A stretch of 64,000 nucleotides of DNA from Chthoniobacterales bacterium (lineage in GTDB: Bacteria; Verrucomicrobiota; Verrucomicrobiia; Chthoniobacterales; UBA10450), in assembly GCA_003244145.1 (NCBI GenBank), contig QHBM01000024.1, forward strand, positions 1 through 64,000, read 5' to 3'. A model generated the notes under the pieces. That model did no database searches. It was not told the origin of the DNA and saw only the letters and a list, made by a program, of their open reading frames with translations. Shown in pieces: positions 1 through 64,000 of the stretch (its first letter is position 1; the number at the start of each line of letters is the position of its first letter). The position numbers and the translations under genes are program-made.

Positions 1-1675
<1,675 letters not shown>

Positions 1676-1823
1676 TCACCTATTTTCCGCTACAAATGGG
1701 GCCGGCGCCGGGCCCACGCACACTATCTTGTGGAAGGCGCAGGCTGTTTGTTTGGCGCTCTACGGGTGGAATTCCTGAGGCGCTTGACCAGCGCACGAGC
1801 GACCCCGAAAATGCCCGTCACTC

Positions 1824-2453
1824 ATGCGATCTCAAACTCTTTATGAAGCGCGTTGGATCTTCGCCGTGCTCGCGCTTCTCGGGGTCGCGAGCTGGTTCAT
1901 TTCGCTCTGGCTTCTTTTGCCCGTCCTTCTGTTAACCATCTACACGTTTTGGTTTTTCCGCGATCCCGCGCGGGTTTCACCGGATGACCCCGATGCGGTG
2001 CTCGCCGCGGCCGACGGGACGGTCGCCGACATCACGGAGCTTGAAGAAACTGAAGTGCTGCACGCTCGGCAAAAACGAGTCGGAATATTTCTCTCCGTTT
2101 TCGATGTGCACACCAATCGCGCGCCGGTCCAGGGCAAAATTATTTATCGAAAAGCGCACGCCGGACTTTGTCTCGACGCGCGCCACGCAGATTGTACCAC
2201 GAAAAACCGGGCGATGACCTGGGCCTTCAAGAATGCGCGCGGCACCTTCGTCGTCCGGCAACTGACCGGCATGATCGCGCGCCGGATTGTCGGCTGGGCG
2301 AACGTTGGGGACGAGCTCAAGAAAGGCGAACACTTCGGGATGATTCGCTTCGGATCGCGAACGGAAGTATATTTGCCGCTCGACGCCGTGGTGCTGGTGA
2401 AAGTGGGGGACCGCGTGACTGGCGGGACGAGTGTGATCGCCCGGCTTCGCTGA
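1824..2453 (+). CDS. psd: phosphatidylserine decarboxylase proenzyme, short form
   Basis: Decarboxylates phosphatidylserine to phosphatidylethanolamine at the inner membrane. The 209-aa protein is the short PSD form. It has two N-terminal membrane helices (about residues 12-45), then FFRDP, VHTNRAPVQG and the self-cleavage site RFGSRTEVYLP (G177-S178), where Ser becomes the pyruvoyl group. It stops 3 bp before pssA, which makes its substrate, so the two are almost certainly co-transcribed. The stretch between about residues 108 and 130 (KAHAGLCLDARHADCTT) looks less conserved than I would expect. Start chosen at the ATG giving MRSQTLYEARW. Confidence 0.9.
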   Translation: MRSQTLYEARWIFAVLALLGVASWFISLWLLLPVLLLTIYTFWFFRDPARVSPDDPDAVLAAADGTVADITELEETEVLHARQKRVGIFLSVFDVHTNRAPVQGKIIYRKAHAGLCLDARHADCTTKNRAMTWAFKNARGTFVVRQLTGMIARRIVGWANVGDELKKGEHFGMIRFGSRTEVYLPLDAVVLVKVGDRVTGGTSVIARLR

Positions 2454-2456
2454 AGG

Positions 2457-3278
2457 ATGAGCGCACCCAATCCGAAAATTTATCTCCTGCCGAATTTGAT
2501 GACGGCGGGGAATTTGTTTTGCGGATTCGCCGCCGTGCTCTGCATTTACGACGGCGCGCAGGAAACCAACTACAGCGTCGCGGCGATGAAATTCCACGAC
2601 GCGATCTGGTTCATTCTCGCGGCCTGCATTTTCGATTTGCTCGACGGACGCCTTGCGCGCCTCGGTGGGCATGACAGCCCGTTTGGCCGTGAGTTCGATT
2701 CGCTTGCGGATATCGTATCATTCGGCATGGCGCCGGCGCTATTGGTTTACCAAGTTGTCCTCGGCGAATTCCACAACCTCGGCTGGATGATCGCGTTTGT
2801 TTATCTGGCTTGCGGCACGTTGCGTCTGGCCCGCTTCAATTGTGTTGCCGCCCAAGGCGAAACCACCGGTGCCGACAAGAACTTCACGGGTTTTCCGATT
2901 ACCGCCGCCGCTGGTGTGATCGCGTCGATCACGCTGTTTCTCTTATGGCTCGACGAAGGCCAGCGTTCGCTCGGCAGGTGGAAATACGTCCTGCCATTTT
3001 TGATGCTCTTTTTGTCGTTCATGATGTTCAGCAAGTTTCGTTATCCCAGTTTCAAAGCGGTCAACTGGCGCACGACCCAGACGACTCCGCGGTTTTTGTT
3101 CGTGATCGCCCTTATCGCCGTCACGGTGAAATTTTATCAATGGATGGCGGCGATCATTTTCCTGGTCTATCTGCTTTACGGATTTCTCCGTCCGCTGCTT
3201 TCGCCGAAAAGGCGCCGTGAAATCGAAGAAGAGCTCGGCGAGGAACCCGAAGTCGAGACGATCGAAGAATCGCCGTAG
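2457..3278 (+). CDS. pssA: CDP-diacylglycerol--serine O-phosphatidyltransferase
   Basis: Makes phosphatidylserine from CDP-diacylglycerol and serine. The CDP-alcohol phosphotransferase signature DG-x2-AR-x8-G-x3-D-x3-D is complete (D63, G64, A67, R68, G77, D81, D85). About seven hydrophobic helices cover the 273 residues; the tail is acidic (REIEEELGEEPEVETIEES). The gene starts 3 bp after psd and forms a two-gene phosphatidylethanolamine operon with it. The psd-pssA order is common in several phyla. Confidence 0.93.
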   Translation: MSAPNPKIYLLPNLMTAGNLFCGFAAVLCIYDGAQETNYSVAAMKFHDAIWFILAACIFDLLDGRLARLGGHDSPFGREFDSLADIVSFGMAPALLVYQVVLGEFHNLGWMIAFVYLACGTLRLARFNCVAAQGETTGADKNFTGFPITAAAGVIASITLFLLWLDEGQRSLGRWKYVLPFLMLFLSFMMFSKFRYPSFKAVNWRTTQTTPRFLFVIALIAVTVKFYQWMAAIIFLVYLLYGFLRPLLSPKRRREIEEELGEEPEVETIEESP

Positions 3279-3285
3279 CTTGGCT

Positions 3286-3306
3286 CTGCCGCTGAGACAG
3301 CGGCAG
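3286..3306. terminator. hairpin between convergent genes
   Basis: CTGCCGCTG (3286-3294) and CAGCGGCAG (3298-3306) form a perfect 9-bp stem with a 3-nt loop. It fills the gap between the ends of pssA and the convergent nucleotidyltransferase gene. There is no T-tract on either side, so it may be a bidirectional stop or a repeat-type hairpin rather than a classical intrinsic terminator. Confidence 0.45.
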
Positions 3307-4014
3307 CTACAACTTGTTAAGCCGCGCGAGAATCTCGGGATCGCGGACGTCGGCCCAATCGCCGCTCAGTTCGAGCGCCTGCACTTTCTTTCCGGCGAGG
3401 GCGAGATTGCGAATCGCGTCGGTCAGTTCGTATTCGCCGCGGGGCGATCGTTCCAGTTTCGCGATGAACTCGAAAATGGCCGGCTTGAATCCGTAGACGC
3501 CCGCGTTGTACCATGGACTCGTCGGCTCGCCCGGTTTCGGTTTTTCACGAAGGTCGATCAACTCGAACTTGTTGTTCACGAAGACGGCGCCGCCTTGAGA
3601 GACGTCCTCGTTTCGTTTCACGCTCACCACTGCTTCCGCCGCGGCGAGAGCATTGCGGATTCGCGGATAATTTTCCGGTGCGATCAAAATGTCGCCGTAA
3701 CTCAGAATGAATGGATCGCTGCCCGTAAATTGGCGGGCCAGCTCGACCACTTTGCCGGTGCCGTCCTGCACGATCTGGGTTTCGTAATCGATCTGGACGC
3801 CGAGCTTCGAGCCGTCGCCAAAAAATTCGCGGACGACCTCGGCCCGCCATCCAACGATGATCAGAAAATCGGCGAGGCCAGCGTCGCGCAATCCTTCAAT
3901 GATGTGTTGGAGCACCGGCTTGCCCCGAACCTGCAGCATCGGTTTGGGGAGCGCCTCCGTCAGTTCGCGCATCCTCGTCCCGCGACCTGCCGCGAGGAGA
4001 ACTGCTTTATTCAT
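3307..4014 (-). CDS. NTP_transferase-family sugar-phosphate nucleotidyltransferase
   Basis: Transfers a nucleotidyl group to a sugar 1-phosphate. The 235-aa protein is a single Rossmann-like domain with the family signature AAGRGTRMRELTEALPKPMLQVRGKPVL at the N-terminus (GxGTR and the KP motif), a catalytic-core aspartate in SYGDILI, and YNAGVYGFKP. It is close in size to RfbA/GCD1-type and MurNAc-1-P uridylyltransferase-type enzymes and lacks the C-terminal beta-helix of long GlmU/GlmM-type proteins. The sugar and nucleotide cannot be told from sequence alone. Transcribed divergently from the DoxX gene. Confidence 0.85.
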   Translation of the reverse strand: MNKAVLLAAGRGTRMRELTEALPKPMLQVRGKPVLQHIIEGLRDAGLADFLIIVGWRAEVVREFFGDGSKLGVQIDYETQIVQDGTGKVVELARQFTGSDPFILSYGDILIAPENYPRIRNALAAAEAVVSVKRNEDVSQGGAVFVNNKFELIDLREKPKPGEPTSPWYNAGVYGFKPAIFEFIAKLERSPRGEYELTDAIRNLALAGKKVQALELSGDWADVRDPEILARLNKL

Positions 4015-4049
4015 TGGCGTTGTGGCATCGATCGTTTCATTGTCGCGCC

Positions 4050-4451
4050 ATGCGACTGGCTTTCCTGGCGAAATACCGTGAATTCGGTTTGCTTCTCATT
4101 CGCGTCAGCATCGGGATTCTGTTCATCCTCTACGCCGCGCCCGCCTTGTTCGGCGGCCCCTCGGCCTGGGCGCATTTCGGCGCCGGCGCGCGCAATTGGG
4201 GTCTGCATTCGCATTTTCAAGTCTGGGGATTTCTCGCCGCGTTCCTGTGTTGCCTCGGCGGCGTGCTCATGATCTTCGGTTTATTTTTCCGCATTGGCGT
4301 CTTGCTCGTTCTCGCCCTGGCCGTCGGTCACGCTATCGGAGTGTGCAAGGGCAGCGGCTTTCGCATCGCCTTGCCTTCGATTGAAATGTGTTTCGTCCTG
4401 GCCGGTCTGCTCTTCGTCGGGCCGGGCGCATACAGCGTAGACAAAACATAA
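4050..4451 (+). CDS. DoxX-family membrane protein
   Basis: About 133 residues with four hydrophobic helices; the first runs through LLIRVSIGILFILYAAPALFG and the rest through the FRIGVLLVLALAVGH region. This is the usual DoxX/SURF4-like four-helix layout. The biochemical role of this family is not settled. The open frame begins at 4014, where it would overlap the divergent gene's start codon, so I chose the ATG at 4050 (MRLAFLAKYREFG). It ends 5 bp before the stop codon of the convergent BNR-repeat gene. Confidence 0.7.
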   Translation: MRLAFLAKYREFGLLLIRVSIGILFILYAAPALFGGPSAWAHFGAGARNWGLHSHFQVWGFLAAFLCCLGGVLMIFGLFFRIGVLLVLALAVGHAIGVCKGSGFRIALPSIEMCFVLAGLLFVGPGAYSVDKT

Positions 4452-4456
4452 CGTGC

Positions 4457-7400
4457 CTACTGCGGGATCGCGGGCTTCTCGCTCACTGAGATCGCCGGCA
4501 ATTCGACCTGTTTGATTAACGCCGCGATCTTCGGGACTTCCTCAGTCTTGATCTGGGTCCACTTCTTGATCTGTTCGTCCAGCCGCGCGTTCAGCATCTT
4601 GAAAACTTCGAGCTGCGGCTGCGTCGGCCCGTAGTCCGCGTATTCGATCGTGCGGCTGAATGAGTAGAACGATTCGTTGAGCATGTTCGGGAACGCGAGA
4701 TTTCCCTCGGAGCCCTTCATGTTGACCTGGATCAATTGTTCTTCGACCGCCGACATTTTCTTCACCAAATCATCGGCGGCGGTCAGCGCCGGTTTCAACC
4801 GTTCGTCCTCGCCGAAACGTTTCCGCAATCCCTGGATCTGGGTCTTCACGTTCCGAATTTCATTGATCGCCTGATGCAATTCGCCGATTCGATTCGCGAC
4901 TGTCGTCGATAGCTCAAACTGCTTCGGGATCGCAGGTTCGGCGTCCTTGATTCGCGGATCGATCACGAGATGGAGCGGCGCCGTCTGGGTCTTGCCGCCG
5001 ACCGTCAGTTTGAGTTGGTACTCGCCCGGCAGTGCGAGCGGGCCGCGTGGGCCTTCGCCATAATAGAAAGCGCCGGGTGTCTGGATCGGGTCGTCGTAAT
5101 GCAGGTCCCAGGCGAAGCGATTCATTCCCTCCGCCGCCGGAATTGTCCTCGGCGTCTCCACCTGGTCCGGCCATTCGGGCGGTTGATCGTTCGCCTTTTT
5201 TTCCTTGCTCGAAAGATGCCGCACGAGTTTCCCCTGCGCGTCCAGAATATCGAGAGTGACCTCATCCTTCGGCGCGGCCTTCAGGAAATAATTGAGGATC
5301 GCACCGGCGGGTGGGTTCTCTCCGGCCGGCTGTCGCTTGTCGATCTCCGTCGGGTAATGCAAACGCAACGCGGTTTGCGGTTGGTAGAGAAGCGCGTCCA
5401 TCTGCGCCGATTGCGCGTTCACCTGGCGCAACGGCGTGACGTCGTCGAGCACCCAGAACGAGCGCCCGTGCGTGGCCACAACGAGATCGTCGTCTTTCAC
5501 CACGAGATCGTGGATCGGCGAGACCGGTAGATTTAATTGGAGCGGCTGCCAGTGCGCGCCGTCGTCGAACGATACGAACACTCCGAGTTCCGTGCCGGCA
5601 TAGAGCAATCCGCGCCGCTTCGGATCTTCGCGCACCGCGTGCACGTTCGCTCCGTCGGGAATGCCGGTGGTAATGGCGGTCCAGGTTTTCCCGGCGTCGA
5701 CCGTTTTGAAAATGTATGGCTTCAGGTCATCGAGCTTGTGGCGATCGACCGCGACATAAGCCGTGTTCGCATCGTGCGGCGACGGTTCGATCAAATCCAC
5801 CGTGCTCCATTCCGGCATCTTCGGCGAAACGTTCGCCCAGTGCTGGCCTTCATCAGTCGTTAGGTGGACCAGGCCGTCATCGGTTCCGGCCCAAAGCATT
5901 CCTTTTTGTTTCGGCGATTCCGCCAGCGCGAAAACCGTGTCGTAATACTCGACCGAGGTGATGTCGTTCGTGAGCGGGCCGCCGCTGGGCTGTTGCTTGC
6001 TCTTGTCGTTGCGCGTCAGATCGCCGCTGATCGCCGTCCAGCTTTTTCCCTGGTCGGTGGTTTTGAAAACGCTCTCGGCGGCGGTGTAGATCGTGTCGGG
6101 ATTGTGCGGCGAAACCAGGAGCGGCGAGATCCATTGGAACCGGTGCGCGAGATCCACCGCGCCGTGCCCGGAGTTGTCGAGCGGGAGAACGCTCGCATCG
6201 TGCGAGTGCTCCTTGTTCTTATCGTAAACCGTCAGATAACCTTCGTTATTGGAATAAATCACGTGCCAATCTCGCGGATCGGGAATCACGAAACCGCATT
6301 CGCCGCCGCCCGCCACGAACCAATCCTGCGCGGTGATCACGCCCGAATCGGTCCGGCTCGCGATGCCGACATTCGAGTTGTCCTGTTGCGCGCCGTAGAT
6401 GTGATACGGAAACGCGTTATCGACCGCCACGTGATAAAACTGCGCGGTCGGTTGGTTGTTTTGCGTCGTCCAGGTTTTTCCGCCATCGGCTGAGATGCTG
6501 GCACCTCCGTCGTTCGCGTTCGCGATTCGCTGCGGATTTTGCGGATCGATCCAGAGCCCGTGATGATCGCCGTGACGCGCGGGCAGGAGCGTGAACGATT
6601 TCCCGCCATCGACCGAGCGAAAGAGTCCGGTGTTCAGAACGTAAACCGTGTCCGCCGCTTTCGGGTCCGCGTAAACTTTGCTGAAATACCAGGCGCGCTG
6701 CCGGAAGCGGCCGTCGTCATTCACGCGGGTCCATTTCGTTCCGCCATCTTCTGAGCGATACAAACCGCCTTCCTTCGCTTCGATCATGGCGTAAATGCGA
6801 TTCGAGTCCGCGCCGGAAACCGACACGCCGATGCGTCCGAGAATTCCTTCCGGCAGTCCATTTCCTTCGAGCCGTTTCCAGCTCGCGCCCCCATCTTCGG
6901 AGCGATACAAACCACTCCCGGGCCCGCCACTCGAGAAAAACCAGGGCTGGCGCTTCGCCTGCCAGAGCGCGGCGAAAACGACGTTGGAATTTTGCGGATC
7001 GAACACCACGTCGATGCCGCCGGTGTCCTGGTCTTTGCTCAGAACTTTGTTCCAGCTTTTGCCGCCGTCGGTCGTGCGAAAAATGCCGCGCTCCTGGTTG
7101 GCGCCGAAGATGTGGCCGAGCGCGGCCACGAGCACGATGTCGGCATTCTTCGGATCGACAATCAGCGCGCCGATGTGCCGGGAATCCTTTAGCCCGATGT
7201 TTTTCCAGGTCTTGCCGGCGTCGACCGATTTATACACGCCGGCGCCGTACGAGATATTTCCGCGCACTGCCGCTTCGCCGGTGCCGGCGTAGATCACATT
7301 GTGATCGGACGGAGCGACGGCGATCGCTCCGATGGATGAGATCGCTTCCTTGTCGAAAAGCGGCGCCCAATTCCCCCCGCCGTCCGTTGTTTTCCAAACG

Positions 7401-7636
7401 CCGCCGGCGACCGCGCCGAAATAATAAGTGCCCGGCTCTCCCGCGATTCCTTCGATGGCCAGCGCGCGCCCGCCTCGGAACGGGCCGACCTGCCGCCATT
7501 GCATCCCCCGGAAAAGTTTTTCATCGATCGATCCCGGTGCTCCCGGCGACGGCGAAGGATCGGCGGCGCGCGAAGCGGGCAGAGTGAAGAGGAAGAGGAA
7601 GAGGGCGAGGCGAGTGAAAAGAAAATCGAACGACAT
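4457..7636 (-). CDS. secreted BNR/sortilin-like beta-propeller repeat protein
   Basis: A 1059-aa exported protein. A signal peptide (MSFDFLFTRLALFLFLFTLPASRA) is followed by at least ten Asp-box/BNR repeats of the type TTDGGxxW, RSEDGGASW, SADGGKTW and TVDAGKTW over residues 40-700, as in VPS10/sortilin N-domains and 'photosystem II stability factor-like' proteins. The C-terminal 350 residues carry a beta-sandwich-like region (ILDAQGKLVRHLS) and then a helical, charged tail. Such proteins are abundant in Bacteroidota, Acidobacteriota and Verrucomicrobiota; a substrate is usually unknown. No catalytic residues of a glycosidase are evident to me. Confidence 0.85.
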   Translation of the reverse strand: MSFDFLFTRLALFLFLFTLPASRAADPSPSPGAPGSIDEKLFRGMQWRQVGPFRGGRALAIEGIAGEPGTYYFGAVAGGVWKTTDGGGNWAPLFDKEAISSIGAIAVAPSDHNVIYAGTGEAAVRGNISYGAGVYKSVDAGKTWKNIGLKDSRHIGALIVDPKNADIVLVAALGHIFGANQERGIFRTTDGGKSWNKVLSKDQDTGGIDVVFDPQNSNVVFAALWQAKRQPWFFSSGGPGSGLYRSEDGGASWKRLEGNGLPEGILGRIGVSVSGADSNRIYAMIEAKEGGLYRSEDGGTKWTRVNDDGRFRQRAWYFSKVYADPKAADTVYVLNTGLFRSVDGGKSFTLLPARHGDHHGLWIDPQNPQRIANANDGGASISADGGKTWTTQNNQPTAQFYHVAVDNAFPYHIYGAQQDNSNVGIASRTDSGVITAQDWFVAGGGECGFVIPDPRDWHVIYSNNEGYLTVYDKNKEHSHDASVLPLDNSGHGAVDLAHRFQWISPLLVSPHNPDTIYTAAESVFKTTDQGKSWTAISGDLTRNDKSKQQPSGGPLTNDITSVEYYDTVFALAESPKQKGMLWAGTDDGLVHLTTDEGQHWANVSPKMPEWSTVDLIEPSPHDANTAYVAVDRHKLDDLKPYIFKTVDAGKTWTAITTGIPDGANVHAVREDPKRRGLLYAGTELGVFVSFDDGAHWQPLQLNLPVSPIHDLVVKDDDLVVATHGRSFWVLDDVTPLRQVNAQSAQMDALLYQPQTALRLHYPTEIDKRQPAGENPPAGAILNYFLKAAPKDEVTLDILDAQGKLVRHLSSKEKKANDQPPEWPDQVETPRTIPAAEGMNRFAWDLHYDDPIQTPGAFYYGEGPRGPLALPGEYQLKLTVGGKTQTAPLHLVIDPRIKDAEPAIPKQFELSTTVANRIGELHQAINEIRNVKTQIQGLRKRFGEDERLKPALTAADDLVKKMSAVEEQLIQVNMKGSEGNLAFPNMLNESFYSFSRTIEYADYGPTQPQLEVFKMLNARLDEQIKKWTQIKTEEVPKIAALIKQVELPAISVSEKPAIPQ

Positions 7637-7707
7637 CTCCCAAGATGTCAGAGAGGACGCACGTCGTCGAGCGACATTGGCGCCGGCCTGCCGTAGGCCG
7701 GGTCTAC

Positions 7708-8931
7708 TCAGCGCCTGGACGCCGGAGCGGGCGCTATCGGCACTCCCGCTTCGTCCACTTCAATGATCCGAATCGGTTCCGGAATATTTAATTTCAGTCC
7801 CGACGGAGTCTGTTCGCGAGCCGCGCCGCGGCCGCGCTGAATCAAGTCCAGCTCGCGCCGCATCTTGCCTTTGTTCGTGCACGAGCTCATTGCGGTTTCT
7901 TCACTGACGATGCCCGCTTTGTAGGCCTCGATGATCGATTGGTCGAACGTATGCCAGCCGAGGGTCGATCCCGCTTCGATTATTTCCTGGAACGATTTGT
8001 TTTCCGATTCGCCGTAAACAATCGTTTCGCGCGTGCGCAGGCTGCTCCCCATGATCTCGGTCACGAGCAAACGGCCGCCGTCGATTTTGTTCACCAACCG
8101 CTGACTAATGACGTAACGCAACGTCTCGGACAGGCGCTGGCGAAGCTGCTGTTCCTCCTCGCGCGCGAACATTCCCAGAATCCGATTGATGGTTTGGCCG
8201 GCATTGATCGTGTGGAGCGTGCTGAAAACAATGTGGCCGGTTTCCGACGCAGTCATCGCGATCTCGAGCGTTTCGCGATCGCGAATTTCGCCGACCAGAA
8301 TGGCTTTCGGCGCCTGCCGCAACGCCGCCCGCAAACCGTCGGCGAAGTTTGGAAAATCATTGCCGAGCTCGCGCTGGCTGATCGCGCCCTTGCCGTGCGG
8401 ATGAAAAAACTCGATCGGATCCTCCAGCGTGACGATGTGGATCTCCTGGCTCTGATTCAATTCGTTCAGCATCGCGGCCAACGTAGTGGTCTTGCCAGTG
8501 CTGGTCCCGCCCGTCACCAGGATGATGCCGTTTTTCTCTTTGACGATTTCCCGAAAGATGGGCGGCAGCGCCAGTTTCTCGAGCGTCGGAATTTCCGATT
8601 GCATCTTCCGCATCACGATGGCGTGGCGGCCATTCTGTTTGAAAATGTTTACGCGGAAGCGGGCCAGATTTTCAATCACGTAACTGCAATCGCAGGAGCC
8701 GGTGGCGGAAAATTCCACCCGGAGCCGTTCGCTTCCGTTCATGATTTGGCCGGCGAGCTGTTCGATGAGCTGCGGCGTGAGCACGGGTTCGGGCGGGTCG
8801 ATGGCGAAAGGACTCAAGCGGCCGTGGACTTCGACCAGGGGCGGTTTGTCCGAGATAAAAAGCAGGTCCGAGACGCCCTCAGCGCTCCCGAGCATACCCG
8901 TCAGCAATGCATCAATGCTCTGGCGATCCAT
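7708..8931 (-). CDS. PilT/PilU-like type IV pilus retraction ATPase
   Basis: A 407-aa hexameric secretion-type ATPase. An N-terminal PAS-like domain (SDLLFISDKPPLVEVHGRL) precedes the RecA-like core. The Walker A motif is GGTSTGKTTT (141-150), where PilT normally has GPTGSGKSTT. The Asp box (TLEDPIEF), Walker B (AILVGEIRDRET) and His box (HIVFSTLHTINA) are present. The C-terminal 60 residues (KGKMRRELDLIQRG and on) extend past the PilT core and resemble PilU-type tails. No pilin or pilQ genes are adjacent, and the nearby T2SS genes lack a local gspE, but the AIRNLIRE-like retraction features make PilT/PilU likelier than GspE. Confidence 0.82.
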   Translation of the reverse strand: MDRQSIDALLTGMLGSAEGVSDLLFISDKPPLVEVHGRLSPFAIDPPEPVLTPQLIEQLAGQIMNGSERLRVEFSATGSCDCSYVIENLARFRVNIFKQNGRHAIVMRKMQSEIPTLEKLALPPIFREIVKEKNGIILVTGGTSTGKTTTLAAMLNELNQSQEIHIVTLEDPIEFFHPHGKGAISQRELGNDFPNFADGLRAALRQAPKAILVGEIRDRETLEIAMTASETGHIVFSTLHTINAGQTINRILGMFAREEEQQLRQRLSETLRYVISQRLVNKIDGGRLLVTEIMGSSLRTRETIVYGESENKSFQEIIEAGSTLGWHTFDQSIIEAYKAGIVSEETAMSSCTNKGKMRRELDLIQRGRGAAREQTPSGLKLNIPEPIRIIEVDEAGVPIAPAPASRR

Positions 8932-8995
8932 TCGTTCCCGAAAAGTTAGCTAGGATCGTGCCCGTGCCGGAAACTCGGAGGCTCGGGCGCGGTTG

Positions 8996-10102
8996 TTACG
9001 GAACGGTCTCCAACTGCTCCACGATCCGCGCGTCCGGAGCGGGCTGAGGCGTCTCTTCGAACTCCGGCGGCAAACCGCGCAAATGCCTGGCTCCATAATA
9101 GGAGCCGACCACCACGATCGCGGCGACACCCTGGGCCAGCAGCGTTTCGTAAGTTGGGAAAATCGCGAACCACATTCCGACCCAGGCCGGCAGGATGTTG
9201 ACCAGCCACGGAATTTCTGTGCGCGAAATCCAATGGGCCAATTGCATTTCCTGCGCTTGTTCACCCACCATCACGAGCAAGACGACGCCTAGCAGAATGC
9301 CGGTCGTGATCAGCATTTTCCGATAGGGAAGACGTTGCTGGAGCACAAACGTCAGCACCGCGACCATTCCCGAAAGCAAGAGACCGAGGAGCGCGCCTTT
9401 CAAAACGACACCGCCGCCCAGGCGCAACTGGTAGCTCTGCAAAAAGAGGACGACTTCGAACCCTTCGCGATAGAGCGAGGTGAATCCGAGCAGGACCAGT
9501 CCCCACCACAAACGCGAGTGGGTCGATCTGCGTCCATTGGCCAGCAGCGTTTTCCGCCGCCGGTTATGCGCGCGAATCCAGCCGCCCCAGTAAATCTTGT
9601 GGAAAAACCAGTTCATGATCACGAGCAAGACCACCACCGCCAGCAGCCCGGTGGCCGCCTGGAGATCGAGCGCCGGCACGCTCTCCATGAGCGATCCGAG
9701 AATCCGCACCGCGATTAACCAGGTGATCAACGTCGCGCCGAAGGCGACCCCGGCGCCCACCGCCACGGGACGGCGATGCGCCTGCTTCGTCCCGGTCATG
9801 CTCGCGGTGATGGCCGCCAGGACGAGAATGCATTCGAGACCTTCCCGGAAAACGAGCACGCCGATATCGAGAAACGCGACGGTCGAGCTGGTATTGGGCC
9901 GCAACGGATCGGGCGCGCCCTTTTCGGTCAGGCCCTGCCAGATCAGGACCGCCACCACAGCCGCGGCGGCGACACAAAGGATGGCCGCGATCATCCCCGA
10001 CCGGCGTCGCGTGACAGCGCGGGCGGTGCGACAATGGGGCGAGCAAGGGTCGGGAGTTGCCTCGACCGTTTCGGGCTTTGCCGCCGGCATGATTCCCTTC
10101 AC
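8996..10102 (-). CDS. FTR1-family iron permease
   Basis: A polytopic membrane protein of 368 aa with two copies of the iron-binding REGxE motif: REGLE in VFREGLECILVLAAI and REGFE in YREGFEVVLFLQSYQ. This duplication is the hallmark of the EfeU/Ftr1 family, which moves iron across the inner membrane. A cytoplasmic N-terminus with HCRTARAVTRRRS precedes the first helix. The C-terminus is polar (PPEFEETPQPAPDARIVEQ). No EfeO or EfeB partner is adjacent, so the electron or iron donor is unclear. Confidence 0.85.
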   Translation of the reverse strand: MKGIMPAAKPETVEATPDPCSPHCRTARAVTRRRSGMIAAILCVAAAAVVAVLIWQGLTEKGAPDPLRPNTSSTVAFLDIGVLVFREGLECILVLAAITASMTGTKQAHRRPVAVGAGVAFGATLITWLIAVRILGSLMESVPALDLQAATGLLAVVVLLVIMNWFFHKIYWGGWIRAHNRRRKTLLANGRRSTHSRLWWGLVLLGFTSLYREGFEVVLFLQSYQLRLGGGVVLKGALLGLLLSGMVAVLTFVLQQRLPYRKMLITTGILLGVVLLVMVGEQAQEMQLAHWISRTEIPWLVNILPAWVGMWFAIFPTYETLLAQGVAAIVVVGSYYGARHLRGLPPEFEETPQPAPDARIVEQLETVP

Positions 10103-10237
10103 GCCGCAAAATTAACACATCACTCTGTTTACTGCTGCCGTTCGCTTGCCTTTTTTTAGCGGAGCCTTGCGGGTCGTCGCTTGTCCGCGATCAACCGGTT
10201 GTTAGTCTGTAAGGCGTGGATTTCGAATTCGAGACGT

Positions 10238-10459
10238 ATGAAAAAGTCACAAACTGAACCAACCACGAGGGAGAATCTCGAGGAGAAGTTCCAGCGCGGC
10301 GAAGAGGTACTGGATTATTTCAACGTTCAAAAGGCTAACGTTATCAAGCCGTCCAAGCGCGCGGGCTCGTCTTCTGTCAGGCGCGAATCGGCGTCAACCA
10401 TAGCGGTCAAGGAAGACTCGGCGCGCTATCGAAAAGTCTCGAAAGAGAATCCGAGGTAA
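10238..10459 (+). CDS. small antitoxin-like protein of unknown function
   Basis: A 73-aa basic ORF. Its first part (NLEEKFQRGEEVLDYFNVQKANVIKP) resembles the N-terminal segment found ahead of ribbon-helix-helix domains in CopG/BrnA-type antitoxins, but no ribbon-helix-helix follows; the rest is Ser/Arg/Lys rich. There is no toxin gene beside it. I chose the ATG at 10238 over an upstream one at 10181 because the upstream segment has no coding character. It could be a truncated antitoxin or a lineage-specific small protein. Confidence 0.45.
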   Translation: MKKSQTEPTTRENLEEKFQRGEEVLDYFNVQKANVIKPSKRAGSSSVRRESASTIAVKEDSARYRKVSKENPR

Positions 10460-10523
10460 AAGCGGTTTGCCGCTGGTGCGGGCCGCTTTCTTGTGATTTC
10501 CGGCGGAGCGCGTAACTTTTTCG

Positions 10524-10997
10524 ATGCGTCGCGACCAGGGCTTCACGTTGATCGAGATGGCGATTGCCGTCGTGATCATGGTCGTAATCATGATGCTCGC
10601 GGTGCCGAGCATTAACGGAGTCCTTGCTGATCGGCGCCTGCGCCGATCGCTCGATGAATTCAACGGCCTCGTCCGCAAGGCCCAGGAACACAGCATCGCT
10701 GAGCGCCGCGCTTACCTCATCACCTGGAACAACGGCAAGATCGGCCTGCGCCCCGAGGGTCTGCTCAAGGGAGAAGATCCGGCGCCGGTGGCGACGCTGA
10801 AGTTGAGCCGGGACGAATCTTTCAGGCTCTCCTTTCCGGCGGCGCTGGAAAACGAGCCGCCTCCAGAATGGATTTTTTGGCCATCGGGTAATTGTGAGCC
10901 GGCCGTGGTGACCTATCGCGGAAAGGACGGCGGCTGGACGGCAAGATATTCGGCGCTGACTGCGCGCGCCGAACTCGCAAATTATGTCACGAAGTAA
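10524..10997 (+). CDS. gspH: type II secretion minor pseudopilin GspH-like
   Basis: 157 aa with a class III signal: MRRDQG then FTLIEMAIAVVIMVVIMMLAVP, cleavage expected after Gly with Glu at +5. The hydrophobic helix is followed by the GspH-like region RLRRSLDEFNGLVRKAQEHSIAERR and a beta-rich C-terminal part. It is the first gene of a tightly packed series in which neighbours overlap by 4-20 bp, in the order expected for T2SS minor pseudopilins (H-I-J-K). Confidence 0.85.
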   Translation: MRRDQGFTLIEMAIAVVIMVVIMMLAVPSINGVLADRRLRRSLDEFNGLVRKAQEHSIAERRAYLITWNNGKIGLRPEGLLKGEDPAPVATLKLSRDESFRLSFPAALENEPPPEWIFWPSGNCEPAVVTYRGKDGGWTARYSALTARAELANYVTK

Positions 10998-11385
10998 GCG
11001 CCGGCGAAGAGCGTTCGCGCTCTACGAAGTTCTTCTCGGCCTCACGATTTTTGTCGTGGGAGTTTTCGCGCTTGGGCGCTCGGTGGAAAATTGCCTGAAC
11101 GCCAGCGCCCTCAGCTTTGAAGATGACCGCGTCCGCCAAGTCCTGGCGAACCGAATGGCGGAAATCCAGGCGACGCCCGGTTTTCCCGACGCCAAGAAGG
11201 AAACGAAAGTGGCGACCGGTTACGGCGAGGTGACGTTGACTCAACGAAGCGTGCCGGCGGGATTGAAGGACGACAAGGATGTGGAAATGAACGGCATCAA
11301 TCGAGTGACGTTGCAGGCGGAGTGGCGGCGCCAGGGCGTGGCCCAATCGAGGAAGATCGAATTCTATGTTTACCGCCAGGGTTAG
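10984..11385 (+). CDS. gspI: type II secretion minor pseudopilin GspI-like
   Basis: 133 aa. The prepilin-type N-terminus is RRRRA then FALYEVLLGLTIFVVGVFALG, with Ala instead of Gly before the presumed cleavage point and Glu at +5. The segment NRMAEIQATPGFPDAKKE matches the GspI layout (LAxNxxxE after the helix). It overlaps gspH by 14 bp and gspJ by 20 bp, indicating translational coupling. Identification rests on the motif and on its position between H- and J-like genes. Confidence 0.8.
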   Translation: MSRSKRRRRAFALYEVLLGLTIFVVGVFALGRSVENCLNASALSFEDDRVRQVLANRMAEIQATPGFPDAKKETKVATGYGEVTLTQRSVPAGLKDDKDVEMNGINRVTLQAEWRRQGVAQSRKIEFYVYRQG

Positions 11386-11995
11386 GCGAAATCGGCGCCG
11401 GGGATTTACGCTCCTCGAGATCACGCTCGCCGCGGCCATTCTTGGGTTGATGTCGCTGGCGGTTTACCGTTTTGTGCAGTCGAACATCATCAGCCTGCGA
11501 CTCTCCTCCGAGCAAAACGTGGACGAGGCGCGCTACTCGGGGTTGCTCGATCTGCTCACGGCCCAATGGCAGAACCTTCCGATCGGAACTGGATCGCTCG
11601 GGGGCGAGCCGTTCAAGTTCAACGACCGGTCGCGTGATGAGATCGTCTGGATGTGCGGAGCGGGGCCCGGACTTCTGACGCGCTACGCCGGCGGCGAGTT
11701 TTCCGTGCGGATGCGATTGACGCCGATGAAAGGGAGCGGCGATAAGATGCAACTCGGATTTCTGCGACGGCCGCGCGAAACGGCCGAGGGCTCGAGCGAG
11801 GGTGAAACGTGGGTGCCGCTGATCGATGATGTGCGGGGAATGCGGATTCGCTACTTCGATGTGAGGTTGAATGCGTGGACGCCACGGTGGACCGATACCC
11901 TATCTCTGCCGCGCCTCATCGAGATCACTCTCGAGCGGCCGGGGCGGCCGAACTGGCAGGCCATCGTGGCACTGGGCCGCACTCCTTGGCAATGA
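11366..11995 (+). CDS. gspJ: type II secretion minor pseudopilin GspJ-like
   Basis: 209 aa with prepilin signal RRRG then FTLLEITLAAAILGLMSLAVY. The body has the GspJ-like features FVQSNIISLRLSSEQNVDEARYS and a WVPLIDDVRGMRIRYFD region, which in GspJ precedes the final beta strands. Its stop overlaps the gspK start in an ATGA arrangement (11992-11995). Confidence 0.82.
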   Translation: MFTARVRRNRRRGFTLLEITLAAAILGLMSLAVYRFVQSNIISLRLSSEQNVDEARYSGLLDLLTAQWQNLPIGTGSLGGEPFKFNDRSRDEIVWMCGAGPGLLTRYAGGEFSVRMRLTPMKGSGDKMQLGFLRRPRETAEGSSEGETWVPLIDDVRGMRIRYFDVRLNAWTPRWTDTLSLPRLIEITLERPGRPNWQAIVALGRTPWQ

Positions 11996-12957
11996 ACGAC
12001 CCACGCAAATCTTTGGCCGCGCTCGCTGATCGCGGAACCTTCGCGATCCGATCGAAAAAGCGGTGCGGCGCGGCCATCATGCTTTCGCTTTGGGCCCTCT
12101 TTTTGCTCAGCGCCATGGTGATTTCGTGGGCGCTGGATATCGACACGCGCCTAACTAATTCCGGCAGCGCCAATCGAACTCTCGAGGCCGAAGCAATGGC
12201 TTGCTCAGGCGCCGAAATCGCAATGCATCCGCTTGTGAAGCCGGGCTCGTCTCTGCTCCACGGAACATTTGCGGCCAACCAAAGCTTTGAGGCTCGCATC
12301 ACCGGCGAAGGAGGACGCTTGAACTTGAACTGGCTGACTCAGATGCCGGAAACCCAACACCTAGAGCGGATAGAGCTGTTACGAAAATATCTGGAAGTCA
12401 AAGGCGTGGATCTGAACGAGCGCGACCATATGATCGATTGTCTGCTCGATTGGGTTGATCCGGATAATCTCGTCCGGCTCAACGGCGCGGAAGAGGAGCC
12501 GGGTTACAAGCCGGCCAACAAACCGCTCGGCAGCCTCGAGGAGTTAAAGAGGGTTCGCGGTTGGACTGATTTTACCTCGACGCCCGATTGGGATGCCGAT
12601 CTGACCTTGGTGAGCGCAGGCCAAAAGATCGATATCCGGTGGGCCTCGCGTGACGTTCTGCTTGCCTTACCTGGAATGACCGAAGGTCTCGCGGATCGGG
12701 TTCTTACTATACGCCGAGGACCAGATGGCATTGATGGAACGGAGGACGACGGGATCAAAACGCTCGTTGAGTTCTGGGTTGCGCTCGGAATTAGGCCGGA
12801 CCAAAATCCAGCGCTTGCTTCTCTCGTGGGGGACACCGATCCAGTGGTGCGGATAGTCAGCATCGGAAAATCGGGAAGCGTTACACGGACTGTGCGAATG
12901 GTGGTCAGCGGCAAATATCAAAATGCTATTCAATTGAAATTCTGGAAGGAGTTTTGA
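11992..12957 (+). CDS. gspK: type II secretion minor pseudopilin GspK
   Basis: 321 aa from the ATG at 11992, in a four-base ATGA overlap with gspJ. GspK caps the pseudopilus tip. The N-terminus has a basic segment and the helix IMLSLWALFLLSAMVISWALD, without Glu at +5, which is usual in GspK. Family hallmarks follow: GEGGRLNLNWL, IDCLLDWVDPDN, then a helix-hairpin-helix-like segment DVLLALPGMTEGLADRVLTIR. The frame is open further upstream (from 11875), but that part overlaps gspJ and is not coding-like. Confidence 0.88.
   Translation: MNDPRKSLAALADRGTFAIRSKKRCGAAIMLSLWALFLLSAMVISWALDIDTRLTNSGSANRTLEAEAMACSGAEIAMHPLVKPGSSLLHGTFAANQSFEARITGEGGRLNLNWLTQMPETQHLERIELLRKYLEVKGVDLNERDHMIDCLLDWVDPDNLVRLNGAEEEPGYKPANKPLGSLEELKRVRGWTDFTSTPDWDADLTLVSAGQKIDIRWASRDVLLALPGMTEGLADRVLTIRRGPDGIDGTEDDGIKTLVEFWVALGIRPDQNPALASLVGDTDPVVRIVSIGKSGSVTRTVRMVVSGKYQNAIQLKFWKEF
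12946..12951 (+). promoter_or_regulatory. Shine-Dalgarno site that fixes an unusual gspL start
   Basis: AAGGAG lies inside the end of gspK. Seven bases after it comes ATC (12959-12961), in frame with gspL. The next usual start codon, GTG at 13016, has no comparable site and would remove a segment that reads as protein (KRIYIIPAANGWNLV). Confidence 0.5.
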
Positions 12958-12958
12958 C

Positions 12959-14194
12959 ATCGAGCCGGCAACGAAACGCATCTACATAATCCCGGCCGCC
13001 AATGGCTGGAACCTGGTGCGCTTCGCGGAACACAGCGGCGCCTGGGAAGTGCGCGGATTGGCCGGCCTCGAGGAAGCGGCGGAGCTGCTGCGGCCGGAGG
13101 ATGATATCGTTCTCGCTCTGCCGGTCGATCTTGTCCTCGCGCAACGTCTCCGTTTGCCCACGACGGATCCGGGGGAGTTCGCCGACATGGTCCGCATCCA
13201 GATCGAGAAGGCCATGCCCTACTCGACCGAAGAAATGACGACCGATTCGGAAATCATTTCGCAAACTGAGGAGGGCAGCATCATTTCCGCCGTCGCGGTC
13301 CACAACGAGAAGTTGTTCCAACTCGCGTCGCCGCTGATTTCGCGCGGCCTTATTCCCAGTCAGGTCACGGTCTATGCCGGAGCGCGCGCGGCGACCCATG
13401 CTGCTCGCGAAACCGCGCTGCTGATTTATCCCGAGAACGAAGCGATCGTTTGTGTCATTACCGAGGAAGGCAAAGTCAGCTTCACCGGCACCCTCGAGTC
13501 GGCGGAGCCATGGCAACTCCAGCGCGACCTGCCCCAACTCGCCCTGAGCGCGGAGTTGCAGGGGATCAACACTTCCTCGCCCCAAATCCTGCTAGACGAG
13601 AGTTTGTTCGCGCTCCGCGACACCGTGGAGGGAATTTTTGCGACCTCCGCTGAGCTCATCGCGGTGGAAGTGCCGCCGTCGGAGACCCGGTTGAATCTTC
13701 TGCCCGCGAGCTGGCGTCATCGCCGGGAACAACTCGTTAGGCAAAAGGAATGGCGGAAACGGCTCCTCGTGGCCGGCTGCGCCTATGCGGGTCTACTCCT
13801 GCTTTTTTTTGCCTATCTTCTGATCCTGCGGTTCCAGATCGGGCGGCTGGATAAGAAGATCAAGAACGACACGCCGCGGACCGAATTCGTCAAAGCGACC
13901 GAGGCGCGCTGGAAGGCGCTCGCGCCCGCGATTGATCCGCATTATTACCCAATCGAGGTGATCCTCCACCTTTTCGACAGCCTGCCCTCGCAGGATGTCC
14001 GGATCACGGTTTTCAATCAATCGGCCCGGCAGATTTCGGTGGACGGCGAAGCGAACTCCGCCGCGCTCGCCTATCAGTTTGCCGACAAGGTGAAGAAGAA
14101 CCCGGACCTGCAAACATTTCAGTTCGAGCTGGGCGCGCCGCGCATTCTGCCTAACGACCACGCCCAATTTCGCCTGGAAGGGAAACCGAGATGA
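12959..14194 (+). CDS. gspL: type II secretion GspL-like (actin-like/PilM-type) protein
   Basis: Inner-membrane assembly platform protein linking the cytoplasmic ATPase to the periplasmic parts. From the ATC at 12959 the product would be 411 aa; from GTG at 13016 it would be 392 aa. The cytoplasmic part (to about residue 260) is actin-like, similar to GspL/PilM (LALPVDLVLAQRLRLP, DMVRIQIEKAMPYS). One membrane helix follows (LLVAGCAYAGLLLLFFAYLLIL), then a ferredoxin-like periplasmic domain. It overlaps gspM by 4 bp. No AUG is available between the in-frame stop at 12935 and 13016. A sequencing error in the start codon is an alternative. Confidence 0.78.
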   Translation: MEPATKRIYIIPAANGWNLVRFAEHSGAWEVRGLAGLEEAAELLRPEDDIVLALPVDLVLAQRLRLPTTDPGEFADMVRIQIEKAMPYSTEEMTTDSEIISQTEEGSIISAVAVHNEKLFQLASPLISRGLIPSQVTVYAGARAATHAARETALLIYPENEAIVCVITEEGKVSFTGTLESAEPWQLQRDLPQLALSAELQGINTSSPQILLDESLFALRDTVEGIFATSAELIAVEVPPSETRLNLLPASWRHRREQLVRQKEWRKRLLVAGCAYAGLLLLFFAYLLILRFQIGRLDKKIKNDTPRTEFVKATEARWKALAPAIDPHYYPIEVILHLFDSLPSQDVRITVFNQSARQISVDGEANSAALAYQFADKVKKNPDLQTFQFELGAPRILPNDHAQFRLEGKPR

Positions 14195-14736
14195 TCCCCG
14201 CTTTCTACCAACGAATGAACCCGCGCGAGCGCATTCTCGCCGCGATCGTGGCCGGCGTGATTTTTTTCCTGCTCAACTTCTACATTTGGGGCAAACTTTT
14301 CGGCACGTTGCAGCAGGCGCGCGTCGATCTGGCGGCGCGGGAAGCGACTCGGAACGCGCAGAACGTTTACATCAAGGAGCGCGATCTCTGGACGAAGCGC
14401 GCGAAATGGCTCGATCAGCACCAGCCGGTTCTCAAGAGCCCGGGCGAAGCGTCCACCCTGCTCGACCAGGTCAAACAGATTGCTGGCAAGCACAACGTGC
14501 TGCTCGAAAATCCGGCCATCGGGGTAAGCGACGCGACGCGCGATCACCAGTCTGTCTTCGCGTCGATCGAAACGAAAAGTCCCTGGCCGCCGCTGGTGAA
14601 ATTTCTCTACGACGTGCAGCAACCTGAATCGTTCGTCGTCTTTGAAAACGTCACGCTCGCGATCGACCCGGCCGACCCGACCCAGATGCGCGGGAAGTTC
14701 AAGGTCGCGCGCTGGTTTGCGCCGGCCGGAAAATAA
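14191..14736 (+). CDS. gspM: type II secretion GspM-like protein
   Basis: 181 aa: a short cytoplasmic N-terminus (MNPRERILAAIVAG), one membrane helix (VIFFLLNFYIWGKLFG), a coiled-coil stretch (TLQQARVDLAAREATRNAQN) and a periplasmic ferredoxin-like domain. This is the GspM/PilO layout. It follows gspL with an ATGA overlap, as GspM does in T2SS operons. Confidence 0.78.
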   Translation: MIPAFYQRMNPRERILAAIVAGVIFFLLNFYIWGKLFGTLQQARVDLAAREATRNAQNVYIKERDLWTKRAKWLDQHQPVLKSPGEASTLLDQVKQIAGKHNVLLENPAIGVSDATRDHQSVFASIETKSPWPPLVKFLYDVQQPESFVVFENVTLAIDPADPTQMRGKFKVARWFAPAGK

Positions 14737-14794
14737 TGTATGCCATGTTTCGAACGAAGAGACTCCGAGCAGAGTCTTGTATTAAAGTGACTCG

Positions 14795-15430
14795 ATGAAA
14801 GCGATGAATCCGAAAAATCTTTCCGCGCTCCTTGTCCTCCTGGGTCTTCCCTTCGGCGCGATAATGGCGGACGACGTGCCGAAGGCATTCAGCTTCGCTC
14901 GTTACCAGGGAATGCTGGATCGCTCGCCGTTTGCGGTCGCGACCGCGGTGGCGGCGCCGGCAGCTACGCCGAATTTCGCCAAGGACCTTTACATCGCCAA
15001 TGCGGCGCACTCGAAGGACGGCGACCTGGTCACGGTCGCCTCGAACGCCGACAAGAACTTCAAGAGATACCTGACCACCGCCGCGCCCGTGGATGGATAC
15101 AGCATTACGAGCATTGAGTGGTCGGAAAAAGTTGGCGCCACCAAAGTCACGATCACGAAAGACGGACAGACTGCGACGCTGGCATTCAATGAAGCGCTCT
15201 TGCGCCAACCGATCGCCAGCGCGCAAAATCCACCCGCGGTGGCGAACTTTGTTCAGCCGCAGCCAGTAGTTCCGCAGCCGGGGAACGCTATGCCGCAGCA
15301 GCCGAATGTGCAGAGGCCGATGCAGGTGCCGATGTTACCCACGCCGCCGCCCCGAGTCCGCGGCGTCATTCCGCGGAATCCGACGTACGTGCCACCGACC
15401 CCGGTCCCGACGCCCGAAGTGGAATTGTAA
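14795..15430 (+). CDS. exported proline-rich protein, possible GspC/PilP-type component
   Basis: 211 aa. The N-terminus MKAMNPKNLSALLVLLGLPFGAIMA is a signal peptide or single anchor. Residues 75-135 (DLYIANAAHSKDGDLVTVAS ... GYSITSIEWSEKVGATKVTI) form a small beta-rich domain that could correspond to the homology region of GspC/PilP. The C-terminal 80 residues are a Pro/Gln-rich tail (QPQPVVPQPGNAMPQQ, PPTPVPTPEVEL). It is the last gene of the + T2SS unit, 58 bp after gspM. I infer a GspC-like role from position; sequence similarity is not decisive. Confidence 0.55.
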   Translation: MKAMNPKNLSALLVLLGLPFGAIMADDVPKAFSFARYQGMLDRSPFAVATAVAAPAATPNFAKDLYIANAAHSKDGDLVTVASNADKNFKRYLTTAAPVDGYSITSIEWSEKVGATKVTITKDGQTATLAFNEALLRQPIASAQNPPAVANFVQPQPVVPQPGNAMPQQPNVQRPMQVPMLPTPPPRVRGVIPRNPTYVPPTPVPTPEVEL

Positions 15431-15463
15431 AAAAGCCGCGCCGAAATCTATCGGCCGCGCGGC
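15429..15463 (-). terminator. intrinsic terminator of the gspF-gspG unit
   Basis: Read on the minus strand, just after the gspG stop, GCCGCGCGGCCGA and TCGGCGCGGC form a GC-rich stem with a small bulge, followed at once by TTTTTT (complement of 15429-15434). In the + direction the same stem lacks a T-tract, so it is better suited to the minus-strand operon. Confidence 0.7.
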
Positions 15464-15465
15464 GA

Positions 15466-15876
15466 TTAGTTGCCCCAATCGTCGTCCGCGGTATCGGCTT
15501 TGCGATCCGGCCCGGCGGAATAAAGATCGTAGCTTGAGGGATTCTTCCGGCCGGGAGAGAGATAGATGTAGTTACTGCCCCAGGGATCTTTTGGAACTTC
15601 CTTGAAGAGTGAGTACCAGCGCGTCGGCTTCGGTTCCGTCGTAGGTTGCGTGACGAGGGCCTGGAGACCTTGTTCGGTCGTGGGCAGAAATCCGTTCATG
15701 CTTTCGTAAAGTTTGAGCTGCGTGGCGATCGCCTGGACGTCCGCGCGCACGGCGATGCCTTTGGCGACGCCGGTCGTGTTTCCGAGCTTGTTGATGGCCA
15801 CGCCCAGGAGAATGACGATGATGCTAATCACCAGCATGATTTCCAGAAGAGTGAAAGCGCCTTGTCGTTTTTTCAT
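15466..15876 (-). CDS. gspG: type II secretion major pseudopilin GspG
   Basis: 136 aa, the standard GspG length. The leader MKKRQGA is followed by FTLLEIMLVISIIVILLGVA (Glu at +5; Ala rather than Gly directly before the cleavage point). Family marks in the body are RADVQAIATQLKLYESMNGFLPTTEQGLQAL, DPWGSNYIYLSPG and YDLYSAGPDRKADTADDDWGN, the last being the calcium-binding C-terminal loop. It starts 6 bp after the upstream gene and is followed by a good terminator. It lies on the strand opposite the other pseudopilin genes. Confidence 0.95.
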   Translation of the reverse strand: MKKRQGAFTLLEIMLVISIIVILLGVAINKLGNTTGVAKGIAVRADVQAIATQLKLYESMNGFLPTTEQGLQALVTQPTTEPKPTRWYSLFKEVPKDPWGSNYIYLSPGRKNPSSYDLYSAGPDRKADTADDDWGN

Positions 15877-15882
15877 TCGCGT

Positions 15883-16947
15883 TTAACGGTCGGTTTGGAG
15901 TTGGTAATCGGTTTTGTCCCAGAGATATTTCAACTGGATCTGGGTGGCGCGAATCGCCGAGGCCGGCGTCCCCGCGCCGCCGATAATGAGAACGTCGTTC
16001 GTCCCGACCTTCAGGTTGGCGGCCGGGACCAATTTCTGGGCGCGGAGCCAGCCGGTATATTGAAAGCGCATCGGCCTAACGAGTGAAGCGGCCTCGCCGC
16101 GGTAAGCGGGATCGGCCAGGTCGGGCATGGTCAGCGCGACTACGCCAACGCTCTCGCCATTAACGAAAACTTCCGGCGGCGATTCGATATTCGGGCTGGC
16201 TACTTCGAAGCTGAGCAAGGCCATGAGCGGTTGGGATTCGAGACCGAATTGAAAGGCCGCGCCTTGCTCCACGCTCGCGCCGATGCGGATCGTCTCCGGC
16301 GCCAGCGAGGCGGTGACGGTGCCAAGCCTTTCGCTATCCTGAACCGGCGCGTGCAGCGGCGACATCGCGGCGAACGGTTCCGGAATGAGGTCGCGATGTT
16401 CCGCGCTGATCGGATGGAGCACTTCCGCGCTCGCCATCCAATCCAGATATGCGCCTCGAATCGTCTTTCCGTCGCCGGGTACTTCCACGTCGATGGTCGA
16501 GACACCTACCATCGGCACCATGATGCTTTCGGAGGTGGGCAGATTGATCCCGGAGCCGAGCGGACCGGATTGCATCACCACCGTTCCCGATTCATCCCAA
16601 GCGATCAGGCGCGGCTTTTGTTCGGGCTTGTCGTCGAAAAATAAACGGAAGAACAAGACTTGGAAATCCGCTTTCGGGCGGTTGAGCCGGATGCGAAAAA
16701 CGGTTTGGGCAGCGACGCCGGGGGCGGTGGTCGAAGGAACGATCGAAACGGCTTCCACCCAATCTGGCGTGGCCTGCGGTTTGGAATTGGCCGCGGCGGT
16801 TTGGCGCAGATCGAGCCAGGCGCTTTCGAAATTGCTGCCGGTCGGTTTCGGGGCCTTGTCGGGAAGCGCGTCGGACAGGATGTCCTGGCCGCGCGTCGAA
16901 GGTACCGCGAGCAAGAGGAGAGAAAACGCGATAACCCGAAATAGCAT
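15883..16947 (-). CDS. exported protein of unknown function inside the T2SS locus
   Basis: 354 aa with a cleavable signal peptide (MLFRVIAFSLLLLAVPSTRG). No known domain recognised. The sequence looks beta-rich with few charged helices (FRIRLNRPKADFQVLFF, EVFVNGESVGVVALTMPD, VGTNDVLIIGGAG), which could be one or two jelly-roll or Ig-like sandwiches. It sits 18 bp after gspF and 6 bp before gspG, so it is co-transcribed with core T2SS genes. It could be a lineage-specific periplasmic component or a secreted substrate. Confidence 0.7.
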   Translation of the reverse strand: MLFRVIAFSLLLLAVPSTRGQDILSDALPDKAPKPTGSNFESAWLDLRQTAAANSKPQATPDWVEAVSIVPSTTAPGVAAQTVFRIRLNRPKADFQVLFFRLFFDDKPEQKPRLIAWDESGTVVMQSGPLGSGINLPTSESIMVPMVGVSTIDVEVPGDGKTIRGAYLDWMASAEVLHPISAEHRDLIPEPFAAMSPLHAPVQDSERLGTVTASLAPETIRIGASVEQGAAFQFGLESQPLMALLSFEVASPNIESPPEVFVNGESVGVVALTMPDLADPAYRGEAASLVRPMRFQYTGWLRAQKLVPAANLKVGTNDVLIIGGAGTPASAIRATQIQLKYLWDKTDYQLQTDR

Positions 16948-16965
16948 GGACGGCGCGAGCGTAGC

Positions 16966-18237
16966 TCAGTGCGGCCGAAACTGCAAACTATGCGTCATCT
17001 CGAAGACGGCGGAGAGAATGCTGTAGACGACGAAGCCGACCACGATCGCGATCAAGACAATGATGACCGGGGGCACCAGGGCCGAGATGGTGTTCACCGT
17101 GCGATCCAATTCGCGTTCGTAAACGTCGGCAATGGTCTGCATGGTCCGGGCGAAGTGACCGGTCTGTTCGCCCACCGCCATCATGTCGGTAAACAAATCG
17201 GGAAAAAGTTTTTGCGCGCTTAGCGCCGTCGAGAGCGTGGCCCCATCGATGACCGCGCGGCGCACTTCCGCCAGTTTGATTTCGAGATATCGGTTGTCGG
17301 CGATTTCGCTGACGAGATCGATCGCTTTGAGGAGCGGAATTCCATTTTCCATCAACGTCCCCAGAGTGCGCGAAAACTGCGCGTAATACCTGTGGCGCAG
17401 CACGCGTCCATAGCCAGGAATAACCAGGCGGAATCGGTCCCAGGCGATTCTTCCTTCATCGGTCCGAACGAAAGCGCGGAAGCCAATCACTCCAACGATC
17501 GCCAGGACGATCGCGACCCACCAATAACTAGTGATGAGGTTGTTCGCGCCGAGCAGGATTCTCGTCGGCAACGGAAGCGTGCCGCCGTTCTGCGACATGA
17601 ACCCGACCAGTTGCGGCACCATGAAGGTAATGAAAACCGTGATGAGACCTGCTCCCGCGAGGGCGAGGAACGCGGGATAAATCAGCGCCTGCTGCACGCG
17701 GTCGCGCAGGTTCTTCGACTGCATCAGGTGCTCGACCAGTCGCGCCAGAATATCCGGCAGCGCGCCGCTCGCTTCGCCGGCCGCTACTAGGTTCACATAG
17801 ATCGCCGGGAAAATCCGCGGGAAATCCCGCAACGCCTGGGAGAAACTCCGGCCGTCGACGAGCGCTTGATGAAGCGCGTGTGTCATCTGCTGGACGCGCG
17901 GTTGTTTGAGGCGCTTCTCCAGGACCGACAAACCTTCATCGAGCGTCATCCCGGCCTGGAGCAGGTGACCGAGTTGTTCGGTAAAAATGAGCAACTGTCC
18001 GTGCGGGATTTTTAGTTTTTGCGTTGGGGCTGCGGGCGCCGGGGCCGCGGCGGCAACGGCAGCGCCATTCTTGCCGCCTTTCGCCGCAGGCGGTTCGGTC
18101 CCGACGGCATCGATGCGCACGGGAATGTAATTCAATTGCTCGATTTGCCGGATCGCTACGGAGCGATCGGGGCAATCAAGCACCCCTTCGACCAGACCGC
18201 CCTGAGCGTTGCGTGCGCGATAGGAAAATTGTGGCAT
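16966..18237 (-). CDS. gspF: type II secretion inner-membrane platform protein GspF
   Basis: 423 aa. The N-terminus MPQFSYRARNAQGGLVEGVL is the family signature. A low-complexity Ala/Pro linker (about residues 55-80) separates it from two GspF domains: LLIFTEQLGHLLQAGMTLDEGL ... IYPAFLALAGAGLITVFI, then AQFSRTLGTLMENGIPLLKAIDLV ... ALVPPVIIVLIAIVVGFVVYSIL. It begins the minus-strand T2SS unit. No gspE or gspD lies in the window, so those must be elsewhere or supplied by another ATPase. Confidence 0.92.
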   Translation of the reverse strand: MPQFSYRARNAQGGLVEGVLDCPDRSVAIRQIEQLNYIPVRIDAVGTEPPAAKGGKNGAAVAAAAPAPAAPTQKLKIPHGQLLIFTEQLGHLLQAGMTLDEGLSVLEKRLKQPRVQQMTHALHQALVDGRSFSQALRDFPRIFPAIYVNLVAAGEASGALPDILARLVEHLMQSKNLRDRVQQALIYPAFLALAGAGLITVFITFMVPQLVGFMSQNGGTLPLPTRILLGANNLITSYWWVAIVLAIVGVIGFRAFVRTDEGRIAWDRFRLVIPGYGRVLRHRYYAQFSRTLGTLMENGIPLLKAIDLVSEIADNRYLEIKLAEVRRAVIDGATLSTALSAQKLFPDLFTDMMAVGEQTGHFARTMQTIADVYERELDRTVNTISALVPPVIIVLIAIVVGFVVYSILSAVFEMTHSLQFRPH

Positions 18238-18317
18238 GCGAGAAGGTTCGGCTGCTCGCGAACCTATCCCGCACTTCCAAGGCCGTCTAGCGTCACCACG
18301 CTAATTCGCTCAGTGCA

Positions 18318-18491
18318 TCAAGGCGTGCCGCGGTCATACACTTCGATCAGACCGTTGCCGGTGGTGTTATCCAGGCCGGCCATGATCGCGGTGTAAACGC
18401 CGGGCGGGAGCGTGACCGCTATATGGCGGACTCGAGAGTGTTGCTCGGCGCGGGCGGTGCTCTTCGCGATCGTCGCCGGATTCACCTTCAT
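18318..18491 (-). pseudogene. 57-codon remnant of a surface-protein C-terminus
   Basis: Minus-strand ORF from ATG at 18491 to TGA at 18318. Its second half reads VTLPPGVYTAIMAGLDNTTG then NGLIEVYDRGTP, the terminal repeat seen at the end of large secreted proteins in soil Verrucomicrobiota. The frame is closed by TAG just upstream of the ATG, and the first 25 residues show no domain, so the body of the gene has been lost. It is the only coding-like material I see in the 347-bp gap between gspF and the next gene. Confidence 0.5.
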
Positions 18492-18584
18492 ACCTGCTCG
18501 CTACACTGCTGGGGTGTTTTTCCTATCAACCGGCCGGGTCTTACGCTATCGTCTTCATTCCCCGGCCGGCATTCGCCGTGCGAC

Positions 18585-19046
18585 ATGAAACGATTCAAAC
18601 CCCATTATCGATTAGCTTTCCTGGCGCTCTGGGCTTTCGCGGTTTTCCCGGTGGCGCTGTCCGCCGAGCAACCTCCGGCCTCGCCGGAAACGGCGGCGGA
18701 ACTAAGGAAAACGCCCGCTCCACCGCGGGTGAAACCGCAGGTCATTTACCATCTGCCGCGTGCTTCCGCTTACGCGGCCACCTTGCATTCACAAGCCAAA
18801 GACCAGCGCGACGCACTCCCGATCGATAACGACATGCCGATATCGCTCCAGATGTCGCGCGAAAGAGCGAATGCTCCTTCCGCGGAAGTGCCGGCGCAGT
18901 TGGCGCCAAAGCCATCAGTGAAGCCTCCCACCATTCGCGCAACGGAACTGACTCGGCCCCATTCATCCAGTCGCCGGTCCAATCATGCGGCGGCAAAGAT
19001 CCACGGACCCGGGAATTCTCACGCTAACAAACCGCGCAAGAACTAG
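18585..19046 (+). CDS. small exported Pro/Ser-rich protein of unknown function
   Basis: 153 aa from the ATG at 18585. The signal peptide is MKRFKPHYRLAFLALWAFAVFPVALSA. The mature part is low in hydrophobics and rich in Pro, Ala, Arg and Ser (PPASPETAAELRKTPAPPRV, RPHSSSRRSNHAAAKIH), so it is probably unstructured. The frame is open upstream to 18423, but that part overlaps the antisense remnant and lacks coding features. Not recognised. Confidence 0.5.
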   Translation: MKRFKPHYRLAFLALWAFAVFPVALSAEQPPASPETAAELRKTPAPPRVKPQVIYHLPRASAYAATLHSQAKDQRDALPIDNDMPISLQMSRERANAPSAEVPAQLAPKPSVKPPTIRATELTRPHSSSRRSNHAAAKIHGPGNSHANKPRKN

Positions 19047-19099
19047 AAGGGCGAGATTGATCTTGCGAAAGCGCGCGCACTGCGTTGCGTAGGCAAGTC

Positions 19100-19942
19100 A
19101 TGCGCCGAATTTTCTTATCTTGGGCCGCGGTTTTGCTCGGTTGCGGCAGTTTGCTTGCCGCTGAGGTGCAGGTGAAACCACCACGCGCCACGCCGCCACC
19201 GCAACAATCGCCAAAGTCGCAATCGCCTGCGCCAGCTGCTTCAGCCAAGCCCGGCGCGTCCGCAACGCCCGCTGCCACCTCCAGCGTCTCTGCGGAATTG
19301 CCCCTGTATCGGCCGGCTCTTCTCGGAGCCGGACCGGCCTCTGTGATCAATCGCATCGACACCGCCGGTCTGATGAGGGACGGGCAGAAAGACGCCACGC
19401 TCTCGTTCTGCTGCTCCGTTCAAAAAACGGGCGAAATAGCCAACACCTGGACCTACCGCGGCACGCCCGGCTCCGAATTGCTCGAGAAGGAATTAGTCCG
19501 CTGCCTCGATCGGGCTGTCTTCGTTCCCGCGCTTTACAACCGCCATCCGGTTTACGTTCTCTTTTATGGAACAGTCAGTTTCAAGATCGTGAACGGAAAG
19601 CCGCGTCTGCGAATTTTTGCCAATCAGGAAACCGAGGAGCTGAAAAAGGAAAGTGACTTTATCGGCCCGCAACCTTTTGTCGGCCCCGATTCGAAATTCG
19701 AAGGGTTGCACTATCCGAACGACAGTCTCACCTCCGAGCTCAAGGGCATCGTGGATCTGGCGGTCAAAGTGGACGCGACCGGCAACATGAAAGATCTGCG
19801 AGTAGTTAAGGAAGATCCTCCTTTGGTTGGATTCGCCCGGGCGGCCGCAGAGGACTTCCGCGTGGTCAGGTTCATTCCGGCCTTTCGTGACGGCAAGCCG
19901 GTCGAGTGCAGCATCATCCTGCCGGTTTATTACGAACCGTAG
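19100..19942 (+). CDS. exported protein with TonB-type C-terminal domain
   Basis: 280 aa from the ATG at 19100 (a TTG at 19085 is in frame). After a signal peptide (MRRIFLSWAAVLLGCGSLLA) come a Pro/Ser/Ala linker of about 55 residues and a region with two related halves. The second half, GIVDLAVKVDATGNMKDLRVVKEDPPLVGFARAAAEDFRVVRFIPAFRDGKPVECSIILPVYY, is a typical TonB C-terminal fold (VxxxVxxxG ... A...A...WxFxPA...G). The linker and fold resemble an energy transducer, but there is no ExbB/ExbD nearby. Confidence 0.65.
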   Translation: MRRIFLSWAAVLLGCGSLLAAEVQVKPPRATPPPQQSPKSQSPAPAASAKPGASATPAATSSVSAELPLYRPALLGAGPASVINRIDTAGLMRDGQKDATLSFCCSVQKTGEIANTWTYRGTPGSELLEKELVRCLDRAVFVPALYNRHPVYVLFYGTVSFKIVNGKPRLRIFANQETEELKKESDFIGPQPFVGPDSKFEGLHYPNDSLTSELKGIVDLAVKVDATGNMKDLRVVKEDPPLVGFARAAAEDFRVVRFIPAFRDGKPVECSIILPVYYEP

Positions 19943-19966
19943 TCGAGAAAGGTTTCGTTAGGCGAA

Positions 19967-20602
19967 ATGCAGAGGCCGATGCTCTCCGCCGCTTTCTTCC
20001 AACGCGATCCGCTCGTCTGCGCGCGCGAACTGATCGGCACGGAGCTGATCTGGGAAAAATGCTCCGGCATTGTCGTGGAGACGGAGGCTTACCTCACTTT
20101 GAATGACGAGGCATCCCACACCTTTAGTCGTCCGAGTACGCGGGCCTTCGTCGAGCGGAACGCCGCCGGGGCCGTCTATATCTATATGAACTACGGCGTG
20201 CATTGGATGCTCAATGTTCTGGTCAAAGGCAGCGAGCGTAGCGGGCTGATCCTGATTCGCGCGCTCGAGCCCCGGCGCGGCCTGGCGCTGATGAAAACGC
20301 GTCGTGGCATTGAGGACATCCGCCGGCTTTGCTCCGGGCCGGGAAAATTGGCCCAGGCTCTTAACATCACGAAGCGGCACCACGAAATGAATCTGTGCGC
20401 CGATCCGCGCCACGGTTTTGCGCGCGACGCTAAGCAGAAAACGAAAGTCGTGGCCGATCCGCGAATTGGAATCAGCCGGGCGAAGGATTTTCCCTGGCGT
20501 TTCACGCTGGCGGAGAGTCCGTTTGTGAGCGTGCCCGTTCGCCCCAAAGTGGGCCGGCCATTGACCCCGCGGAAGAGTGCAATGAGTTTGCCCGCGCGAT
20601 GA
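19967..20602 (+). CDS. mpg: 3-methyladenine DNA glycosylase (AAG/Mpg family)
   Basis: Base-excision repair enzyme that removes alkylated purines. The 211-aa protein has the family motifs ELIGTELIWEKCSGIVVETEAYL (catalytic Glu), DEASHTF, MNYGVHWMLNV, LIRALEP and LCSGPGKLAQAL in order. The length is typical. The last codons overlap the mnmA start (20599), so repair and tRNA-modification genes are translationally coupled. Confidence 0.93.
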   Translation: MQRPMLSAAFFQRDPLVCARELIGTELIWEKCSGIVVETEAYLTLNDEASHTFSRPSTRAFVERNAAGAVYIYMNYGVHWMLNVLVKGSERSGLILIRALEPRRGLALMKTRRGIEDIRRLCSGPGKLAQALNITKRHHEMNLCADPRHGFARDAKQKTKVVADPRIGISRAKDFPWRFTLAESPFVSVPVRPKVGRPLTPRKSAMSLPAR

Positions 20603-21699
20603 AAGGCAATAAGCAGCGCGTCCTCCTCGGCATGAGCGGAGGCGTCGATTCCAGTGTGGCAGGCTACCTCCTCCGGGAGCAGGGGTACGACGTCGTCGGC
20701 GTGACCATGAAAGTCTGGCCGCAGGATTGCATCTCGCGGGCCGAGGACAAATGCTGCGGCCCCCAGGCCGTGGCGGATGCGCGTGGCGTGGCGCATTCGT
20801 TAGGTTTCCCGCATTACGTCGTCGATGAAGCCGACCAGTTCGAACGCCTGGTCATCGATTATTTCTCCAGCGAATACCAGGCCGGCCGGACGCCGAATCC
20901 CTGCGTGATGTGCAACGAAAAACTGAAGTTCGGCAACCTTTGGAAAAAAGCCGAGGCGCTCGGCTGCGACTACATCGCGACGGGCCATTACGCGATCATC
21001 GAGCATCATCGCGATCGCGCCGTTCTGCGCAAAGGCGTCGATCCGCGAAAGGATCAATCCTACTTCATGTTTAGTCTGCGCCAGGTGCAACTGCAGCGCG
21101 CGTTGACCCCGCTTGGCGGCATGTCGAAGCCGGCCATTCGGGAAATTGCCCGCTCGTTAGGCCTGAAGGTCGCGGACAAAGTGGACAGCCAGGAAATCTG
21201 TTTCGTGCCCGGGAACGATTACAAGGCGTTCCTTCGGTCGCATCTCGGCGCGGAAGAATTTCATGCCGGCGCCATCTACGATCTCGAAGGAAATTTCTTG
21301 GGAGAACACGGAGGCATCGAGCTTTTCACCATCGGTCAACGCAAAGGGTTGCCCGGCGGTTCCGCGCAGCCTCGTTACGTGGTCGATCTCGATCCCGCGA
21401 CGAATCGCGTCATCGTCGGCTCCGCGGAGGATCTGGTCTCCGACGATTTCGAGATCGATCAGGTCAACTGGATTAGCCGGCACGACTCGGAGGAGCCGAT
21501 GGAAGTGACGGTGAAGATTCGTTACGCCCATCCCGGCACAGAGGCGACACTGACGCCGTTGGAAAATGGACGCGCTCGGATCCAATTGCACGAGCCGCAA
21601 AAAGCCGTTACGCCCGGCCAGGCCGCGGTCGTTTACGATGGAGATGTCGTGATCGGTGGCGGCTGGATTTGCCGCGCCGCCGCGCTCCAGCCGGCCTGA
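20599..21699 (+). CDS. mnmA: tRNA 2-thiouridine(34) synthase
   Basis: Thiolates U34 of tRNA-Lys, -Glu and -Gln. 366 aa. The PP-loop ATP site is GMSGGVDSSVAGYLL near the N-terminus; the catalytic cysteines are in NPCVMCNEKLKFG and in SQEICFVPGNDY. The C-terminal beta domains (IGQRKGLPGG, VVYDGDVVIGGGWI) are complete. It overlaps mpg by 4 bp and is 3 bp from cutA. Sulfur relay partners are not in the window. Confidence 0.95.
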   Translation: MKGNKQRVLLGMSGGVDSSVAGYLLREQGYDVVGVTMKVWPQDCISRAEDKCCGPQAVADARGVAHSLGFPHYVVDEADQFERLVIDYFSSEYQAGRTPNPCVMCNEKLKFGNLWKKAEALGCDYIATGHYAIIEHHRDRAVLRKGVDPRKDQSYFMFSLRQVQLQRALTPLGGMSKPAIREIARSLGLKVADKVDSQEICFVPGNDYKAFLRSHLGAEEFHAGAIYDLEGNFLGEHGGIELFTIGQRKGLPGGSAQPRYVVDLDPATNRVIVGSAEDLVSDDFEIDQVNWISRHDSEEPMEVTVKIRYAHPGTEATLTPLENGRARIQLHEPQKAVTPGQAAVVYDGDVVIGGGWICRAAALQPA

Positions 21700-21702
21700 C
21701 GA

Positions 21703-22029
21703 ATGAACGAGGAAACCCTGCTCGTCTGCAGCACGTTTCCGGACACTGAGACGGCGCGCTGGATTGCGCGGCAATTGGTCACGGAAAAATTTGCCGCCTG
21801 CGCGAATATCGTTCCGGCGGTGGAATCAATCTACCGCTGGCAGGGCAAAGTCGAGGATGGGGAGGAGACGTTCGTCTTCTTCAAAACCACCGCGGCGCGT
21901 TACCCTGCGTTCCAGGAGAAACTGAAATCACTCCATCCCTACGACGTGCCCGAAATCATCGCCCTCAAAATTAGCGACGGTCTGCCTGAATATCTGAAGT
22001 GGGTGGACAGGAATACGAAGCCGAATTAA
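21703..22029 (+). CDS. cutA: CutA-type divalent cation tolerance protein
   Basis: 108 aa, the usual CutA length. Signatures: LLVCSTFPDTETARWIARQLV, KFAACANIVPAVESIYRWQGKVEDGEE, and the ending HPYDVPEIIALKISDGLPEYLKWV. CutA forms a trimer; its cellular role is still debated. Its TAA stop overlaps that of the convergent membrane protein gene in TTAA. Confidence 0.93.
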   Translation: MNEETLLVCSTFPDTETARWIARQLVTEKFAACANIVPAVESIYRWQGKVEDGEETFVFFKTTAARYPAFQEKLKSLHPYDVPEIIALKISDGLPEYLKWVDRNTKPN

Positions 22030-22523
22030 TGCGGTTCCGTCTTCGGTGGCGGACCGTTTCGAAATTCGCGGTGCCGGATTTTCCCGCCGGCGTAGGCAAT
22101 GTAGCCTCCGGCGCCTAACGACACGAACGCCAGGATGATTGTCGCCACCGCCAGAGGCCGCGCCGTTTTCGGCCACTTCTTCGGCACAAAAATCGCCGCT
22201 GCCGCCACCGCGGCGAGCGCGTAGAAAAAATAAATCAGATCTTCGGCGCGATCCTGGTGGGCTTTCAGCCAGGCCTGCCCGTCTTCATCCGCCATGGAGA
22301 GGACGCGATCATACGCTTCCTCGCCATGTTGCGCGACCGGCCAGGCCGAGATCGCGCAGGCGAAAATAAGAACAAGCGCCGTCAACTTGCCGCCGCGGCT
22401 TCCCAAATACATCGCCGCGATCAATCCAAACAACGCGATCGCGAGCCCGTAAACCGGCAACGGATTCAGCAGCACATGCAGATATTCCGGCTGGCGCAGG
22501 TCGCGTAAAATTGTCTCCATCAT
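22026..22523 (-). CDS. four-helix membrane protein of unknown function
   Basis: About 165 aa with four hydrophobic helices (VYGLAIALFGLIAAMYLG, LTALVLIFACAISAWPVA, LIYFFYALAAVAAAAIF, LAVATIILAFVSLGAGGYIAYAG) and a charged loop with DEDGQAWLKAHQDRAEDL. The layout resembles the DUF2231 family. Two consecutive ATG codons (22523 and 22520) overlap the stop of the upstream dipeptidase gene, giving translational coupling. Confidence 0.6.
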   Translation of the reverse strand: MMETILRDLRQPEYLHVLLNPLPVYGLAIALFGLIAAMYLGSRGGKLTALVLIFACAISAWPVAQHGEEAYDRVLSMADEDGQAWLKAHQDRAEDLIYFFYALAAVAAAAIFVPKKWPKTARPLAVATIILAFVSLGAGGYIAYAGGKIRHREFRNGPPPKTEPH

Positions 22524-23185
22524 AAAGCAGGTCCAGTTGGTTGCGGTTGGGATTTGAGGTCGGAGACCATCGGATAATTCTTCCAGTCCGGCGCGCAGAA
22601 ATGCCACCACTCGGTGCGCAAGCCATAGAAGCCGGCGTGCGCCATCGCCTTCTGCAGCAGTTTCAAATTCGCCCGGACCATCGGGTCTTTCCCGGTGTAA
22701 ACAATCAACGCGGCCGGGGTGAAGCTGTCGAACTCCGTTGGCATCGGGACCTCGCGGCCCTCCCGATCGACGAGCGTCGCGTCAACCGCTGCGCCGCGTC
22801 CATGCATCGATCCGCGACCCTCGGTCGGGTCGGCCACGAAAGAACGATTGCGCGTTGCCTGCCAGAGTTGTTCCTGCGCCGATTGCGGCCGGTAGGCGTC
22901 CCAGATTTTCAGGCCATACCCTTTTGCCTTCAGATATTTCTGAGCCACGGCCAAACGCTCCGCCACGCTCGCCCGCACCAGCGCCGGAGTTCCTGATGGA
23001 TAAAGCGCCCGGTGCGTGACGTTGTCCGGACTCGCGTAGCGCAAATCAATCGCAATGCTCGGATCAACCTTCTGGATGTTTACGAAATCGCTCTCGTTCG
23101 TCGCCTCCGCGGCCGAGAGCAGGAGCGGAAAGAACAGAATCGCAATCGCTGCTCCGAATGCGCCGCGTTTGAAAAACCGAGTCAT
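22520..23185 (-). CDS. D-Ala-D-Ala dipeptidase, VanX/DdpX family
   Basis: Zinc D,D-dipeptidase that splits D-Ala-D-Ala. 221 aa from ATG at 23185 with a signal peptide (MTRFFKRGAFGAAIAILFFPLLLSA), so it acts outside the cytoplasm. Active-site motifs are present: YRPQSAQEQLW, SMHGRGAAVDATLVD (zinc His and Asp) and TEWWHF (catalytic Glu, zinc His). The periplasmic location argues for peptidoglycan or dipeptide recycling rather than glycopeptide resistance; no vanHA is nearby. A longer open frame to 23734 is not supported. Confidence 0.88.
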   Translation of the reverse strand: MTRFFKRGAFGAAIAILFFPLLLSAAEATNESDFVNIQKVDPSIAIDLRYASPDNVTHRALYPSGTPALVRASVAERLAVAQKYLKAKGYGLKIWDAYRPQSAQEQLWQATRNRSFVADPTEGRGSMHGRGAAVDATLVDREGREVPMPTEFDSFTPAALIVYTGKDPMVRANLKLLQKAMAHAGFYGLRTEWWHFCAPDWKNYPMVSDLKSQPQPTGPAL

Positions 23186-23196
23186 GCTATCGACTT

Positions 23197-25068
23197 TTAG
23201 TTTCCTGCCACAATCGGAGTGGAGTTTGTCTTCGCGATCCGCTGCAAGAGAACGCGGGCGCTGTTCTCGGGAACATCGAAACGCATTTGAACGTTCGCTC
23301 CCTGGACTTCCACTTCGGGCGTCTGCGCGTAAAGGAGGAGGTCGGAGTCCTGCAAGCGGAGCCAACGTTGAGGCTCGTTCCGGATCCGCGCCGCCAGCTC
23401 GCCAGCGGCTTGGGTTGATTTCGTCTGGAGAATCAGCCGCGCCTTCACCGGACTCTGAAGCGTGAGCGAGAGTCCGAGCAGTTCCGTTGCGCTCAAGAGC
23501 TCGCTGTTGAAAACAGGCTGGAAGATTCTGGAAAGATTTGGCGGATCGCGTGAGACGAGACGCAGCGCGTTGCCCTCCTTCAACGATTGAAAGCGATCGA
23601 AGAGTGGCCCGGTGATTTTCAAATCGGGGTCGATGCCCAATCGCACTCGAGCCAGCGTGGCGACCTCCCGTTCGGCGCCGATCGCCAGCGTCCTCGGACC
23701 GACGCGGGCCAGCGCAAAATCGGGGCGCATCCACATGGGCAACCCGCTGATGGTACGCCGCTCAAACGACTTGTCTTTCTCGATTGAATTGATTACGCGG
23801 GAAACGTCCGTGTGCGCTTCGACCAGGACAAACTCGCGCGGCGTGCCAGCATCGATCGCGGCCATGGCGCGCGTAACCCGGACGCCGTCGCGCGGAAGAT
23901 TGAGGACCGGCGTGCGTTGCGCACCGCCGATGAGTCCCGTCCAGATATTTTGCCATTCAGCCGCCTGATCTTTGCGCCAGCGCTTCGGCAGATCTTCCTT
24001 CTCAAGTTGTTCGAGATTCACGGAAAGAATCGCCTCGGTTTCCTGAGGGAGCCATTCGCGCTTCTGTGGCGATTGGAAAACGAGAGGCACGATGATCGCG
24101 AGCAGAATGAGCACGGAGATGATGGCGAAATAAAATTTCCGGATCTCCTGCTTGTCGATCTGGCTCGAAAGCACCGCGAGCTCGGCGGTGTGTTGCGAAT
24201 GGCGCTCGACTGCGGCGCGATGTTTTTGCACTTCGGCCAGGAGTTGCGGCGCATTCGGCGGGGCGATTCCTTGCGAAGCGAGGTGACGCCCAATATTGAG
24301 GTAAGCGGGATTCTTTTTTTCTTCGACCACCTGATGATGCCCGCGCGCATCCTTCAAAGCCTCTTGTTGGGTGCGGCTCTGCTCGTTCAAGACGCGGTCG
24401 CGCGCTTCAAATTCCTCACGGATCCGCGCGATGTTTTTGTCCATGGCCGCCAGGGCCGCGTCCTGTTCGTTTAATTTTTCCCGGGCCATGCGGCAGGCTT
24501 CCGCGCTTCCCATCCGGGCGCGGGTTACCTCCGCGCGTTCCTCGGGCAGGCGAACGCGCCGCCCGCTGATGCCCGCCATTTGCGCTTCGAGGTCGTCCGG
24601 CGGCGGAACTTGCGCCTGCAACTCCGCCAGCTTTTTCAACAGATCGCGGTCCGCAGCGTCGTTGTCCTGGAGGCGCCGCTCCACGCTCGCCAATTCGCGA
24701 TCGCAGATATCCGCCGCCGCCTTGGCTTCGTTGCGCCGCTGGAGGACCGGCTTTTTTTCTTCGTCGAGTTTGGCCAGCGCTTCGTTCTGTTCCTTCGTGT
24801 TCTGGTCGCGCTGTAACTCGATCTTGCGGATTCCTTCTTCGATTTGGGAAATGCGCAGCGCGACTTCCTTCTGTTCCTGCTCGAGTTTCTTGAGCGCGAC
24901 GATTTCGTTCCGGACTTCCGGAAAATTCACCGCCTGCGAAACACCTTCGCGGCCGAGATTGATTTCGCTGCGTTGCAGGACCCGTTTTTCGTGCCGCAAC
25001 GCCATCCGCGTCTTCTGCCGGCGAATCTTCAGCCCGATCTCGCGCAGGCCTGTTCGAATGAAACTCAC
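23197..25068 (-). CDS. long coiled-coil membrane protein of unknown function
   Basis: 623 aa. Residues 1-320 are almost entirely charged coiled coil (EIVALKKLEQEQKEVALRIS, ELASVERRLQDNDAADRDLL). One membrane helix follows (FYFAIISVLILLAIIVPLVF), then a C-terminal domain of about 270 residues with alternating strands (EAILSVNLEQLEKEDLPKRW, REFVLVEAHTDVSRVINSIE, LAIGAEREVATLARVRLG). The predicted topology is a cytoplasmic coiled coil and a periplasmic domain. The C-terminal part resembles DUF3352-like repeats only loosely. It lies 11 bp upstream of the dipeptidase gene, so the two may share a cell-wall role. Confidence 0.65.
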   Translation of the reverse strand: MSFIRTGLREIGLKIRRQKTRMALRHEKRVLQRSEINLGREGVSQAVNFPEVRNEIVALKKLEQEQKEVALRISQIEEGIRKIELQRDQNTKEQNEALAKLDEEKKPVLQRRNEAKAAADICDRELASVERRLQDNDAADRDLLKKLAELQAQVPPPDDLEAQMAGISGRRVRLPEERAEVTRARMGSAEACRMAREKLNEQDAALAAMDKNIARIREEFEARDRVLNEQSRTQQEALKDARGHHQVVEEKKNPAYLNIGRHLASQGIAPPNAPQLLAEVQKHRAAVERHSQHTAELAVLSSQIDKQEIRKFYFAIISVLILLAIIVPLVFQSPQKREWLPQETEAILSVNLEQLEKEDLPKRWRKDQAAEWQNIWTGLIGGAQRTPVLNLPRDGVRVTRAMAAIDAGTPREFVLVEAHTDVSRVINSIEKDKSFERRTISGLPMWMRPDFALARVGPRTLAIGAEREVATLARVRLGIDPDLKITGPLFDRFQSLKEGNALRLVSRDPPNLSRIFQPVFNSELLSATELLGLSLTLQSPVKARLILQTKSTQAAGELAARIRNEPQRWLRLQDSDLLLYAQTPEVEVQGANVQMRFDVPENSARVLLQRIAKTNSTPIVAGN

Positions 25069-25118
25069 GAGGTAAGGCTACGCCGGTTGCGAAATGCACC
25101 AACGGAAATTCATATCGA

Positions 25119-27065
25119 CTATTCTTCCGCTTTGCTCAATTTCGCCAGCACACTCAGGTCTTCCAGCGTTGTGGTGTCGCCGGTGACGGTCTTTCCGCTC
25201 GCGACTTCCTTCAGCAATCGCCGCATGATTTTGCCGCTGCGCGTTTTCGGCAGCGCCTCCGCAAAACGAACTTCATCCGGTTTGGCGATCGCGCCGATAT
25301 GAATGCCGACGTGTTCGCGCAGCACCCGCTTCAGCGCATCTGTCGGAGTCACGTTTCCCTTCAGGGTCACGAACGCGACCACGCCCTGGCCCTTTAATTC
25401 ATCCGGCCGGCCCACCACCGCGGCTTCCGCCACGTTCGGGTGACTGACAAGCGCGCTTTCGATCTCCGAGGTGCCGAGCCGGTGACCGGCCACATTCAAG
25501 ACGTCGTCGATCCGGCCGACGATCCAGAAGTATCCATCCTTGTCTCGCCGCGCGCCGTCGCCGGTCAGGTAATTGCCTTTGAACTCGCTCCAGTAGGTTT
25601 TTTTGTAGCGGTCCTTGTCGCCATAAATCGTTCGCAGCATCGACGGCCACGGTTTGCGGATGATCAATTTTCCGCCGACGTCGGGGCCGACTTCCTTGCC
25701 TTTTTCATCCACGATCGCGGCGTCGATGCCGAAAAAGGGAAGGGTAGCGCTGCCCGGTTTCGCGGGGATCGCGCCCGGCAATGGCGTGATCATGATCGCG
25801 CCGGTTTCGGTTTGCCACCAGGTATCCACCACGGGGCAGCGACCGCCGCCGACCTTCTCTTTGTACCACATCCACGCTTCCGGATTGATCGGTTCGCCGA
25901 CCGAGCCGAGCAGGCGGAGCGACGAAAGATCGTGCTTCTTCAACCATTGGTCGCCCCAGCGGATAAACGCGCGGATCGCCGTCGGCGCCGTGTAGAGAAT
26001 GTTCACTCCGTATTCTTCAACGATTCGCCAAAAGCGGTCCGGCTCCGGCCAGTTCGGCGCGCCTTCATACATCAAAGTCGTCGCGCCATTCGCCAGCGGT
26101 CCGTAAACGACATAGCTGTGCCCCGTGACCCAGCCGACATCCGCGGTGCACCAATAGACGTCGTCATCGCGGACATCGAAGACGTATTTCATCGTGGAAT
26201 AAATCCCGACGAGATAGCCGCCGGTCGTATGCAGAATTCCTTTTGGTTTTCCGGTCGAGCCGCTGGTGTAAAGAATGTAAAGCGGATGTTCGCTCTCGAG
26301 CGGCGCAGGCGGACAATGCGCGTCCACATATTCCAGCTCGCGGTGCCACCAAACGTCGCGGCCTTCCTCGACATGGATGTCGTTGCCCGCGCGCCGGAAA
26401 ATGATGACCCGCTTGATCGACGTCCCGCCGCGCAACGCGTCATCGACGTTTTTCTTCAGCGGCACAATCGCGCCGCGCCGATATCCGCCATCGGCCGTGA
26501 TGACGGCGACCGCTCCGCAGTCCGCGATGCGATCGCGAATGCTGTCGGCGCTGAACCCGCCGAACACGACCGAGTGGACCGCGCCGATCCGCGCGCAGGC
26601 CAGCATGGCGATCGCGGCTTCGGGAATCGTCGGCATGTAAATGATGACGCGATCGCCTTTGCGAATTTTGTTTCGCTTCAGCACGTTCGCGAAACGGCAG
26701 ACGTCGCGATGCAGTTGCTGATAAGTCAGCGCGCGTTTGTCGCCCGGCTCGCCCTCCCAGAGGATCGCGGCTTTGTTCCGGTTCGGTCCGCTTAGATGGC
26801 GATCGAGGCAGTTCTCCGAGACGTTCAGCTTGCCGCCCTCGAACCATTTCGCGAACGGCGCTTTCCAGCTCAACACTTTTTTCCACCGCCGCTGCCAGAC
26901 CAGTTCGCGGGCCTCGCGCGCCCAAAATTTTTCGGGCTGCCTGATCGATTCGCGATAGAGCCGCTGGTAATGCTGGAGGCTGCCGATGCGGGCCTGTTTC
27001 GCGAAATCCTTCGCCGGTTTGAAAACGCGCTTCTCGATCAGGTGCGACTCGATGTTGTCGGTCAT
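25119..27065 (-). CDS. acsA: acetyl-CoA synthetase (AMP-forming)
   Basis: Activates acetate to acetyl-CoA through acetyl-AMP. 648 aa, standard length. The family motifs are complete: ATP/AMP site [20 protein letters not shown], acetyl pocket region [39 protein letters not shown], and the acetylation-controlled Lys in [15 protein letters not shown] near the end. Monocistronic as far as can be seen. Confidence 0.96.
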
Positions 27066-27173
27066 TTCGTTAAGAGGCTAGCAATCGCGGCGCTGCGCTC
27101 CAATGGAAACTTGAGGCGCGGTTAACGCTTGTTTTGAATTGTCTTCGCGCGCGCCGCATCGAACAATGCCTCT

Positions 27174-27380
27174 ATGAGCGATCACGTTTACAAAAAAATC
27201 GAGCTGGTCGGTTCCTCACCTACCAGCATCGAAGAAGCGGTGGTGAATGCCCTGGCCCGCGCCCAAAAGACCATTCGCAACATGCGCTGGTTCGAGGTCA
27301 TGGAAACGCGCGGCCAGATTGACGACGGCAAAATCAATCACTGGCAGGTGACCATTAAAGTCGGGTTCACCCTCGACTAG
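27174..27380 (+). CDS. dodecin family protein
   Basis: 68 aa, matching the dodecin length and pattern: [38 protein letters not shown], then [23 protein letters not shown]. Dodecins form hollow dodecamers that bind flavins, and the W in the MRWFEV segment is the flavin-stacking residue in this family. It is divergent from acsA. Confidence 0.92.
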
Positions 27381-27403
27381 TAACGGAGCAGGCTGGTTCC
27401 CGC

Positions 27404-27688
27404 CTAGCTCTCGTCGCCCTGGGCGGCCTGATAGAGCTTGGTCGCGCCGTAAGCCAGGATCGCGGGTTTAAAAGCGATCAGGACAAGCCTCGCAACTCCG
27501 CCCAGGATTCTCCCGATCGGAAGCCGATTCAAAATGAATCCGGCCAGAACGGCGTAGGCAATGGAGCGCGCCGGATTTTCGCGCACGTATTCTTCCGTCT
27601 GCTCGAGGACCTGCTCCAATTGATCTTTGGTGTAACGCAGTCCGCGTTCAGCGACATCTCCCGAGGTTCCTGAAAACTGTTCTTCCAT
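27404..27688 (-). CDS. small ElaB/YqjD-like or DUF883-like membrane protein
   Basis: 94 aa. An N-terminal amphipathic helix with the YTKDQLEQVLEQTEEYVRENPARSIAYAVLAGFILN pattern leads into hydrophobic segments (IGRILGGVARLVLIAFKPAILAYGAT). The ENPxRSxAxAxxxGFxLN motif is typical of the YqjD/ElaB/DUF883 group, which in E. coli associates with ribosomes at the membrane. The second hydrophobic segment is longer than in YqjD. Confidence 0.7.
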   Translation of the reverse strand: MEEQFSGTSGDVAERGLRYTKDQLEQVLEQTEEYVRENPARSIAYAVLAGFILNRLPIGRILGGVARLVLIAFKPAILAYGATKLYQAAQGDES

Positions 27689-27765
27689 GGTACTTACACT
27701 TCGAATTCCGATGACGGTTTGCGTGTTTCAAACATTCACAAATGAATTGAAACTGACTTCGTCGG

Positions 27766-28680
27766 CTAACGCAAGGTCATCCAGAGCGTGGACGCTCCGA
27801 CGCGGGGTGGAAAGTCGGGCAGAGGCGGTTCGCGATGGAAGGTCCCCGCTCGTCGCGTGGCCTTAAGGCAGTATCGTCCCATCACTTCCAGTGCGCGTTC
27901 CTGGAGCGTCGAGCAATTGGTCGAGAGCAGAATCTTCGCGTTCCGCTCGGCGACTTCCAGCGCGGCCAGAAGCAACGTCTCGAAATCCTGCTCGACCTGA
28001 AATGCCTTGCCCCGATGCGAGCGCGAGAACGTCGGCGGATCGAGAATGATCACCTCGAACTTTTCTCCTTTTCGCGCCAGCCGTGGCAGCACGTCAAGGA
28101 CGTCATCGGCGAGGAAGCGATGGTCGTTGGTCGCCAGCGAATTCAGCGCGAAATTCTCCTTGCCGCGCGCGAGCGATTTCTTCGAAAGATCAATGCTGAC
28201 GGTTGTGGCTCCCACCGTTGCCGCCGCGACCGAAAACGAACAGGTGTAGGAGAAACAATTGAGCAAACTGCGCGGCGCCAGGTCGCGGACGAAGCGGCGG
28301 TTTTCTCGTTGATCCATGAAGAGCCCGACGGAATATCCGGCGCCGAAATCGATCGCGTATCGCAACGTTCGTTCCAGCGCGGTGCTTTGCAGGTTCGTGC
28401 CGGGATCGCCCAGAATCAGGCGCGGCGCTTCGCGGTCGGCGTTGTGTTTCGGCAGAAACCGCGCGAAAACCCGCCGGAATTTAAAATCGATATTGAGAGC
28501 CCAGAGGCAAAGCTCGGTCTTGAGCTGTTCCAGCGCGGCCTCCGTCTTGTAGGAGATCAGTACGTCCACGCCGAAGCGCTCGGCCCAGCCCTCGGGCGCG
28601 GTGCAAAGACGGAGGGCGTCGGTCTGCTCCGCCACAAATTGCCGGTGAAGCTCCGGCTCAATCCATTCGGAAATTTTCAC
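27766..28680 (-). CDS. class I SAM-dependent RNA methyltransferase, RlmI-like
   Basis: 304 aa. The SAM-binding motif I region is LLNCFSYTCSFSVAAATVGATTVSIDLSKKSLARGKENF, and motif IV is VIILDPPTFSRSHRGKAFQV. This pairing is characteristic of RlmI/RlmL-type 23S rRNA m5C/m7G methyltransferases. A PUA domain is absent; the N-terminal 100 residues are a small alpha/beta part. The exact rRNA target cannot be deduced. Confidence 0.85.
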   Translation of the reverse strand: MKISEWIEPELHRQFVAEQTDALRLCTAPEGWAERFGVDVLISYKTEAALEQLKTELCLWALNIDFKFRRVFARFLPKHNADREAPRLILGDPGTNLQSTALERTLRYAIDFGAGYSVGLFMDQRENRRFVRDLAPRSLLNCFSYTCSFSVAAATVGATTVSIDLSKKSLARGKENFALNSLATNDHRFLADDVLDVLPRLARKGEKFEVIILDPPTFSRSHRGKAFQVEQDFETLLLAALEVAERNAKILLSTNCSTLQERALEVMGRYCLKATRRAGTFHREPPLPDFPPRVGASTLWMTLR

Positions 28681-28795
28681 GGTTACGAGAGAGGGTCAGG
28701 TCAGCTCATACGTGAATCGATTGTCAGCTCGCTTTTGCGTCCGTTAGGCCAGAGGAATTGCGGCGGCAGCCAAGCGCCACTAAAGGAAATGGAGC

Positions 28796-29686
28796 ATGCA
28801 ACAAGTCACCGTCCGCGTTCCGGCCAGCACGTCTAATCTCGGACCCGGCTTCGACTGTCTCGGCGTGGCCCTGCGGCTTTACGATCAGGTGACCATTTCA
28901 CGCGGCCGGGAGCGGCCGGCCGGGACGATGGTGCGCTCCGCCGCGAGGGCCTTCTTCGAACGGTCCGGGCGCAGGGTTTTCCCGTTTGCCTGCTCGATCA
29001 GCGGCGAGATTCCGGAATCTCGCGGGCTCGGCAGCAGCGCGGCTGTTCGCCTCGGCGTCATCCATGGCCTGAACGAACTGGCCGAGCGTCCACTCCAACG
29101 CCAGGAAATTTTTGAAATCTGCGCGCGCCTGGAACATCACCCGGACAATGCCGCGCCCGCGGCCTACGGCGGTTTCAACGTGGTCCGGGGCGGGCATCGG
29201 CAAATGTTCACGGTCTCCGCGCAATTGCATTTCGTCCTTTTCATTCCGAATTTCGAGATCGCCACCGCTGACGCGCGCCGGCTCCTGCCTGCGAGAGTGG
29301 ACCATCTCCGCGCCGTGGAAAATTGCCGGAACGCGTGCGCGATCACCGCCGCGTTTGCTTCCCGCGAATACGAAAAACTGCGCGGCGCTTTTGCCGATCA
29401 CCTGCACCAGCCTTTTCGCAAGAAACTCATTCCCTTCCTGGACAAGGTGATCGCCGCCGCGGAATCAGCCGGCGCTCTCGGCGCTTTCCTGAGCGGATCT
29501 GGTTCTACCATTTGCGCCATCACGCTTCGTGCGGCCGAAAAAGTTTCCCAGGCCATGCTCGCCGCCGCGAGGTCTGAAGGCGCGCGCACGATCATCACCT
29601 CCGCCGATAATCGCGGCGCGCGAATTATCACCTCTCCGCAATCCGCAATCCGAAATCCGAAATCGCCCAATGGGTCAGCGGACTGA
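28796..29686 (+). CDS. thrB: homoserine kinase
   Basis: GHMP kinase of threonine synthesis; phosphorylates homoserine. 296 aa. The N-terminus VRVPASTSNLGPGFDCLGVAL and the ATP loop PESRGLGSSAAVRLGVIHG are diagnostic. EHHPDNAAPAAYGGFNVV and the late motif LGAFLSGSGSTICAI complete the fold. The last 15 codons are encoded by a 7-bp tandem repeat (29635-29662), so the C-terminal tail is lineage-specific. It overlaps lpxK by 17 bp. Confidence 0.9.
   Translation: MQQVTVRVPASTSNLGPGFDCLGVALRLYDQVTISRGRERPAGTMVRSAARAFFERSGRRVFPFACSISGEIPESRGLGSSAAVRLGVIHGLNELAERPLQRQEIFEICARLEHHPDNAAPAAYGGFNVVRGGHRQMFTVSAQLHFVLFIPNFEIATADARRLLPARVDHLRAVENCRNACAITAAFASREYEKLRGAFADHLHQPFRKKLIPFLDKVIAAAESAGALGAFLSGSGSTICAITLRAAEKVSQAMLAAARSEGARTIITSADNRGARIITSPQSAIRNPKSPNGSAD
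29635..29662 (+). repeat. four tandem 7-bp repeats at the thrB/lpxK junction
   Basis: Two copies of TCCGCAA followed by two copies of TCCGAAA. The tract encodes the thrB C-terminus (SAIRNPKS-like) and ends 7 bp before the lpxK ATG. It is a heptamer, so copy-number change shifts the thrB frame. Confidence 0.8.
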
Positions 29687-30860
29687 AAATCTCGAGCAGT
29701 TTGCCATCGACGTCATTTTGGAGCGGCGTCACGGCCCGCGAGCTGCGATTCTCCGGACGTTGCTTTACGCGCTCTCGTTCATCTACGAGCGCCTGGTGCA
29801 GTTGCGGCTTTTTCTCTACCGACGCCGTATCTTTCGCGAGCGGGCGCTAGGTTGTCTCGTCATCAGTATCGGAAATCTGACGGTGGGCGGGACGGGCAAA
29901 ACGCCGATCGTCGAAAAATTTGCGCGCGCGATGCGGGCGGGCGGGCGGCGCGTGGCGATTCTCAGTCGCGGTTACAAAAGTGTGCCGCGGCGCGCTCCGA
30001 GGAAATGGTGGGAAATTTTTGGCCGCAAAGATCCGCTGCCGCCGCGCATCGTCTCCGACGGCAAGACGCTTCTGCTCGACTCGCTCACCGCCGGCGATGA
30101 GCCCTACATGCTGGCGAATAATCTGAAGGACGTCATCGTACTCGTGGACAAAGACCGGGTGAAAAGCGGCCTGTTCGCGATTAAGGAACTCAAGGCCGAC
30201 ACCCTTTTGCTCGACGACGGTTTGCAATATCTCCACCTGAAGCATCGGCTCGACATTGTCCTGATCGATCGGCAGGCGCCGTTTGGAAACGAGTATCTCT
30301 TGCCGCGCGGAACGCTCCGCGAGCCGCCGCGGAATTTGCGCCGGGCGAGTTACATCTTCATCACCAAGAGCACCGGCGCGCCTAACGACGAACTGATCAA
30401 GCGCATCCGGCGCTACAACCGCACGGCCGAGATCATTGAGTGCGCCCATCAACCGCTCCATTTGCAGGACGTGCTCACGGGGGAACAGGTGCCGCTGGAA
30501 CGGCTGCGCGATACCTATATCGGCTCGATCTGCGGGATCGCGGCGCCGGAAAGTTTCGAGGACGGCTTGCGCAAACTCGGGGCGCGCCTCGAGCTTTCGA
30601 AGCGCTACACCGACCACCACCGTTATACGGAGGCGGAATTGCAGAGCTTCATCAACCGCTGCGTGCGCCGCGATCTCGAGATGATCGTGACCACTGAAAA
30701 AGACGCGGTCCGTTTTCCGCGTCTGACGAAAGTGGACGTGCCGATTTATTTTCTGCGAGTCGAAATCGAAATCCTGAGCGGGCACGAAAGCTGGGAGCAT
30801 TGCGTTGCGCGCATTTGCAAGCCGCAAGCTTTGCTTTCGCCCGAACGCTTCTTCGCCTGA
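29670..30860 (+). CDS. lpxK: tetraacyldisaccharide 4'-kinase
   Basis: Phosphorylates the lipid A disaccharide precursor at the inner membrane, which implies an outer membrane with lipid A. 396 aa from the ATG at 29670. The P-loop is [21 protein letters not shown], followed by [15 protein letters not shown]-like [11 protein letters not shown], and [21 protein letters not shown]. The open frame extends to 29529, but the upstream part lies in thrB and in the heptamer repeat. Confidence 0.92.
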
Positions 30861-30868
30861 GTTGGCGC

Positions 30869-30948
30869 TGTAGCAACGGCGCTCTGTCGCCGTTAACAGG
30901 CGGTTCATCCGTTCGCGTGTCGTAGGCCGACAGAGCGTCGTCGCTAAA
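30869..30948. repeat. BIME/REP-like inverted repeat pair
   Basis: First unit: TGTAGCAACGGCG with stem AACGGCG (30875-30881), loop CTCTGT and CGCCGTT (30888-30894). A second, inverted and more diverged unit contains CGACAGAGCGTCGTCGCTA. It fills the gap after lpxK. Related units occur at 52372-52406 and 58495-58575. Confidence 0.65.
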
Positions 30949-31003
30949 AGTCTTCAAAAAATGAGACGCGCACAGCTGACGCGACTCGATAGATTGAAGA
31001 CGC

Positions 31004-31921
31004 ATGAGCGACAAAGCTGAGTTAATCGTCGAAGGGAAGAAGCTGGCCGTTTCGAATCTAAACAAGGTGCTCTATCCGAAAGCCGGATTCACTAAGGGGC
31101 AGGTGATCGATTACTACATCCGCATCGCGCCTGTTTTGCTTGAGCACCTGAAAGACCGGCCGCTGACGATGAAGCGTTATCCGAACGGCGTGGACCAGCC
31201 GTTCTTCTACGAAAAGAATTGTCCTGCTCATCGGCCGAGCTGGGTGAAAACGGCGAAAGTCTGGAGCGAAGGCAACCAGCGCCACATGCATTATTGCCTC
31301 GCGCAGGATCTGCCCACGCTGGTCTGGGCGGCGAATCTGGCCGACATCGAATTGCACACCTCGCTCGCGCGCAAGAAAGATGTGGCGCGGCCCACCATGA
31401 TGGTGTTCGACCTCGACCCGGGCGCGCCGGCCGACATCATCCAATGCTGCCAGGTCGGACTTTGGCTGCGCGATTTGCTCGCCGGGATGAAACTGAAAAG
31501 CTGGGCGAAGACTTCTGGATCGAAAGGTCTGCAAATTTACGTGCCGCTCAATACCGCCGTGACCTTCGATCAGACGAAAGATCTATCGCGCGCTCTGGCC
31601 GAACATCTCTCGCGCGCGCATCCGAAGCTGGTGGTCTCGAAAATGGCGAAAGCGTTGCGGACAGGAAAGGTGTTTGTCGATTGGAGCCAGAACGATGAGC
31701 ACAAGACGACGGTGAATGTTTATTCCCTGCGCGCGAAAGAGCAGCCGACGGTTTCCACGCCGGTCACCTGGCCGGAAGTCGAATCGACGCTGAAAAAGAA
31801 AAACGCGAAGCTCCTCGTCTTTCCATCCGATCGGGTCCTGCAACGCGTCGAGAAAATGGGCGACCTCTTCGCGCCGGTCGAAATCCTCAAACAAAAAATG
31901 CCGAAGAAGTGGGACCTGTAG
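31004..31921 (+). CDS. stand-alone LigD-type polymerase/primase domain protein
   Basis: 305 aa, matching the polymerase (AEP primase) domain of bacterial NHEJ protein LigD and its free-standing paralogues. Visible: LSNLNKVLYPKAGFTKGQVIDYY-like N-terminus, LTMKRYPNGVDQPFFYEKNCP, catalytic DLDPG, KTSGSKGLQIYVPL, and KVFVDWSQNDEHKTTV with the third metal Asp. No ligase, nuclease or Ku gene is adjacent. These proteins extend DNA or RNA primers at broken ends in mycobacteria; the role here is inferred. Confidence 0.9.
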   Translation: MSDKAELIVEGKKLAVSNLNKVLYPKAGFTKGQVIDYYIRIAPVLLEHLKDRPLTMKRYPNGVDQPFFYEKNCPAHRPSWVKTAKVWSEGNQRHMHYCLAQDLPTLVWAANLADIELHTSLARKKDVARPTMMVFDLDPGAPADIIQCCQVGLWLRDLLAGMKLKSWAKTSGSKGLQIYVPLNTAVTFDQTKDLSRALAEHLSRAHPKLVVSKMAKALRTGKVFVDWSQNDEHKTTVNVYSLRAKEQPTVSTPVTWPEVESTLKKKNAKLLVFPSDRVLQRVEKMGDLFAPVEILKQKMPKKWDL

Positions 31922-31945
31922 CCGCGATCGCGTTATAAGCCCGGC

Positions 31946-32806
31946 ATGATTGAGCTGCTCGCCCTGGGCTCCGCCATCTTTTATGGGTCGGCCGATTTCT
32001 TTGGCGGATTGACGGCCCGTCGCGCGAACACGATAGCCACCGTTTTCTGGTCGCAATTGGTCGGCCTCGTCTTGCTGCTGATCGTGCTTTCATTTCTACC
32101 GGCCGCCACGATTTCATCGCGCGACTGGGTCTGGGGATTCGTCGCGGGGTTAAGCGGCGGCATTGGCGTCGCCTTTTTGTATCGGGCGCTCGCGGTCGGC
32201 GCGATGGCAATTGTGGCGCCGACCACCGCAGTGATTGCCGCTATCATTCCGGTTCTCTTCGCGTTCCTCATGGGCGAGCGCCTCCGCCCGCTGACGCTCG
32301 TGGGAGTTGCGGTTGCGTTGATCGCGATCGCGTTAGTCAGCCGGCCGGCGACACCGAACGACACTTCTCAACAATCCACGAAGCGTTCTCTTCCTCCGGG
32401 ATTAGGGCTGGCCGTGCTCGCGGGTCTTGCGGTCGGTCTCTTTTTTCTTTCGCTTGCCCGCACCACTTCGGCCGCGGGCATGTGGCCGCTGATCGCCGCT
32501 CGCATCGCGTCGGTTGTTTTGTTCGGACTGATTGCACTGGTGACGCGGCGGACGCCCCGCATGAGCGGATCGGCCGCCGTCACGGCAACCGCGGGCGGTG
32601 CGCTCGACATGCTGGCTAACGCTTTGTACATGATCGCGGCCCGGATCGGCCCGTTGAGCATTGTCGTGACGCTGGCCTCACTTTATCCGGCGAGCACGGT
32701 TGTCCTTGCGCGCGTGGTTCTCGGCGAGCGCCTGAGTTTCGTGCAAGGCATCGGCCTCGGCTGTGCGCTCGCCGCGGTCGCCATTATCGTCGGCAGTTCC
32801 GGCTAA
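31946..32806 (+). CDS. EamA/DMT-superfamily transporter
   Basis: 286 aa with ten hydrophobic helices in two EamA halves (residues 3-135 and 150-285). The first half includes LALGSAIFYGSADFFGGLTARRA and VAPTTAVIAAIIPVLFAFLMGERLRPLTLVGVAVALIAIALVS; the second ends LYPASTVVLARVVLGERLSFVQGIGLGCALAAVAIIVGS. Substrates of this family range from amino acids to nucleotides, and nothing here narrows it. It starts 25 bp after the LigD-like gene. Confidence 0.85.
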   Translation: MIELLALGSAIFYGSADFFGGLTARRANTIATVFWSQLVGLVLLLIVLSFLPAATISSRDWVWGFVAGLSGGIGVAFLYRALAVGAMAIVAPTTAVIAAIIPVLFAFLMGERLRPLTLVGVAVALIAIALVSRPATPNDTSQQSTKRSLPPGLGLAVLAGLAVGLFFLSLARTTSAAGMWPLIAARIASVVLFGLIALVTRRTPRMSGSAAVTATAGGALDMLANALYMIAARIGPLSIVVTLASLYPASTVVLARVVLGERLSFVQGIGLGCALAAVAIIVGSSG

Positions 32807-32818
32807 CACTCGGTCAGC

Positions 32819-32994
32819 TTACCCGCCGGTCCTGAACTGATCGTCCTTGTTCTTGAAGAGGATGTTGAACGTCGTCAGCGATCCGTAGCAGCGGGTGATG
32901 TATTGCTGCAGATCGAATTTGTCGGCATCGCTCAGCTTGTCACTCGCGTTCACCTTTTGTTCCAGCACCCGCAGATTGTTCCGGATCATCACGA
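32819..32994 (-). pseudogene. C-terminal part of a split gene (other part at 34825-35211)
   Basis: Minus-strand frame reading VMIRNNLRVLEQKVNASDKL then SDADKFDLQQYITRCYGSLT and ending TFNILFKNKDDQFRTGG. It is helical and lacks an own start with a ribosome site. Joining it to the N-terminal part at the shared ACGA (32991-32994 and 34841-34844) restores one uninterrupted frame of 180 codons reading across the joint as FHKIVMIRNN. The ATG at 33040 that would give a 73-aa ORF lies in inserted DNA. Confidence 0.65.
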
Positions 32995-33106
32995 CAATAT
33001 ATACGCCAAATGCAAAATGGGGATTTGGTGCTCCCATCACCGTTCGCGTTCAAAAGTGGCCGTTCCACAAATTCCCAGGGAGCGCCCCCGTTGTGCTCTG
33101 TCGATA

Positions 33107-33200
33107 TTATGTGTCTGCGCTGCGGAACTGGTCATCTTTGGTCTTGAATAAGACGTTGAACGTCGTCAACGAGCCATAGCAGCGCGTGATGGGATTGCTG
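33107..33200 (-). pseudogene. second, frameshifted copy of the split gene's 3' end
   Basis: Reads ITRCYGSLTTFNVLFKTKDD and QFRSADT, against ITRCYGSLTTFNILFKNKDD and QFRTGG in the copy at 32819. Upstream of ITRC one extra base (CAGCAATCC versus CAGCAATA) breaks the frame, and homology fades beyond it. It lies inside the 1.85 kb that separates the two parts of the split gene. The remaining sequence from 32995 to 33383 shows no other gene. Confidence 0.6.
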
Positions 33201-33383
33201 GGGATTAACTTCAGAGAGGGCACCTTGGTAGTCCTCGTCATTTTCGCCGGCATCAGAGCGGGAATCGGACTTACCGCGTGGAATGCAGCCAAGCGAGCGA
33301 ACGCGCCTTTGCGCGAGCGGATCGCTTCGGCCCGCGATGATTGGGCGCGCCTCCGACACGCGCAACATGCCGCTGCGCTTTAC

Positions 33384-33803
33384 TCAAGTCAGACGGGGAG
33401 AGCAGCCGGACGGAAAGCACTCAAGCCTCAGCCGATTCATCAGGCGAAACTCGTTGTGAGGCATCTCACCGTTCGCGTCCCGCTGAATTTCGCGGCCATT
33501 CCTGAAGAGGAGATAAGTGCAGCGTGCGAACGTGTCAGCCTTAGCCTCGACACTAGGATTCGCGGCCAACAGCCGCAATCGGTAACTGAACCACGAGTGC
33601 CGGTTTGGGAACCGAACGAGGACGAAAGCAACGCCTCGGGAACCGGCTAACAACATTAAGGCCTGTTCTTCGCAATCTGGACAGACGGGGGAATGATTAC
33701 TGATCCATTCGCGAAAGGGTTTGCTCGCGTAAATCGCGATCATCAGCGCGACAAAAACAATCAGCCGCGCTAAGTGAAACCGAAAATTGCCACGCTCGTT
33801 CAC
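33384..33803 (-). CDS. small membrane-anchored protein of unknown function
   Basis: 139 aa. One hydrophobic helix near the N-terminus (ARLIVFVALMIAIYASKPF), then a possible CxxC metal site (SPVCPDCEEQALMLLAG) and a beta-rich part (GVAFVLVRFPNRHSWFSYRLRLLA). Not recognised. It lies inside the DNA that splits the Tudor/CarD-like gene, so it may be cargo of that insertion. An overlapping + strand ORF (33186-33650) looks like a shadow. Confidence 0.5.
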   Translation of the reverse strand: MNERGNFRFHLARLIVFVALMIAIYASKPFREWISNHSPVCPDCEEQALMLLAGSRGVAFVLVRFPNRHSWFSYRLRLLAANPSVEAKADTFARCTYLLFRNGREIQRDANGEMPHNEFRLMNRLRLECFPSGCSPRLT

Positions 33804-33898
33804 TGTCCAACGATGTATCCAACCGAATTATGGCGGGGTTAGTTAATTTCGTGCCCGAGTCAGTGAGGTCGCCCGAAAAACTCAGATCTCATTGTAGG

Positions 33899-34828
33899 CT
33901 ACGCGCTGGACGGCTCGCTCGATCGCTGGGCTTCGAAAAAGAGTGCGAGGATGGGTTTGTCTTCCTCGATCCATGCCTTCATCTCGTTCGGTCTTAACTG
34001 GGGCCGGCCGCGGCGCATAACAAAGAAAAGGCCGGGCGGCGTTTCGATTCTGAGATGAAGCGGCTCCAGGAATTGCCGGACTGCGGGAGTGAAGATCGCC
34101 CGGATCGCGGCCTCGTCTCCGCCGCCAAGGATATATTTCTTACTGAACCTCGGCGTATCGGGGAAGATGATATTTTCGGTGCGGCCCAGCATTGTCCCCA
34201 TTTTCGTATAGAACGTTTGGGGAAAGAGAACAAAGGATGGGAACTTCAGTAACGGCGACTGCATTCTGCTAATCGTGAGGTAATAGGTATAGGTGTATCT
34301 TCCGGCCGAGAGCCCGTCGCCGTCCGAGTATCGGTAATAGAAGCGAGTGAGATCCAGCTCGTCGGCGGTATGGAGGGCCTCCAGCACATTTGAAACAAAG
34401 TGGCCGTGACCAATATTCGCGAGAGAACAGCCGTCGGCCAGCGCCGTGTCCGCCTTGGTCGGGTTTAGGCGAAAGGCAAAGCCGAGCGACTGCGCCATTG
34501 CCTCGAGTTTCTTTGCGCGCATACGGTCCGCGTGAAGGCCGAGCCAAATGATAATCAGGATGAAGGGAATAATCGCACTAACAATCCAGATTACTTGGGC
34601 ATCGGGGAGTTTTGCCGAACTGGACTTTGTCGCGGCGAGCAAACCGGCGGCCTGTGCGTGCACGGCGAGAACAAGAGCCGCACTGGCAAGCGCGGCGATT
34701 TTCAAGATAAGATGACGTTTCGCGGCGATCCCTTTCTTCGATCGAGTCGACCGCAGACTTCTGACCACTGTGGTAATCACGCTTTGCGGTTCCACAAAAT
34801 TTCTTCCAGTGTAGCAGTTATTGCTCAT
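33899..34828 (-). CDS. membrane protein of unknown function within the inserted segment
   Basis: 309 aa from the ATG at 34828, which overlaps the TGA of the interrupted upstream gene (ATGA). There are two N-terminal hydrophobic segments (ILKIAALASAALVLAVHAQAA and VIWIVSAIIPFILIIIWLGL) and a soluble C-terminal domain of about 190 residues (KKLEAMAQSLGFAFRLNP, DLTRFYYRYSDGDG, GGGDEAAIRAIFTPAVRQFL). The C-terminal layout is like DUF3137-type proteins that sense or process unknown targets, but I am not sure. Later starts are possible. Confidence 0.55.
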   Translation of the reverse strand: MSNNCYTGRNFVEPQSVITTVVRSLRSTRSKKGIAAKRHLILKIAALASAALVLAVHAQAAGLLAATKSSSAKLPDAQVIWIVSAIIPFILIIIWLGLHADRMRAKKLEAMAQSLGFAFRLNPTKADTALADGCSLANIGHGHFVSNVLEALHTADELDLTRFYYRYSDGDGLSAGRYTYTYYLTISRMQSPLLKFPSFVLFPQTFYTKMGTMLGRTENIIFPDTPRFSKKYILGGGDEAAIRAIFTPAVRQFLEPLHLRIETPPGLFFVMRRGRPQLRPNEMKAWIEEDKPILALFFEAQRSSEPSSA

Positions 34829-35211
34829 GGCTGCAAGATTACGATCTTGTGAAAGAAAGTTTCGAGCGGCACTTCCTTCGGCTGAAGCGAAGTGTCGGCA
34901 GATTGCATGACCAGCGTCCCCCGCTGCCAGCGACTCGCCAGTCCCTCCACGATCACATCCTTCTGTTCCAACCCCAGCGCCTCCACCACCGCCTGCGCGG
35001 TATCTCGAATGAGATTGGTCAGCGGAACCTGCAACTCGCTCAGCGTCGCGGTCGCCTCCGCCGGTTCGAGATCGCTCGAGGCCGGCGCCACCGTGCGCGG
35101 CGCATCGTCGAACGCGATCTCGGCCGTGTGTTCCGTCAGCGACCTAACGACTCCAACTCCATATTGCGGGTGGCGCACTTTCATTCCAATGTGGAGCGAT
35201 TCGATATTCAC
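34825..35211 (-). pseudogene. N-terminal part of a Tudor/CarD-like protein gene, interrupted
   Basis: 128 codons from a GTG at 35211 (alternative ATG 35184). The start ESLHIGMKVRHPQYGVGVVRSL and AEIAFDDAPRTVAP form a small beta barrel like the CarD/UvrD-C Tudor module; a helical part follows (LTNLIRDTAQAVVEALGLE), then VEGLASRWQRGTLVMQ and ETFFHKIVILQP. The final four residues come from inserted DNA: the true continuation is the fragment at 32819-32994. The truncated product may still be made. It is divergent from the transporter gene. Confidence 0.65.
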
Positions 35212-35300
35212 AGTCGGAGAACCTGCGAGATCGCCGGCAAAACCGCAACCGCGATATCGCCCGGCGCGCTTTTTGATTGTTTCGCTGGCAACGGAACCGC

Positions 35301-36695
35301 ATGCTCCGACTCGCCGTGACCGGAACCACCACCACCACCGCCTATCCACCCGGTTTTCGGCCGCGCCGCGGATTGAACTGGTTCATCATCGGCCTGCTTT
35401 ACGCGTCGTTCTACACCTGCCGCTATAACTTTCGCTGGGCCACGCCGGGAATGGTCCAGGAGTTCGGCTTCAACAAATTTCAGATCACCAGCATGCTCAG
35501 CGCCTGGTCGCTCGCCTACGGCACGGGCCAATTGATCAATGGCCTCCTCACCGATCGGATCGGCGGGAAACCGGCAATGTTGATCGGCGCCTTCGGCACG
35601 ATTGTCATCAACCTGGTCTACGGCTACGCGTCGTTTCTCGGCACGTTCGCCACCTTCTCTCTCATCTGGTTGATGAATGGCTATCTCCAATCCTTCGGCG
35701 CGCCCGGCATGATCAAGATGAATGCGGCGTGGTTTCGTCGCACCGAACGCGGGACCTTCGCCGGCATCTTCGGCTTCATGATTCAGCTCGGCCAGTTCGC
35801 CATCAACAATCTCGCGCCCATCATCCTCGCCGGTTTCACGGTTGGCGTTCTCGTAGTGGCTCCGGGCGAATGGCGCTGGCTCTTCCGTATCCCACCACTG
35901 ATTACCGCCTCGGCCGCGATTTTGCTCGCGCTTTTCGTGAAACCAACACCGGAGGCGGCGGGCTATCCGGGAGTGATCGAACACGAGGGTGAGGGCGGCA
36001 CCGATGGCAAGGTCACCGTGAGTCTGCGCGAGTCGTTCGTCACCATCTTCACTCATCCCCTCATTTGGTTTTACGCGACTGCTTACGCTTGCACGGGGGC
36101 GGTGCGAAATAGTTCCGATCAGCTCGCGATTCTCTATTTCGTCGAGCAATTGAAGCTCAATATGGAAGCTAAACCGGCCGCGGTGTTCTGGACCATGAAC
36201 GCGATGCCGCTCGTCGCGGTGTTAGCAGCGTTTAGCGCCGGCGTGGTTTCCGACAAGATCTTCAAGGGCCGTCGTTCACCGGTCGCGATGGGCCTCTACC
36301 TTTTCGAGACTGTCGTCATCCTTGTGGCCGCGGGCGTGATCATGTCGGGCGCGGTCGGCCCCACGCCTGTCGGGATTTTCCTGGGCTGCTTGTTTCTGGT
36401 GCTGATCGCGCTGACGGCGAACTCCACTCACGCGATCATCGGAACGGCCGCGCCCATGGATATAGGCGGGCGAAGGATGGCGGGCTTCGCTTCCGGCGTA
36501 ATCGATTCCTTCCAATATTACGGCACCGCCATTGCGCTGCCCTGCACAGGCTGGTTGATCGATCGCTACGGATGGGGCGTGTGGTATCCCACGATGGCGA
36601 GTTTCGGCGCCATTGGAGGTTGCGCGATGCTGATGGTGATGCGCAAACAGAAGCGCATGCTCGCCACCGGCGATCCGCGCGCAGTGGCCCGCTAG
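35301..36695 (+). CDS. organophosphate:phosphate antiporter (MFS, GlpT/UhpT-like)
   Basis: 464 aa from the ATG at 35301, with twelve membrane helices. The N-terminus LNWFIIGLLYASFYTCRYNF and GVLTD-like NGLLTDRIGGKPAMLIG place it in the OPA family, which swaps glycerol-3-phosphate or hexose phosphates for phosphate. The conserved Arg in CRYNFRW corresponds to the substrate-binding Arg of GlpT. It is fed by no adjacent catabolic gene, so the substrate is open. Its stop overlaps that of the convergent radical SAM gene in CTAG. Confidence 0.85.
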   Translation: MLRLAVTGTTTTTAYPPGFRPRRGLNWFIIGLLYASFYTCRYNFRWATPGMVQEFGFNKFQITSMLSAWSLAYGTGQLINGLLTDRIGGKPAMLIGAFGTIVINLVYGYASFLGTFATFSLIWLMNGYLQSFGAPGMIKMNAAWFRRTERGTFAGIFGFMIQLGQFAINNLAPIILAGFTVGVLVVAPGEWRWLFRIPPLITASAAILLALFVKPTPEAAGYPGVIEHEGEGGTDGKVTVSLRESFVTIFTHPLIWFYATAYACTGAVRNSSDQLAILYFVEQLKLNMEAKPAAVFWTMNAMPLVAVLAAFSAGVVSDKIFKGRRSPVAMGLYLFETVVILVAAGVIMSGAVGPTPVGIFLGCLFLVLIALTANSTHAIIGTAAPMDIGGRRMAGFASGVIDSFQYYGTAIALPCTGWLIDRYGWGVWYPTMASFGAIGGCAMLMVMRKQKRMLATGDPRAVAR

Positions 36696-37822
36696 AAAAG
36701 ATTGAGCTGTTCGCGCGGTCGCCGGAACGCGGCGGTCGAGAGTTCGGTCCGCCCTCCGATCCCGTAGCGCCGGCAACTTACTTCAAACATCGATCGGATC
36801 TGCTCGGCGAAAATTCCTTCGCCCTTTGTCCGGAATCCCCAGCGGGTGTCATTCAATTTCGTTCCGCCGCGAATGTGGCGAATGCGTTCGAGCACCTTCT
36901 GTTTCTTGTCCGGAAAATGTTCGTCGAGCCAATGTTCGAAGAGCGGCGCAATCGCCCACGGTAACCGCACGATCGTGTAGCCGGCGAATTGCGCGCCAGC
37001 TCGCGCGCAGGCTTCGACGATTTTGGGAACCTCGTGGTCTGTCAGGCCGGGGATGATCGGCGCCACCATCACGCCTACTGGAATTCCGGCGGCATGTAAG
37101 GCGGCGACCGTCTCTAATCGCGCCGCGGGCGATGAAGTACGCGGTTCGAGCACGCGTTGCAATTCCGGGTCGAGCGAAGTCACCGATACATTCACCGCGG
37201 CGGCCTGGTGCTGCGCGAGTTCGCCGAGCAGATCAATGTCGCGGGTCACGAGCCGGTTCTTGGTGATGATCGCGACCGGGTTGCGAAACTTCGCCAACAC
37301 CTCGAGGCATCCGCGCGTGATGCGCAGCTTCCGCTCCACCGGCTGATACGGGTCGGTCACTCCGCTCATAACAAGCACCTGCGGCTTCCATTTTGGCGAT
37401 GACAATTCCGACTCGAGCAACTTCGCCGCGTCTGTTTTCACCATGATCTTGCTCTCGAAATCGAGGCCGGCGGACATTCCGAGGTATTCGTGGGTCGGTC
37501 GGGCGAAGCAATAAATGCAGCCGTGTTCGCAGCCTCGATATGGATTCAAGCTCGTTTCGAAACCAACGTCGGGGCTGCTGTTGCGCGCGATGATCGTCCT
37601 GGTTCCGTCGCGAAAGAATTGCGTCGCGCGTCGCGGTTTTTCCTCATCATCGCTCGGATCGAGCTGGACCACATCGGCATCGCCCAAATCGACATGGAGT
37701 TTTTCAAACCGATTGGCGGGATTCCAGGACGCGCTGCGGCCGTAAATAGCCGGGGAGGGGGGCGGCGCCTCTTCAACAATCGGGACGAATTTCTTTTTCG
37801 GCGTCTTTCCCAGCTTCGGCAC
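36692..37822 (-). CDS. radical SAM protein, PA0069/SplB-like
   Basis: 376 aa. The 4Fe-4S cluster motif is CEHGCIYCFAR (CxxxCxxC). The RNSSPDVGFETSLNPYRGCEHG context, LVMSGVTDPYQPVERKLRITRGCLEVL and AIITKNRLVTRDIDLL segments match the PA0069 family, distantly related to spore photoproduct lyase. The reaction of this family is unknown. A Lys/Pro-rich N-terminus (KLGKTPKKKFVPIVEEAPPP) precedes the barrel. Confidence 0.88.
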   Translation of the reverse strand: MPKLGKTPKKKFVPIVEEAPPPSPAIYGRSASWNPANRFEKLHVDLGDADVVQLDPSDDEEKPRRATQFFRDGTRTIIARNSSPDVGFETSLNPYRGCEHGCIYCFARPTHEYLGMSAGLDFESKIMVKTDAAKLLESELSSPKWKPQVLVMSGVTDPYQPVERKLRITRGCLEVLAKFRNPVAIITKNRLVTRDIDLLGELAQHQAAAVNVSVTSLDPELQRVLEPRTSSPAARLETVAALHAAGIPVGVMVAPIIPGLTDHEVPKIVEACARAGAQFAGYTIVRLPWAIAPLFEHWLDEHFPDKKQKVLERIRHIRGGTKLNDTRWGFRTKGEGIFAEQIRSMFEVSCRRYGIGGRTELSTAAFRRPREQLNLF

Positions 37823-37893
37823 GCTGCAAGTTCACATGAACATATTGGCGTGTCGAGCTAAAGGGTGGCACAATTCTCGCGACCTCGAACGCT

Positions 37894-37981
37894 GGAGGGG
37901 TGGTCGAGTGGTTGATGGCTCCGGTCTTGAAAACCGGCAGGGCGCAAGCCCTCGTGGGTTCGAATCCCACCCCCTCCGCCA
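37894..37981 (+). tRNA. tRNA-Ser(UGA)
   Basis: 88 nt with a full cloverleaf. The acceptor stem pairs GGAGGGG (37894-37900) with CCCCTCC (37971-37977), G is the discriminator base, and CCA is encoded. The anticodon loop is CTTGAAA inside the stem CCGGT/ACCGG, giving TGA. A long variable arm (AGGGCGCAAGCCCT) and the T loop GGTTCGAATCC confirm a class II serine tRNA. Confidence 0.97.
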
Positions 37982-37983
37982 CC

Positions 37984-38151
37984 TCACCAACCCCAACCGC
38001 CGCGCGGCCCGGTGTCATGATGAGGAGTTGTTTCCCCAGCGACCGGTATCTTCTCGTCCACAGAGAGGTTTTCCGATGCACAACCATTCAACATCATCGC
38101 CACAAGAATCGGGACGATCAGAATAAGGCGGCTCAAGCTTCGAAAGCGCAT
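37984..38151 (-). CDS. small lipoprotein of unknown function
   Basis: 55 aa from the ATG at 38151 (an ATG at 38166 is also in frame). A lipoprotein signal LSRLILIVPILVAMMLNGC with lipobox LNGC is followed by a 37-residue polar tail (ASENLSVDEKIPVAGETTPH) ending in GGWGW. It ends 2 bp from the tRNA on the opposite strand. Entericidin-type and other tiny lipoproteins look similar; function unknown. Confidence 0.5.
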   Translation of the reverse strand: MRFRSLSRLILIVPILVAMMLNGCASENLSVDEKIPVAGETTPHHDTGPRGGWGW

Positions 38152-38276
38152 GGATTCATTTAACATTATCTCGCTCCGCCATCATGGAAAATGCGGAGGA
38201 ATCCGCCATTGCCGTTGCTCCTCGATCACGGTCCGCTATGGTGCCGCTCCGTCCTGAAACACTGACACTCAAAAAA

Positions 38277-38810
38277 ATGTTGAATCGACTTGCACAATTC
38301 TGCGCCCTCGGCGCGCTCCTCGCTGGCTTCACCGGCTGCGGCACCGTCAGCGACCTGGTCACCTCGCACGTGCCGGAACGGCATTCCGGCCGGCCCTCGA
38401 TCGTGGTGAACTTGCAAGCGCAGGAAGCGTATCTCTTTCGCGGAAAGAATCGAACCGCGACGTCGCGGATTTCGAGCGGCCGCGAAGGCCATCGCACGCC
38501 CATCGGCCGCTTTGCTGTGATCAGGAAAGATCTCGATCACCGTTCCAGCCTTTACGGCAGCTATGTGGACGACTCCGGCAAGGTCGTTAAGGGCAATGTC
38601 GATAGCCGGAAAGATTCCAAACCTCAGCACTCCCATTTCGTCGGTGCACCGATGCCCTATTTTCTCGAATTTTCTCCGGGCTACGGTCTGCACCAGGGCT
38701 ACTTGCCGGGCGTGCCCGCATCGCATGGATGCATCCGCATGCCTTACTGGAAAGCGCGCCAGTTTTTCGACGCCGCCCGCGTGGGGACGCCGGTGGCCGT
38801 AAAACCGTAG
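38277..38810 (+). CDS. lipoprotein L,D-transpeptidase (YkuD family)
   Basis: 177 aa from the ATG at 38277, chosen because it gives a lipobox signal (FCALGALLAGFTGC). The catalytic motif HQGYLPGVPASHGCIRMP (HxxxxxxxxxSHGCIR) is complete, and RISSGREGHRTPIGRFAVI is the usual YkuD N-terminal part. It cross-links or trims peptidoglycan or attaches proteins to it. The insert NVDSRKDSKPQHSHFVGAPM is common in this subfamily. Upstream in-frame codons back to 38184 lack features. Confidence 0.9.
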   Translation: MLNRLAQFCALGALLAGFTGCGTVSDLVTSHVPERHSGRPSIVVNLQAQEAYLFRGKNRTATSRISSGREGHRTPIGRFAVIRKDLDHRSSLYGSYVDDSGKVVKGNVDSRKDSKPQHSHFVGAPMPYFLEFSPGYGLHQGYLPGVPASHGCIRMPYWKARQFFDAARVGTPVAVKP

Positions 38811-38817
38811 CGTGTCG

Positions 38818-39204
38818 TTAGGCCGCGCGCCGGCTGCCGGTCACCCCGTAGATGATGAAGCTTCCCACGATCAGGGCAAAGCATGGAAACAAGCGGATAA
38901 TGCCGGGTCCTTGAGCCGACAACCATTCGACCATTGCTTGCGCCCTCGCGACTCCCAGGCAGGCAGTCGCGACACCCGCCAGCAAAATGAGAACGCCAAA
39001 GACGCGCAAAGCGTTGGGTGCGCGGGAGGCGTGAGCCGCCAACAGAAGCACCAGCCCCAAGCCGACCCGCACTGCCGCGGCCACGTAGACCCCGACGGGC
39101 GTCGCGGCGTGGCGAGCAATCGCAATGAGCTGTTCTGGCCAGATCAGCCCGATAACACCAATAGCAAGAGCAAGGATGCCGAAAATGAGTGCGAGTATTT
39201 TCAT
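38818..39204 (-). CDS. four-helix membrane protein of unknown function
   Basis: 128 aa from the ATG at 39204 with four hydrophobic helices (ILALIFGILALAIGVIGLIW, GVYVAAAVRVGLGLVLLLA, LRVFGVLILLAGVATACLG, CFALIVGSFIIYGVTG). No family recognised. Its TAA lies in a copy of the RCCTAACGA motif. It is the leftmost gene of a run of nine minus-strand genes with small products. Confidence 0.55.
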   Translation of the reverse strand: MKILALIFGILALAIGVIGLIWPEQLIAIARHAATPVGVYVAAAVRVGLGLVLLLAAHASRAPNALRVFGVLILLAGVATACLGVARAQAMVEWLSAQGPGIIRLFPCFALIVGSFIIYGVTGSRRAA

Positions 39205-39245
39205 GTGCCTTGTTCCTCTAGTAGCGAGAATCAAAGTAACTCAGA

Positions 39246-39914
39246 CTAGCTAACGCGAGCTTTCTTTCCTTCCGTCAGGCTAGAGATGGCAGTGTCATAA
39301 ACGCCAAAGGCTTCCCGGCAATTGGTAACGGTAGTGCCCAAGTCTCGGGTCAGCCCGTCCTGCAAGCCATAGATCCAGCCGTGCACCGCCAATTCCTGTC
39401 CACGCTCCCACGCTTCGCGGGCGATCGTGGTCTGGCAGACGTTAGCCACCTGCTCGATGACGTTCAATTCGCCCAGGCGGTCAGCAGCATCGGCATCGCC
39501 AGTTACACCGGCCAAATACTTCTCGTGCCTTTGTCGCACATCTTGAAGATGACGCAGCCAGTTATCACTTAGTCCTAGCCGGTCGCCCCGAACCGTGGCC
39601 AGCACGCCGCTGCATCCATAGTGCCCGCAAACGATAATGTGGCGCACCTTCAAAATATCTACGGCAAACTGAATGACCGACAAACAGTTAAGATCGGTGT
39701 GCACAACCAGGTTGGCGACATTCCGATGGACGAACAATTCTCCGGGAAGCAGTCCCACGATTTGGTTCGCGGGCACCCGGCTGTCGGAGCAACCAATCCA
39801 CAGATAGGTCGGGAATTGTTGTCGTGACAGCTTGAGGAAGAAATCCGGATCTTCCTGTCGAATCCGCCCGGCCCAAGCCTTGTTGTTCTCAAAAAGTTGG
39901 TTCAGTGTTTCCAT
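39246..39914 (-). CDS. can: beta-class carbonic anhydrase
   Basis: 222 aa from the ATG at 39914. Interconverts CO2 and bicarbonate. The zinc ligands are in GCSDSRVPAN and CGHYGCSGV (Cys, Asp-Arg dyad, His, Cys), and ELFVHRNVANLV is the family motif between them. The length and W-rich N-terminus (LNQLFENNKAWAGRI) match the E. coli Can type. It belongs to the minus-strand accessory run, so it may be cassette cargo, but no attC-like site was found next to it. Confidence 0.92.
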   Translation of the reverse strand: METLNQLFENNKAWAGRIRQEDPDFFLKLSRQQFPTYLWIGCSDSRVPANQIVGLLPGELFVHRNVANLVVHTDLNCLSVIQFAVDILKVRHIIVCGHYGCSGVLATVRGDRLGLSDNWLRHLQDVRQRHEKYLAGVTGDADAADRLGELNVIEQVANVCQTTIAREAWERGQELAVHGWIYGLQDGLTRDLGTTVTNCREAFGVYDTAISSLTEGKKARVS

Positions 39915-39970
39915 AGGCAATCGATTACGACTGGCCAACGACCGATCGTGCTCGGGTTGCGTGCTGAGAC

Positions 39971-40441
39971 TTACCTATCCTGTTCGTAAGCCCGCTGCAA
40001 CGTCTTGAGATCGAGCTTATCCATTTGCATCACGGCCTTCATGACTCTGTCCAACCCATCCGCGTCCTTCAACATCTCGGCCAGGGCCGAGGGCACGACC
40101 TGCCATGACAGTCCGTATTTGTCCTTAAGCCAGCCGCAGCGTGATTTCTCTCCGCCCGCGGACAGCTTCTCCCAGTAACTGTCTATTTCTTCCTGCGTGT
40201 CGCAGTTCACGACAAAGGAGACGGATTCATTAAACTTGAATAAGGGGCCGCCGTTCAAGGCTGTAAATTTCTGCCCGTTCAACTCAAAGGCGGCAGTCAT
40301 GACCGTCCCTTTCGGTCCAGATCCCGTCTCTCCGTAACGGGTAACGGTGATGACCTTGGAATTCGGGAAGAGAGAGACATAAAAATTCATGGCCTCCTCG
40401 GCCTGGTTATCGAACCAGATAAACGGAGTTATTTCTTGCAT
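39971..40441 (-). CDS. VOC-family protein, PhnB-like
   Basis: 156 aa. ITPFIWFDNQAEEAMNFYVSLFPNSKV at the N-terminus and FELNGQKFTALNGGPLFKFNESVSFVVNC are the PhnB/YjdN type of the glyoxalase/VOC fold (sometimes labelled 3-demethylubiquinone methyltransferase, without good reason). The C-terminus (WLKDKYGLSWQVVPSALAEML) is typical. Activity unknown. Confidence 0.88.
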   Translation of the reverse strand: MQEITPFIWFDNQAEEAMNFYVSLFPNSKVITVTRYGETGSGPKGTVMTAAFELNGQKFTALNGGPLFKFNESVSFVVNCDTQEEIDSYWEKLSAGGEKSRCGWLKDKYGLSWQVVPSALAEMLKDADGLDRVMKAVMQMDKLDLKTLQRAYEQDR

Positions 40442-40475
40442 ATCGGTTTACTGCTTTGTGTTAACGGCTAGGGCG

Positions 40476-40820
40476 CTATTTCGTAGGACGAAACACCTGG
40501 CCGGCCTCGTCGAACACGGCCCAATTGTCGGACTCCTGAAAGAAAAAAACCTTCATCAGAAGGCTGCCGTCGGCGTTGAGAATCTGCACGGGATAGATCA
40601 CGGCATCTTTGGGAGCAATCTTGCCATCGGAGACCGTTGTGCTTTCGCGCTTGAACTTTTGTTCCGGCATCATGAACGCGAGTTTCCGGACAACTTCTTC
40701 TGGCGGACCGGATTTTTCCGTGTCCGCGCTTGCCGGCGCCGGCGACTCCTGTCCGAAAACTGAAACCGTAGCGAACAACGTGAATAAAACGACGCAGGCG
40801 ATGAGCGGGTGTGTTTTCAT
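40476..40820 (-). CDS. small exported protein of unknown function
   Basis: 114 aa with signal peptide MKTHPLIACVVLFTLFATVSVFG. The mature part is helical then beta-like (EVVRKLAFMMPEQKFKREST, AVIYPVQILNADGSLLMKVF, NWAVFDEAGQVFRPTK). Not recognised. TTGACA occurs upstream on the coding strand near 40850, without a clear -10 box. Confidence 0.5.
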   Translation of the reverse strand: MKTHPLIACVVLFTLFATVSVFGQESPAPASADTEKSGPPEEVVRKLAFMMPEQKFKRESTTVSDGKIAPKDAVIYPVQILNADGSLLMKVFFFQESDNWAVFDEAGQVFRPTK

Positions 40821-40870
40821 TTTGGTTGGATGTGAAGATTCTGAACGCGCTCAAGGTGTCAACAGCGCAT

Positions 40871-41161
40871 TCAACGACGGCGCATCAGCGGAACGCCTAC
40901 GGTGCGGGGTAGATTGGCGCGGGCGGGTGCGCTTTCCGGGCCCCGTTGCTCATGGGAAGCAAGGCGCTGAGGCTCGATGGTGATCCACAAATGGTTCGAT
41001 TCCGGGAGTCCGGCGGAAGCCTGTTCAAATGTGTCGCAACGGAAGCTCACGGTCAGAGGATCGCCAGCGGTTGGCTGGAATGGCCCCATCAGAAAAGGAC
41101 AGACCCAAGTGAATGCCAAGCCGATGAACAGAAGAGTGATAATGAAGGTAAAGAGGTTCAT
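40871..41161 (-). CDS. small membrane protein, possible cassette ORF
   Basis: 96 aa with one N-terminal helix (LFTFIITLLFIGLAFTWVCPFL) and a polar remainder. The last 30 residues (PESAPARANLPRTVGVPLMR) have no coding character and end at a stop inside GTTGAAT (complement of 40869-40875), which fits the degenerate GTTRRRY recombination core. It starts 5 bp after a GTTAAGC core at the end of the preceding gene. No paired attC arms could be found, so its cassette nature is unproven. Confidence 0.45.
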   Translation of the reverse strand: MNLFTFIITLLFIGLAFTWVCPFLMGPFQPTAGDPLTVSFRCDTFEQASAGLPESNHLWITIEPQRLASHEQRGPESAPARANLPRTVGVPLMRRR

Positions 41162-41167
41162 TAGTGC

Positions 41168-41695
41168 TTAACGCGAATCAGCAGATTTCAACTCAATGGA
41201 ATGCCATTCGCCTCCTTCGTGGCTTGGTGCTTGGTAGTGAAGATAAATTCTCTCGAATCCGTGGGCCGTGGGGATGAGTAGTCGCTCAACGCTGGCGTCT
41301 ACGACGTGCGACTCTCCGCTGAGCGCAGCCTGCTGGGAGACACAGAGCCACACGCGGTCAACGCCTGTATACGTCCGACAACACTTTTCTTGGATTTCGC
41401 GCTGTATCCTAGCGAAGATTTTCTCGTCCGGGTTTTCGCCACTCCAGATGCGAATCACGCTTCCTTTCGGCGCGTGAATCTTCCCGCGCGCAAGGCTCCA
41501 CTCACGTTCCGCTTGTGAGTCGTCGTAATAGGCGGTCGCTACTTCGATGCCAAGAAGCTCGTTTTCGCAGGAGTAGATAACGTCAGGTTCGCCGCGATCA
41601 TTGCCCTCGCGAAGAAATCTCGCTGGCAGTGCTAGATTCTTGACCAGCCGGTTGCAGACCGCGATCTCATGTTGTCGCTTTAGATGTCGCGTCAT
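41168..41695 (-). CDS. cassette gene, possible PD-(D/E)XK-like nuclease
   Basis: 175 aa from the ATG at 41695, only 5 bp after the attC core GTTAGGC (41707-41701); such tight spacing is typical of integron cassettes. The segment GEPDVIYSCENELLGIEVATAYY, a Pro-Asp followed at about 12 residues by GIEV, resembles the core of PD-(D/E)XK nucleases and of uncharacterised restriction-like proteins. The lysine is not obvious, so activity is uncertain. The gene ends in GTTAAGC (complement of 41166-41172). A longer frame to 41749 would run through the attC. Confidence 0.6.
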   Translation of the reverse strand: MTRHLKRQHEIAVCNRLVKNLALPARFLREGNDRGEPDVIYSCENELLGIEVATAYYDDSQAEREWSLARGKIHAPKGSVIRIWSGENPDEKIFARIQREIQEKCCRTYTGVDRVWLCVSQQAALSGESHVVDASVERLLIPTAHGFERIYLHYQAPSHEGGEWHSIELKSADSR

Positions 41696-41700
41696 AGTCC

Positions 41701-41811
41701 GCCTAACGAGACAAAGCTGAGCCACCCCTGGCGGGAGCGAGCGTGGCAAACATGGGGAGCTGCTTCATAAAATCAAATGTGGACTTCACAGCGGCCAGCG
41801 GTTGGTTAGGT
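41701..41811 (-). repeat. attC-like integron recombination site
   Basis: 111 bp. Coding-strand ends are ACCTAAC (41811-41805) and GTTAGGC (41707-41701), both fitting RYYYAAC/GTTRRRY. Inside the ends, CAACCGCTGGCC pairs with GGCTCAGCTTTG with one unpaired base, as expected for an extrahelical base. A reading frame passes through the whole site and stops in the core. Confidence 0.65.
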
Positions 41812-41860
41812 CTCGGCGGTACCATTGGTCTGAGCGTGATCCTGTCGGAGTTCGGCTCGG

Positions 41861-42223
41861 TTACTTCGACGGTGACTCCGGCTTCTCAAAATCCGTCGTT
41901 TGCTCCGGGAATCGAGCGAACGCCCTCGCCAATTTCGGGCTGGGCCGCAGGAGCCGCCGATCGCTGCCCATTGGTCCCCAGTAGAACCACTTCGCCCACC
42001 AGGAAACGGGTTTGGCGAGTCTTATCGCGCAGACAAACGGTGCCAATTCAATCGGCGAAAACAGATTAAAAAGGTAATTCCCGGTGATTAATGGACCAAC
42101 AGCAATCGCAATGCCGGCACCAATTGCGAGGATTGCGGTCCGGGTTTTCCATTTCAAGATGCACACGATCACGCAAACGAGCCAGACTGCGCCGACGACT
42201 AGGTCAACTTGTGTTTGGGTCAT
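41861..42223 (-). CDS. cassette-borne membrane protein of unknown function
   Basis: 120 aa. Two or three hydrophobic segments (VDLVVGAVWLVCVIVCILKW, AILAIGAGIAIAVGPLITG, and a weaker one around WWAKWFYWGPMG), then a charged tail (RRLLRPSPKLARAFARFPEQ). Not recognised. It ends about 50 bp before the attC at 41811. A +1 frame continues coding-like through the attC, so a frameshift near the 3' end is possible. Confidence 0.45.
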   Translation of the reverse strand: MTQTQVDLVVGAVWLVCVIVCILKWKTRTAILAIGAGIAIAVGPLITGNYLFNLFSPIELAPFVCAIRLAKPVSWWAKWFYWGPMGSDRRLLRPSPKLARAFARFPEQTTDFEKPESPSK

Positions 42224-42262
42224 TTGGGTCGTGGCGTGTTTACTTGGTTTTCGCCGATGGGG

Positions 42263-42430
42263 TCAAGGTGCTTTTCCCGAAAACGAGCCATCGCTTACGA
42301 GGTTGAGAAGTCCGCACGTAATAAGAATCGCAGCCACTAAAACCCAGCGAATCCAACCTCCGTAACAAAATACGGCAATAAGCTCCGACATGAGGGCGAA
42401 TGCCAAAATGCCTCCGAGTAGTTTTTTCAT
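42263..42430 (-). CDS. very small two-helix membrane protein
   Basis: 55 aa, MKKLLGGILAFALMSELIAV then FCYGGWIRWVLVAAILITCG and a short polar end (LVSDGSFSGKAP). It sits between the genes at 42459 and 41861 with gaps of 28 and 39 bp on the same strand. Short, but the spacing and hydrophobic pattern support it as real. Confidence 0.4.
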   Translation of the reverse strand: MKKLLGGILAFALMSELIAVFCYGGWIRWVLVAAILITCGLLNLVSDGSFSGKAP

Positions 42431-42458
42431 TGGCGACCGGTCGTGGGGCCTTGGGGTA

Positions 42459-43094
42459 TCATAGGCCGTCGACCCATTTGTAGAACGGAACAAGCGTGTT
42501 ACCTCTTGTAACATGCCAAGGCTGGCTGAGGTAAACATATCTGCGGTCAACCCTCTCCAAAAATTTGAGGGCTTCGACAGTCTTCTTGAGAACTGTGCGT
42601 GCTGTCGCACGGTGAATGCGAGTTGGAAAGGCATCCAAATGCAAGCGACGGGTCGCACGTGTTCCCGAATCGACGACGCGGTTAAACTTGTCGTCGCCGT
42701 ACGCAGAAAGTTTTTCGGCAGAGTTAAGCGCCATTCCACTGCTATCGTCCCAGCGTATGGCGGCTGTCCAAATATGGTTGTGCGCGATGACGTCGCGAAG
42801 CACAAAGACTTCCTCGATGTCATCAGCCAAGTCACCGGCGCCAAGCCGCTTTAATGTGTCGACCGCACTTTCCCGCTGGGGCTCGTTGCGCACGTAGCGT
42901 GCGCGGTTCAACGCGGACTCCACGATCAGCGCGGAAAGAACAATAACGGAAACGGCGTAACCGTTTTCAAGCATTCCCGCCTGTACTTCGTTTGGACCTT
43001 TGGGATCTGACTGCTCCAACAGCTCGAATAGATCGAATATTGGCTGCAAAAGATTGACGAATAAGACAGACACGTAATTAATGTTTGGCGGCAT
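42459..43094 (-). CDS. cassette gene, HEPN-like protein
   Basis: 211 aa from the ATG at 43094 (a GTG at 43112 is 8 bp after the attC core and is also plausible). The protein is all-alpha with the segment VFVLRDVIAHNHIW; R-x4-H-x-H there fits the R-x4-6-H active site of HEPN RNases. Flanking helices (GYAVSVIVLSALIVESALNRAR before, and KKTVEALKFLERVDRRYVYL after) agree with a HEPN bundle. HEPN proteins are frequent in toxin-antitoxin and abortive-infection systems, but no MNT partner is adjacent. Function is inferred. Confidence 0.55.
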   Translation of the reverse strand: MPPNINYVSVLFVNLLQPIFDLFELLEQSDPKGPNEVQAGMLENGYAVSVIVLSALIVESALNRARYVRNEPQRESAVDTLKRLGAGDLADDIEEVFVLRDVIAHNHIWTAAIRWDDSSGMALNSAEKLSAYGDDKFNRVVDSGTRATRRLHLDAFPTRIHRATARTVLKKTVEALKFLERVDRRYVYLSQPWHVTRGNTLVPFYKWVDGL

Positions 43095-43120
43095 GGCTAG
43101 TGATGGCGACACGCAATTAG

Positions 43121-43244
43121 GCCTAACGAGACGGAGATGAGCGACCGCCGCCGAGAGCGGACGCGAATCGTGGTGAAGGGGTTTTAGTCACGCAAGACGT
43201 AAGCACACAGCGGGCGGCGGTTCGCTCCATCGAATTGGTTAGAC
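43121..43244 (-). repeat. attC-like integron recombination site
   Basis: 124 bp. Coding-strand ends GTCTAAC (43244-43238) and GTTAGGC (43127-43121). The arms are strongly complementary: GATGGAGCGAACCGCCGCC near one end against the inverted copy of GATGAGCGACCGCCGCC near the other, differing by two single extra bases. The TAA stop of the gene at 43239 lies inside the first core, a usual cassette arrangement. Confidence 0.75.
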
Positions 43245-43724
43245 CTCTTGGTAACGCTCTGCACTGGCGGCGAGAAAAAGAGCAAACGCTCGAACTCCGA
43301 AAACAAAAGCGGCGAGAAGAACAACCTGAAATGCGATAGAGAACAGTCCCTTAAAAAGGCAAGCAACGACAGAAAGCGGAACGATGCCAACGCCGCCCAT
43401 CAGAATGCCGATGACCACGCCGAAGCCGCCCCAAAGCGTGTAAGTGAGAAGAAGGCTCCAGACCCAGACGGTGAGTCCATAAACGTAGGACGTGACATAA
43501 ATACCGGCGGCGGCAAAACCGCGCGTCTTTCGAAATATCGCGAGTGGTAAGAGAACCACAACGGTAACGGCGAGTGCGAGGACGAACAACACTATCAGAA
43601 TGGGATAGACTTTGTCGGCCAGCCACGTGCCGCCCTGCACGAGCAGAAAAACGACCACGATAATGGCGGCGAATCCCACGACGCCAAGTGCAAAGCCACC
43701 GATGTTTTTGAGGATCTGGTTCAC
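43239..43724 (-). CDS. cassette-borne multi-helix membrane protein
   Basis: 161 aa from a GTG at 43724 that lies 10 bp after the GTTAGAC core at 43741-43735. Four to five hydrophobic helices (GFALGVVGFAAIIVVVFLLV, PILIVLFVLALAVTVVVLLP, GLTVWVWSLLLTYTLWGGFG, VIGILMGGVGIVPLSVVACL, AFQVVLLAAFVFGVRAFALF). No family recognised. The TAA stop is embedded in the attC core. Confidence 0.6.
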   Translation of the reverse strand: MNQILKNIGGFALGVVGFAAIIVVVFLLVQGGTWLADKVYPILIVLFVLALAVTVVVLLPLAIFRKTRGFAAAGIYVTSYVYGLTVWVWSLLLTYTLWGGFGVVIGILMGGVGIVPLSVVACLFKGLFSIAFQVVLLAAFVFGVRAFALFLAASAERYQEV

Positions 43725-43734
43725 GCGCGCATAG

Positions 43735-43741
43735 GTCTAAC
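43735..43741 (-). other. integron core site at the right end of the cassette block
   Basis: GTTAGAC on the minus strand, followed 10 bp later by the first cassette gene. It matches GTTRRRY and is identical in type to the core in the attC at 43238-43244. No complete partner arm is visible upstream within the usual attC length, so it could be the remains of attI or of a truncated attC. Confidence 0.5.
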
Positions 43742-43749
43742 TACAATTC

Positions 43750-43768
43750 GACGAAACCGCGTTTCGTC
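43750..43768. other. short perfect hairpin between cassette block and hppD
   Basis: GACGAAAC (43750-43757), loop CGC, GTTTCGTC (43761-43768). It lies in the 246-bp gap 43742-43987, in which I see no gene. It may be a terminator-like structure or a remnant of a recombination site. Confidence 0.4.
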
Positions 43769-43987
43769 TATTTCGGCGTTCGCCGCGGGAACGACCGGGG
43801 GAAAAGCGAAACATGGTTTCTCCTTTACCAAACACTGCCCGTGGCCACAAGCCCGAACTCTTCGATCACCGGATGATTCAACGGGCGCAGCGTGCCACCC
43901 GCAGCGCGTTGCGCAGGCCGACTCGACGCCATTTGAAAGCTGGTCGCTTTCGGTTAACGTTGGGTTGCCCGCGAAATATAAATTCTT

Positions 43988-45121
43988 ATGGAAACAACCA
44001 TCGCTGATCCGAAAACAAGCCCGACTGCTGAAACTGATTTTCTTCCGCTCCAGGGAACCGATTACGTGGAGTTTTATGTCGGAAACGCCAAGCAGGCCGC
44101 GCATTACTACAAGACCGCGTTCGGTTTTCAATCGCTCGCCTATGCCGGCCCGGAGACCGGGCTGAAAGATCGCGCCAGCTACGTTATCCGGCAGAACAAA
44201 CTGACCTTTGTTCTGACCACACCAATGCGGCCGAACAATCCGATCGCCGATCATGTCGTCTTGCATGGCGACGGCGTGAAGTTCCTCGCCCTCAAAGTCG
44301 AAGACGCGACCTCCGCCTGGAACGAAACGACGAAGCGGGGCGGCAAAAGTTACATGGAACCGACGCCGCTGAAGGACGAAAAGGGGCGCGTCGTGATGAG
44401 CGGCATCCACACTTACGGCGACACGGTCCATCTCTTCATTGAGCGCGGCGATTACAATGGCGTGTTCATGCCAGGCTTCCGCAAATGGGAGAGCGACTAC
44501 AATCCGCCCGACACTGGCTTGCTCTACGTCGATCATTGCGTCGGCAACGTCGGTTGGAACCAGATGAATCCGTGGGTGAAATTCTACGAAGATGTGATGG
44601 GCTTCCGCAACATCCTCACCTTCGACGACAAGGATATCTCCACCGAATACTCCGCGCTCATGAGCAAAGTGATGAGTAACGGAAATGGCTTCGTGAAGTT
44701 TCCGATCAACGAGCCGGCCGAGGGCAAAAAGAAATCGCAGGTGGAAGAATATCTGGAGTTCTACAACGGCGAAGGGGTGCAACATTGCGCGGTCGCGACG
44801 AACGACATCGTCAAAACCGTGACTGACCTCCAGAGCCGCGGGGTCGAGTTCCTCAAGATCCCGACCACTTATTACGATACCTTGCCGGAGCGCGTCGGTC
44901 ACATCGATGAAGACCTTGGGCCGCTCGCGCGTCTTGGCATTCTCGTCGATCGCGATAATGAAGGCTACCTGCTCCAGATTTTCACCAAGCCCGTCGAAGA
45001 CCGGCCCACTCTCTTTTTCGAAATCATCCAGCGCAAAGGAGCGAAGAGTTTCGGCAAAGGTAATTTCAAAGCGCTCTTCGAAGCACTGGAGAAGGAGCAG
45101 GACGCTCGAGGCAATCTCTAA
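43988..45121 (+). CDS. hppD: 4-hydroxyphenylpyruvate dioxygenase
   Basis: Non-haem iron enzyme converting 4-hydroxyphenylpyruvate to homogentisate in tyrosine breakdown. 377 aa. The two VOC domains are visible. Iron ligands fall in YVDHCVGNVGWNQMNPWV, VQHCAVATNDI and the C-terminal LFFEIIQRKGAKSFGKGNFK, which is the family fingerprint. It is 11 bp upstream of hmgA, with a good AAGGAG site (45120-45125) before the hmgA ATG. Confidence 0.95.
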   Translation: METTIADPKTSPTAETDFLPLQGTDYVEFYVGNAKQAAHYYKTAFGFQSLAYAGPETGLKDRASYVIRQNKLTFVLTTPMRPNNPIADHVVLHGDGVKFLALKVEDATSAWNETTKRGGKSYMEPTPLKDEKGRVVMSGIHTYGDTVHLFIERGDYNGVFMPGFRKWESDYNPPDTGLLYVDHCVGNVGWNQMNPWVKFYEDVMGFRNILTFDDKDISTEYSALMSKVMSNGNGFVKFPINEPAEGKKKSQVEEYLEFYNGEGVQHCAVATNDIVKTVTDLQSRGVEFLKIPTTYYDTLPERVGHIDEDLGPLARLGILVDRDNEGYLLQIFTKPVEDRPTLFFEIIQRKGAKSFGKGNFKALFEALEKEQDARGNL

Positions 45122-45132
45122 GGAGTAACGAC

Positions 45133-46317
45133 ATGCCGTACTATCAAAAGCTCGGTCAGATTCCGAAGAAGCATCACATCTGGTTTCATCGCAACGGCAG
45201 CGGGCCTTCTTTCAAGAACGAAGGGATCGCCTACGAGCACGTCATCACCACGGAAGGTTTTAACGAAGCTTACTCGATCATTTATCATCTCCGCCCGCCC
45301 ACCCGCGTGCGCAAGGTGGAGCTGATCAAGTATTGGGCGCCGAAGAAAGTAACCGAGAGCCCGCTGCGCCATCATCACATCAAGACTGCCGAGATCCCGC
45401 GGCGAGGGGATCTCTATACCGGCCGCATTCCGATGTTGTTTAACGCGGACATGACCGCTTACCGCGCGCGACCGGAGAAGGCCTACGGCGAATTCGAGTA
45501 CTATAAGAATGGCGGCGCCGATGAAGTGATCTTCGTCTTTCATGGCGCGGGCACCCTCGAAACGGTTTTCGGCAAACTGCGTTATCGAGCGGAAGATTAC
45601 ATCGTCATCCCGCGCGGCATCACTTATCGGCTCGTGCCCGATAACGTGCAGGAAGAAGATTATCTCATTCTGGAATCAGCGGGGCCGGTCCGGATTCCGC
45701 AACGTTATCTGAATCACGAAGGCCAGATCAGAATGGGCTCGCCTTATTCGGAGCGCGATTTCCATGCGCCGACGGAAATGCTCACGATTGATAGCGAGGA
45801 AGACGTGCAGGTCCTGGTGAAGGACGGCCCACGGCTTACTCGCGTTACGCTGGCCCATCACCCGTTCGATGCCCTCGGCTGGGATGGATATCTTTATCCG
45901 TTTACTTTCAACGCGCAGGATTTCGAGCCGATCACCGGGACTGTCCATCAGCCGCCGCCGATCCATCAGACCTTTGAAGTGCGCGGCTACGTGATCTGCA
46001 CTTTTGCTCCGCGAATGCTCGATACCCATCCGGAAGCGGTCAAAATTCCGTGGGTGCATGACAACGTCGAAGCGGACGAGGTCCTCTTTTATGTGCGCGG
46101 CAATTTCGGATCGCGGCGCGGGATCGAGAGCGGATCGATCACTTTGCATCCGCGCGGGATTCCGCATGGACCGCATCCGGGCACGATCATGGCGAGCAAG
46201 GACGCGCTGCGCACCGAGGAATTGGCGGTGATGTTCGACACCGCGCATACGCTCGAGCTCACCGAAGAATCGCTCGCACTCGACGATCCCAAATATCCCC
46301 TGAGCTGGCTCGACTAG
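45133..46317 (+). CDS. hmgA: homogentisate 1,2-dioxygenase
   Basis: Opens the homogentisate ring to maleylacetoacetate. 394 aa, the shorter bacterial type. Cupin features with iron-binding His/Glu are in VKIPWVHDNVEADEVLFYVRGNFGSR and LHPRGIPHGPHPG; the N-terminal part has MPYYQKLGQIPKKHHIWFHR. Encoded directly after hppD. The next enzymes (isomerase, fumarylacetoacetase) are not in the window. Confidence 0.95.
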   Translation: MPYYQKLGQIPKKHHIWFHRNGSGPSFKNEGIAYEHVITTEGFNEAYSIIYHLRPPTRVRKVELIKYWAPKKVTESPLRHHHIKTAEIPRRGDLYTGRIPMLFNADMTAYRARPEKAYGEFEYYKNGGADEVIFVFHGAGTLETVFGKLRYRAEDYIVIPRGITYRLVPDNVQEEDYLILESAGPVRIPQRYLNHEGQIRMGSPYSERDFHAPTEMLTIDSEEDVQVLVKDGPRLTRVTLAHHPFDALGWDGYLYPFTFNAQDFEPITGTVHQPPPIHQTFEVRGYVICTFAPRMLDTHPEAVKIPWVHDNVEADEVLFYVRGNFGSRRGIESGSITLHPRGIPHGPHPGTIMASKDALRTEELAVMFDTAHTLELTEESLALDDPKYPLSWLD

Positions 46318-46329
46318 CGACCACCGATT

Positions 46330-49251
46330 CTAGTTCCAGTCAGGCGGCTGCGCCGTCCGGGACATGATTTCCTGGAACCTCGGATCCTTCCGGATGCCGT
46401 CCCAAACCGGATCGAACTTCAACCGGCCGTAGTCTGGTCCGGCGGGCAGGTGCGCGATCGTAGCTAATTGTTCGAGCGCCGCTGCGCCTTCTCCAAGTTG
46501 GGCGTAAACCTCCGCGAGGAGCAGGATCTGACCCGGCCCCTCGAGCGCATCGCGCGATAACGGAACCAATTCTACAGCATGCTTCGCTACGCGAATGGCA
46601 TCCTCCTTCCGGCCAAGTCCCGCGTAGGCGACACTAAGCCCGCTTAGCGCATCCAGATCATCAGGTGTTAGCGCCACTGACTTCTGATAATAATCGAGAG
46701 CGGCGGAATAGTAATCCCGCGCCTTCTCCTGTTCGCCACGCATCTTTGCTATTATTCCTTCCCAAGGCATTGAATATTTTCTCTCGGGGGGAAGCGTGGC
46801 GATCAGCGCAGAGGCGCGATCGAGGTCGCGTGCGAAAATGGCCAGTTGAATCAATCGGGTGGTGCCCCAGACTGTCCGGAGCGGCGCGTTTTCCAGGACC
46901 GATCGAGCTTCCTCCAATTTTCCCAAGCCGAGCCGGCAATAAGATCGGTAAAGCCAGATCACGTCATCATCCGGGGAAAACTGCTTGATCGCACGATCGG
47001 CGAACTCTTCAGCTTTCTTGAATTGCCGCAATGCGATGTAGCTCTCCAGAAGTTCGACGGGAGTGAAATGATTGTGCGGGTCTAATTCGACAGCAGCCTC
47101 GGCATCTCTCAACGCGTCCTTCCAGCGACCATGCCGTCGCTCCGCCAGCGCGAGGAGTTCGGTAAACTCCGCCTTATCGCGCGGAACGCCCGTGCCCAAC
47201 AGCTCCTGCAGCTCGCGCTCAAAATCGCGTGAAGCGCGATAATAGCGCGCCATCGCGAGATGCGCGTCCGGTAAGTGAGGAGCCAGGCGCACGGCCGTCT
47301 CCGCGGCGTCCTTGCCTCCGAGCAACGATTCTTTGGACGGATTCACAAAACGGTGAACGTCGATATACGTCTTCGAGAGAAGGCAGTAGGCGAGAACAAA
47401 CTGCGGATCGCGCTCGATTGTGGAACGGAGCAGGTCGATTGCGCGCGAATAGTCGCGTTGGTAAAAAGCCTGGAGCGCGCGCAAATAGAGATCATAAGCT
47501 GCCAGGTCGCGCGTCGGCGCGTTGGCTAATGCGCTCACTTCTTCTCGCGAGAACTTCGCATTCATCTGCGACGCGATTGTTTGGACGATTTCGCTTTCGA
47601 GCGAAAAGACTTCCTCCAACTTTTTTTCGTAGCGCTGCTCCCAAATTTTGGCATCGGTCCGCGGGTCAATCAGGCGGACATTGATCCGCAGAAGCTCGCC
47701 GGACTTTTGCACGCTACCCTCGAGGACGTAAGCGACGCCCAGGACTCGTGCGATTTCGCGGCGGCTTGTCGCCCGGCCGCGATAGGGAGCGACGCTGTTG
47801 CGGCTTATGACCTTTAACTCGGATGCCTGCGTCAGCCCGTCGAGGATGTTGTCATGAATGCCATCGACAAAGTAGGCGTCCGCAGCATTCGCGGCGAGGC
47901 TTTCGAAAGGCAGGACCGCACTGCCAGGAGTGATGCTCGCGAAAGGCAGAACGGCGATACTCTTCTTTGACGGCGCCGCGATCGGCGAAACCTCCGGCTG
48001 TTTGCGGCTCAAGAAAAAGCGACTACCCAGGAGCAGCAGAGTTAAAGCCGAGGCGACCGCAAGAACGGCCAGAGCAAATCGCAGCGACCGGTTCCTTGAG
48101 AGGGTGCGTCGAAGGACGTAAGCCGGCTCGCCCGAGCGGACAAGGATCGCTTTGCCCGCGAGGTGACGCTGGACATCGTCGGCGAAGCTTTTTACGGAGG
48201 CGTAACGCCGCGCTGGATTTTTCTGCAGGGCGCAAAGGACGATCGCGTCCAAGTCTCCTCGAAGACGCCGTTGGCGCGCTGCATCCTCGCCGACGGAACT
48301 TGGCGGGTGCGGCTCTTGTTCGCAAAGAACCGTGAGCAGTTCGTCGAGAGTTGGATTTCGATGAGGAAACCGGTGCGGTTTGGATCCTGAAAGTATTTCG
48401 TAGAGCAGGATACCGAGCGCATAGACATCAGTCGACTCGGTCACGGCCTCGCCCCTGGCCTGCTCGGGTGAAGCCGAAACCGGCGTTAACAGTTCGCCAC
48501 CTGGCGCGGTGGCTTTCATCGGATCAGTCGCGCCCAGCATCACCTTGGCGATGCCAAAATCGAGCAACTTCACATCTCCTTTTGCCGTCACGAGGATGTT
48601 GCTCGCCTTCAGATCGCGGTGCACGACCGAGTTGGCGTGGGCAGCTTCCACCGCTGCGCAAATTTTCAGGAACAGCTCCAGCCGCGAAGAGAGGGAGGCA
48701 TTGCTTTCCTCCAGAAAGCGAGTGACTGGCACGCCCTCGACGTATTCCATGACGAAATACTGACAGCCATCGACCGTGACGCCGGCGTCTAAGAGCCGGG
48801 CGATATTCGGATGGTCGAGGCGCGCCAGGACCTGACGTTCGGAGTGGAAACGCTGGATCATCTCTTCTGTGTCGACTCCGGAGTTGAGCAGCTTGATCGC
48901 GACCTCTTTCTCGAAGTATCCATCTGCCCGCGCGGCGAGGTAGACGGTTCCCATTCCGCCACGCCCGATCTCGCGTGTAGCTACATAGGCGCCGATCCGC
49001 TTGCCGATCTGGGAAACGCCCTCACGCCGAATCCGTCTCACGGCATTTTCCGCGCATGCTTCGAGATCGTCGTTAGCGCTTCGGCGCAGAATTTCCGCTT
49101 CCGCCAGGAGGGATTCAGCCTCAAGCAGCAGCGCCTGATCGCCGGAACAGGAGCGCTCCACAAACGCCAGGCGAGCGCTTGTCGACTCCTCCTCAAACGC
49201 ATCAGCGAGAATCGACTTCAATTGCTGCCATCGCTGAGGATCCATGCTCAT
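46330..49251 (-). CDS. membrane Ser/Thr protein kinase with TPR receptor domain
   Basis: 973 aa from ATG 49251, which overlaps the sigma-factor stop in TGATG. Kinase domain (about residues 85-350): GRGGMGTVYLAARADGYFEKE, VAIKLL, HRDLKASNILV, LLDFGIAKV, SASPEQARGE. A membrane helix (FALAVLAVASALTLLLLGSRFF) follows near residue 400, then the CadC/FlgO-like segment KSIAVLPFASI ... YFVDGIHDNILDGLTQASEL, and eight or more TPR-like repeats to the C-terminus. The sigma factor and kinase are adjacent as in many Acidobacteriota and Verrucomicrobiota, so the kinase probably modulates that regulon; the signal is unknown. Confidence 0.9.
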   Translation of the reverse strand: MSMDPQRWQQLKSILADAFEEESTSARLAFVERSCSGDQALLLEAESLLAEAEILRRSANDDLEACAENAVRRIRREGVSQIGKRIGAYVATREIGRGGMGTVYLAARADGYFEKEVAIKLLNSGVDTEEMIQRFHSERQVLARLDHPNIARLLDAGVTVDGCQYFVMEYVEGVPVTRFLEESNASLSSRLELFLKICAAVEAAHANSVVHRDLKASNILVTAKGDVKLLDFGIAKVMLGATDPMKATAPGGELLTPVSASPEQARGEAVTESTDVYALGILLYEILSGSKPHRFPHRNPTLDELLTVLCEQEPHPPSSVGEDAARQRRLRGDLDAIVLCALQKNPARRYASVKSFADDVQRHLAGKAILVRSGEPAYVLRRTLSRNRSLRFALAVLAVASALTLLLLGSRFFLSRKQPEVSPIAAPSKKSIAVLPFASITPGSAVLPFESLAANAADAYFVDGIHDNILDGLTQASELKVISRNSVAPYRGRATSRREIARVLGVAYVLEGSVQKSGELLRINVRLIDPRTDAKIWEQRYEKKLEEVFSLESEIVQTIASQMNAKFSREEVSALANAPTRDLAAYDLYLRALQAFYQRDYSRAIDLLRSTIERDPQFVLAYCLLSKTYIDVHRFVNPSKESLLGGKDAAETAVRLAPHLPDAHLAMARYYRASRDFERELQELLGTGVPRDKAEFTELLALAERRHGRWKDALRDAEAAVELDPHNHFTPVELLESYIALRQFKKAEEFADRAIKQFSPDDDVIWLYRSYCRLGLGKLEEARSVLENAPLRTVWGTTRLIQLAIFARDLDRASALIATLPPERKYSMPWEGIIAKMRGEQEKARDYYSAALDYYQKSVALTPDDLDALSGLSVAYAGLGRKEDAIRVAKHAVELVPLSRDALEGPGQILLLAEVYAQLGEGAAALEQLATIAHLPAGPDYGRLKFDPVWDGIRKDPRFQEIMSRTAQPPDWN

Positions 49252-49799
49252 CAATCGGCGCGCGATAATTCGCGATGCAGCCACACTTTCGCCAGCGCCC
49301 ACTCGCGTTGGACGGTGGCTACTGAAATTCCCATGGCGGAACTGATCTCCGGGACTGTGAGGCCACCAAAGAAGCGCAGCTCGACGACCTGGCTTTGCCG
49401 CGGGTCGAATCTTTCCAATTCGCGAAGCGCCTCGTCCACGCGCGTCACATCGATCTCGCGGGATTCGTAGAATTCCGCGGCGAGTTCCAGGGGATCTTTG
49501 CCGCCGCGCTTCTTCCGGCTGCGGGCGATCGCATAATTCGTCAAGGTCTGGCGCATGGTGCGCGAGAAAATTCCCAGGAAATGTGCGCGATTTTCCCAAG
49601 AGGTGTTCTGCTGATTTTCCAGCCGCAAAAAAGCTTCATGGACGAGTGCGGTGCGCTGTAGGGTATGGTCCGAGCGTTCTCCTCGGAGGTAGATCTCAGC
49701 CAGGCGAAGCAACTCGTCGTAGACGGTGGGAATCATCGCGTCCAGCGAGTTGGCCGCTACCGTCGTCGGCGTTGGAGCGAGAGTCTTGGCTAAACCCAT
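49251..49799 (-). CDS. ECF-like RNA polymerase sigma factor (kinase-linked type)
   Basis: 182 aa. Region 2: DELLRLAEIYLRGERSDHTLQRTALVHEAFLRL; region 4: LRELERFDPRQSQVVELRFFGGLTVPEISSAMGISVATVQREWALAKVWL. These are the marks of the TIGR02999-type ECF sigma family found next to Ser/Thr kinases. The next gene overlaps it by one base; no anti-sigma factor of the zinc type is encoded here, and the kinase may take that role. Confidence 0.9.
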   Translation of the reverse strand: MGLAKTLAPTPTTVAANSLDAMIPTVYDELLRLAEIYLRGERSDHTLQRTALVHEAFLRLENQQNTSWENRAHFLGIFSRTMRQTLTNYAIARSRKKRGGKDPLELAAEFYESREIDVTRVDEALRELERFDPRQSQVVELRFFGGLTVPEISSAMGISVATVQREWALAKVWLHRELSRAD

Positions 49800-50041
49800 G
49801 TTGCTTGGATCACACGATGAAGAATTGGAACCGTGTTAATTTTACGGTTTTGACTGGTCAGCACAATACCTTTGCACCGGCGATTTTGGGGTGGAAGAAC
49901 CGCGCCGATGTTTTCGCACGGCCCCCGGCTGATTGTTGATAGGTTTTCGCACCCGTTATTGCATTAGGGTGTGTGGAAAGAGAATCACTATTCGCGAAGC
50001 CAGACATTCGTCGTCGTCATGTTTCAAATTTTTCCGTGACG

Positions 50042-50419
50042 ATGCGGAAAGCTGGATGCCTTGTAATCGCCGTCAATCTTGCCCTGTCTGGGGCAGGCCT
50101 TAGGGCTGAGCCGCCGGCAACGACCGAGCGCATACCCAAGGCTCTCATTGAGTCAGCCAATGGCTGGACGTACGTGAACGGTCAATGGGTGCACCCGGAT
50201 GGCTACAAGTTCGTAAACAACAAAGTCCTCCGAACGACTGCGAAAAGCGGAAAGGCGTCGCCCAAGCCGCCTGGCAAGCTCGCGCTTGAGAATCCTGCGA
50301 AGTTGACGCCACGAAGTAAATCCACAGACGACACCAGGACAGCCGCGGAGAAAGCTGCTGAACAGCGGCGAAAAAATCTAACTCCGACTGCTGCGCCGCA
50401 AACCGGAACGCACTTGTAA
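50042..50419 (+). CDS. small exported protein of unknown function
   Basis: 125 aa from the ATG at 50042 with signal peptide MRKAGCLVIAVNLALSGAGLRA. The centre (SANGWTYVNGQWVHPDGYKFVNNKVLRTT) looks like a short beta hairpin repeat; the C-terminus is Lys/Pro/Thr rich. Not recognised. The 242 bp between it and the sigma-factor gene hold nothing I can support. Confidence 0.5.
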   Translation: MRKAGCLVIAVNLALSGAGLRAEPPATTERIPKALIESANGWTYVNGQWVHPDGYKFVNNKVLRTTAKSGKASPKPPGKLALENPAKLTPRSKSTDDTRTAAEKAAEQRRKNLTPTAAPQTGTHL

Positions 50420-50516
50420 TCTCGCCCACACGATTTCCCAAGCGCTAACCGTGAAGTCCTAGAGGCGTTCGCCCTGCAATAGTTGTCTTGACGCGCTGCC
50501 GCGCTAAGCTTGGCGG

Positions 50517-51140
50517 ATGCGGAACCACGAGACAGAGCTGCAAGCGGCTGAGCGTCGCATTGCCAGTTTGCGCCCGTGCGGCGCGGCAAAGCTCGCGGGC
50601 ATGGAGCACTCGTTCCGTGCGCTGCTCGAATCGATCGGCGAAGATCCCAAGCGTCAGGGTTTGCTGAAGACCCCACAACGCGCGGCGCGCGCCTTCGAGT
50701 TCATCACCAACGGCTATCGCCAGAGTCTTGACGTCGTCCTTAACGACGCCATTTTCGATTCGGAGGCGAGCGAGATTGTCCTCGTGAAGGACATCGAGCT
50801 TTATTCGATGTGCGAGCATCACCTGCTGCCGTTCATCGGCAAAGCGCACGTCGCTTACATCCCAAACGGGAAAGTAATCGGGCTTTCCAAGGTGGCCCGA
50901 ATTGTCGACGTCTTTGCGCGCCGGTTACAAATCCAGGAAAACCTGACGATCCAGATCGCGGATGCGCTCATGAAAACATTGCACCCCAGCGGCGTGGCGG
51001 TTGTGATCGAGGCCAAGCATCTCTGCATGATGATGCGCGGCGTCGAAAAACAGAATTCCCTCATGAAAACGTCGTGCCTCCTCGGCTCCTTCAAGGAAGA
51101 CGCGCGCACGCGGTCGGAGTTCCTCGCTTTGCTGGCCTAA
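50517..51140 (+). CDS. folE: GTP cyclohydrolase I
   Basis: Turns GTP into 7,8-dihydroneopterin triphosphate, the first step of pterin synthesis. 207 aa. The zinc and substrate motifs are [47 protein letters not shown] and the late [23 protein letters not shown] (His-Cys). 13 bp separate it from the PTPS-fusion gene; the pair feeds pterins. Confidence 0.96.
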
Positions 51141-51153
51141 CGAGCGTGGCATC

Positions 51154-52371
51154 ATGCTCCTGACCGTCAGCAAGCGGCTCGAATTTTCTGCCTCACGGCG
51201 TTTGTTCGTCAAAGAGTGGAGCGACGCCGAGAATCTCGCGGCTTTCGGGCCGGAGACCGCGGCACGTCACGGTACGGGGCGAAACTACGCCGCTTATTTT
51301 ATTTTCTCCGGCACAGTCGATCCGGCCACGGGCATGCTGATGAACATCAGCGAAATCAAGGAGCGGGCGGGACAGGTTTTGCGCGACGGGTTCGATCACA
51401 AATTTCTGAACGCGGATAATTCCACGTTCTCGAACGTTCCGCCGACAGCCGAAAATATTGCGCGTGAGCTCTTCGTGGATGCCACGCCTCTTTTCCAGGA
51501 TAGCAAGGCGCAGCTCATGGCCTGTCATTTGTCGGAATCGGACGAACGCAGCGCGACTTTTTTCGCGAAGGGAACCACCGAGTCGAATCATTGGTTCGAA
51601 TTTTCCGCGGCGCGCCAGACCATGTCGCCGCTCTTGAGCGCGGAAGAGAATGAAAAGCTTTTTGGCGCGGCCGCGTCTCCCTTCGGGCACGGGCACAATT
51701 ATCGCGCGCGTGTGACCTTCCGAAGCGAAGCAGGGTCGAGCAGCGATGGCTCGTCCGCATCGCAGGAGATAAAAAGCGCGCTCGCTTCAGTGCAGCGCGA
51801 GCTCGATCACAAGAATTTGAATCGCGAGGTGCCTGGCCTAACGAATCAACGGATCACGACCGAGAAACTGGCGCGTTACATTCACGGCCGGGTGGCCGAG
51901 AAGTTGCCGGTCCATCGGGTCCGGTTGCATGAGCGCCGGGATTTTTTCGCGGAGTATTGGAAGGGCGGCAGCTATTTTCTCGGCCTTCAGGTTCCGTTTA
52001 GCGCCGCGCATCGATTGCATAGCCACGTTTTGTCGACGGAGGAAAACCTGGCGCTCTACGGCAAATGCAATAATCCGCTCGGCCACGGCCACCTTTACGT
52101 GACGGAAGCGACGATCGGAGGCATCTTCGATGAACGCAGCGGGACGCTTTCGGATTTCATCGCCTTCCAAAGCGGGATCGCCGACGCAATCCAGCCGTGG
52201 CAGGACAAGCATCTCGATTTCGAAATGGAGGAGTTCCGGAACAAGCCCTCCACCGGCGAGAACATCGTGCAAGCACTCTGGCCGCGATTTGATTCACGGC
52301 TCGACGGCCGGCTGGTTCGCCTCCGTCTTTGGGAGACGGCGAACAATCGTTTCACGCTGCGCAAACTGTAG
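51154..52371 (+). CDS. three-domain PTPS/QueD-like fusion protein
   Basis: 405 aa made of three 6-pyruvoyl-tetrahydropterin synthase/QueD folds: about 5-128, 145-268 and 276-404. Domain 3 keeps the whole site: PFSAAH (H286), catalytic C305 and GHGH (310-313). Domain 2 keeps GHGHNY (178-183) but has Arg in place of the first His (FSAAR) and Ala at the Cys position. Domain 1 has FSASR and HGTGRNY, so it is degenerate. Homologous DHKFLN, DHKNLN and DKHLDF segments follow in each. Ordinary PTPS are single 120-150 aa domains that form hexamers. With folE upstream and phhA downstream, I infer a pterin-cofactor role; queuosine synthesis is the alternative. Confidence 0.85.
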   Translation: MLLTVSKRLEFSASRRLFVKEWSDAENLAAFGPETAARHGTGRNYAAYFIFSGTVDPATGMLMNISEIKERAGQVLRDGFDHKFLNADNSTFSNVPPTAENIARELFVDATPLFQDSKAQLMACHLSESDERSATFFAKGTTESNHWFEFSAARQTMSPLLSAEENEKLFGAAASPFGHGHNYRARVTFRSEAGSSSDGSSASQEIKSALASVQRELDHKNLNREVPGLTNQRITTEKLARYIHGRVAEKLPVHRVRLHERRDFFAEYWKGGSYFLGLQVPFSAAHRLHSHVLSTEENLALYGKCNNPLGHGHLYVTEATIGGIFDERSGTLSDFIAFQSGIADAIQPWQDKHLDFEMEEFRNKPSTGENIVQALWPRFDSRLDGRLVRLRLWETANNRFTLRKL

Positions 52372-52406
52372 CTACAGCGCTGTAGTCACGGCGCTCTGTC
52401 GCCGTG
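52372..52406. repeat. REP-like double hairpin between convergent genes
   Basis: A perfect 14-bp palindrome CTACAGCGCTGTAG (52372-52385) abuts the hairpin CACGGCG-CTCTGT-CGCCGTG (52387-52406). It has the same CTCTGT loop as the unit at 30875-30894. It may also stop transcription from both sides, although no T-tract follows. Confidence 0.65.
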
Positions 52407-52430
52407 TCCGGAGGGCGCAAGGAGGATTCG

Positions 52431-54176
52431 CTACGAAGGCTGACTCGCCGTCTCGAGCCCAGTCTTGTGATATGTCACCAAACGGAATCCCCACTCGATC
52501 AGCGTGGCGTTATCCTTGTCGATCGTCTTTCTCCCGTTGAGGAACGTCATGACTTGCTGCTTGAGCGCGTTCTGTTGACCGGTCTCATCCAGGATTTCGA
52601 AAATTTCCATCGAGAGCAACCAATCGTCGGCATGTTCTTTTTGCTGCGTCTCCCAGATTTCTCCCAGTCGCTCATAGCCGACTTTGCGTTCACGAATGTC
52701 ACGCACCTGCGCATATAGACTTTCGAGACGCTTACGCTTCGCGTCTGAGGGCGACTTAATCGTGCGTTCGCGTGGGACCAGCGCGACCTGGTTGTAGGCA
52801 TCATTGTCCGCCGCGCCGTTGAAGACGGAGACTACGCGGGCCCCGACGGCCATGTCATAACTTCCCCAGCTCGGATCAAACAAAATACGATCGCCAAATT
52901 TCGCGGTGCAATTGGAAAACGTGACGAGCAGGAGCTTGCCTTCGTGGCGCAGGAGCTTTTCGACTCTTCCTTCCACGGCCACGCCGCTTTCGAATTCCAG
53001 TTTTGTTTGCTGGCCCTCGGCCAGTTCGGTTTCCTTCCAGTCGCCGATCGGCGAACCGAAACCATCCTTATGATAATCGCGGCCGTGTCCCGGCAATTCC
53101 TTCCCGCCAAAAGCGAGCGCGGTCGGTCCCGTCGTCCGCAGATAAATTGCGTTTCCTGCGTCGTCGGTCACTACCTCGGTGAATCTCCCCGAGACCTGCA
53201 ATCCCGACGAGTATTCGCAGGTGGCGGTGTTCTTGCACTCGATCGCTTTCCTGATTCCTTCCAAGCCCCCGACGCGAAAGGCCATCTTGCTCGCGAATTC
53301 TTCCAGCACTTCGCCGAGCTGCTTGAAATCGCGCGTCACAAAAAGCTGCGGCTGTTTTGTCGTGATATCGAAGGGCACGTCCTGCGCATCGATCGAATAC
53401 GGAATCTTCTTCACGTGCGGTTCGAGGCAACTGACGGATTCGCCGATGGAAGAGAGCAATCCCGCGCCGTAAATTTTCGGTTTGTCGAGCGGACCGATGA
53501 GACCGTACTCGACCGTCCACCAGTGCAGGCGCGAGAGCAGCGCCATCTCCGACGGGTCACCCAGATTCGTTTGCCGCTCCTCGACCAGTTTCGTGGCTTT
53601 CGCGAGTGCTTCCGGATCGGGGTTCGGTTGTTCCTTTAAGATCGAGAGATGCCGGATTGCCTCATAAAGTTCGAAATCTTTTTGGGAGGACATCGCCTTC
53701 GCTCCCACCTCGCCGAACCGCTGCAGATAATCCGCATACTCGCTGTCGACAATGATTGGCGCATGGCCTGCGGCTTCGTGGACAATGTCGGGCGCCGGCG
53801 TGTATTCGATATGATTGATCTGGCGCATGTCGCACGCGATCACGAGCACGCGATAGGCCTGGAATTCCATGAACGCCGCCGGCGGAATAAAACCATCCAC
53901 GGCCACTCCGCCCCAGCCGATCTTGCCGAGGATCTCGTTCATTTCTTCGATGCGCGGAATGCGGTCGAACGAAATGCCAGTGTCGAGCAATCCCTGGAAA
54001 TAAAGTTTGTGTGCGTACTCGCGCAGGAAAAAAATATTCTGCCGCATGATGAAACGCCAGACGGCGTGATCCACCGGCGTGTATTCGTCGTAACGCTGAT
54101 CGACCGCGAATTGGAGCAGATGTTTCGGAAGCGCCGCCACCGACTTGTTGTTCATCGAAACAGCAATTGATTTCAT
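52431..54176 (-). CDS. phhA: phenylalanine 4-monooxygenase, long form
   Basis: Pterin-dependent hydroxylase converting phenylalanine to tyrosine. 581 aa. The catalytic domain (1-300) holds the iron ligands in DIVHEAAGHAPIIVDSEYADY (His, His, Glu), plus PRIEEMN and MEFQAYRVLVIACDMRQINH. The C-terminal 280 residues (VTDDAGNAIYLRTTGPTALAFGG ...) are absent from the short Proteobacterial enzymes (about 260-300 aa). Convergent with the folE-PTPS operon; hppD-hmgA are 7 kb away, so the pathway from Phe to ring cleavage is largely local. Confidence 0.93.
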   Translation of the reverse strand: MKSIAVSMNNKSVAALPKHLLQFAVDQRYDEYTPVDHAVWRFIMRQNIFFLREYAHKLYFQGLLDTGISFDRIPRIEEMNEILGKIGWGGVAVDGFIPPAAFMEFQAYRVLVIACDMRQINHIEYTPAPDIVHEAAGHAPIIVDSEYADYLQRFGEVGAKAMSSQKDFELYEAIRHLSILKEQPNPDPEALAKATKLVEERQTNLGDPSEMALLSRLHWWTVEYGLIGPLDKPKIYGAGLLSSIGESVSCLEPHVKKIPYSIDAQDVPFDITTKQPQLFVTRDFKQLGEVLEEFASKMAFRVGGLEGIRKAIECKNTATCEYSSGLQVSGRFTEVVTDDAGNAIYLRTTGPTALAFGGKELPGHGRDYHKDGFGSPIGDWKETELAEGQQTKLEFESGVAVEGRVEKLLRHEGKLLLVTFSNCTAKFGDRILFDPSWGSYDMAVGARVVSVFNGAADNDAYNQVALVPRERTIKSPSDAKRKRLESLYAQVRDIRERKVGYERLGEIWETQQKEHADDWLLSMEIFEILDETGQQNALKQQVMTFLNGRKTIDKDNATLIEWGFRLVTYHKTGLETASQPS

Positions 54177-54218
54177 AAGCAGTGGCTCAGCCGCCGAAGC
54201 AGCTTAAAATAAGATCGA

Positions 54219-55118
54219 TTGGAAACTGAGCAAGCGCATTCACCGGGCTGGCCCGCTACGCAAACTTCGGCGAGCGTGGCGCGCAGTCACTCGCCCGGGG
54301 TCTGGCTGAACCTGGTCTGTCTTGACGCGCCAGTCGTGGCGGTCGCCTGGCAGTGGCTTTTCGCAACGACGTTTCATGTGCCGATGCAGTTTGGCAATTC
54401 CGCGGCTTTGCTTCTCACGGCGTGGCTGATCTACCTGGCCGATCGCCTCGCAGATGCTTCCTCGCTGAACCCGGATGGACCGCGATCGCTCCGCCAGGAA
54501 TTTTGTCTCAAGCATCGCCGTGTTTGGATGGGGGCGTTGATGGCGGTCGCCGCCGCCGCCGCGAGCGCAATTTGGAGGAACACCGCACCGGTAACATTCC
54601 TCGTCGGGGCCGGCGTCGGCTCGCTCGCTCTCGTCTACCTTGTCCTCAACCATCCGTTAGGCCGCATCTGGCGATTGCTTCCATTGAAGGAAATTTCCAT
54701 CGGCGTCCTTTTCACGGCTGGAACACTGGTCGCGCTTTTACCGGCGGTTCCGCCGATGGGACCGGCGCTTCTTTCCGCGGCCATTGCCTTCGCCTGTCTC
54801 TGCGCGCTCAATTGCATCAGCATCGCCGGTTGGGAACGCGAGCTGGATGAGGCGCAGCAAAAGATTTCGATCGCGACGCGCTATCCTGCTCTCGGGCGAG
54901 TTCTGGGAAAAATCTCTTCGGCTCTGGCGCTCGGAGCGTTCGGCGCAGCGCTTTTCTACCGCGACACCGCGATGGTTTTCGGTTGCATCGGTCTCAGCGC
55001 GCTTTTGCTGGCTCTCCTCGATATGTTGCCCGCCACGATCGGAACAGATCGGCGCACGGCCCTGGCGGATCTGGTTCTGCTCACGCCCTTGCTGGCGCTG
55101 CTGATCACGAACGCGTGA
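54219..55118 (+). CDS. UbiA-like membrane protein
   Basis: 299 aa with about eight hydrophobic helices (VAVAWQWLFATTFHVPMQF, LVGAGVGSLALVYLVLNHPL, ALGAFGAALFYRDTAMVF and others). The layout, with AWLIYLADRLADASSLNPDG after helix 2 and ISIAGWERELDEAQQKIS in the second half, resembles the UbiA prenyltransferase fold, but the NDxxDxxxD motif is degenerate. It may be a non-enzymatic or divergent family member. The next gene begins within its stop codon. Confidence 0.55.
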   Translation: METEQAHSPGWPATQTSASVARSHSPGVWLNLVCLDAPVVAVAWQWLFATTFHVPMQFGNSAALLLTAWLIYLADRLADASSLNPDGPRSLRQEFCLKHRRVWMGALMAVAAAAASAIWRNTAPVTFLVGAGVGSLALVYLVLNHPLGRIWRLLPLKEISIGVLFTAGTLVALLPAVPPMGPALLSAAIAFACLCALNCISIAGWERELDEAQQKISIATRYPALGRVLGKISSALALGAFGAALFYRDTAMVFGCIGLSALLLALLDMLPATIGTDRRTALADLVLLTPLLALLITNA

Positions 55119-55753
55119 GCTTCGACGCCATCGCGCCCTGGTACCGTGCTCTGGAGTGGATCGCGTTCGGGAATGATCTTCAGCGTTGTCGCATTGCCTG
55201 TCTCGGCGAGATCGAGTCGCCGCGCCGGGTCCTGATCGTGGGCGAGGGGAATGGCCGGTTTCTCTGCAAGCTGCTTCGCGCTTATCCGAACGTTGAGGTC
55301 GATTGCCTCGATGCAAGCGCGCGGATGCTGCGATTGGCGGAAGAGCGTATTTGCGCCAAAGCGCGAGACGATTCCGCACGCGTCCATTTTCTGCATGACG
55401 ACGCCACGTCCTGGTCTGCGCCGGAGCGCCATTACGATTTGGTCGTGACTCACTTCGTTCTCGATTGTTTTCCGGAAGTTCAATTGGCCGGGATCATCGA
55501 GAAACTTGCCCGCGCCGCGACCGATGACGCGAGCTGGCTGCTGGCGGATTTCTGCATTCCGGCCCGCGGTTTCGCTAAACTGCGCGCCCGAACTTGGCTT
55601 GCGATCATGTACAAATTCTTTCGCGTCACTGCTGGAATACAGGCCACGCGTCTAAGGGATCCATCGCCATTTGTCCAAGCGCAAGGTTTCGCGCTCGCGA
55701 AACAGCATCAATTCAAGAACGGGATGCTGAAATCAGAGGCGTGGCGGAGATAG
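55115..55753 (+). CDS. SAM-dependent methyltransferase, class I
   Basis: 212 aa from a GTG at 55115 in a GTGA overlap with the UbiA-like gene. It begins VSFDAIAPWYRALEWIAFGNDLQRCR, the start seen in small-molecule methyltransferases. SAM motif I is RRVLIVGEGNGRFLCKLL; the adjacent VDCLDASARML and DLVVTHFVLDCFPEVQL motifs follow. Coupling to a UbiA-like protein suggests a quinone or other lipid substrate, but no substrate can be named. Confidence 0.82.
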   Translation: MSFDAIAPWYRALEWIAFGNDLQRCRIACLGEIESPRRVLIVGEGNGRFLCKLLRAYPNVEVDCLDASARMLRLAEERICAKARDDSARVHFLHDDATSWSAPERHYDLVVTHFVLDCFPEVQLAGIIEKLARAATDDASWLLADFCIPARGFAKLRARTWLAIMYKFFRVTAGIQATRLRDPSPFVQAQGFALAKQHQFKNGMLKSEAWRR

Positions 55754-55819
55754 GACAGGATTGACGGGATTACTTGGATTTTGTTCTTCCTCAATCCTGT
55801 TTATCCCGTAAATCCTGTC
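55754..55819. repeat. inverted repeat of the ACAGGATT type
   Basis: GACAGGATTGACGGGATTA opens the element; its inverted counterpart, GACAGGATTTACGGGAT on the other strand, ends at 55819. The two arms differ at few positions and flank about 30 bp. It fills the gap between two convergent genes and may act as a terminator. Confidence 0.6.
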
Positions 55820-55830
55820 TTCCCAAATTC

Positions 55831-57882
55831 CTAGTTCGCGCCGTTCTCTTCTTCGGCGCGTTGTTTCGCCGCGCGGCGTGCGCGGGAAACGCGGCGCGCC
55901 ACCCAACCCACTCCCGCGATCGCCAAAACCCACGGCGCCAGGAACGCGATCGCGACTCCAATCATCCGCGCGCTCCACATCAACGCAGCGGCGCCTTGCC
56001 CAATCGTCCTGCGCAGCGTCACCCAAATCCCGGTTTCCTCCGAGACGATGTTCCCCTGGCTGTAAACCTGGATCGTTAGGTCGGCGGGCGCGTTTGCTTC
56101 ATCGGTCTGCGAGTTTGGCCGGTCGTCGCGGCGCACGCTCACGTTCTCGACTTTGCCCAGCGCGTTCAACGATTGCATCAACGCGTTGTAATTCTTCATC
56201 GGCACGCGGAGCGAAACGTTTGCGTATTCGCGGCCGTTCGGATCGCGCGAGAAAGAGGAGCTGCGGATGCGGCCATTTTGTTGTTCTGCGATGGCGCGCA
56301 ACTGCTTGGTCTTGTCGTTCACCTCCGGCGTTTGAATGCGCAGCGAGGTTTGCTGGAGCGCGATCTCCTGTTCGTCGTGCGAGAGCGTTACGTTCAGCTC
56401 CACCTTGTCGCGTTCGGTCTTCGCGTTCTCGCCCAATCCGTCGCCGCCCTGCGAGACGCGCTCCGTTTGCACCTGGAAATTCTCCACGCGCGCCATGCCT
56501 TTCACTTTCGCGATGACGGCCTCGCTCTCCTCCGGCGCGAGCAACAAACTGAGCCGGGCGGAAACGCGGCCGGTGTTATCGCGATCGATCTGCGCGTTTG
56601 TGATCTGCACTTTCGGCGACGCCAGCGCTTTGATGTCGTTGTAGGTTTTCTCGACTTCGGTCGCGTAAAGCGCGAGCTGCGCGCGCTCCTTCAACAGAAA
56701 CGCCGCCGGAACATTCATGTTCTTTTCCGCGAGCGTGATCGTGACCGTCGCGAAATTCACCTGCGAATCCATGAACTTGAGCTCGCCCTGCATCGTCTCG
56801 ATTTCCCCGCGGACGCGTCCGAGTTCTTTCTCCACCTCGAGCAAGTCGGCGACATCCTTGCTTTTCGTTTTCAGAATCTCGATCAACCGCTGTTCCATCA
56901 GTCGTGCGTTCTTCAATCGCGATTCGGTATCGAAATAGGCCTTCGTCACGTCTTCCGTCGTCAGCGCCTGGTTCTTTAGCTCGCCGATCCCGCGCAGCTT
57001 TTGGAGAAAGCGATCGAGATTATCCGGCAGGACCTTGACGACCACTTCACCGCTCAATTTCCCATTCGCCTGCTTTTCCGAACTGGTCGTGGCGACGTAT
57101 CCTTTTTCTTCCGCAGCGAATCCGGTGACTTTTTGGAGCGCCGCGTCGAAGCTGACCACTTCGAGTTCGGCCGTCGCGTTGCGGACTAGTTTCCGGTTTG
57201 CCGAGGGGCCGGTGACCGTTGCCGTGGATTCCTCCGTCGTCTCGTTGGCCGCTGCCGTCGGCGCCTTTTCATCTTTGAATTCGGCTTTCTTTGGTCTTGC
57301 GATGGAACGTAGCTCTGTCTGGGGCTTTGGGGCGTTCACGCTTGCCGTGTCTACGGGAGGAGGCGCGGGTGGCAGCGGGCTTTGCGCGAACATGTCAGTC
57401 CCTTTGGTTCGGCCATCCGTCTTGGCGAGCACTCCGAAATCACGGCGGGCGCCGGGTTTTTCGGCGTCCGTCTGAAGCTCGGACAACACGGTCGCGTTCG
57501 TAATATCACTCCGCGTCGGTGTTGCCGATTCGCCGGTGATCATTCTTCCCATTTGAGCGAGCGCGAGCAAAAGCGCCGCTACCGCCGTGAGCTGGACGGC
57601 GCGAACGCGGAGAAGGTTGGCGACGATGCCGAGAAGACCGCGGCGTTCCGGAACCCGATCGCGAAAACGGGAAACCATCCGCTGTTCGAAGCCATGGTCC
57701 GCTTTCTTGTCGGCAATAGTTTGGTTGAGAAGTTTGTGCATGTTTTTTTCCTCCTGAAAAGCCTGGCGGCACTCCGCGCACTCCACCAGATGCGCGTGCA
57801 GTCCGTCGCGTTCGGCGGTGCTGAGCTCTCCGTGGAGATCGGCCGCCAGAAATTCGTCAATTTGTTCGTGGATCGTTTCCAT
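55831..57882 (-). CDS. zinc-finger anti-sigma factor fused to DUF4349-like domain
   Basis: 683 aa. Residues 1-50 are an anti-sigma zinc finger (LHAHLVECAECRQAFQEEK, His-x3-Cys-x2-Cys). A membrane helix follows near residue 95-115 (VQLTAVAALLLALAQMG), then a periplasmic part with a DUF4349-like domain: RNATAELEVVSFDAALQKV, GYVATTSSEKQANGKLSGEVVVKV, FLQKLRGIGELKNQALTTED, coiled-coil ETLKNARLMEQRLIEILKT-like stretch. A final helix (ALMWSARMIGVAIAFLAPWVLAIAG) anchors the C-terminus. It directly follows its likely cognate ECF sigma factor (4 bp gap), so it probably holds that sigma until a periplasmic or envelope signal acts. Confidence 0.85.
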   Translation of the reverse strand: METIHEQIDEFLAADLHGELSTAERDGLHAHLVECAECRQAFQEEKNMHKLLNQTIADKKADHGFEQRMVSRFRDRVPERRGLLGIVANLLRVRAVQLTAVAALLLALAQMGRMITGESATPTRSDITNATVLSELQTDAEKPGARRDFGVLAKTDGRTKGTDMFAQSPLPPAPPPVDTASVNAPKPQTELRSIARPKKAEFKDEKAPTAAANETTEESTATVTGPSANRKLVRNATAELEVVSFDAALQKVTGFAAEEKGYVATTSSEKQANGKLSGEVVVKVLPDNLDRFLQKLRGIGELKNQALTTEDVTKAYFDTESRLKNARLMEQRLIEILKTKSKDVADLLEVEKELGRVRGEIETMQGELKFMDSQVNFATVTITLAEKNMNVPAAFLLKERAQLALYATEVEKTYNDIKALASPKVQITNAQIDRDNTGRVSARLSLLLAPEESEAVIAKVKGMARVENFQVQTERVSQGGDGLGENAKTERDKVELNVTLSHDEQEIALQQTSLRIQTPEVNDKTKQLRAIAEQQNGRIRSSSFSRDPNGREYANVSLRVPMKNYNALMQSLNALGKVENVSVRRDDRPNSQTDEANAPADLTIQVYSQGNIVSEETGIWVTLRRTIGQGAAALMWSARMIGVAIAFLAPWVLAIAGVGWVARRVSRARRAAKQRAEEENGAN

Positions 57883-57886
57883 AAAA

Positions 57887-58429
57887 TTATGTCGCCGAAG
57901 CGAGAGCCGGCTTCAGCCGTTTGCGCATCACCCCGAGAGCGCGCCCGAGTATTCCCCGGAGCGCGCCGTTGGTGACGCCGAGCGTCCGTTCGATCGTGGC
58001 GTAATCTAATTCCTCGAAATACCGCAGTGTGAGTGCGACCCGGTGAAGCTCGGGTAATTGCGCGAGAGCCGCGTGCACTTCGCCGTCGAGATCCGCAGTT
58101 TCTTTTTCGCTGCTGGAGTCAACCAGCTCGGTTGATTCGAGATCGTGCGGCAGCGGCTCCGGACGCCGGCGTCGCGCCACATCCCGCGCACGATGCCGTG
58201 CGATGGTCGAGAGCCACGCCGGAAATTTCTCCGGGTCACGCACGCGCCAGCGAGATTTCCACGCCTTCACGAAAGAGTCCTGGACCACGTCCTCCGCTTC
58301 TTCGCGGTTTTGCAAAATGCCGTACGCGATGGCGAAAAGGCTTCGGCTGAAGGAGTGGATAATCATCTCAAAAGCCTCGCGATCGCCCTGGATGGCTGCG
58401 CGATGAATGGCGTGTTCATTTGAGTCCAT
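57887..58429 (-). CDS. ECF RNA polymerase sigma factor
   Basis: 180 aa. Region 2 has IIHSFSRSLFAIAYGILQNREEAEDVVQDSFVKAWKSRWRV; region 4 has LAQLPELHRVALTLRYFEELDYATIERTLGVTNGALRGILGRAL. The DVVQDSF motif is the ECF -10 recognition helix. The acidic linker LDGEVHAAL precedes region 4. The partner anti-sigma gene lies 4 bp downstream. Confidence 0.93.
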   Translation of the reverse strand: MDSNEHAIHRAAIQGDREAFEMIIHSFSRSLFAIAYGILQNREEAEDVVQDSFVKAWKSRWRVRDPEKFPAWLSTIARHRARDVARRRRPEPLPHDLESTELVDSSSEKETADLDGEVHAALAQLPELHRVALTLRYFEELDYATIERTLGVTNGALRGILGRALGVMRKRLKPALASAT

Positions 58430-58494
58430 TGCTTCGATCTACCAGCCTAGACGCACGAAGGACCGGTTCCGCGCGAAAAATCTCGGGCAAATTG

Positions 58495-58575
58495 CTGTAG
58501 CGACGCCGCTCCGTCGGCGTAGGACGTGTGGCCTGCTGAGCCTGCGGTTTACGGCGACAGAGCGCCGTCGCTGCA
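58495..58575. repeat. BIME-like pair of inverted REP units
   Basis: Left unit TGTAGCGACGCCG with hairpin ACGCCG-CTCCGT-CGGCGT (58503-58520). Right unit is inverted, hairpin ACGGCG-ACAGAG-CGCCGT (58551-58568), ending CGTCGCTGCA. The left unit reads as the inverse of the right, as in bacterial BIMEs. The gap between the sigma factor and the transpeptidase gene holds nothing else. Confidence 0.65.
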
Positions 58576-58583
58576 GAAAGCAG

Positions 58584-59600
58584 CTACCGGAAAATCGACA
58601 CCGCGTTACCTACCGTGACGAGCTCTTTCACTCGCGCGGCGTCCCAATTCGCGGTGCGAATGCAACCGTGGCTCCCGGCCCGACCGATCGTCTCCGGATT
58701 GTTCGTGCCGTGAATGCCGACGTGCGGCTTGTTCAATCCCATCCAGAGAATCCCGACCGGATTGTTCGGTCCCGGCGGCAAGTTATAGAACACACTCGAC
58801 TTCTCTCCATGCTGGAGAACACCTTCGTCGTGCCGGAAGACCGGGAGCGTCGCGATCCCGAGAATTTTCCACAAGCCCATCGGCGCGGGCAACGTGGACG
58901 ACCCGGGCGTGATCGGAAATTCGGCGACGAGCTGTTTGCCGTCGTAGATGAGAAGGAAGCGGTCCTTGGTGTCGATAAAGATTTTGCGATTGGCGAAGGC
59001 CGGGTTCACCTGCGCGAAACCTTCATGCAGGTCTTCGATCTTGAAGGGCAATACGTTTGGCACCTTCACCGTGTCGCCGGGTTTCAACGCCTCCATGTTC
59101 ACTCCCGGATTAATTTTCTTCAGAAAATCTTCCGCGGAATGATATCGCTCGGCGATCAGCTCGAGCAATGAGCCATAGTTTAACCGTTTCAGCTTCTCCT
59201 GCTCCGACGGCTCGCTCGCCGTCGCCCCGACGAAATTCAACGCCTCGGGCGGAATGGTAAAAGTCGTGTAAGTCTCTGGCACCTGGTCGAGCAGCCAGGT
59301 ATCGACCGCTCCGGTCTCCGCCATGCCATGGGCGCGTTTGTAATGCACGAGCGCCTTGCCAAAAAATTCGCCCATCCGGCCATCGATTTTTCCCGGACCG
59401 AAGTCGTTGTTATCGAGAAAAATCTGGAGCTTCACGCTCGTCTCTTCGTCGTAATTCGGCAGCGCGACGGGAATGGTCTTCGGGACTGCAGCCTTCGGCT
59501 GCGGCGAAGACTTTGGTCCGGCCGGTTGCGCTTTCTTTACCGGGGGCTTGGCCGCGATCGTGAGCAGCGCGAGAAGGACAATCAGAATTCGAGAATGCAT
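58584..59600 (-). CDS. L,D-transpeptidase with peptidoglycan-binding and LysM-like modules
   Basis: 338 aa from the ATG at 59600. Signal peptide MHSRILIVLLALLTIAA, Pro/Lys linker, PG_binding-like module (SVKLQIFLDNNDFGPGKIDGR), LysM-like segment (YGSLLELIAERYHSAEDFLKKINPG with KPGDTVKVPNV), then the YkuD domain. Catalytic site HVGIHGTNNPETIGRAGSHGCIR is complete. It modifies periplasmic peptidoglycan or attaches proteins. The frame is open to 59648, but that part precedes the signal peptide. Confidence 0.92.
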   Translation of the reverse strand: MHSRILIVLLALLTIAAKPPVKKAQPAGPKSSPQPKAAVPKTIPVALPNYDEETSVKLQIFLDNNDFGPGKIDGRMGEFFGKALVHYKRAHGMAETGAVDTWLLDQVPETYTTFTIPPEALNFVGATASEPSEQEKLKRLNYGSLLELIAERYHSAEDFLKKINPGVNMEALKPGDTVKVPNVLPFKIEDLHEGFAQVNPAFANRKIFIDTKDRFLLIYDGKQLVAEFPITPGSSTLPAPMGLWKILGIATLPVFRHDEGVLQHGEKSSVFYNLPPGPNNPVGILWMGLNKPHVGIHGTNNPETIGRAGSHGCIRTANWDAARVKELVTVGNAVSIFR

Positions 59601-59644
59601 CGGCGAAAGTAATCGGCTGAGATGGCGCGGCTGGCAAACGGGCA

Positions 59645-60685
59645 TCACCGATTTGCCCCCGCCGGGAACATGACTCTGTCCGGCTCGGCGTTGAGCGCCG
59701 CGAGCAATTTTGGAATCAAGCGCGTTTTCACCGCACCCGCTTCGCGCGGCGGCACGACGTAACGCACGATCGCATCGATCCAGGTGACTTCATCCACCCG
59801 GAAAAAAACGCGCGGATGAGCGCGGACCTCGAGTTCGTTCACCGGCGTTTTCGCCAGCAGATCGCGATAGACGGTGACGCGTTCCTCCATGTCTTCGCCG
59901 ATTTCTTCCTCGACGATCCGCTCCATTGTGCTGGCCACGAATTGCAAATCGCTTTGGTAGGCGATCTGGAACTTGATCTCGTTCCAGATGTAGGGAAACA
60001 GCGGCCAGGAATAATTGTAAACCATCGAGCTGAGCACTTTCGCGTTGGGAAATTTAATGACGCGGCCGCTCGGATGGTCGGTGGAGAGAAACGAACCGCC
60101 GAATTCCCAAAGCGTGGTGTCGATGTAACTGACGTCGATCACGTCGCCGGTCGCCTCGCCAATTTTGATCCGGTCGCCCACGCGATAAGGCCGCCGGACC
60201 AGGATGTAAATCCAGCCAATGAAGCTCGACATCGGCGTTTGGACGGAGAGTCCCACGATGACGGAGATCACGCCGACGGAGATGAGCGCGGTATACCAAT
60301 TCGCGAAGAAAATCGAGAGCCCGATCAGGACGATAAGAATCCCGACCACGAGATGTTCGATGCGCCGAAGGGTGAAACCGGTGGAGGCGTCCGTGATCCG
60401 GCCGATCGCGTAAACGGAAACGGCTTTTGCAATCGCCAGCACGATCACAATGAAGACGGTCGCGCGTACTCCGCGCAGAAGGAGGTCGTAATGGAGCGGC
60501 TGAAGCGGGATTAGTCTCCAGCCGAGCAAGAGATAGGCGACTCCGCAACCGAGGAGGACGAGCGCGTGGGTGACGAACCAGAGTTTGTCGGTTGCCTGCG
60601 CTTTGATCTTAGGCTTGCCGCCCGTTTGGGCGAGTGCTTCGCGCACCTCGGTCTTCTGCTGAAGCTGGACAACGGTCTCGGCCAT
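59645..60685 (-). CDS. MscS-family mechanosensitive channel protein
   Basis: 346 aa. Four or five helices lead into the family core: the pore region LIVLIGLSIFFANWYTALISVGVISVIVGLSVQTPMSSFIGW, then the beta domain YILVRRPYRVGDRIKIGEATGDVIDVSYIDTTLWEF and the VxFPNxxx-like VIKFPNAKVLSS. Pore Gly/Ala packing differs from E. coli MscS, so gating behaviour cannot be predicted. The C-terminal part has an alpha/beta tail. Confidence 0.9.
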   Translation of the reverse strand: MAETVVQLQQKTEVREALAQTGGKPKIKAQATDKLWFVTHALVLLGCGVAYLLLGWRLIPLQPLHYDLLLRGVRATVFIVIVLAIAKAVSVYAIGRITDASTGFTLRRIEHLVVGILIVLIGLSIFFANWYTALISVGVISVIVGLSVQTPMSSFIGWIYILVRRPYRVGDRIKIGEATGDVIDVSYIDTTLWEFGGSFLSTDHPSGRVIKFPNAKVLSSMVYNYSWPLFPYIWNEIKFQIAYQSDLQFVASTMERIVEEEIGEDMEERVTVYRDLLAKTPVNELEVRAHPRVFFRVDEVTWIDAIVRYVVPPREAGAVKTRLIPKLLAALNAEPDRVMFPAGANR

Positions 60686-60731
60686 AATATGGAATCGAAG
60701 GAGCGTCGCTTGTTGAGTGTCCTGGAAGCGA

Positions 60732-60890
60732 TGTCATCCCGAGCCGCGCAGACGGCGAGGAACCTCGCAACTGCAACCCGGATTTGCTTGCGCCACCACC
60801 ACGCCGAAACATAAGCAGTCAGATAGATCGCGGAAGCGCGCGTGTGAGCTTGTGTGAGGTCCCTCGCCGTCTGCGCGGCTCGGGATGACA
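60732..60890. repeat. 159-bp element with 35-bp inverted ends (MITE-like)
   Basis: Left arm 60732-60766 begins TGTCATCCCGAGCCGCGCAG; right arm 60856-60890 is its inverse with a single mismatch. The 89 bp between carry no ORF. It lies between the mscS start and the debranching-enzyme stop. This is the commonly seen GTCATCCCGAGC-type dispersed sequence. Confidence 0.7.
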
Positions 60891-60909
60891 CGTAGAGGCG
60901 CTCTCTACA

Positions 60910-62973
60910 TTACGCCGTCTTCACCCAGCAGCGCAACACTTCCGCCACGCTCCAGGCCTGCGCGATGCAACCGCCCGCCGTATGCGGCTCACGCGCGTCG
61001 AAAACTTCACTGATCGTGCCGATTCCATTTTCATTCATGCTTTCTGGAAAGCGCTCGAGGAATTTTCGGGCCGTTCCCTGTTCGTCCGGATGGACTTTCG
61101 ACCACGCGTCGATGAATGGCCCGATTAACCAGGCCCACACCGTCCCCTGATGATACGCGCCGTCACGCGAGCGCAGATCGCCGCCATAAATCGGTTTGTA
61201 ATCCGGATGCTTCGGCGACAACGACCGCAGACCGACCGGCGTGAGCAACTCTCGCTCTGCCACATCCACGACCGATCGCCAGCGCGACTCATCCAGCACC
61301 GGGTGATCGAGAGAGATGGCGAAAAGCTGATTCGGCCGGCAGGCCGAATCATTCGTGCCGCCGCCATCAACGTCCACGACATCGTAGAGATGTCCGCCTT
61401 CCTCAAACCAAAAGCGCCGGTTGAACGATTCGAGTGCGTGCCGCGCGTGTTCCTCGTAGCGGCTCGCCTCCGCGACGCTTCCCGTTTCCCGCAGCCAGCC
61501 TTCGAGAAGTTTCAGCGCGTTAAACCAAAGCGCGTTGATCTCCACCGCTTTCCCGCGCCGCGGCGTCACGACCCAATCGCCCATCTTCGCGTCCATCCAG
61601 GTGAGCTGATAACCTTCCTGTCCCTGAATCAGCAGCCCGTCCTCGGGATCGACGTGAATATTGAATTTTGTCCCGCGCAGATGGTGCTCGGCGATATCGA
61701 CCAGGATCGGCAACAGCTGCCGCAGCGTGATGCGATCCTCCGATTTTTTCAGGTAACGGCCCAGCGCGTGAAAAAACCAGAGGGTCGCGTCGGCCGTGTG
61801 ATAAAGGCCTTCCTTCTGGCGATCCGGGAACATGTTTGGGATCAATCCGTCGCGAACGTAATGCGCGAACGTGCGCAAAATATATCCCGCTTCCACGCAG
61901 CGGCCGGTGACCAGGGTCAATCCTTCCAGGCTGATCATGGTGTCGCGCCCCCAATCGGTGAACCAATGATACCCGGCGATGACGGTGCGAACTTCGTCGC
62001 CCGCGGCGTGGGCGCGCGCCGCTTCCTGAGCGCGGCCGGCCGGCGTGATGACAAATTGGTCGCCCGCAAAAACTAATTCCGCCGCGACGCCTTCGCGCGC
62101 ATCGGCGTCGGCATCGGCCAGCAGGCGGGCGCGACGCTCCCTCTCGGAAGCGAGCACTTCCGCCGGGTTCAGGACGTCGATGATGTCCCACGGTTCGGTC
62201 GAGCCGACCAGGGTCGCGGTTTTTTCATCGGCCAGCTCCACCTGGAAAAATCCCGGGCTCCAGAGTACGCCTTCGTGCGCGTAACCGCGCGCCTGTTCCG
62301 TGCGATACACCACCTGATGAATGGTCGATTGAGCGAGCGTGAACGCGGAAGCGTGCCCGAAAAGACGCATGCGGAGCGGTGGGAATTTCCGGCGCGGCGA
62401 AACAATTTTGTAGCGATCGTTTACCGCAATGAGTTTGTAAGGCTCGCCTAACGACACATCGACGGCATCCTCGTGATGGCGAAAATGAAACGCTGGTCTC
62501 AGCTCCAGCCGCGGCGGTTTTCCGCTCCCGATGATTTGATAACTGACGTGCACGGTATTTTGGAGGTGCGGAAGCAGAACGCGCTTCTCGATCACGAGAT
62601 CGCGCACGTGATAAATCCAGACCGGCATGCCGTCTTCGAGACGGAATTCGCACAGGTATTCCGCGCCGTGGAGATCGAGCTGGCCCCCGGCCCGCTCTTC
62701 CGCGCCTAACGAGACCACTTCGTTGTCGTCGAAGCGCAGGAATTCCGAGACGTGGTTCCACATCACGACACGCCCGAGCGGCGCGGGCAGCGCGGCGACC
62801 AGGATGCCGTGATATTTTCGCGTAATCGCTCCGGAGACCGTGCCCGACGCGTAGCCGCCGAGGCCGTTCGTCACGAGCCATTCGCGGTTGAGCAGAATCT
62901 CGCGCGACGGACGCGTGGGCTCCCAGGCCATCGACCGCACCACGACCGGATTACTGCTCGACTTTTCGTGCAT
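60910..62973 (-). CDS. amylo-alpha-1,6-glucosidase (glycogen debranching enzyme)
   Basis: 687 aa. The N-terminal GDE domain (LNREWLVTNGLGGYASGTVSG, TRKYHGILVAALPAPLGRVV) is followed by the (alpha/alpha)6 barrel with GYHWFTDWGRDTMISLEGLTLVTGR and NMFPDRQKEGLYHTADATLW; DGLIPN, TWMDAKMGDWVVTPR and RDGAYHQGTVWAWLIGPF are typical. It removes alpha-1,6 branches. Its start overlaps the trehalohydrolase gene by 23 bp, linking it to trehalose formation from glycogen. Confidence 0.93.
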   Translation of the reverse strand: MHEKSSSNPVVVRSMAWEPTRPSREILLNREWLVTNGLGGYASGTVSGAITRKYHGILVAALPAPLGRVVMWNHVSEFLRFDDNEVVSLGAEERAGGQLDLHGAEYLCEFRLEDGMPVWIYHVRDLVIEKRVLLPHLQNTVHVSYQIIGSGKPPRLELRPAFHFRHHEDAVDVSLGEPYKLIAVNDRYKIVSPRRKFPPLRMRLFGHASAFTLAQSTIHQVVYRTEQARGYAHEGVLWSPGFFQVELADEKTATLVGSTEPWDIIDVLNPAEVLASERERRARLLADADADAREGVAAELVFAGDQFVITPAGRAQEAARAHAAGDEVRTVIAGYHWFTDWGRDTMISLEGLTLVTGRCVEAGYILRTFAHYVRDGLIPNMFPDRQKEGLYHTADATLWFFHALGRYLKKSEDRITLRQLLPILVDIAEHHLRGTKFNIHVDPEDGLLIQGQEGYQLTWMDAKMGDWVVTPRRGKAVEINALWFNALKLLEGWLRETGSVAEASRYEEHARHALESFNRRFWFEEGGHLYDVVDVDGGGTNDSACRPNQLFAISLDHPVLDESRWRSVVDVAERELLTPVGLRSLSPKHPDYKPIYGGDLRSRDGAYHQGTVWAWLIGPFIDAWSKVHPDEQGTARKFLERFPESMNENGIGTISEVFDAREPHTAGGCIAQAWSVAEVLRCWVKTA

Positions 62974-64000
62974 GTCTCACCCTTGGTTTGCGGCGCGGTT
63001 TTGTTTGGGGAATTGCGCGAAGCGCGATGGCTGCTTCGCCTGGCAGCGACCAGCCCTCATCGGAAAACGGCTTGGCCGTCCCCGGACCACCGTAACGCGT
63101 ATCGTCGCTCGACCAAATCACATCCCATTGAAAACCGAACGGTGGCGCGAGGAGCGGCTCGGGTGAGGGGATCAATGGCTGTGGCGGTCCCAGGTTCACG
63201 ATGAATAATCGTTCGTCGTTCCGTTCGCCGAAATATCGAAGCACGAAACTGCGATCGCCGAGCACCGCGCCATCCACGCCTCCGGGAATTTGTTTTTGAA
63301 ATCGTGAATCCTCCCGGCGCAGCCGGATGAGGTCGCGATGCAGATCGTAGAACTGCGCTTGGGACTCGCGTTCGGCGAAGTCGAGCTTGCACTGTTCGAA
63401 CGTTTCCCGGGCGGTGGGATCGGGCAGCGCGCGTTGCACCTTCGCCGTAGCCAGCGAAGGAAACTGCGCGAGGAAATCGAAGCGCCCACCGCGAATGGCA
63501 TCCCGCAGATTTTCGTCGCCCACATCGGTGAAAAAGACGAACGGAGTTGACGCGCCGAACTCTTCGCCTTGAAAGAGCAGCGGCGTCCAGGGCCCGAGCA
63601 AAAGCAGCGCGGTCATCGCGCGATACGAGCCGGGCGAAGATTCAAAGCGCATGCGCACGCCCTGCGCACTGTTGGAGACCTGGTCGTGATTTTCGAGGAA
63701 ACAGACGAAGGCCGCCGGATGCGCTCCGAGGGCAGGCATGCCGCGCTCCGCGTCCTGCCACCAGTAGGGCTGGCCTTGAAAAAGGTATCCGTACTTCGCT
63801 GCCGACATAAATTCCTGCGGCCGGCCCCGGTAATCGGAGTAGTAGGCTTCGTGTCGGCCCGTCAACGTTACATACGCGCTGTGATGGAAGTCGTCGTTCC
63901 ACAAACCATCGAGATCGTCGCCCCCTTCGCTCCGCCGCCGGATCAACTTCGTTTCCTGCGGCTCGTTTTCCGCCACAAGAATAATCGAGCGGCTGCCCGC
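62951..64000 (-). CDS. treZ: malto-oligosyltrehalose trehalohydrolase C-terminus, N-terminus beyond window
   Basis: The frame is open to the window edge; about 349 residues are visible. Family features: ILVAENEPQETKLI, DGLWNDDFHHSAYVTLTGRHEAYYSDY, FLENHDQVSNSAQGVRM (GH13 Asp/His site), LLLLGPWTPLLFQGEEFGASTPFVFFTD. These match TreZ, which releases trehalose from maltooligosyl-trehalose. A full TreZ is about 580-600 aa, so the N-terminal third lies outside. The partner treY is not visible; it may lie upstream. Confidence 0.88.
   Translation of the reverse strand, partial: AGSRSIILVAENEPQETKLIRRRSEGGDDLDGLWNDDFHHSAYVTLTGRHEAYYSDYRGRPQEFMSAAKYGYLFQGQPYWWQDAERGMPALGAHPAAFVCFLENHDQVSNSAQGVRMRFESSPGSYRAMTALLLLGPWTPLLFQGEEFGASTPFVFFTDVGDENLRDAIRGGRFDFLAQFPSLATAKVQRALPDPTARETFEQCKLDFAERESQAQFYDLHRDLIRLRREDSRFQKQIPGGVDGAVLGDRSFVLRYFGERNDERLFIVNLGPPQPLIPSPEPLLAPPFGFQWDVIWSSDDTRYGGPGTAKPFSDEGWSLPGEAAIALRAIPQTKPRRKPRVRHARKVEQ

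Follow-up and report, generated by a model that had tools for sequence, protein, structure and literature searches.

A predicted tandem jelly-roll protein encoded beside gspG is a candidate component of a verrucomicrobial type II secretion system

Introduction

Type II secretion systems (T2SS) are known mostly from Proteobacteria. How so large a machine crosses the cell wall and is seated in it, and what forms it takes in other phyla, are the questions on which the locus described here bears. It occupies positions 10524-18237 of a 64,000-nucleotide stretch of DNA from a Chthoniobacterales bacterium (positions 1-64,000, hereafter the window). On the forward strand, gspH, gspI, gspJ, gspK, gspL and gspM are followed by the gene of a proline-rich protein, here named X211; on the reverse strand, a 354-aa protein predicted to be exported, here named X354, is encoded between gspF and gspG. 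An earlier note on this DNA proposed that X354 is either a new component of the secretion system or its main substrate. Which of these descriptions fits the protein best?

Results

A type II secretion locus in two convergent units

Searches of the open reading frames against Pfam and NCBIfam confirmed the gene positions of the earlier note (Table 1), together with its gaps of 18 bp between gspF and X354 and 6 bp between X354 and gspG and the split into two convergent units. By its genes the locus is a T2SS, and it is predicted to secrete folded proteins. Its major pseudopilin is of the GspG type, scoring over the TIGR01710 cut-off. GspF, GspJ and GspK exceed their Pfam cut-offs, and GspH, GspI, GspL and GspM are recognized from sub-threshold matches and a fixed gene order. 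As the note stated, gspD and gspE are missing locally. Candidates for both sit on another contig of the same assembly (C105), with type_II_gspD and type_II_gspE as best families, both below the equivalog cut-offs, and a candidate prepilin peptidase (Peptidase_A24) is found on contig C78, such that the same genome holds candidates for GspD, GspE and the peptidase. The genome encodes several secretins and ATPases, and we infer from relatives that those on C105 belong to this locus. In all 15 genomes of the window's family that were searched, which are draft assemblies, the gspD homologue and X354 lie on separate contigs. A nearby gene at 7708-8931 on the reverse strand encodes a PilT/PilU-type ATPase (TIGR01420), which corrects the earlier note.

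Table 1. Features of the locus, with positions in the window and the basis of each assignment.
Feature	Position	Strand	Basis
gspH, minor pseudopilin	10524..10997	+	match below equivalog cut-off; named by best match and order
gspI, minor pseudopilin	10984..11385	+	TIGR01707 E 0.003 only; place between gspH and gspJ
gspJ, minor pseudopilin	11366..11995	+	PF11612 (T2SSJ) over cut-off
gspK, minor pseudopilin	11992..12957	+	PF21687 (T2SSK) over cut-off
gspL	12959..14194	+	weak PilN/PilM-type matches below curated cut-offs; position
gspM	14191..14736	+	NF040576 3.4e-7 and T2SSM_b 0.007, both below cut-offs; position
X211, GspC-slot protein	14795..15430	+	gene order in relatives; AF2 fold comparison
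Hairpin and U-run, candidate terminator	15429..15463	-	overlaps X211 stop codon; weak
gspG, major pseudopilin	15466..15876	-	TIGR01710 116 bits vs cut-off 88.85; PF08334 (T2SSG) over cut-off
X354, candidate T2SS component	15883..16947	-	ORF; adjacency; homologues in relatives; AF2 model
X354 C-terminal jelly-roll, ~residues 205-344 (predicted)	15916..16335	-	AF2; resembles BcsB residues 69-207
X354 N-terminal jelly-roll, ~residues 40-172 (predicted)	16432..16830	-	AF2; CBM-type and meprin matches, Z ~8
X354 Sec-type signal peptide, ~residues 1-20 (predicted)	16888..16947	-	judged by eye from sequence
gspF, inner-membrane platform protein	16966..18237	-	PF00482 (T2SSF) 4.7e-53, over cut-off; TIGR02120 best family, below cut-off

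A cluster from another order (L099) reads F-X354-G-H-I-J-K-L-M-X211-D-E, and the convergent layout is therefore derived. The one-direction order X354-G-H-I-J-K-L-M-X211-D is seen in many other families. Where the two units meet, the earlier note placed a terminator. What lies there is a hairpin followed by a U-run on the minus strand, with weak statistics (-18 kcal/mol, z -1.9, 11 of 200 shuffles equally good). Terminator-like sites are no commoner in the region than in shuffled sequences (9 found against 10.9 expected). The hairpin would end the gspF-X354-gspG unit.

The start of gspL is unusual in that we read it from a conserved ATC at 12959-12961, 7 nt past GGAAGGAG (12944-12951). The open frame has no ATG, GTG or TTG before 13016, and the ATC is kept in 53 of 68 distinct loci of relatives. 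A CTT TGA here resembles the prfB frameshift site. A programmed gspK-gspL frameshift was rejected on two grounds. The ATC follows the gspK stop at a spacing of 1 nt in many relatives and of 2 nt in others, so that the relative frame changes while the ATC persists, and a gspK-gspL fusion would leave the cytoplasmic domain of GspL on the periplasmic side.

X354 is linked to gspG and inherited with it

A gspG gene lies directly 3' of X354, at a gap of at most 363 bp, in 76 of the 78 named loci, the other two being cut by contig ends, and it adjoins X354 in all 11 X354-positive loci of a survey of 39 chosen regions across the class. The gspF gene adjoins X354 in 71 of the 78 loci (six are cut and one is without it) but not in several other families. 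The expectation that X354 always neighbors gspG and gspF was thus very nearly borne out for gspG, and for gspF in most of the named loci. Loci of 19 family labels have X354 and gspG adjacent, a pairing that persists across several rearrangements, and at three loci (L042, L044 and L045) the trio F-X354-G stands without another gsp gene in the stretch examined. X354 is kept in three genomes of the order (G042, G514 and G331) though it lies on a different contig from gspG; in G331 it adjoins gspE. Homologues, mainly of the second domain of X354, were also found in five genomes of another class, with no T2SS gene recognized nearby. The earlier note had regarded homologues commonly found away from T2SS genes as evidence against its proposal; these three and five genomes speak against it in part.

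Among 58 related genomes, 51 carry a homologue of X354, in single copy. A strong gspG (PF08334, E<=1e-15) is present in 50 of the 58, and 49 of these 50 also have X354, 48 by homologue search and one (G042) by profile search. The exception, G047, has a strong gspG and yielded no X354 in either search. Three of the eight relatives without a strong gspG carry X354, all at contig ends. The identity of X354 to its relatives is within the range of gspJ, gspK and gspL, and X354 proteins encoded beside gspG diverge to ~20% identity.

On a tree of 61 T2SS loci, a split with support of 1.000 separates 46 loci, 37 of which have X354, from 15 loci, none of which carries it; both counts refer to X354 within the locus. 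Six of the 46 loci show no X354 (L231, L240, L241, L242, L244 and L252), and G526 and G485 yielded none when their whole genomes were searched by profile. X354 is therefore dispensable in some relatives. The genomes of L231, L241 and L242 (G242, G230 and G267, respectively) were not among the 16 matches listed by a phylum search. In the class survey most gspG genes come without X354, which was present in 11 of the 39 chosen regions and in one of the 30 best-scoring gspG loci (the same locus as L249).

That some T2SS loci of this lineage lack X354 would suit a passenger gene, one that vertical descent has left beside gspG by accident. So would the fact that all named X354 loci are verrucomicrobial or PVC, as found by a pattern scan of genome contigs that reached close relatives only, and linkage can be inherited. 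However, the X354-gspG pair outlasts rearrangements that scatter gspF, gspH to gspM, gspD and gspE, down to ~20% identity of X354, and we regard a passenger as highly improbable. X354 probably functions as a part of the T2SS that has so far gone undescribed.

Predicted fold of X354

X354 has no match in Pfam or NCBIfam. When 43 members were compared one by one with Pfam, five families appeared, each in one or two members and at E values of 0.025 or worse, and no sequence relative was found in the PDB at E<=10. The AF2 model (pLDDT 81, pTM 0.75) predicts two tandem jelly-rolls and is all-beta except for an N-terminal helix and short helical turns. Profiles of the two domains do not match each other as an internal duplication would (hhalign probability <1%). 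The sequence carries a putative signal peptide, from which we infer that X354 is exported and periplasmic. It contains no Cys and therefore no lipobox. A lipoprotein or pilotin was accordingly rejected, a lipobox-like match being present in only 3 of 43 family members.

The top structural match of the C-terminal domain is BcsB (9fmt_B, Z 10.7, rmsd 3.4, 115 aligned residues, 18% identity). The BcsB matches (Z 10.6-10.7, 115-116 residues, 18-19% identity) cover residues 69-207, presumably its first carbohydrate-binding domain, and exceed the background of the structure-comparison tool. The C-terminal domain of X354 is thus predicted to have a jelly-roll fold of the carbohydrate-binding type. 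BcsB is the periplasmic subunit of cellulose synthase, with alternating alpha-beta domains and a C-terminal membrane anchor, and bcsA adjoins its gene. X354 and BcsB would have in common a beta architecture, their own export and a tie to an export machine of the envelope. In contrast to BcsB, the X354 model has neither the anchor nor the alternating domains, its gene neighbors are T2SS genes, and no BcsB Pfam model was detected in 43 X354 members (E<=0.1). Both X354 domains also resemble CBM6 and CBM35 (Z ~8-9); CBM-type matches are mostly at Z ~8, near the background of the tool. Unlike these modules, X354 is not part of an enzyme, and its sugar binding is only putative.

Many of the fold matches listed are carbohydrate-active or carbohydrate-binding proteins, and the best Foldseek match is a surface glycan-binding protein of Bacteroides. 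Together with the signal peptide, these folds would suit a conserved main cargo, namely a two-domain lectin that is secreted, or a glycan-binding surface protein, transcribed together with the major pseudopilin. Genes adjacent to the machinery can encode cargo, and neighborhood alone cannot tell whether a gene encodes a part of the machine or a substrate. As a rule, however, cargo genes are dispersed and specific to a lineage, whereas X354 is single copy, fixed 5' of gspG in loci of 19 family labels and kept after breakup of the locus. We consider the cargo reading unlikely, although it is the main rival. Of the two roles offered by the earlier note, that of component has good support from linkage and co-inheritance, and that of main substrate is the less likely.

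X211 in the position of GspC

Where relatives have kept the cluster whole (e.g., L048, L049, L099 and L237), X211 is encoded between gspM and gspD; in the family of the window, gspD is no longer beside it. The hydrophobic N-terminus of X211 fits a membrane anchor or a signal peptide. The AF2 model (pLDDT 75, pTM 0.45) predicts a small beta domain at residues 57-140 (14963-15214) and a Pro-rich tail, with no helix or strand after residue 140. PilP, GspC, PulC, LspC and GspB occupy ranks 1-7 and 9-11 of its structural matches (Z 6.7-3.9), including GspC 3oss_C (6.7), 3jc8_Pa from a model of the T4aP machine (6.7), PilP 2lc4 (6.0) and the HR domain of PulC 6hcg_e (5.7). All Z scores are below 8, and Foldseek gave no match at E<=0.001. 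In searches of 41 X211 members against Pfam, neither GspC nor PilP was found, and five unrelated families appeared in one member each. X211 differs from GspC in having the Pro-rich tail instead of a PDZ domain, and no C-terminal coiled-coil was seen either; it differs from the PilP lipoproteins in having no Cys and hence no lipobox. The earlier description of X211 as GspC/PilP-like is upheld by position and, weakly, by fold. The possibility that X354 itself is the GspC was rejected, this slot being occupied by X211.

Discussion

We lean toward the view that X354 is a dedicated accessory periplasmic part of one T2SS lineage of Verrucomicrobiae rather than a secreted protein that stands on its own, acting as a glycan adaptor alongside X211 as a PDZ-less GspC. 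X354 would leave the cytoplasm via Sec, its signal peptide being removed, and the jelly-roll pair would work in the periplasm beside the pseudopilus and the inner-membrane platform. Its likeliest job would be that of an adaptor: speculatively, one or both jelly-rolls may hold an envelope glycan (a peptidoglycan strand or an outer-membrane sugar) and thereby position or steer the machine within the wall, as peptidoglycan-binding GspA or OutB does elsewhere. X211 would bridge GspL/M and GspD. According to PMC9239104, OutB (GspB) and GspA bind peptidoglycan, GspA being a membrane ATPase with a peptidoglycan-binding domain and GspB mostly having an HR domain. The likeness to X354, a predicted soluble tandem jelly-roll, lies in the proposed role of seating the machine in the wall, and homology is not claimed.

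Jelly-roll folds are widespread, and many of them bind proteins or no ligand at all, which may count against an adaptor. X354 might be a periplasmic assembly factor for GspG/GspF, a chaperone or scaffold whose jelly-rolls contact proteins and no glycan. Its tightest genetic tie is with gspG, and a fold of this kind need not mean sugar binding. Such a factor nevertheless appears distinctly improbable to us, since many fold matches are to proteins acting on or binding carbohydrates and neither sequence nor structure pointed to a protein-binding surface.

Returning to the glycan adaptor, its fullest form is a Verrucomicrobiae T2SS lineage with an undescribed part, a periplasmic tandem jelly-roll tying the GspG pseudopilus or platform to the wall via an envelope glycan, together with a PDZ-less GspC. 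This composite is tentative, and we would sooner doubt than assert it as a whole. Among the open-licence papers listed by literature searches, no title or abstract opening described a jelly-roll T2SS part or the verrucomicrobial T2SS locus, an absence that carries little weight. If the proposal is true, glycan-binding folds would be common to two unrelated export machines, the T2SS and BcsB-dependent cellulose secretion. To judge from X211, the bridge formed by GspC may be able to do without its PDZ domain. Detection models in which gspC is mandatory (Denise et al. 2019, PMC6668835) may undercount T2SS with an X211-type protein. X354 constitutes a conserved, linked and structurally interpretable target in an abundant soil phylum.

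The T2SS locus and its rearrangement

Gene calls and Pfam and NCBIfam matches bore out the genes, strands and gaps that the earlier note had read from the sequence: gspH-I-J-K-L-M-X211 form the plus-strand unit and gspF-X354-gspG the minus-strand unit. The window's GspG exceeds its curated T2SS cut-off, and Pfam cut-offs are exceeded by F, J and K; the names of H, I, L and M come from weaker matches and gene order. The assembly, 3.6 Mb in 173 contigs with a completeness of 88%, carries candidates for GspD and GspE on one contig (C105) and a prepilin peptidase on another (C78); the genome has three secretins and, among its ATPases, several of PilT-like and GspE/PilB-like type. Near the pseudopilin cluster lies a gene for a PilT/PilU-type retraction ATPase (TIGR01420 above cut-off), an enzyme normally absent from T2SS, and 8 of 80 loci from named relatives likewise have such a gene in the neighbourhood. 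An FTR1-type iron permease gene lies beside the cluster; in the 80 loci, FTR1 was called in 41 and gspH in 57.

The convergent layout occurs throughout the window's family where contigs permit a view, and also in locus L047. Families of the order and class other than this one often have the cluster in one direction, X354-G-H-I-J-K-L-M-X211-D, at times with F before and E after; a locus from another order (L099) reads F-X354-G-H-I-J-K-L-M-X211-D-E. The two convergent units described in the earlier note are thus present in the window but are a rearranged form of the one-direction cluster.

Features at the locus and in relatives
Feature	Location	Remark
PilT/PilU-type ATPase gene	7708-8931
FTR1-type permease gene	8996-10102
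Apparent gspL start	12944-12961	ATC at 12959
X211	14795..15430 (+)	3' of gspM
X354	15883..16947 (-)	between gspF and gspG
X354 across two frames	L060:8801-9831	G014
X354 across two frames	L061:1510-2567	G029
Tandem gspG, three copies	L069:7757-9422	G005
Kelch-propeller fusion with second X354 domain	L105:7960-9582	G315; by Pfam
Kelch-propeller fusion with second X354 domain	L107:4091-5956	G285; by similar sequence
X354-like repeats	L108:8735-11233	G122
X354-like repeats	L104:1-1503	G318; cut by contig end

An apparent AUC start codon and the GspC slot

From the in-frame stop to residue 20, the window's gspL contains no ATG, GTG or TTG, and its apparent start is an ATC 7 nt 3' of GGAAGGAG. In relatives, the start was taken as the first in-frame codon among ATG, GTG, TTG, ATC, ATT, ATA and TTC that lies where a start would be expected relative to a GGAAGG-like motif. 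Across 68 distinct loci this gave ATC in 53, ATG in seven, ATT in three, GTG and TTC in one each and none in three; these counts come from kin sequences and are therefore given without a probability. Codons 2-8 vary among the 53 ATC loci, in which internal gspL isoleucines are encoded by ATC in only 651 of 1171 cases, the rest being ATT (429) and ATA (91). In 27 of them, neither the open frame upstream nor the first 19 codons hold a standard start; the other 26 have one. From these sequences, gspL appears to possess a conserved AUC initiation codon, which may set GspL dose. It is unusual for an AUC start to persist throughout a bacterial family.

X211 lies between gspM and gspD wherever the cluster is intact. 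Its predicted domain (residues 57-140; pLDDT 75, pTM 0.45) matched T2SS and type IV pilus structures at ranks 1-7 and 9-11 (PilP, GspC, PulC, LspC, GspB, a T4aP machine model and a PilQ complex), and for this model the match list is specific despite Z-scores of 6.7 to 3.9, i.e., below 8. Foldseek alone returned nothing at E<=0.001. X211 has no PDZ domain and is present in six T2SS loci devoid of X354 (L231, L241, L242, L243, L244 and L252).

X354 accompanies gspG and can be lost

The X354 search found a homologue in 51 of 58 related genomes, as a single match in 49 and as two pieces of a broken copy in G014 and G029, metagenome assemblies where the split reflects sequencing error or decay. Strong gspG matches (PF08334, E<=1e-15) occurred in 50 of the 58, and 49 of these have X354 (48 by the X354 search, G042 added by profile); neither the X354 search nor a separate profile search found it in the remaining genome, G047. 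Among the eight genomes without strong gspG, X354 was found in three (G030, G032 and G040), each cut by contig ends, and was not found in the other five. Besides the tandem gspG of G005, G035 carries one full and one partial copy.

The 80 named loci (titled Verrucomicrobia, Spartobacteria, Chthoniobacterales, Udaeobacter and once PVC group) are nearly all from metagenome assemblies and overlap with the 58 genomes; the two sets are not independent. An X354 frame was called in 78, the other two holding just its last residues before gspG. Of these 78 frames, 76 have gspG 3' within 363 bp and two reach a contig end; gspF lies 5' in 71, with a contig end in six and neither in one.

Across the class, TIGR01710 matched (E<=1e-10) in 163 of 188 genomes. 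Among 40 hand-chosen regions around gspG genes, 39 were usable and 11 contained X354, always directly 5' of gspG; the 30 short loci with the best-scoring gspG genes yielded one X354, at the same locus as L249. X354 therefore accompanies a minority of class gspG genes.

We built a tree from six concatenated Gsp proteins using 61 of 84 candidate loci, those that have both gspG and gspK plus two or more of H, J, L and M; the window's genus was included and the window itself left out. A split with support of 1.000 separated 15 loci, none with X354, from 46 loci, 37 of which contain it. For three of the nine exceptions, the genome carries X354 on a different contig (G042, G514 and G331). No X354 was seen in the other six loci, and whole-genome profile searches did not find it in two of their genomes (G526 and G485). 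These absences indicate that X354 is a losable part of the T2SS.

Homologues away from the T2SS

A profile search of 387 phylum genomes, scoring at most five candidates per genome, matched in at least 16. Five of these lie outside the class, with similarity mainly to the C-terminal domain: four carry the fusions and repeats tabulated here, and G365 has a short form lying at the edge of its contig. The surrounding stretches showed no recognisable T2SS gene, and the seven neighbouring genes that were scanned (from G122, G315 and G318) either belong to ordinary metabolic or transport families or had no match. The C-terminal domain is therefore older, or in wider use, than its T2SS role. The earlier note had set homologues commonly found away from T2SS genes against its own reading; these five genomes fit that description in part. 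In the whole collection of loci, gspG lies 3' of 169 of the 189 X354 frames (duplicates included).

Predicted fold and proposed role of X354

X354 has a signal peptide (judged by eye) and no cysteine, and its sequence gave no match in Pfam, NCBIfam or the PDB. Its AlphaFold2 model (43 sequences; pLDDT 81, pTM 0.75) is nearly all beta outside residues 16-39, which are unreliable. With VIA-align, the C-terminal domain best matched BcsB, the periplasmic subunit of cellulose synthase (9fmt_B; Z 10.7, 3.4 A, 115 residues, 18%), followed by GH86, CBM35 and CBM6 chains (Z 8-10). The N-terminal domain matched CBM6, other CBM-type and meprin chains at Z ~8, near the tool's level for models without a clear match. 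Foldseek ranked B. thetaiotaomicron surface glycan-binding protein B first and BcsB next, with low whole-chain TM-scores. Because the jelly-roll fold is common, these model-based matches show a fold, not a function. Seven residues are invariant in the 43 sequences (F104, N263, P275, G299, W300, G315 and N317) and may be structural.

The earlier note had offered X354 as a new component or main substrate of the T2SS. The substrate option, a secreted lectin carried as cargo, is the main rival; linkage to gspG and co-occurrence with it favour a component, which is the more likely of the two. The genetics favour X354 as part of the T2SS machine, and its place beside gspG and gspF suggests a position at the pseudopilus or platform. 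Known T2SS helpers that bind peptidoglycan are OutB/GspB, GspA and the SPOR domain of LspD (PMC9239104). As a component, X354 could be an adaptor meeting the need that such helpers serve, since it is predicted to be soluble and to have two domains of sugar-binding type. X354 is a real, conserved gene of a known machine, and apparently one undescribed so far.

Follow-up and report, generated by a model that had tools for sequence, protein, structure and literature searches.

Genes and recombination sites of the locus

The DNA analysed (the window) comprises bases 1-64000 of the 86-kb contig C151, which belongs to a metagenome-assembled genome (MAG) of 3.6 Mb in 173 contigs that is 88% complete. 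The host is a soil member of the Verrucomicrobiota (Chthoniobacterales), and this stretch of its chromosome holds what appears to be an integron remnant. The phylum had been proposed from the DNA letters only and was borne out by the named relatives of hmgA (up to 97% identity), which are MAGs of Spartobacteria/Chthoniobacterales. The features of the locus are listed in Table 1. As predicted, all cassette genes are located on the minus strand, three of them start a few bases past a core, and the stop codon of one gene falls within a core.

Table 1. Features of the integron remnant and its surroundings (positions in the window)
Feature	Position	Strand	Description
intI 5' stub	43813..43866	+	18 codons long (MVSPLPNTARGHKPELFD), oriented away from the array
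Putative deletion junction	43867..43932		Remainder of intI missing; hppD-upstream sequence common to relatives starts at 43917-43932 (blastn)
attI	43735..43778	-	Crossover core GTTAGAC at 43735-43741; R2 42.4 bits, E 6e-9 (window not in model); blastn match to the attI of G046
Inverted repeat	43750-43768		Perfect, 8 bp, GACGAAAC-cgc-GTTTCGTC, within attI
Gene A	43239..43724	-	161 aa, membrane-protein-like; GTG start at 43724, 10 bp past the attI core; TAA stop inside the attC2 core
attC2	43121..43244	-	Undamaged; ends R''/R', inner stem carrying extrahelical bases; R1 105.9 bits, E 1.3e-26; folds better than shuffles
Gene B	42459..43112	-	217 aa; GTG start at 43112, 8 bp past a core; R-x4-H motif (RDVIAH) of HEPN ribonucleases
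55-aa ORF	42263..42430	-	Small, membrane-protein-like; travels with gene B
120-aa ORF	41861..42223	-	Membrane-protein-like; between the pair of gene B and 55-aa ORF and attC1
attC1	41701..41811	-	Damaged; 13-nt deletion between CCAA repeats, L'' arm gone; R1 57 bits, E 2.9e-13
Gene C	41168..41695	-	175 aa; ATG start at 41695, 5 bp past the attC1 core; own attC not found

Clusters of attC sites lacking an integrase are termed CALINs in the definition of IntegronFinder, and they have been proposed to be degraded integrons (PMC9024848). The locus corresponds to this definition: two attC sites, one of them damaged, lie within 1.5 kb, the cassette genes are codirectional, and the window contains no complete intI. 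The nearest one is found 40 kb away, and beside the array there is an 18-codon stub alone. The CALIN reading of the original prediction was supported by this combination of two attC sites without neighbouring intI. CALINs are frequent, and how they arose is mostly a matter of assumption. The window locus differs in that a recognisable attI and a truncated intI start are kept, from which an origin by deletion of intI can be read.

The two attC sites

A covariance model (R1) was built from 45 attC sites (alignment A1) of congeners and family members, i.e. from the genus and family of the host, with the window excluded. In its structure, R''/R' is combined with an inner stem whose coding-strand 5' arm carries two extrahelical bases, the polarity usually seen where the bottom strand recombines. 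In A1, 95.1% of the cells in 24 pairs were paired compared to 80.8% in shuffled and 20-44% in slid alignments. Changes on both sides occurred in 14 of these pairs, and the covariation exceeded that of all 500 shuffles.

Searching the contig, R1 gave strong matches at exactly the two predicted sites, both on the minus strand and both with RYYYAAC/GTTRRRY ends, as well as at two attC sites beside a complete intI described below; none other was found in the 64 kb of the window. With filters switched off on 38500-44500, R1 added chance-level matches alone, and no attC was detected after gene C. The array therefore has no defined left end, and gene C could be a native gene. A scan against Rfam, where there is no attC family, yielded a single tRNA. 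Places similar to the window attC sites are numerous in every congener.

Inverted inner arms had been described for both sites. This holds for attC2, which possesses the typical ends together with an imperfect inner stem that can fold and contains extrahelical bases. Its inner-arm score is 28 (28-29 for the two attC sites beside the complete intI), and it folds better than its shuffles on both strands (z=-1.88/-2.61). attC1 has the ends only; it fails the simple arm test, the arms noted there pair by coincidence, and the true inner stem is lost. When aligned to R1, attC1 exhibits a gap of 13 positions in the 5' arm and is 111 nt long compared to mostly 123-124 in the relatives. The sequence CCAA[TCGCTGGAGCCAA]CCGCTGG of the relatives reads CCAACCGCTGG in attC1, indicating that a segment of the TCGCTGGAGCCAA type was lost from between two CCAA repeats. 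Folding of attC1 was no better than that of shuffles (z=0.35/0.49), which is consistent with a 13-nt deletion removing the L'' arm.

As the core motifs are short and degenerate, it might be argued that these sites arose by chance, as inverted repeats in a stretch of ordinary, inherited genes. This explanation carries practically no weight in view of the model E-values of 1e-26 and 3e-13, the absence of genes A and C from 213 genomes of the order, and the occurrence of gene B as a cassette in another genus. Furthermore, in mononucleotide shuffles of the window no RYYYAAC/GTTRRRY pair with complementary ends scored 20 or more for its inner arms, so that no candidate came near the value of attC2.

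Cassette genes and cargo

No family was found for genes A, B and C in Pfam, NCBIfam and PADLOC, nor for the cargo in comparisons with PDB sequences, folds, plasmids and viral contigs, for which the gene set differed by search. Relatives of genes A and C were absent from the 213 genomes of the order. Gene B has a relative of 82% identity in a genome of another genus (G042), located between attC sites of which the upstream one is degraded; a second, partial match was detected in G063. In G042 the 55-aa ORF is also positioned directly 3' of gene B, and an attC directly follows the pair. These sequences show that two genera share the gene B cassette. No attC was detected between the pair of gene B and 55-aa ORF and the 120-aa ORF of the window, suggesting a fused cassette: the 120-aa ORF is probably a second cassette joined to that of gene B.

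Gene B encodes a putative HEPN-like protein. RD-x-IAH of the motif is conserved (RDVIAH in the window, RDSIAH in the G042 homologue), and an AlphaFold model calculated without alignment is helical, with a low-confidence pLDDT of 53.6 and no significant fold match. The HEPN assignment is plausible, the motif being at most its basis. For gene C, a PD-(D/E)XK-like protein had been considered. The sequence EPDV...GIEVAT lacks the lysine of PD-(D/E)XK, neither a profile nor a PDB match was obtained, and the AlphaFold model without alignment (pLDDT 38.5) was unusable, so that a motif is at most what may support this label.

attI and the remains of an integrase gene

The third core GTTAGAC, noted at the right end of the array, is present, but it is neither part of an attC nor an orphan core; it is the crossover core of an attI. 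The window attI matches that of G046, a genome of another genus, where the site adjoins a complete intI; identity is 82% over 103 bp (blastn, E 9e-21), and the similarity at DNA level runs from attI through the ATG of the integrase gene. The stub MVSPLPNTARGHKPELFD shares 8 of 18 residues with the N-terminus of the G046 IntI (MVDPLPGASPAGKPKLLE), and its BLOSUM62 score of 43 was reached by none of 2000 shuffles; after this, similarity ends. The 18-residue stub was not listed by tblastn at E<0.5. Similar N-terminal stubs are located beside other orphan attI sites (L204, L208, L220). The loss of similarity after the stub, together with the hppD-shared sequence beginning shortly behind it, indicates that a deletion probably took intI from about codon 19 onwards, reaching close to hppD. 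In the window, attI is therefore present without an adjoining complete intI gene, the latter being cut to 18 codons.

The attI homology and the intI stub argue for a decayed integron and not for a loose cassette cluster. We regard it as very probable (about 0.88) that the locus represents the remains of a chromosomal integron, formed by capture of cassettes at attI and followed by deletion of intI and decay of the array. An integrase of the G046 type, encoded divergently from the array, would have inserted cassettes at attI by recombining it with the folded bottom strand of attC. Thereafter intI would have lost everything from about codon 19 to a point shortly before hppD, while the 18-codon stub, attI and the cassettes stayed behind. 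attC1 would have lost its 13 nt as well, probably by slippage between the two CCAA repeats, and the last gene, gene C, would remain without detectable attC. The array should no longer be able to rearrange in cis, while attC2 might in principle still be usable by the complete integrase 40 kb away. Points against this explanation are the shortness of the stub (18 residues, 8 identical) and its absence from the tblastn matches at E<0.5, the undefined left end of the array, the fragmented and incomplete MAG, and the origin of both models from the genus and family of the host.

Alternatively, an integrase might have placed the cassettes in an attG-type secondary site close to hppD, without a full integron ever having existed at this position. 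A first core without upstream attC is the expected leftover of such an insertion, a complete integrase is encoded on the same contig, and single scattered attC sites occur elsewhere in the genome. However, the sequence preceding the core is homologous to the attI of a complete integron and runs into an intI start, and an attG site would have neither. For the third core, an attG insertion was rejected because of the attI homology and the stub, and the explanation as a whole is quite improbable.

The hppD locus in relatives

Among 38 hppD-hmgA loci of relatives, attC sites were found nearby in the congener G022 alone (L067), with other cassettes and a different attI type. A gene order shared with many relatives, which would be typical for ordinary inherited genes, was thus not observed, and the arrangement in the window is, as far as the sequences tell, not ordinary inherited gene order.

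The possibility that assembly or binning joined integron DNA of another organism to the contig was considered, too. The MAG consists of many contigs, integron arrays break assemblies, and C151 itself ends inside the array of the complete integron. Such an artefact is nevertheless highly improbable, for the locus is internal to the 86-kb contig with genes continuous on both sides, and G022 likewise carries an attI-headed array upstream of hppD.

The gene order left of the array (window 28000-43900) is not common to relatives at the hppD locus, and its pieces are scattered to different places in each congener, which places the array at a synteny break. At the end of the G022 array (L067:5796-5822) a collapsed attC (ATCTAAC, 13 nt, GTTAGAT, minus strand) is located beside a transposase-like gene.

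Complete integrons on the contig and in the family

The original statement that intI is lacking was correct for the window, which contains no complete intI, but not for the contig. A complete intI is located at contig position 83912-84871 (TIGR02249, 470.9 bits, cut-off 265) and is followed by attI and two attC sites, before the contig ends inside the array. The attI of this integron is of a different type from the window attI. That the CALIN of the window is part of the array of the complete integron was ruled out by the gap of 40 kb and the different attI type.

The complete integron of the contig is of the same kind as the sedentary chromosomal integrons of Vibrio with divergent intI: attI lies by the intI start, and the attC sites form a homogeneous family. 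Differences are the host, a member of the Chthoniobacterales, the attI with its covarying inverted repeat and, in the window, the deleted intI. In Treponema phagedenis, attC sites and cassettes were kept after the lineage had lost intI (PMC3607928). The window resembles this case since attC sites and cassettes outlast intI. The remnants described for T. phagedenis are attC sites and cassettes, whereas our locus additionally keeps attI and an intI stub, and the genome contains a second integron.

Verrucomicrobiota are listed among the carriers of integrons (PMC8618304), and full-text searches gave little more; the original remark that integrons and their cargo are little described in this phylum is therefore fair. 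The window locus itself is of a known kind. Its attI and intI stub would show one CALIN arising by deletion of the integrase gene, in a phylum with barely described integrons. The unexpected parts are the attI repeat and the abundance of attI units without intI.

Several further arrangements were observed in these genomes. Contigs C164, C143, C98, C25, C81, C92 and C102 of G000 carry scattered single or paired attC sites, mostly degraded, away from the complete intI. A stretch of about 47 kb in G023 (L145-L147; G023:C54:1-60000) contains many cassettes and ends with an intI match at 47689-48513, i.e. an integron array of the size known from Vibrio in a Chthoniobacterales MAG; at least 123 attC sites are present in this genome. 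A second integron layout exists in the family, with attI at the 3' end of intI and integrase and cassettes codirectional as in Treponema (L024:2470-2532, L149:6585-6626, G043:C78, G080:C114 and G009:C84); the two attI sites read from these loci carry CGTCTAATTCTCGTTAG.

The attI inverted repeat and attI units without integrase

The attI sites beside complete integrases have an inverted repeat in common, which ends 13 bases ahead of the core end. In an alignment of 14 attI sites (A2, ungapped save one), changes on both sides were detected in 15 of 20 pairs, and 68% of the cells were paired compared to 31-42% in slid alignments. The values for 21 sites, adjoining intI or orphan and with the window excluded (A3), are 89.8% and 25-44%. 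The shuffle control is inflated by relatedness, so that the slide control weighs more. Such covariation may reflect folding or else a palindromic operator in which the two half-sites change in step.

attI has been described as a double-stranded substrate, direct repeats being present in attI1 and absent from attIA (PMC8946536), and as less conserved than attC (PMC3607928). Full-text searches, the scope of which lay mostly outside the subscription literature, revealed no account of attI sites with an inverted repeat that covaries; the repeat is a concrete new lead.

In general, attI sites are too variable to be modelled. In the genus and family of the host a model (R2) could be built, for which the window was not used. 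R2 was validated by position at 47 loci of the genus outside the model: 35 of them were followed by an attC on the same strand and no more than 1.6 kb away, 3 were preceded by one, and none had an attC on the opposite strand. The median distance from orphan attI to first attC was 394 bp. Few of the 47 loci show intI (the N-terminal stubs mentioned above and fragments at L218 and L232). At E<=1e-6, R2 matched 72 of the 83 genomes of the GTDB family and 7 of 130 others in the order, while strong intI matches were obtained in 34 of the 83 in one count and in 37 in another. The model hence makes attI units without integrase findable, and according to its matches most genomes of this Chthoniobacterales family hold units of attI and cassettes without integrase. 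Three congeners possess attI-headed units although intI was not found; in G025, 97% complete, no intI was found besides 39 attC sites and 17 R2 matches.

These units raise the question whether arrays without integrase are dead or served in trans, which becomes testable by strain comparison and assay. The window attI and its cassettes might be a live landing site, one of several dispersed expression platforms of the integrase 40 kb away. Orphan attI units are numerous per genome and mostly begin with a single cassette at a regular distance, attC2 is undamaged and belongs to the attC family of the complete integron, and the window attI keeps a perfect inverted repeat. We consider such use in trans, the main alternative, unlikely, because the contig carries a different attI type at each of its two loci and non-cognate pairs of attI and IntI are reported to recombine poorly (PMC8946536). 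In addition, attC1 is broken, and the three congeners mentioned above have units without detected intI. The remains of a chromosomal integron thus stay the preferred reading of the window locus.

For the family as a whole, a distributed system can be proposed tentatively, though it is rather doubtful: integrons would consist of scattered mini-arrays headed by attI without an integrase of their own, and the inverted repeat of attI would be kept through use in trans by any integrase present. If this is true, the repeat would mark a structured or dimer-bound site, unlike the double-stranded attI described so far.

For one unit (L211) an empty site was sought in congeners; its left and right flanks are in different places there, so that no clean empty site exists. 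This unit lies, as the window array does, at a break in synteny. In G022, three units headed by attI (L194, L196 and L155) share an identical stretch of about 250 bp at contig ends, which is probably an insertion sequence. L157:2793-2836 and L209:2487-2551 represent an orthologous locus in two species, with a 2.5-kb flank that is 78% identical up to attI; despite this shared flank, the inverted repeat of the two attI sites differs in sequence and length.
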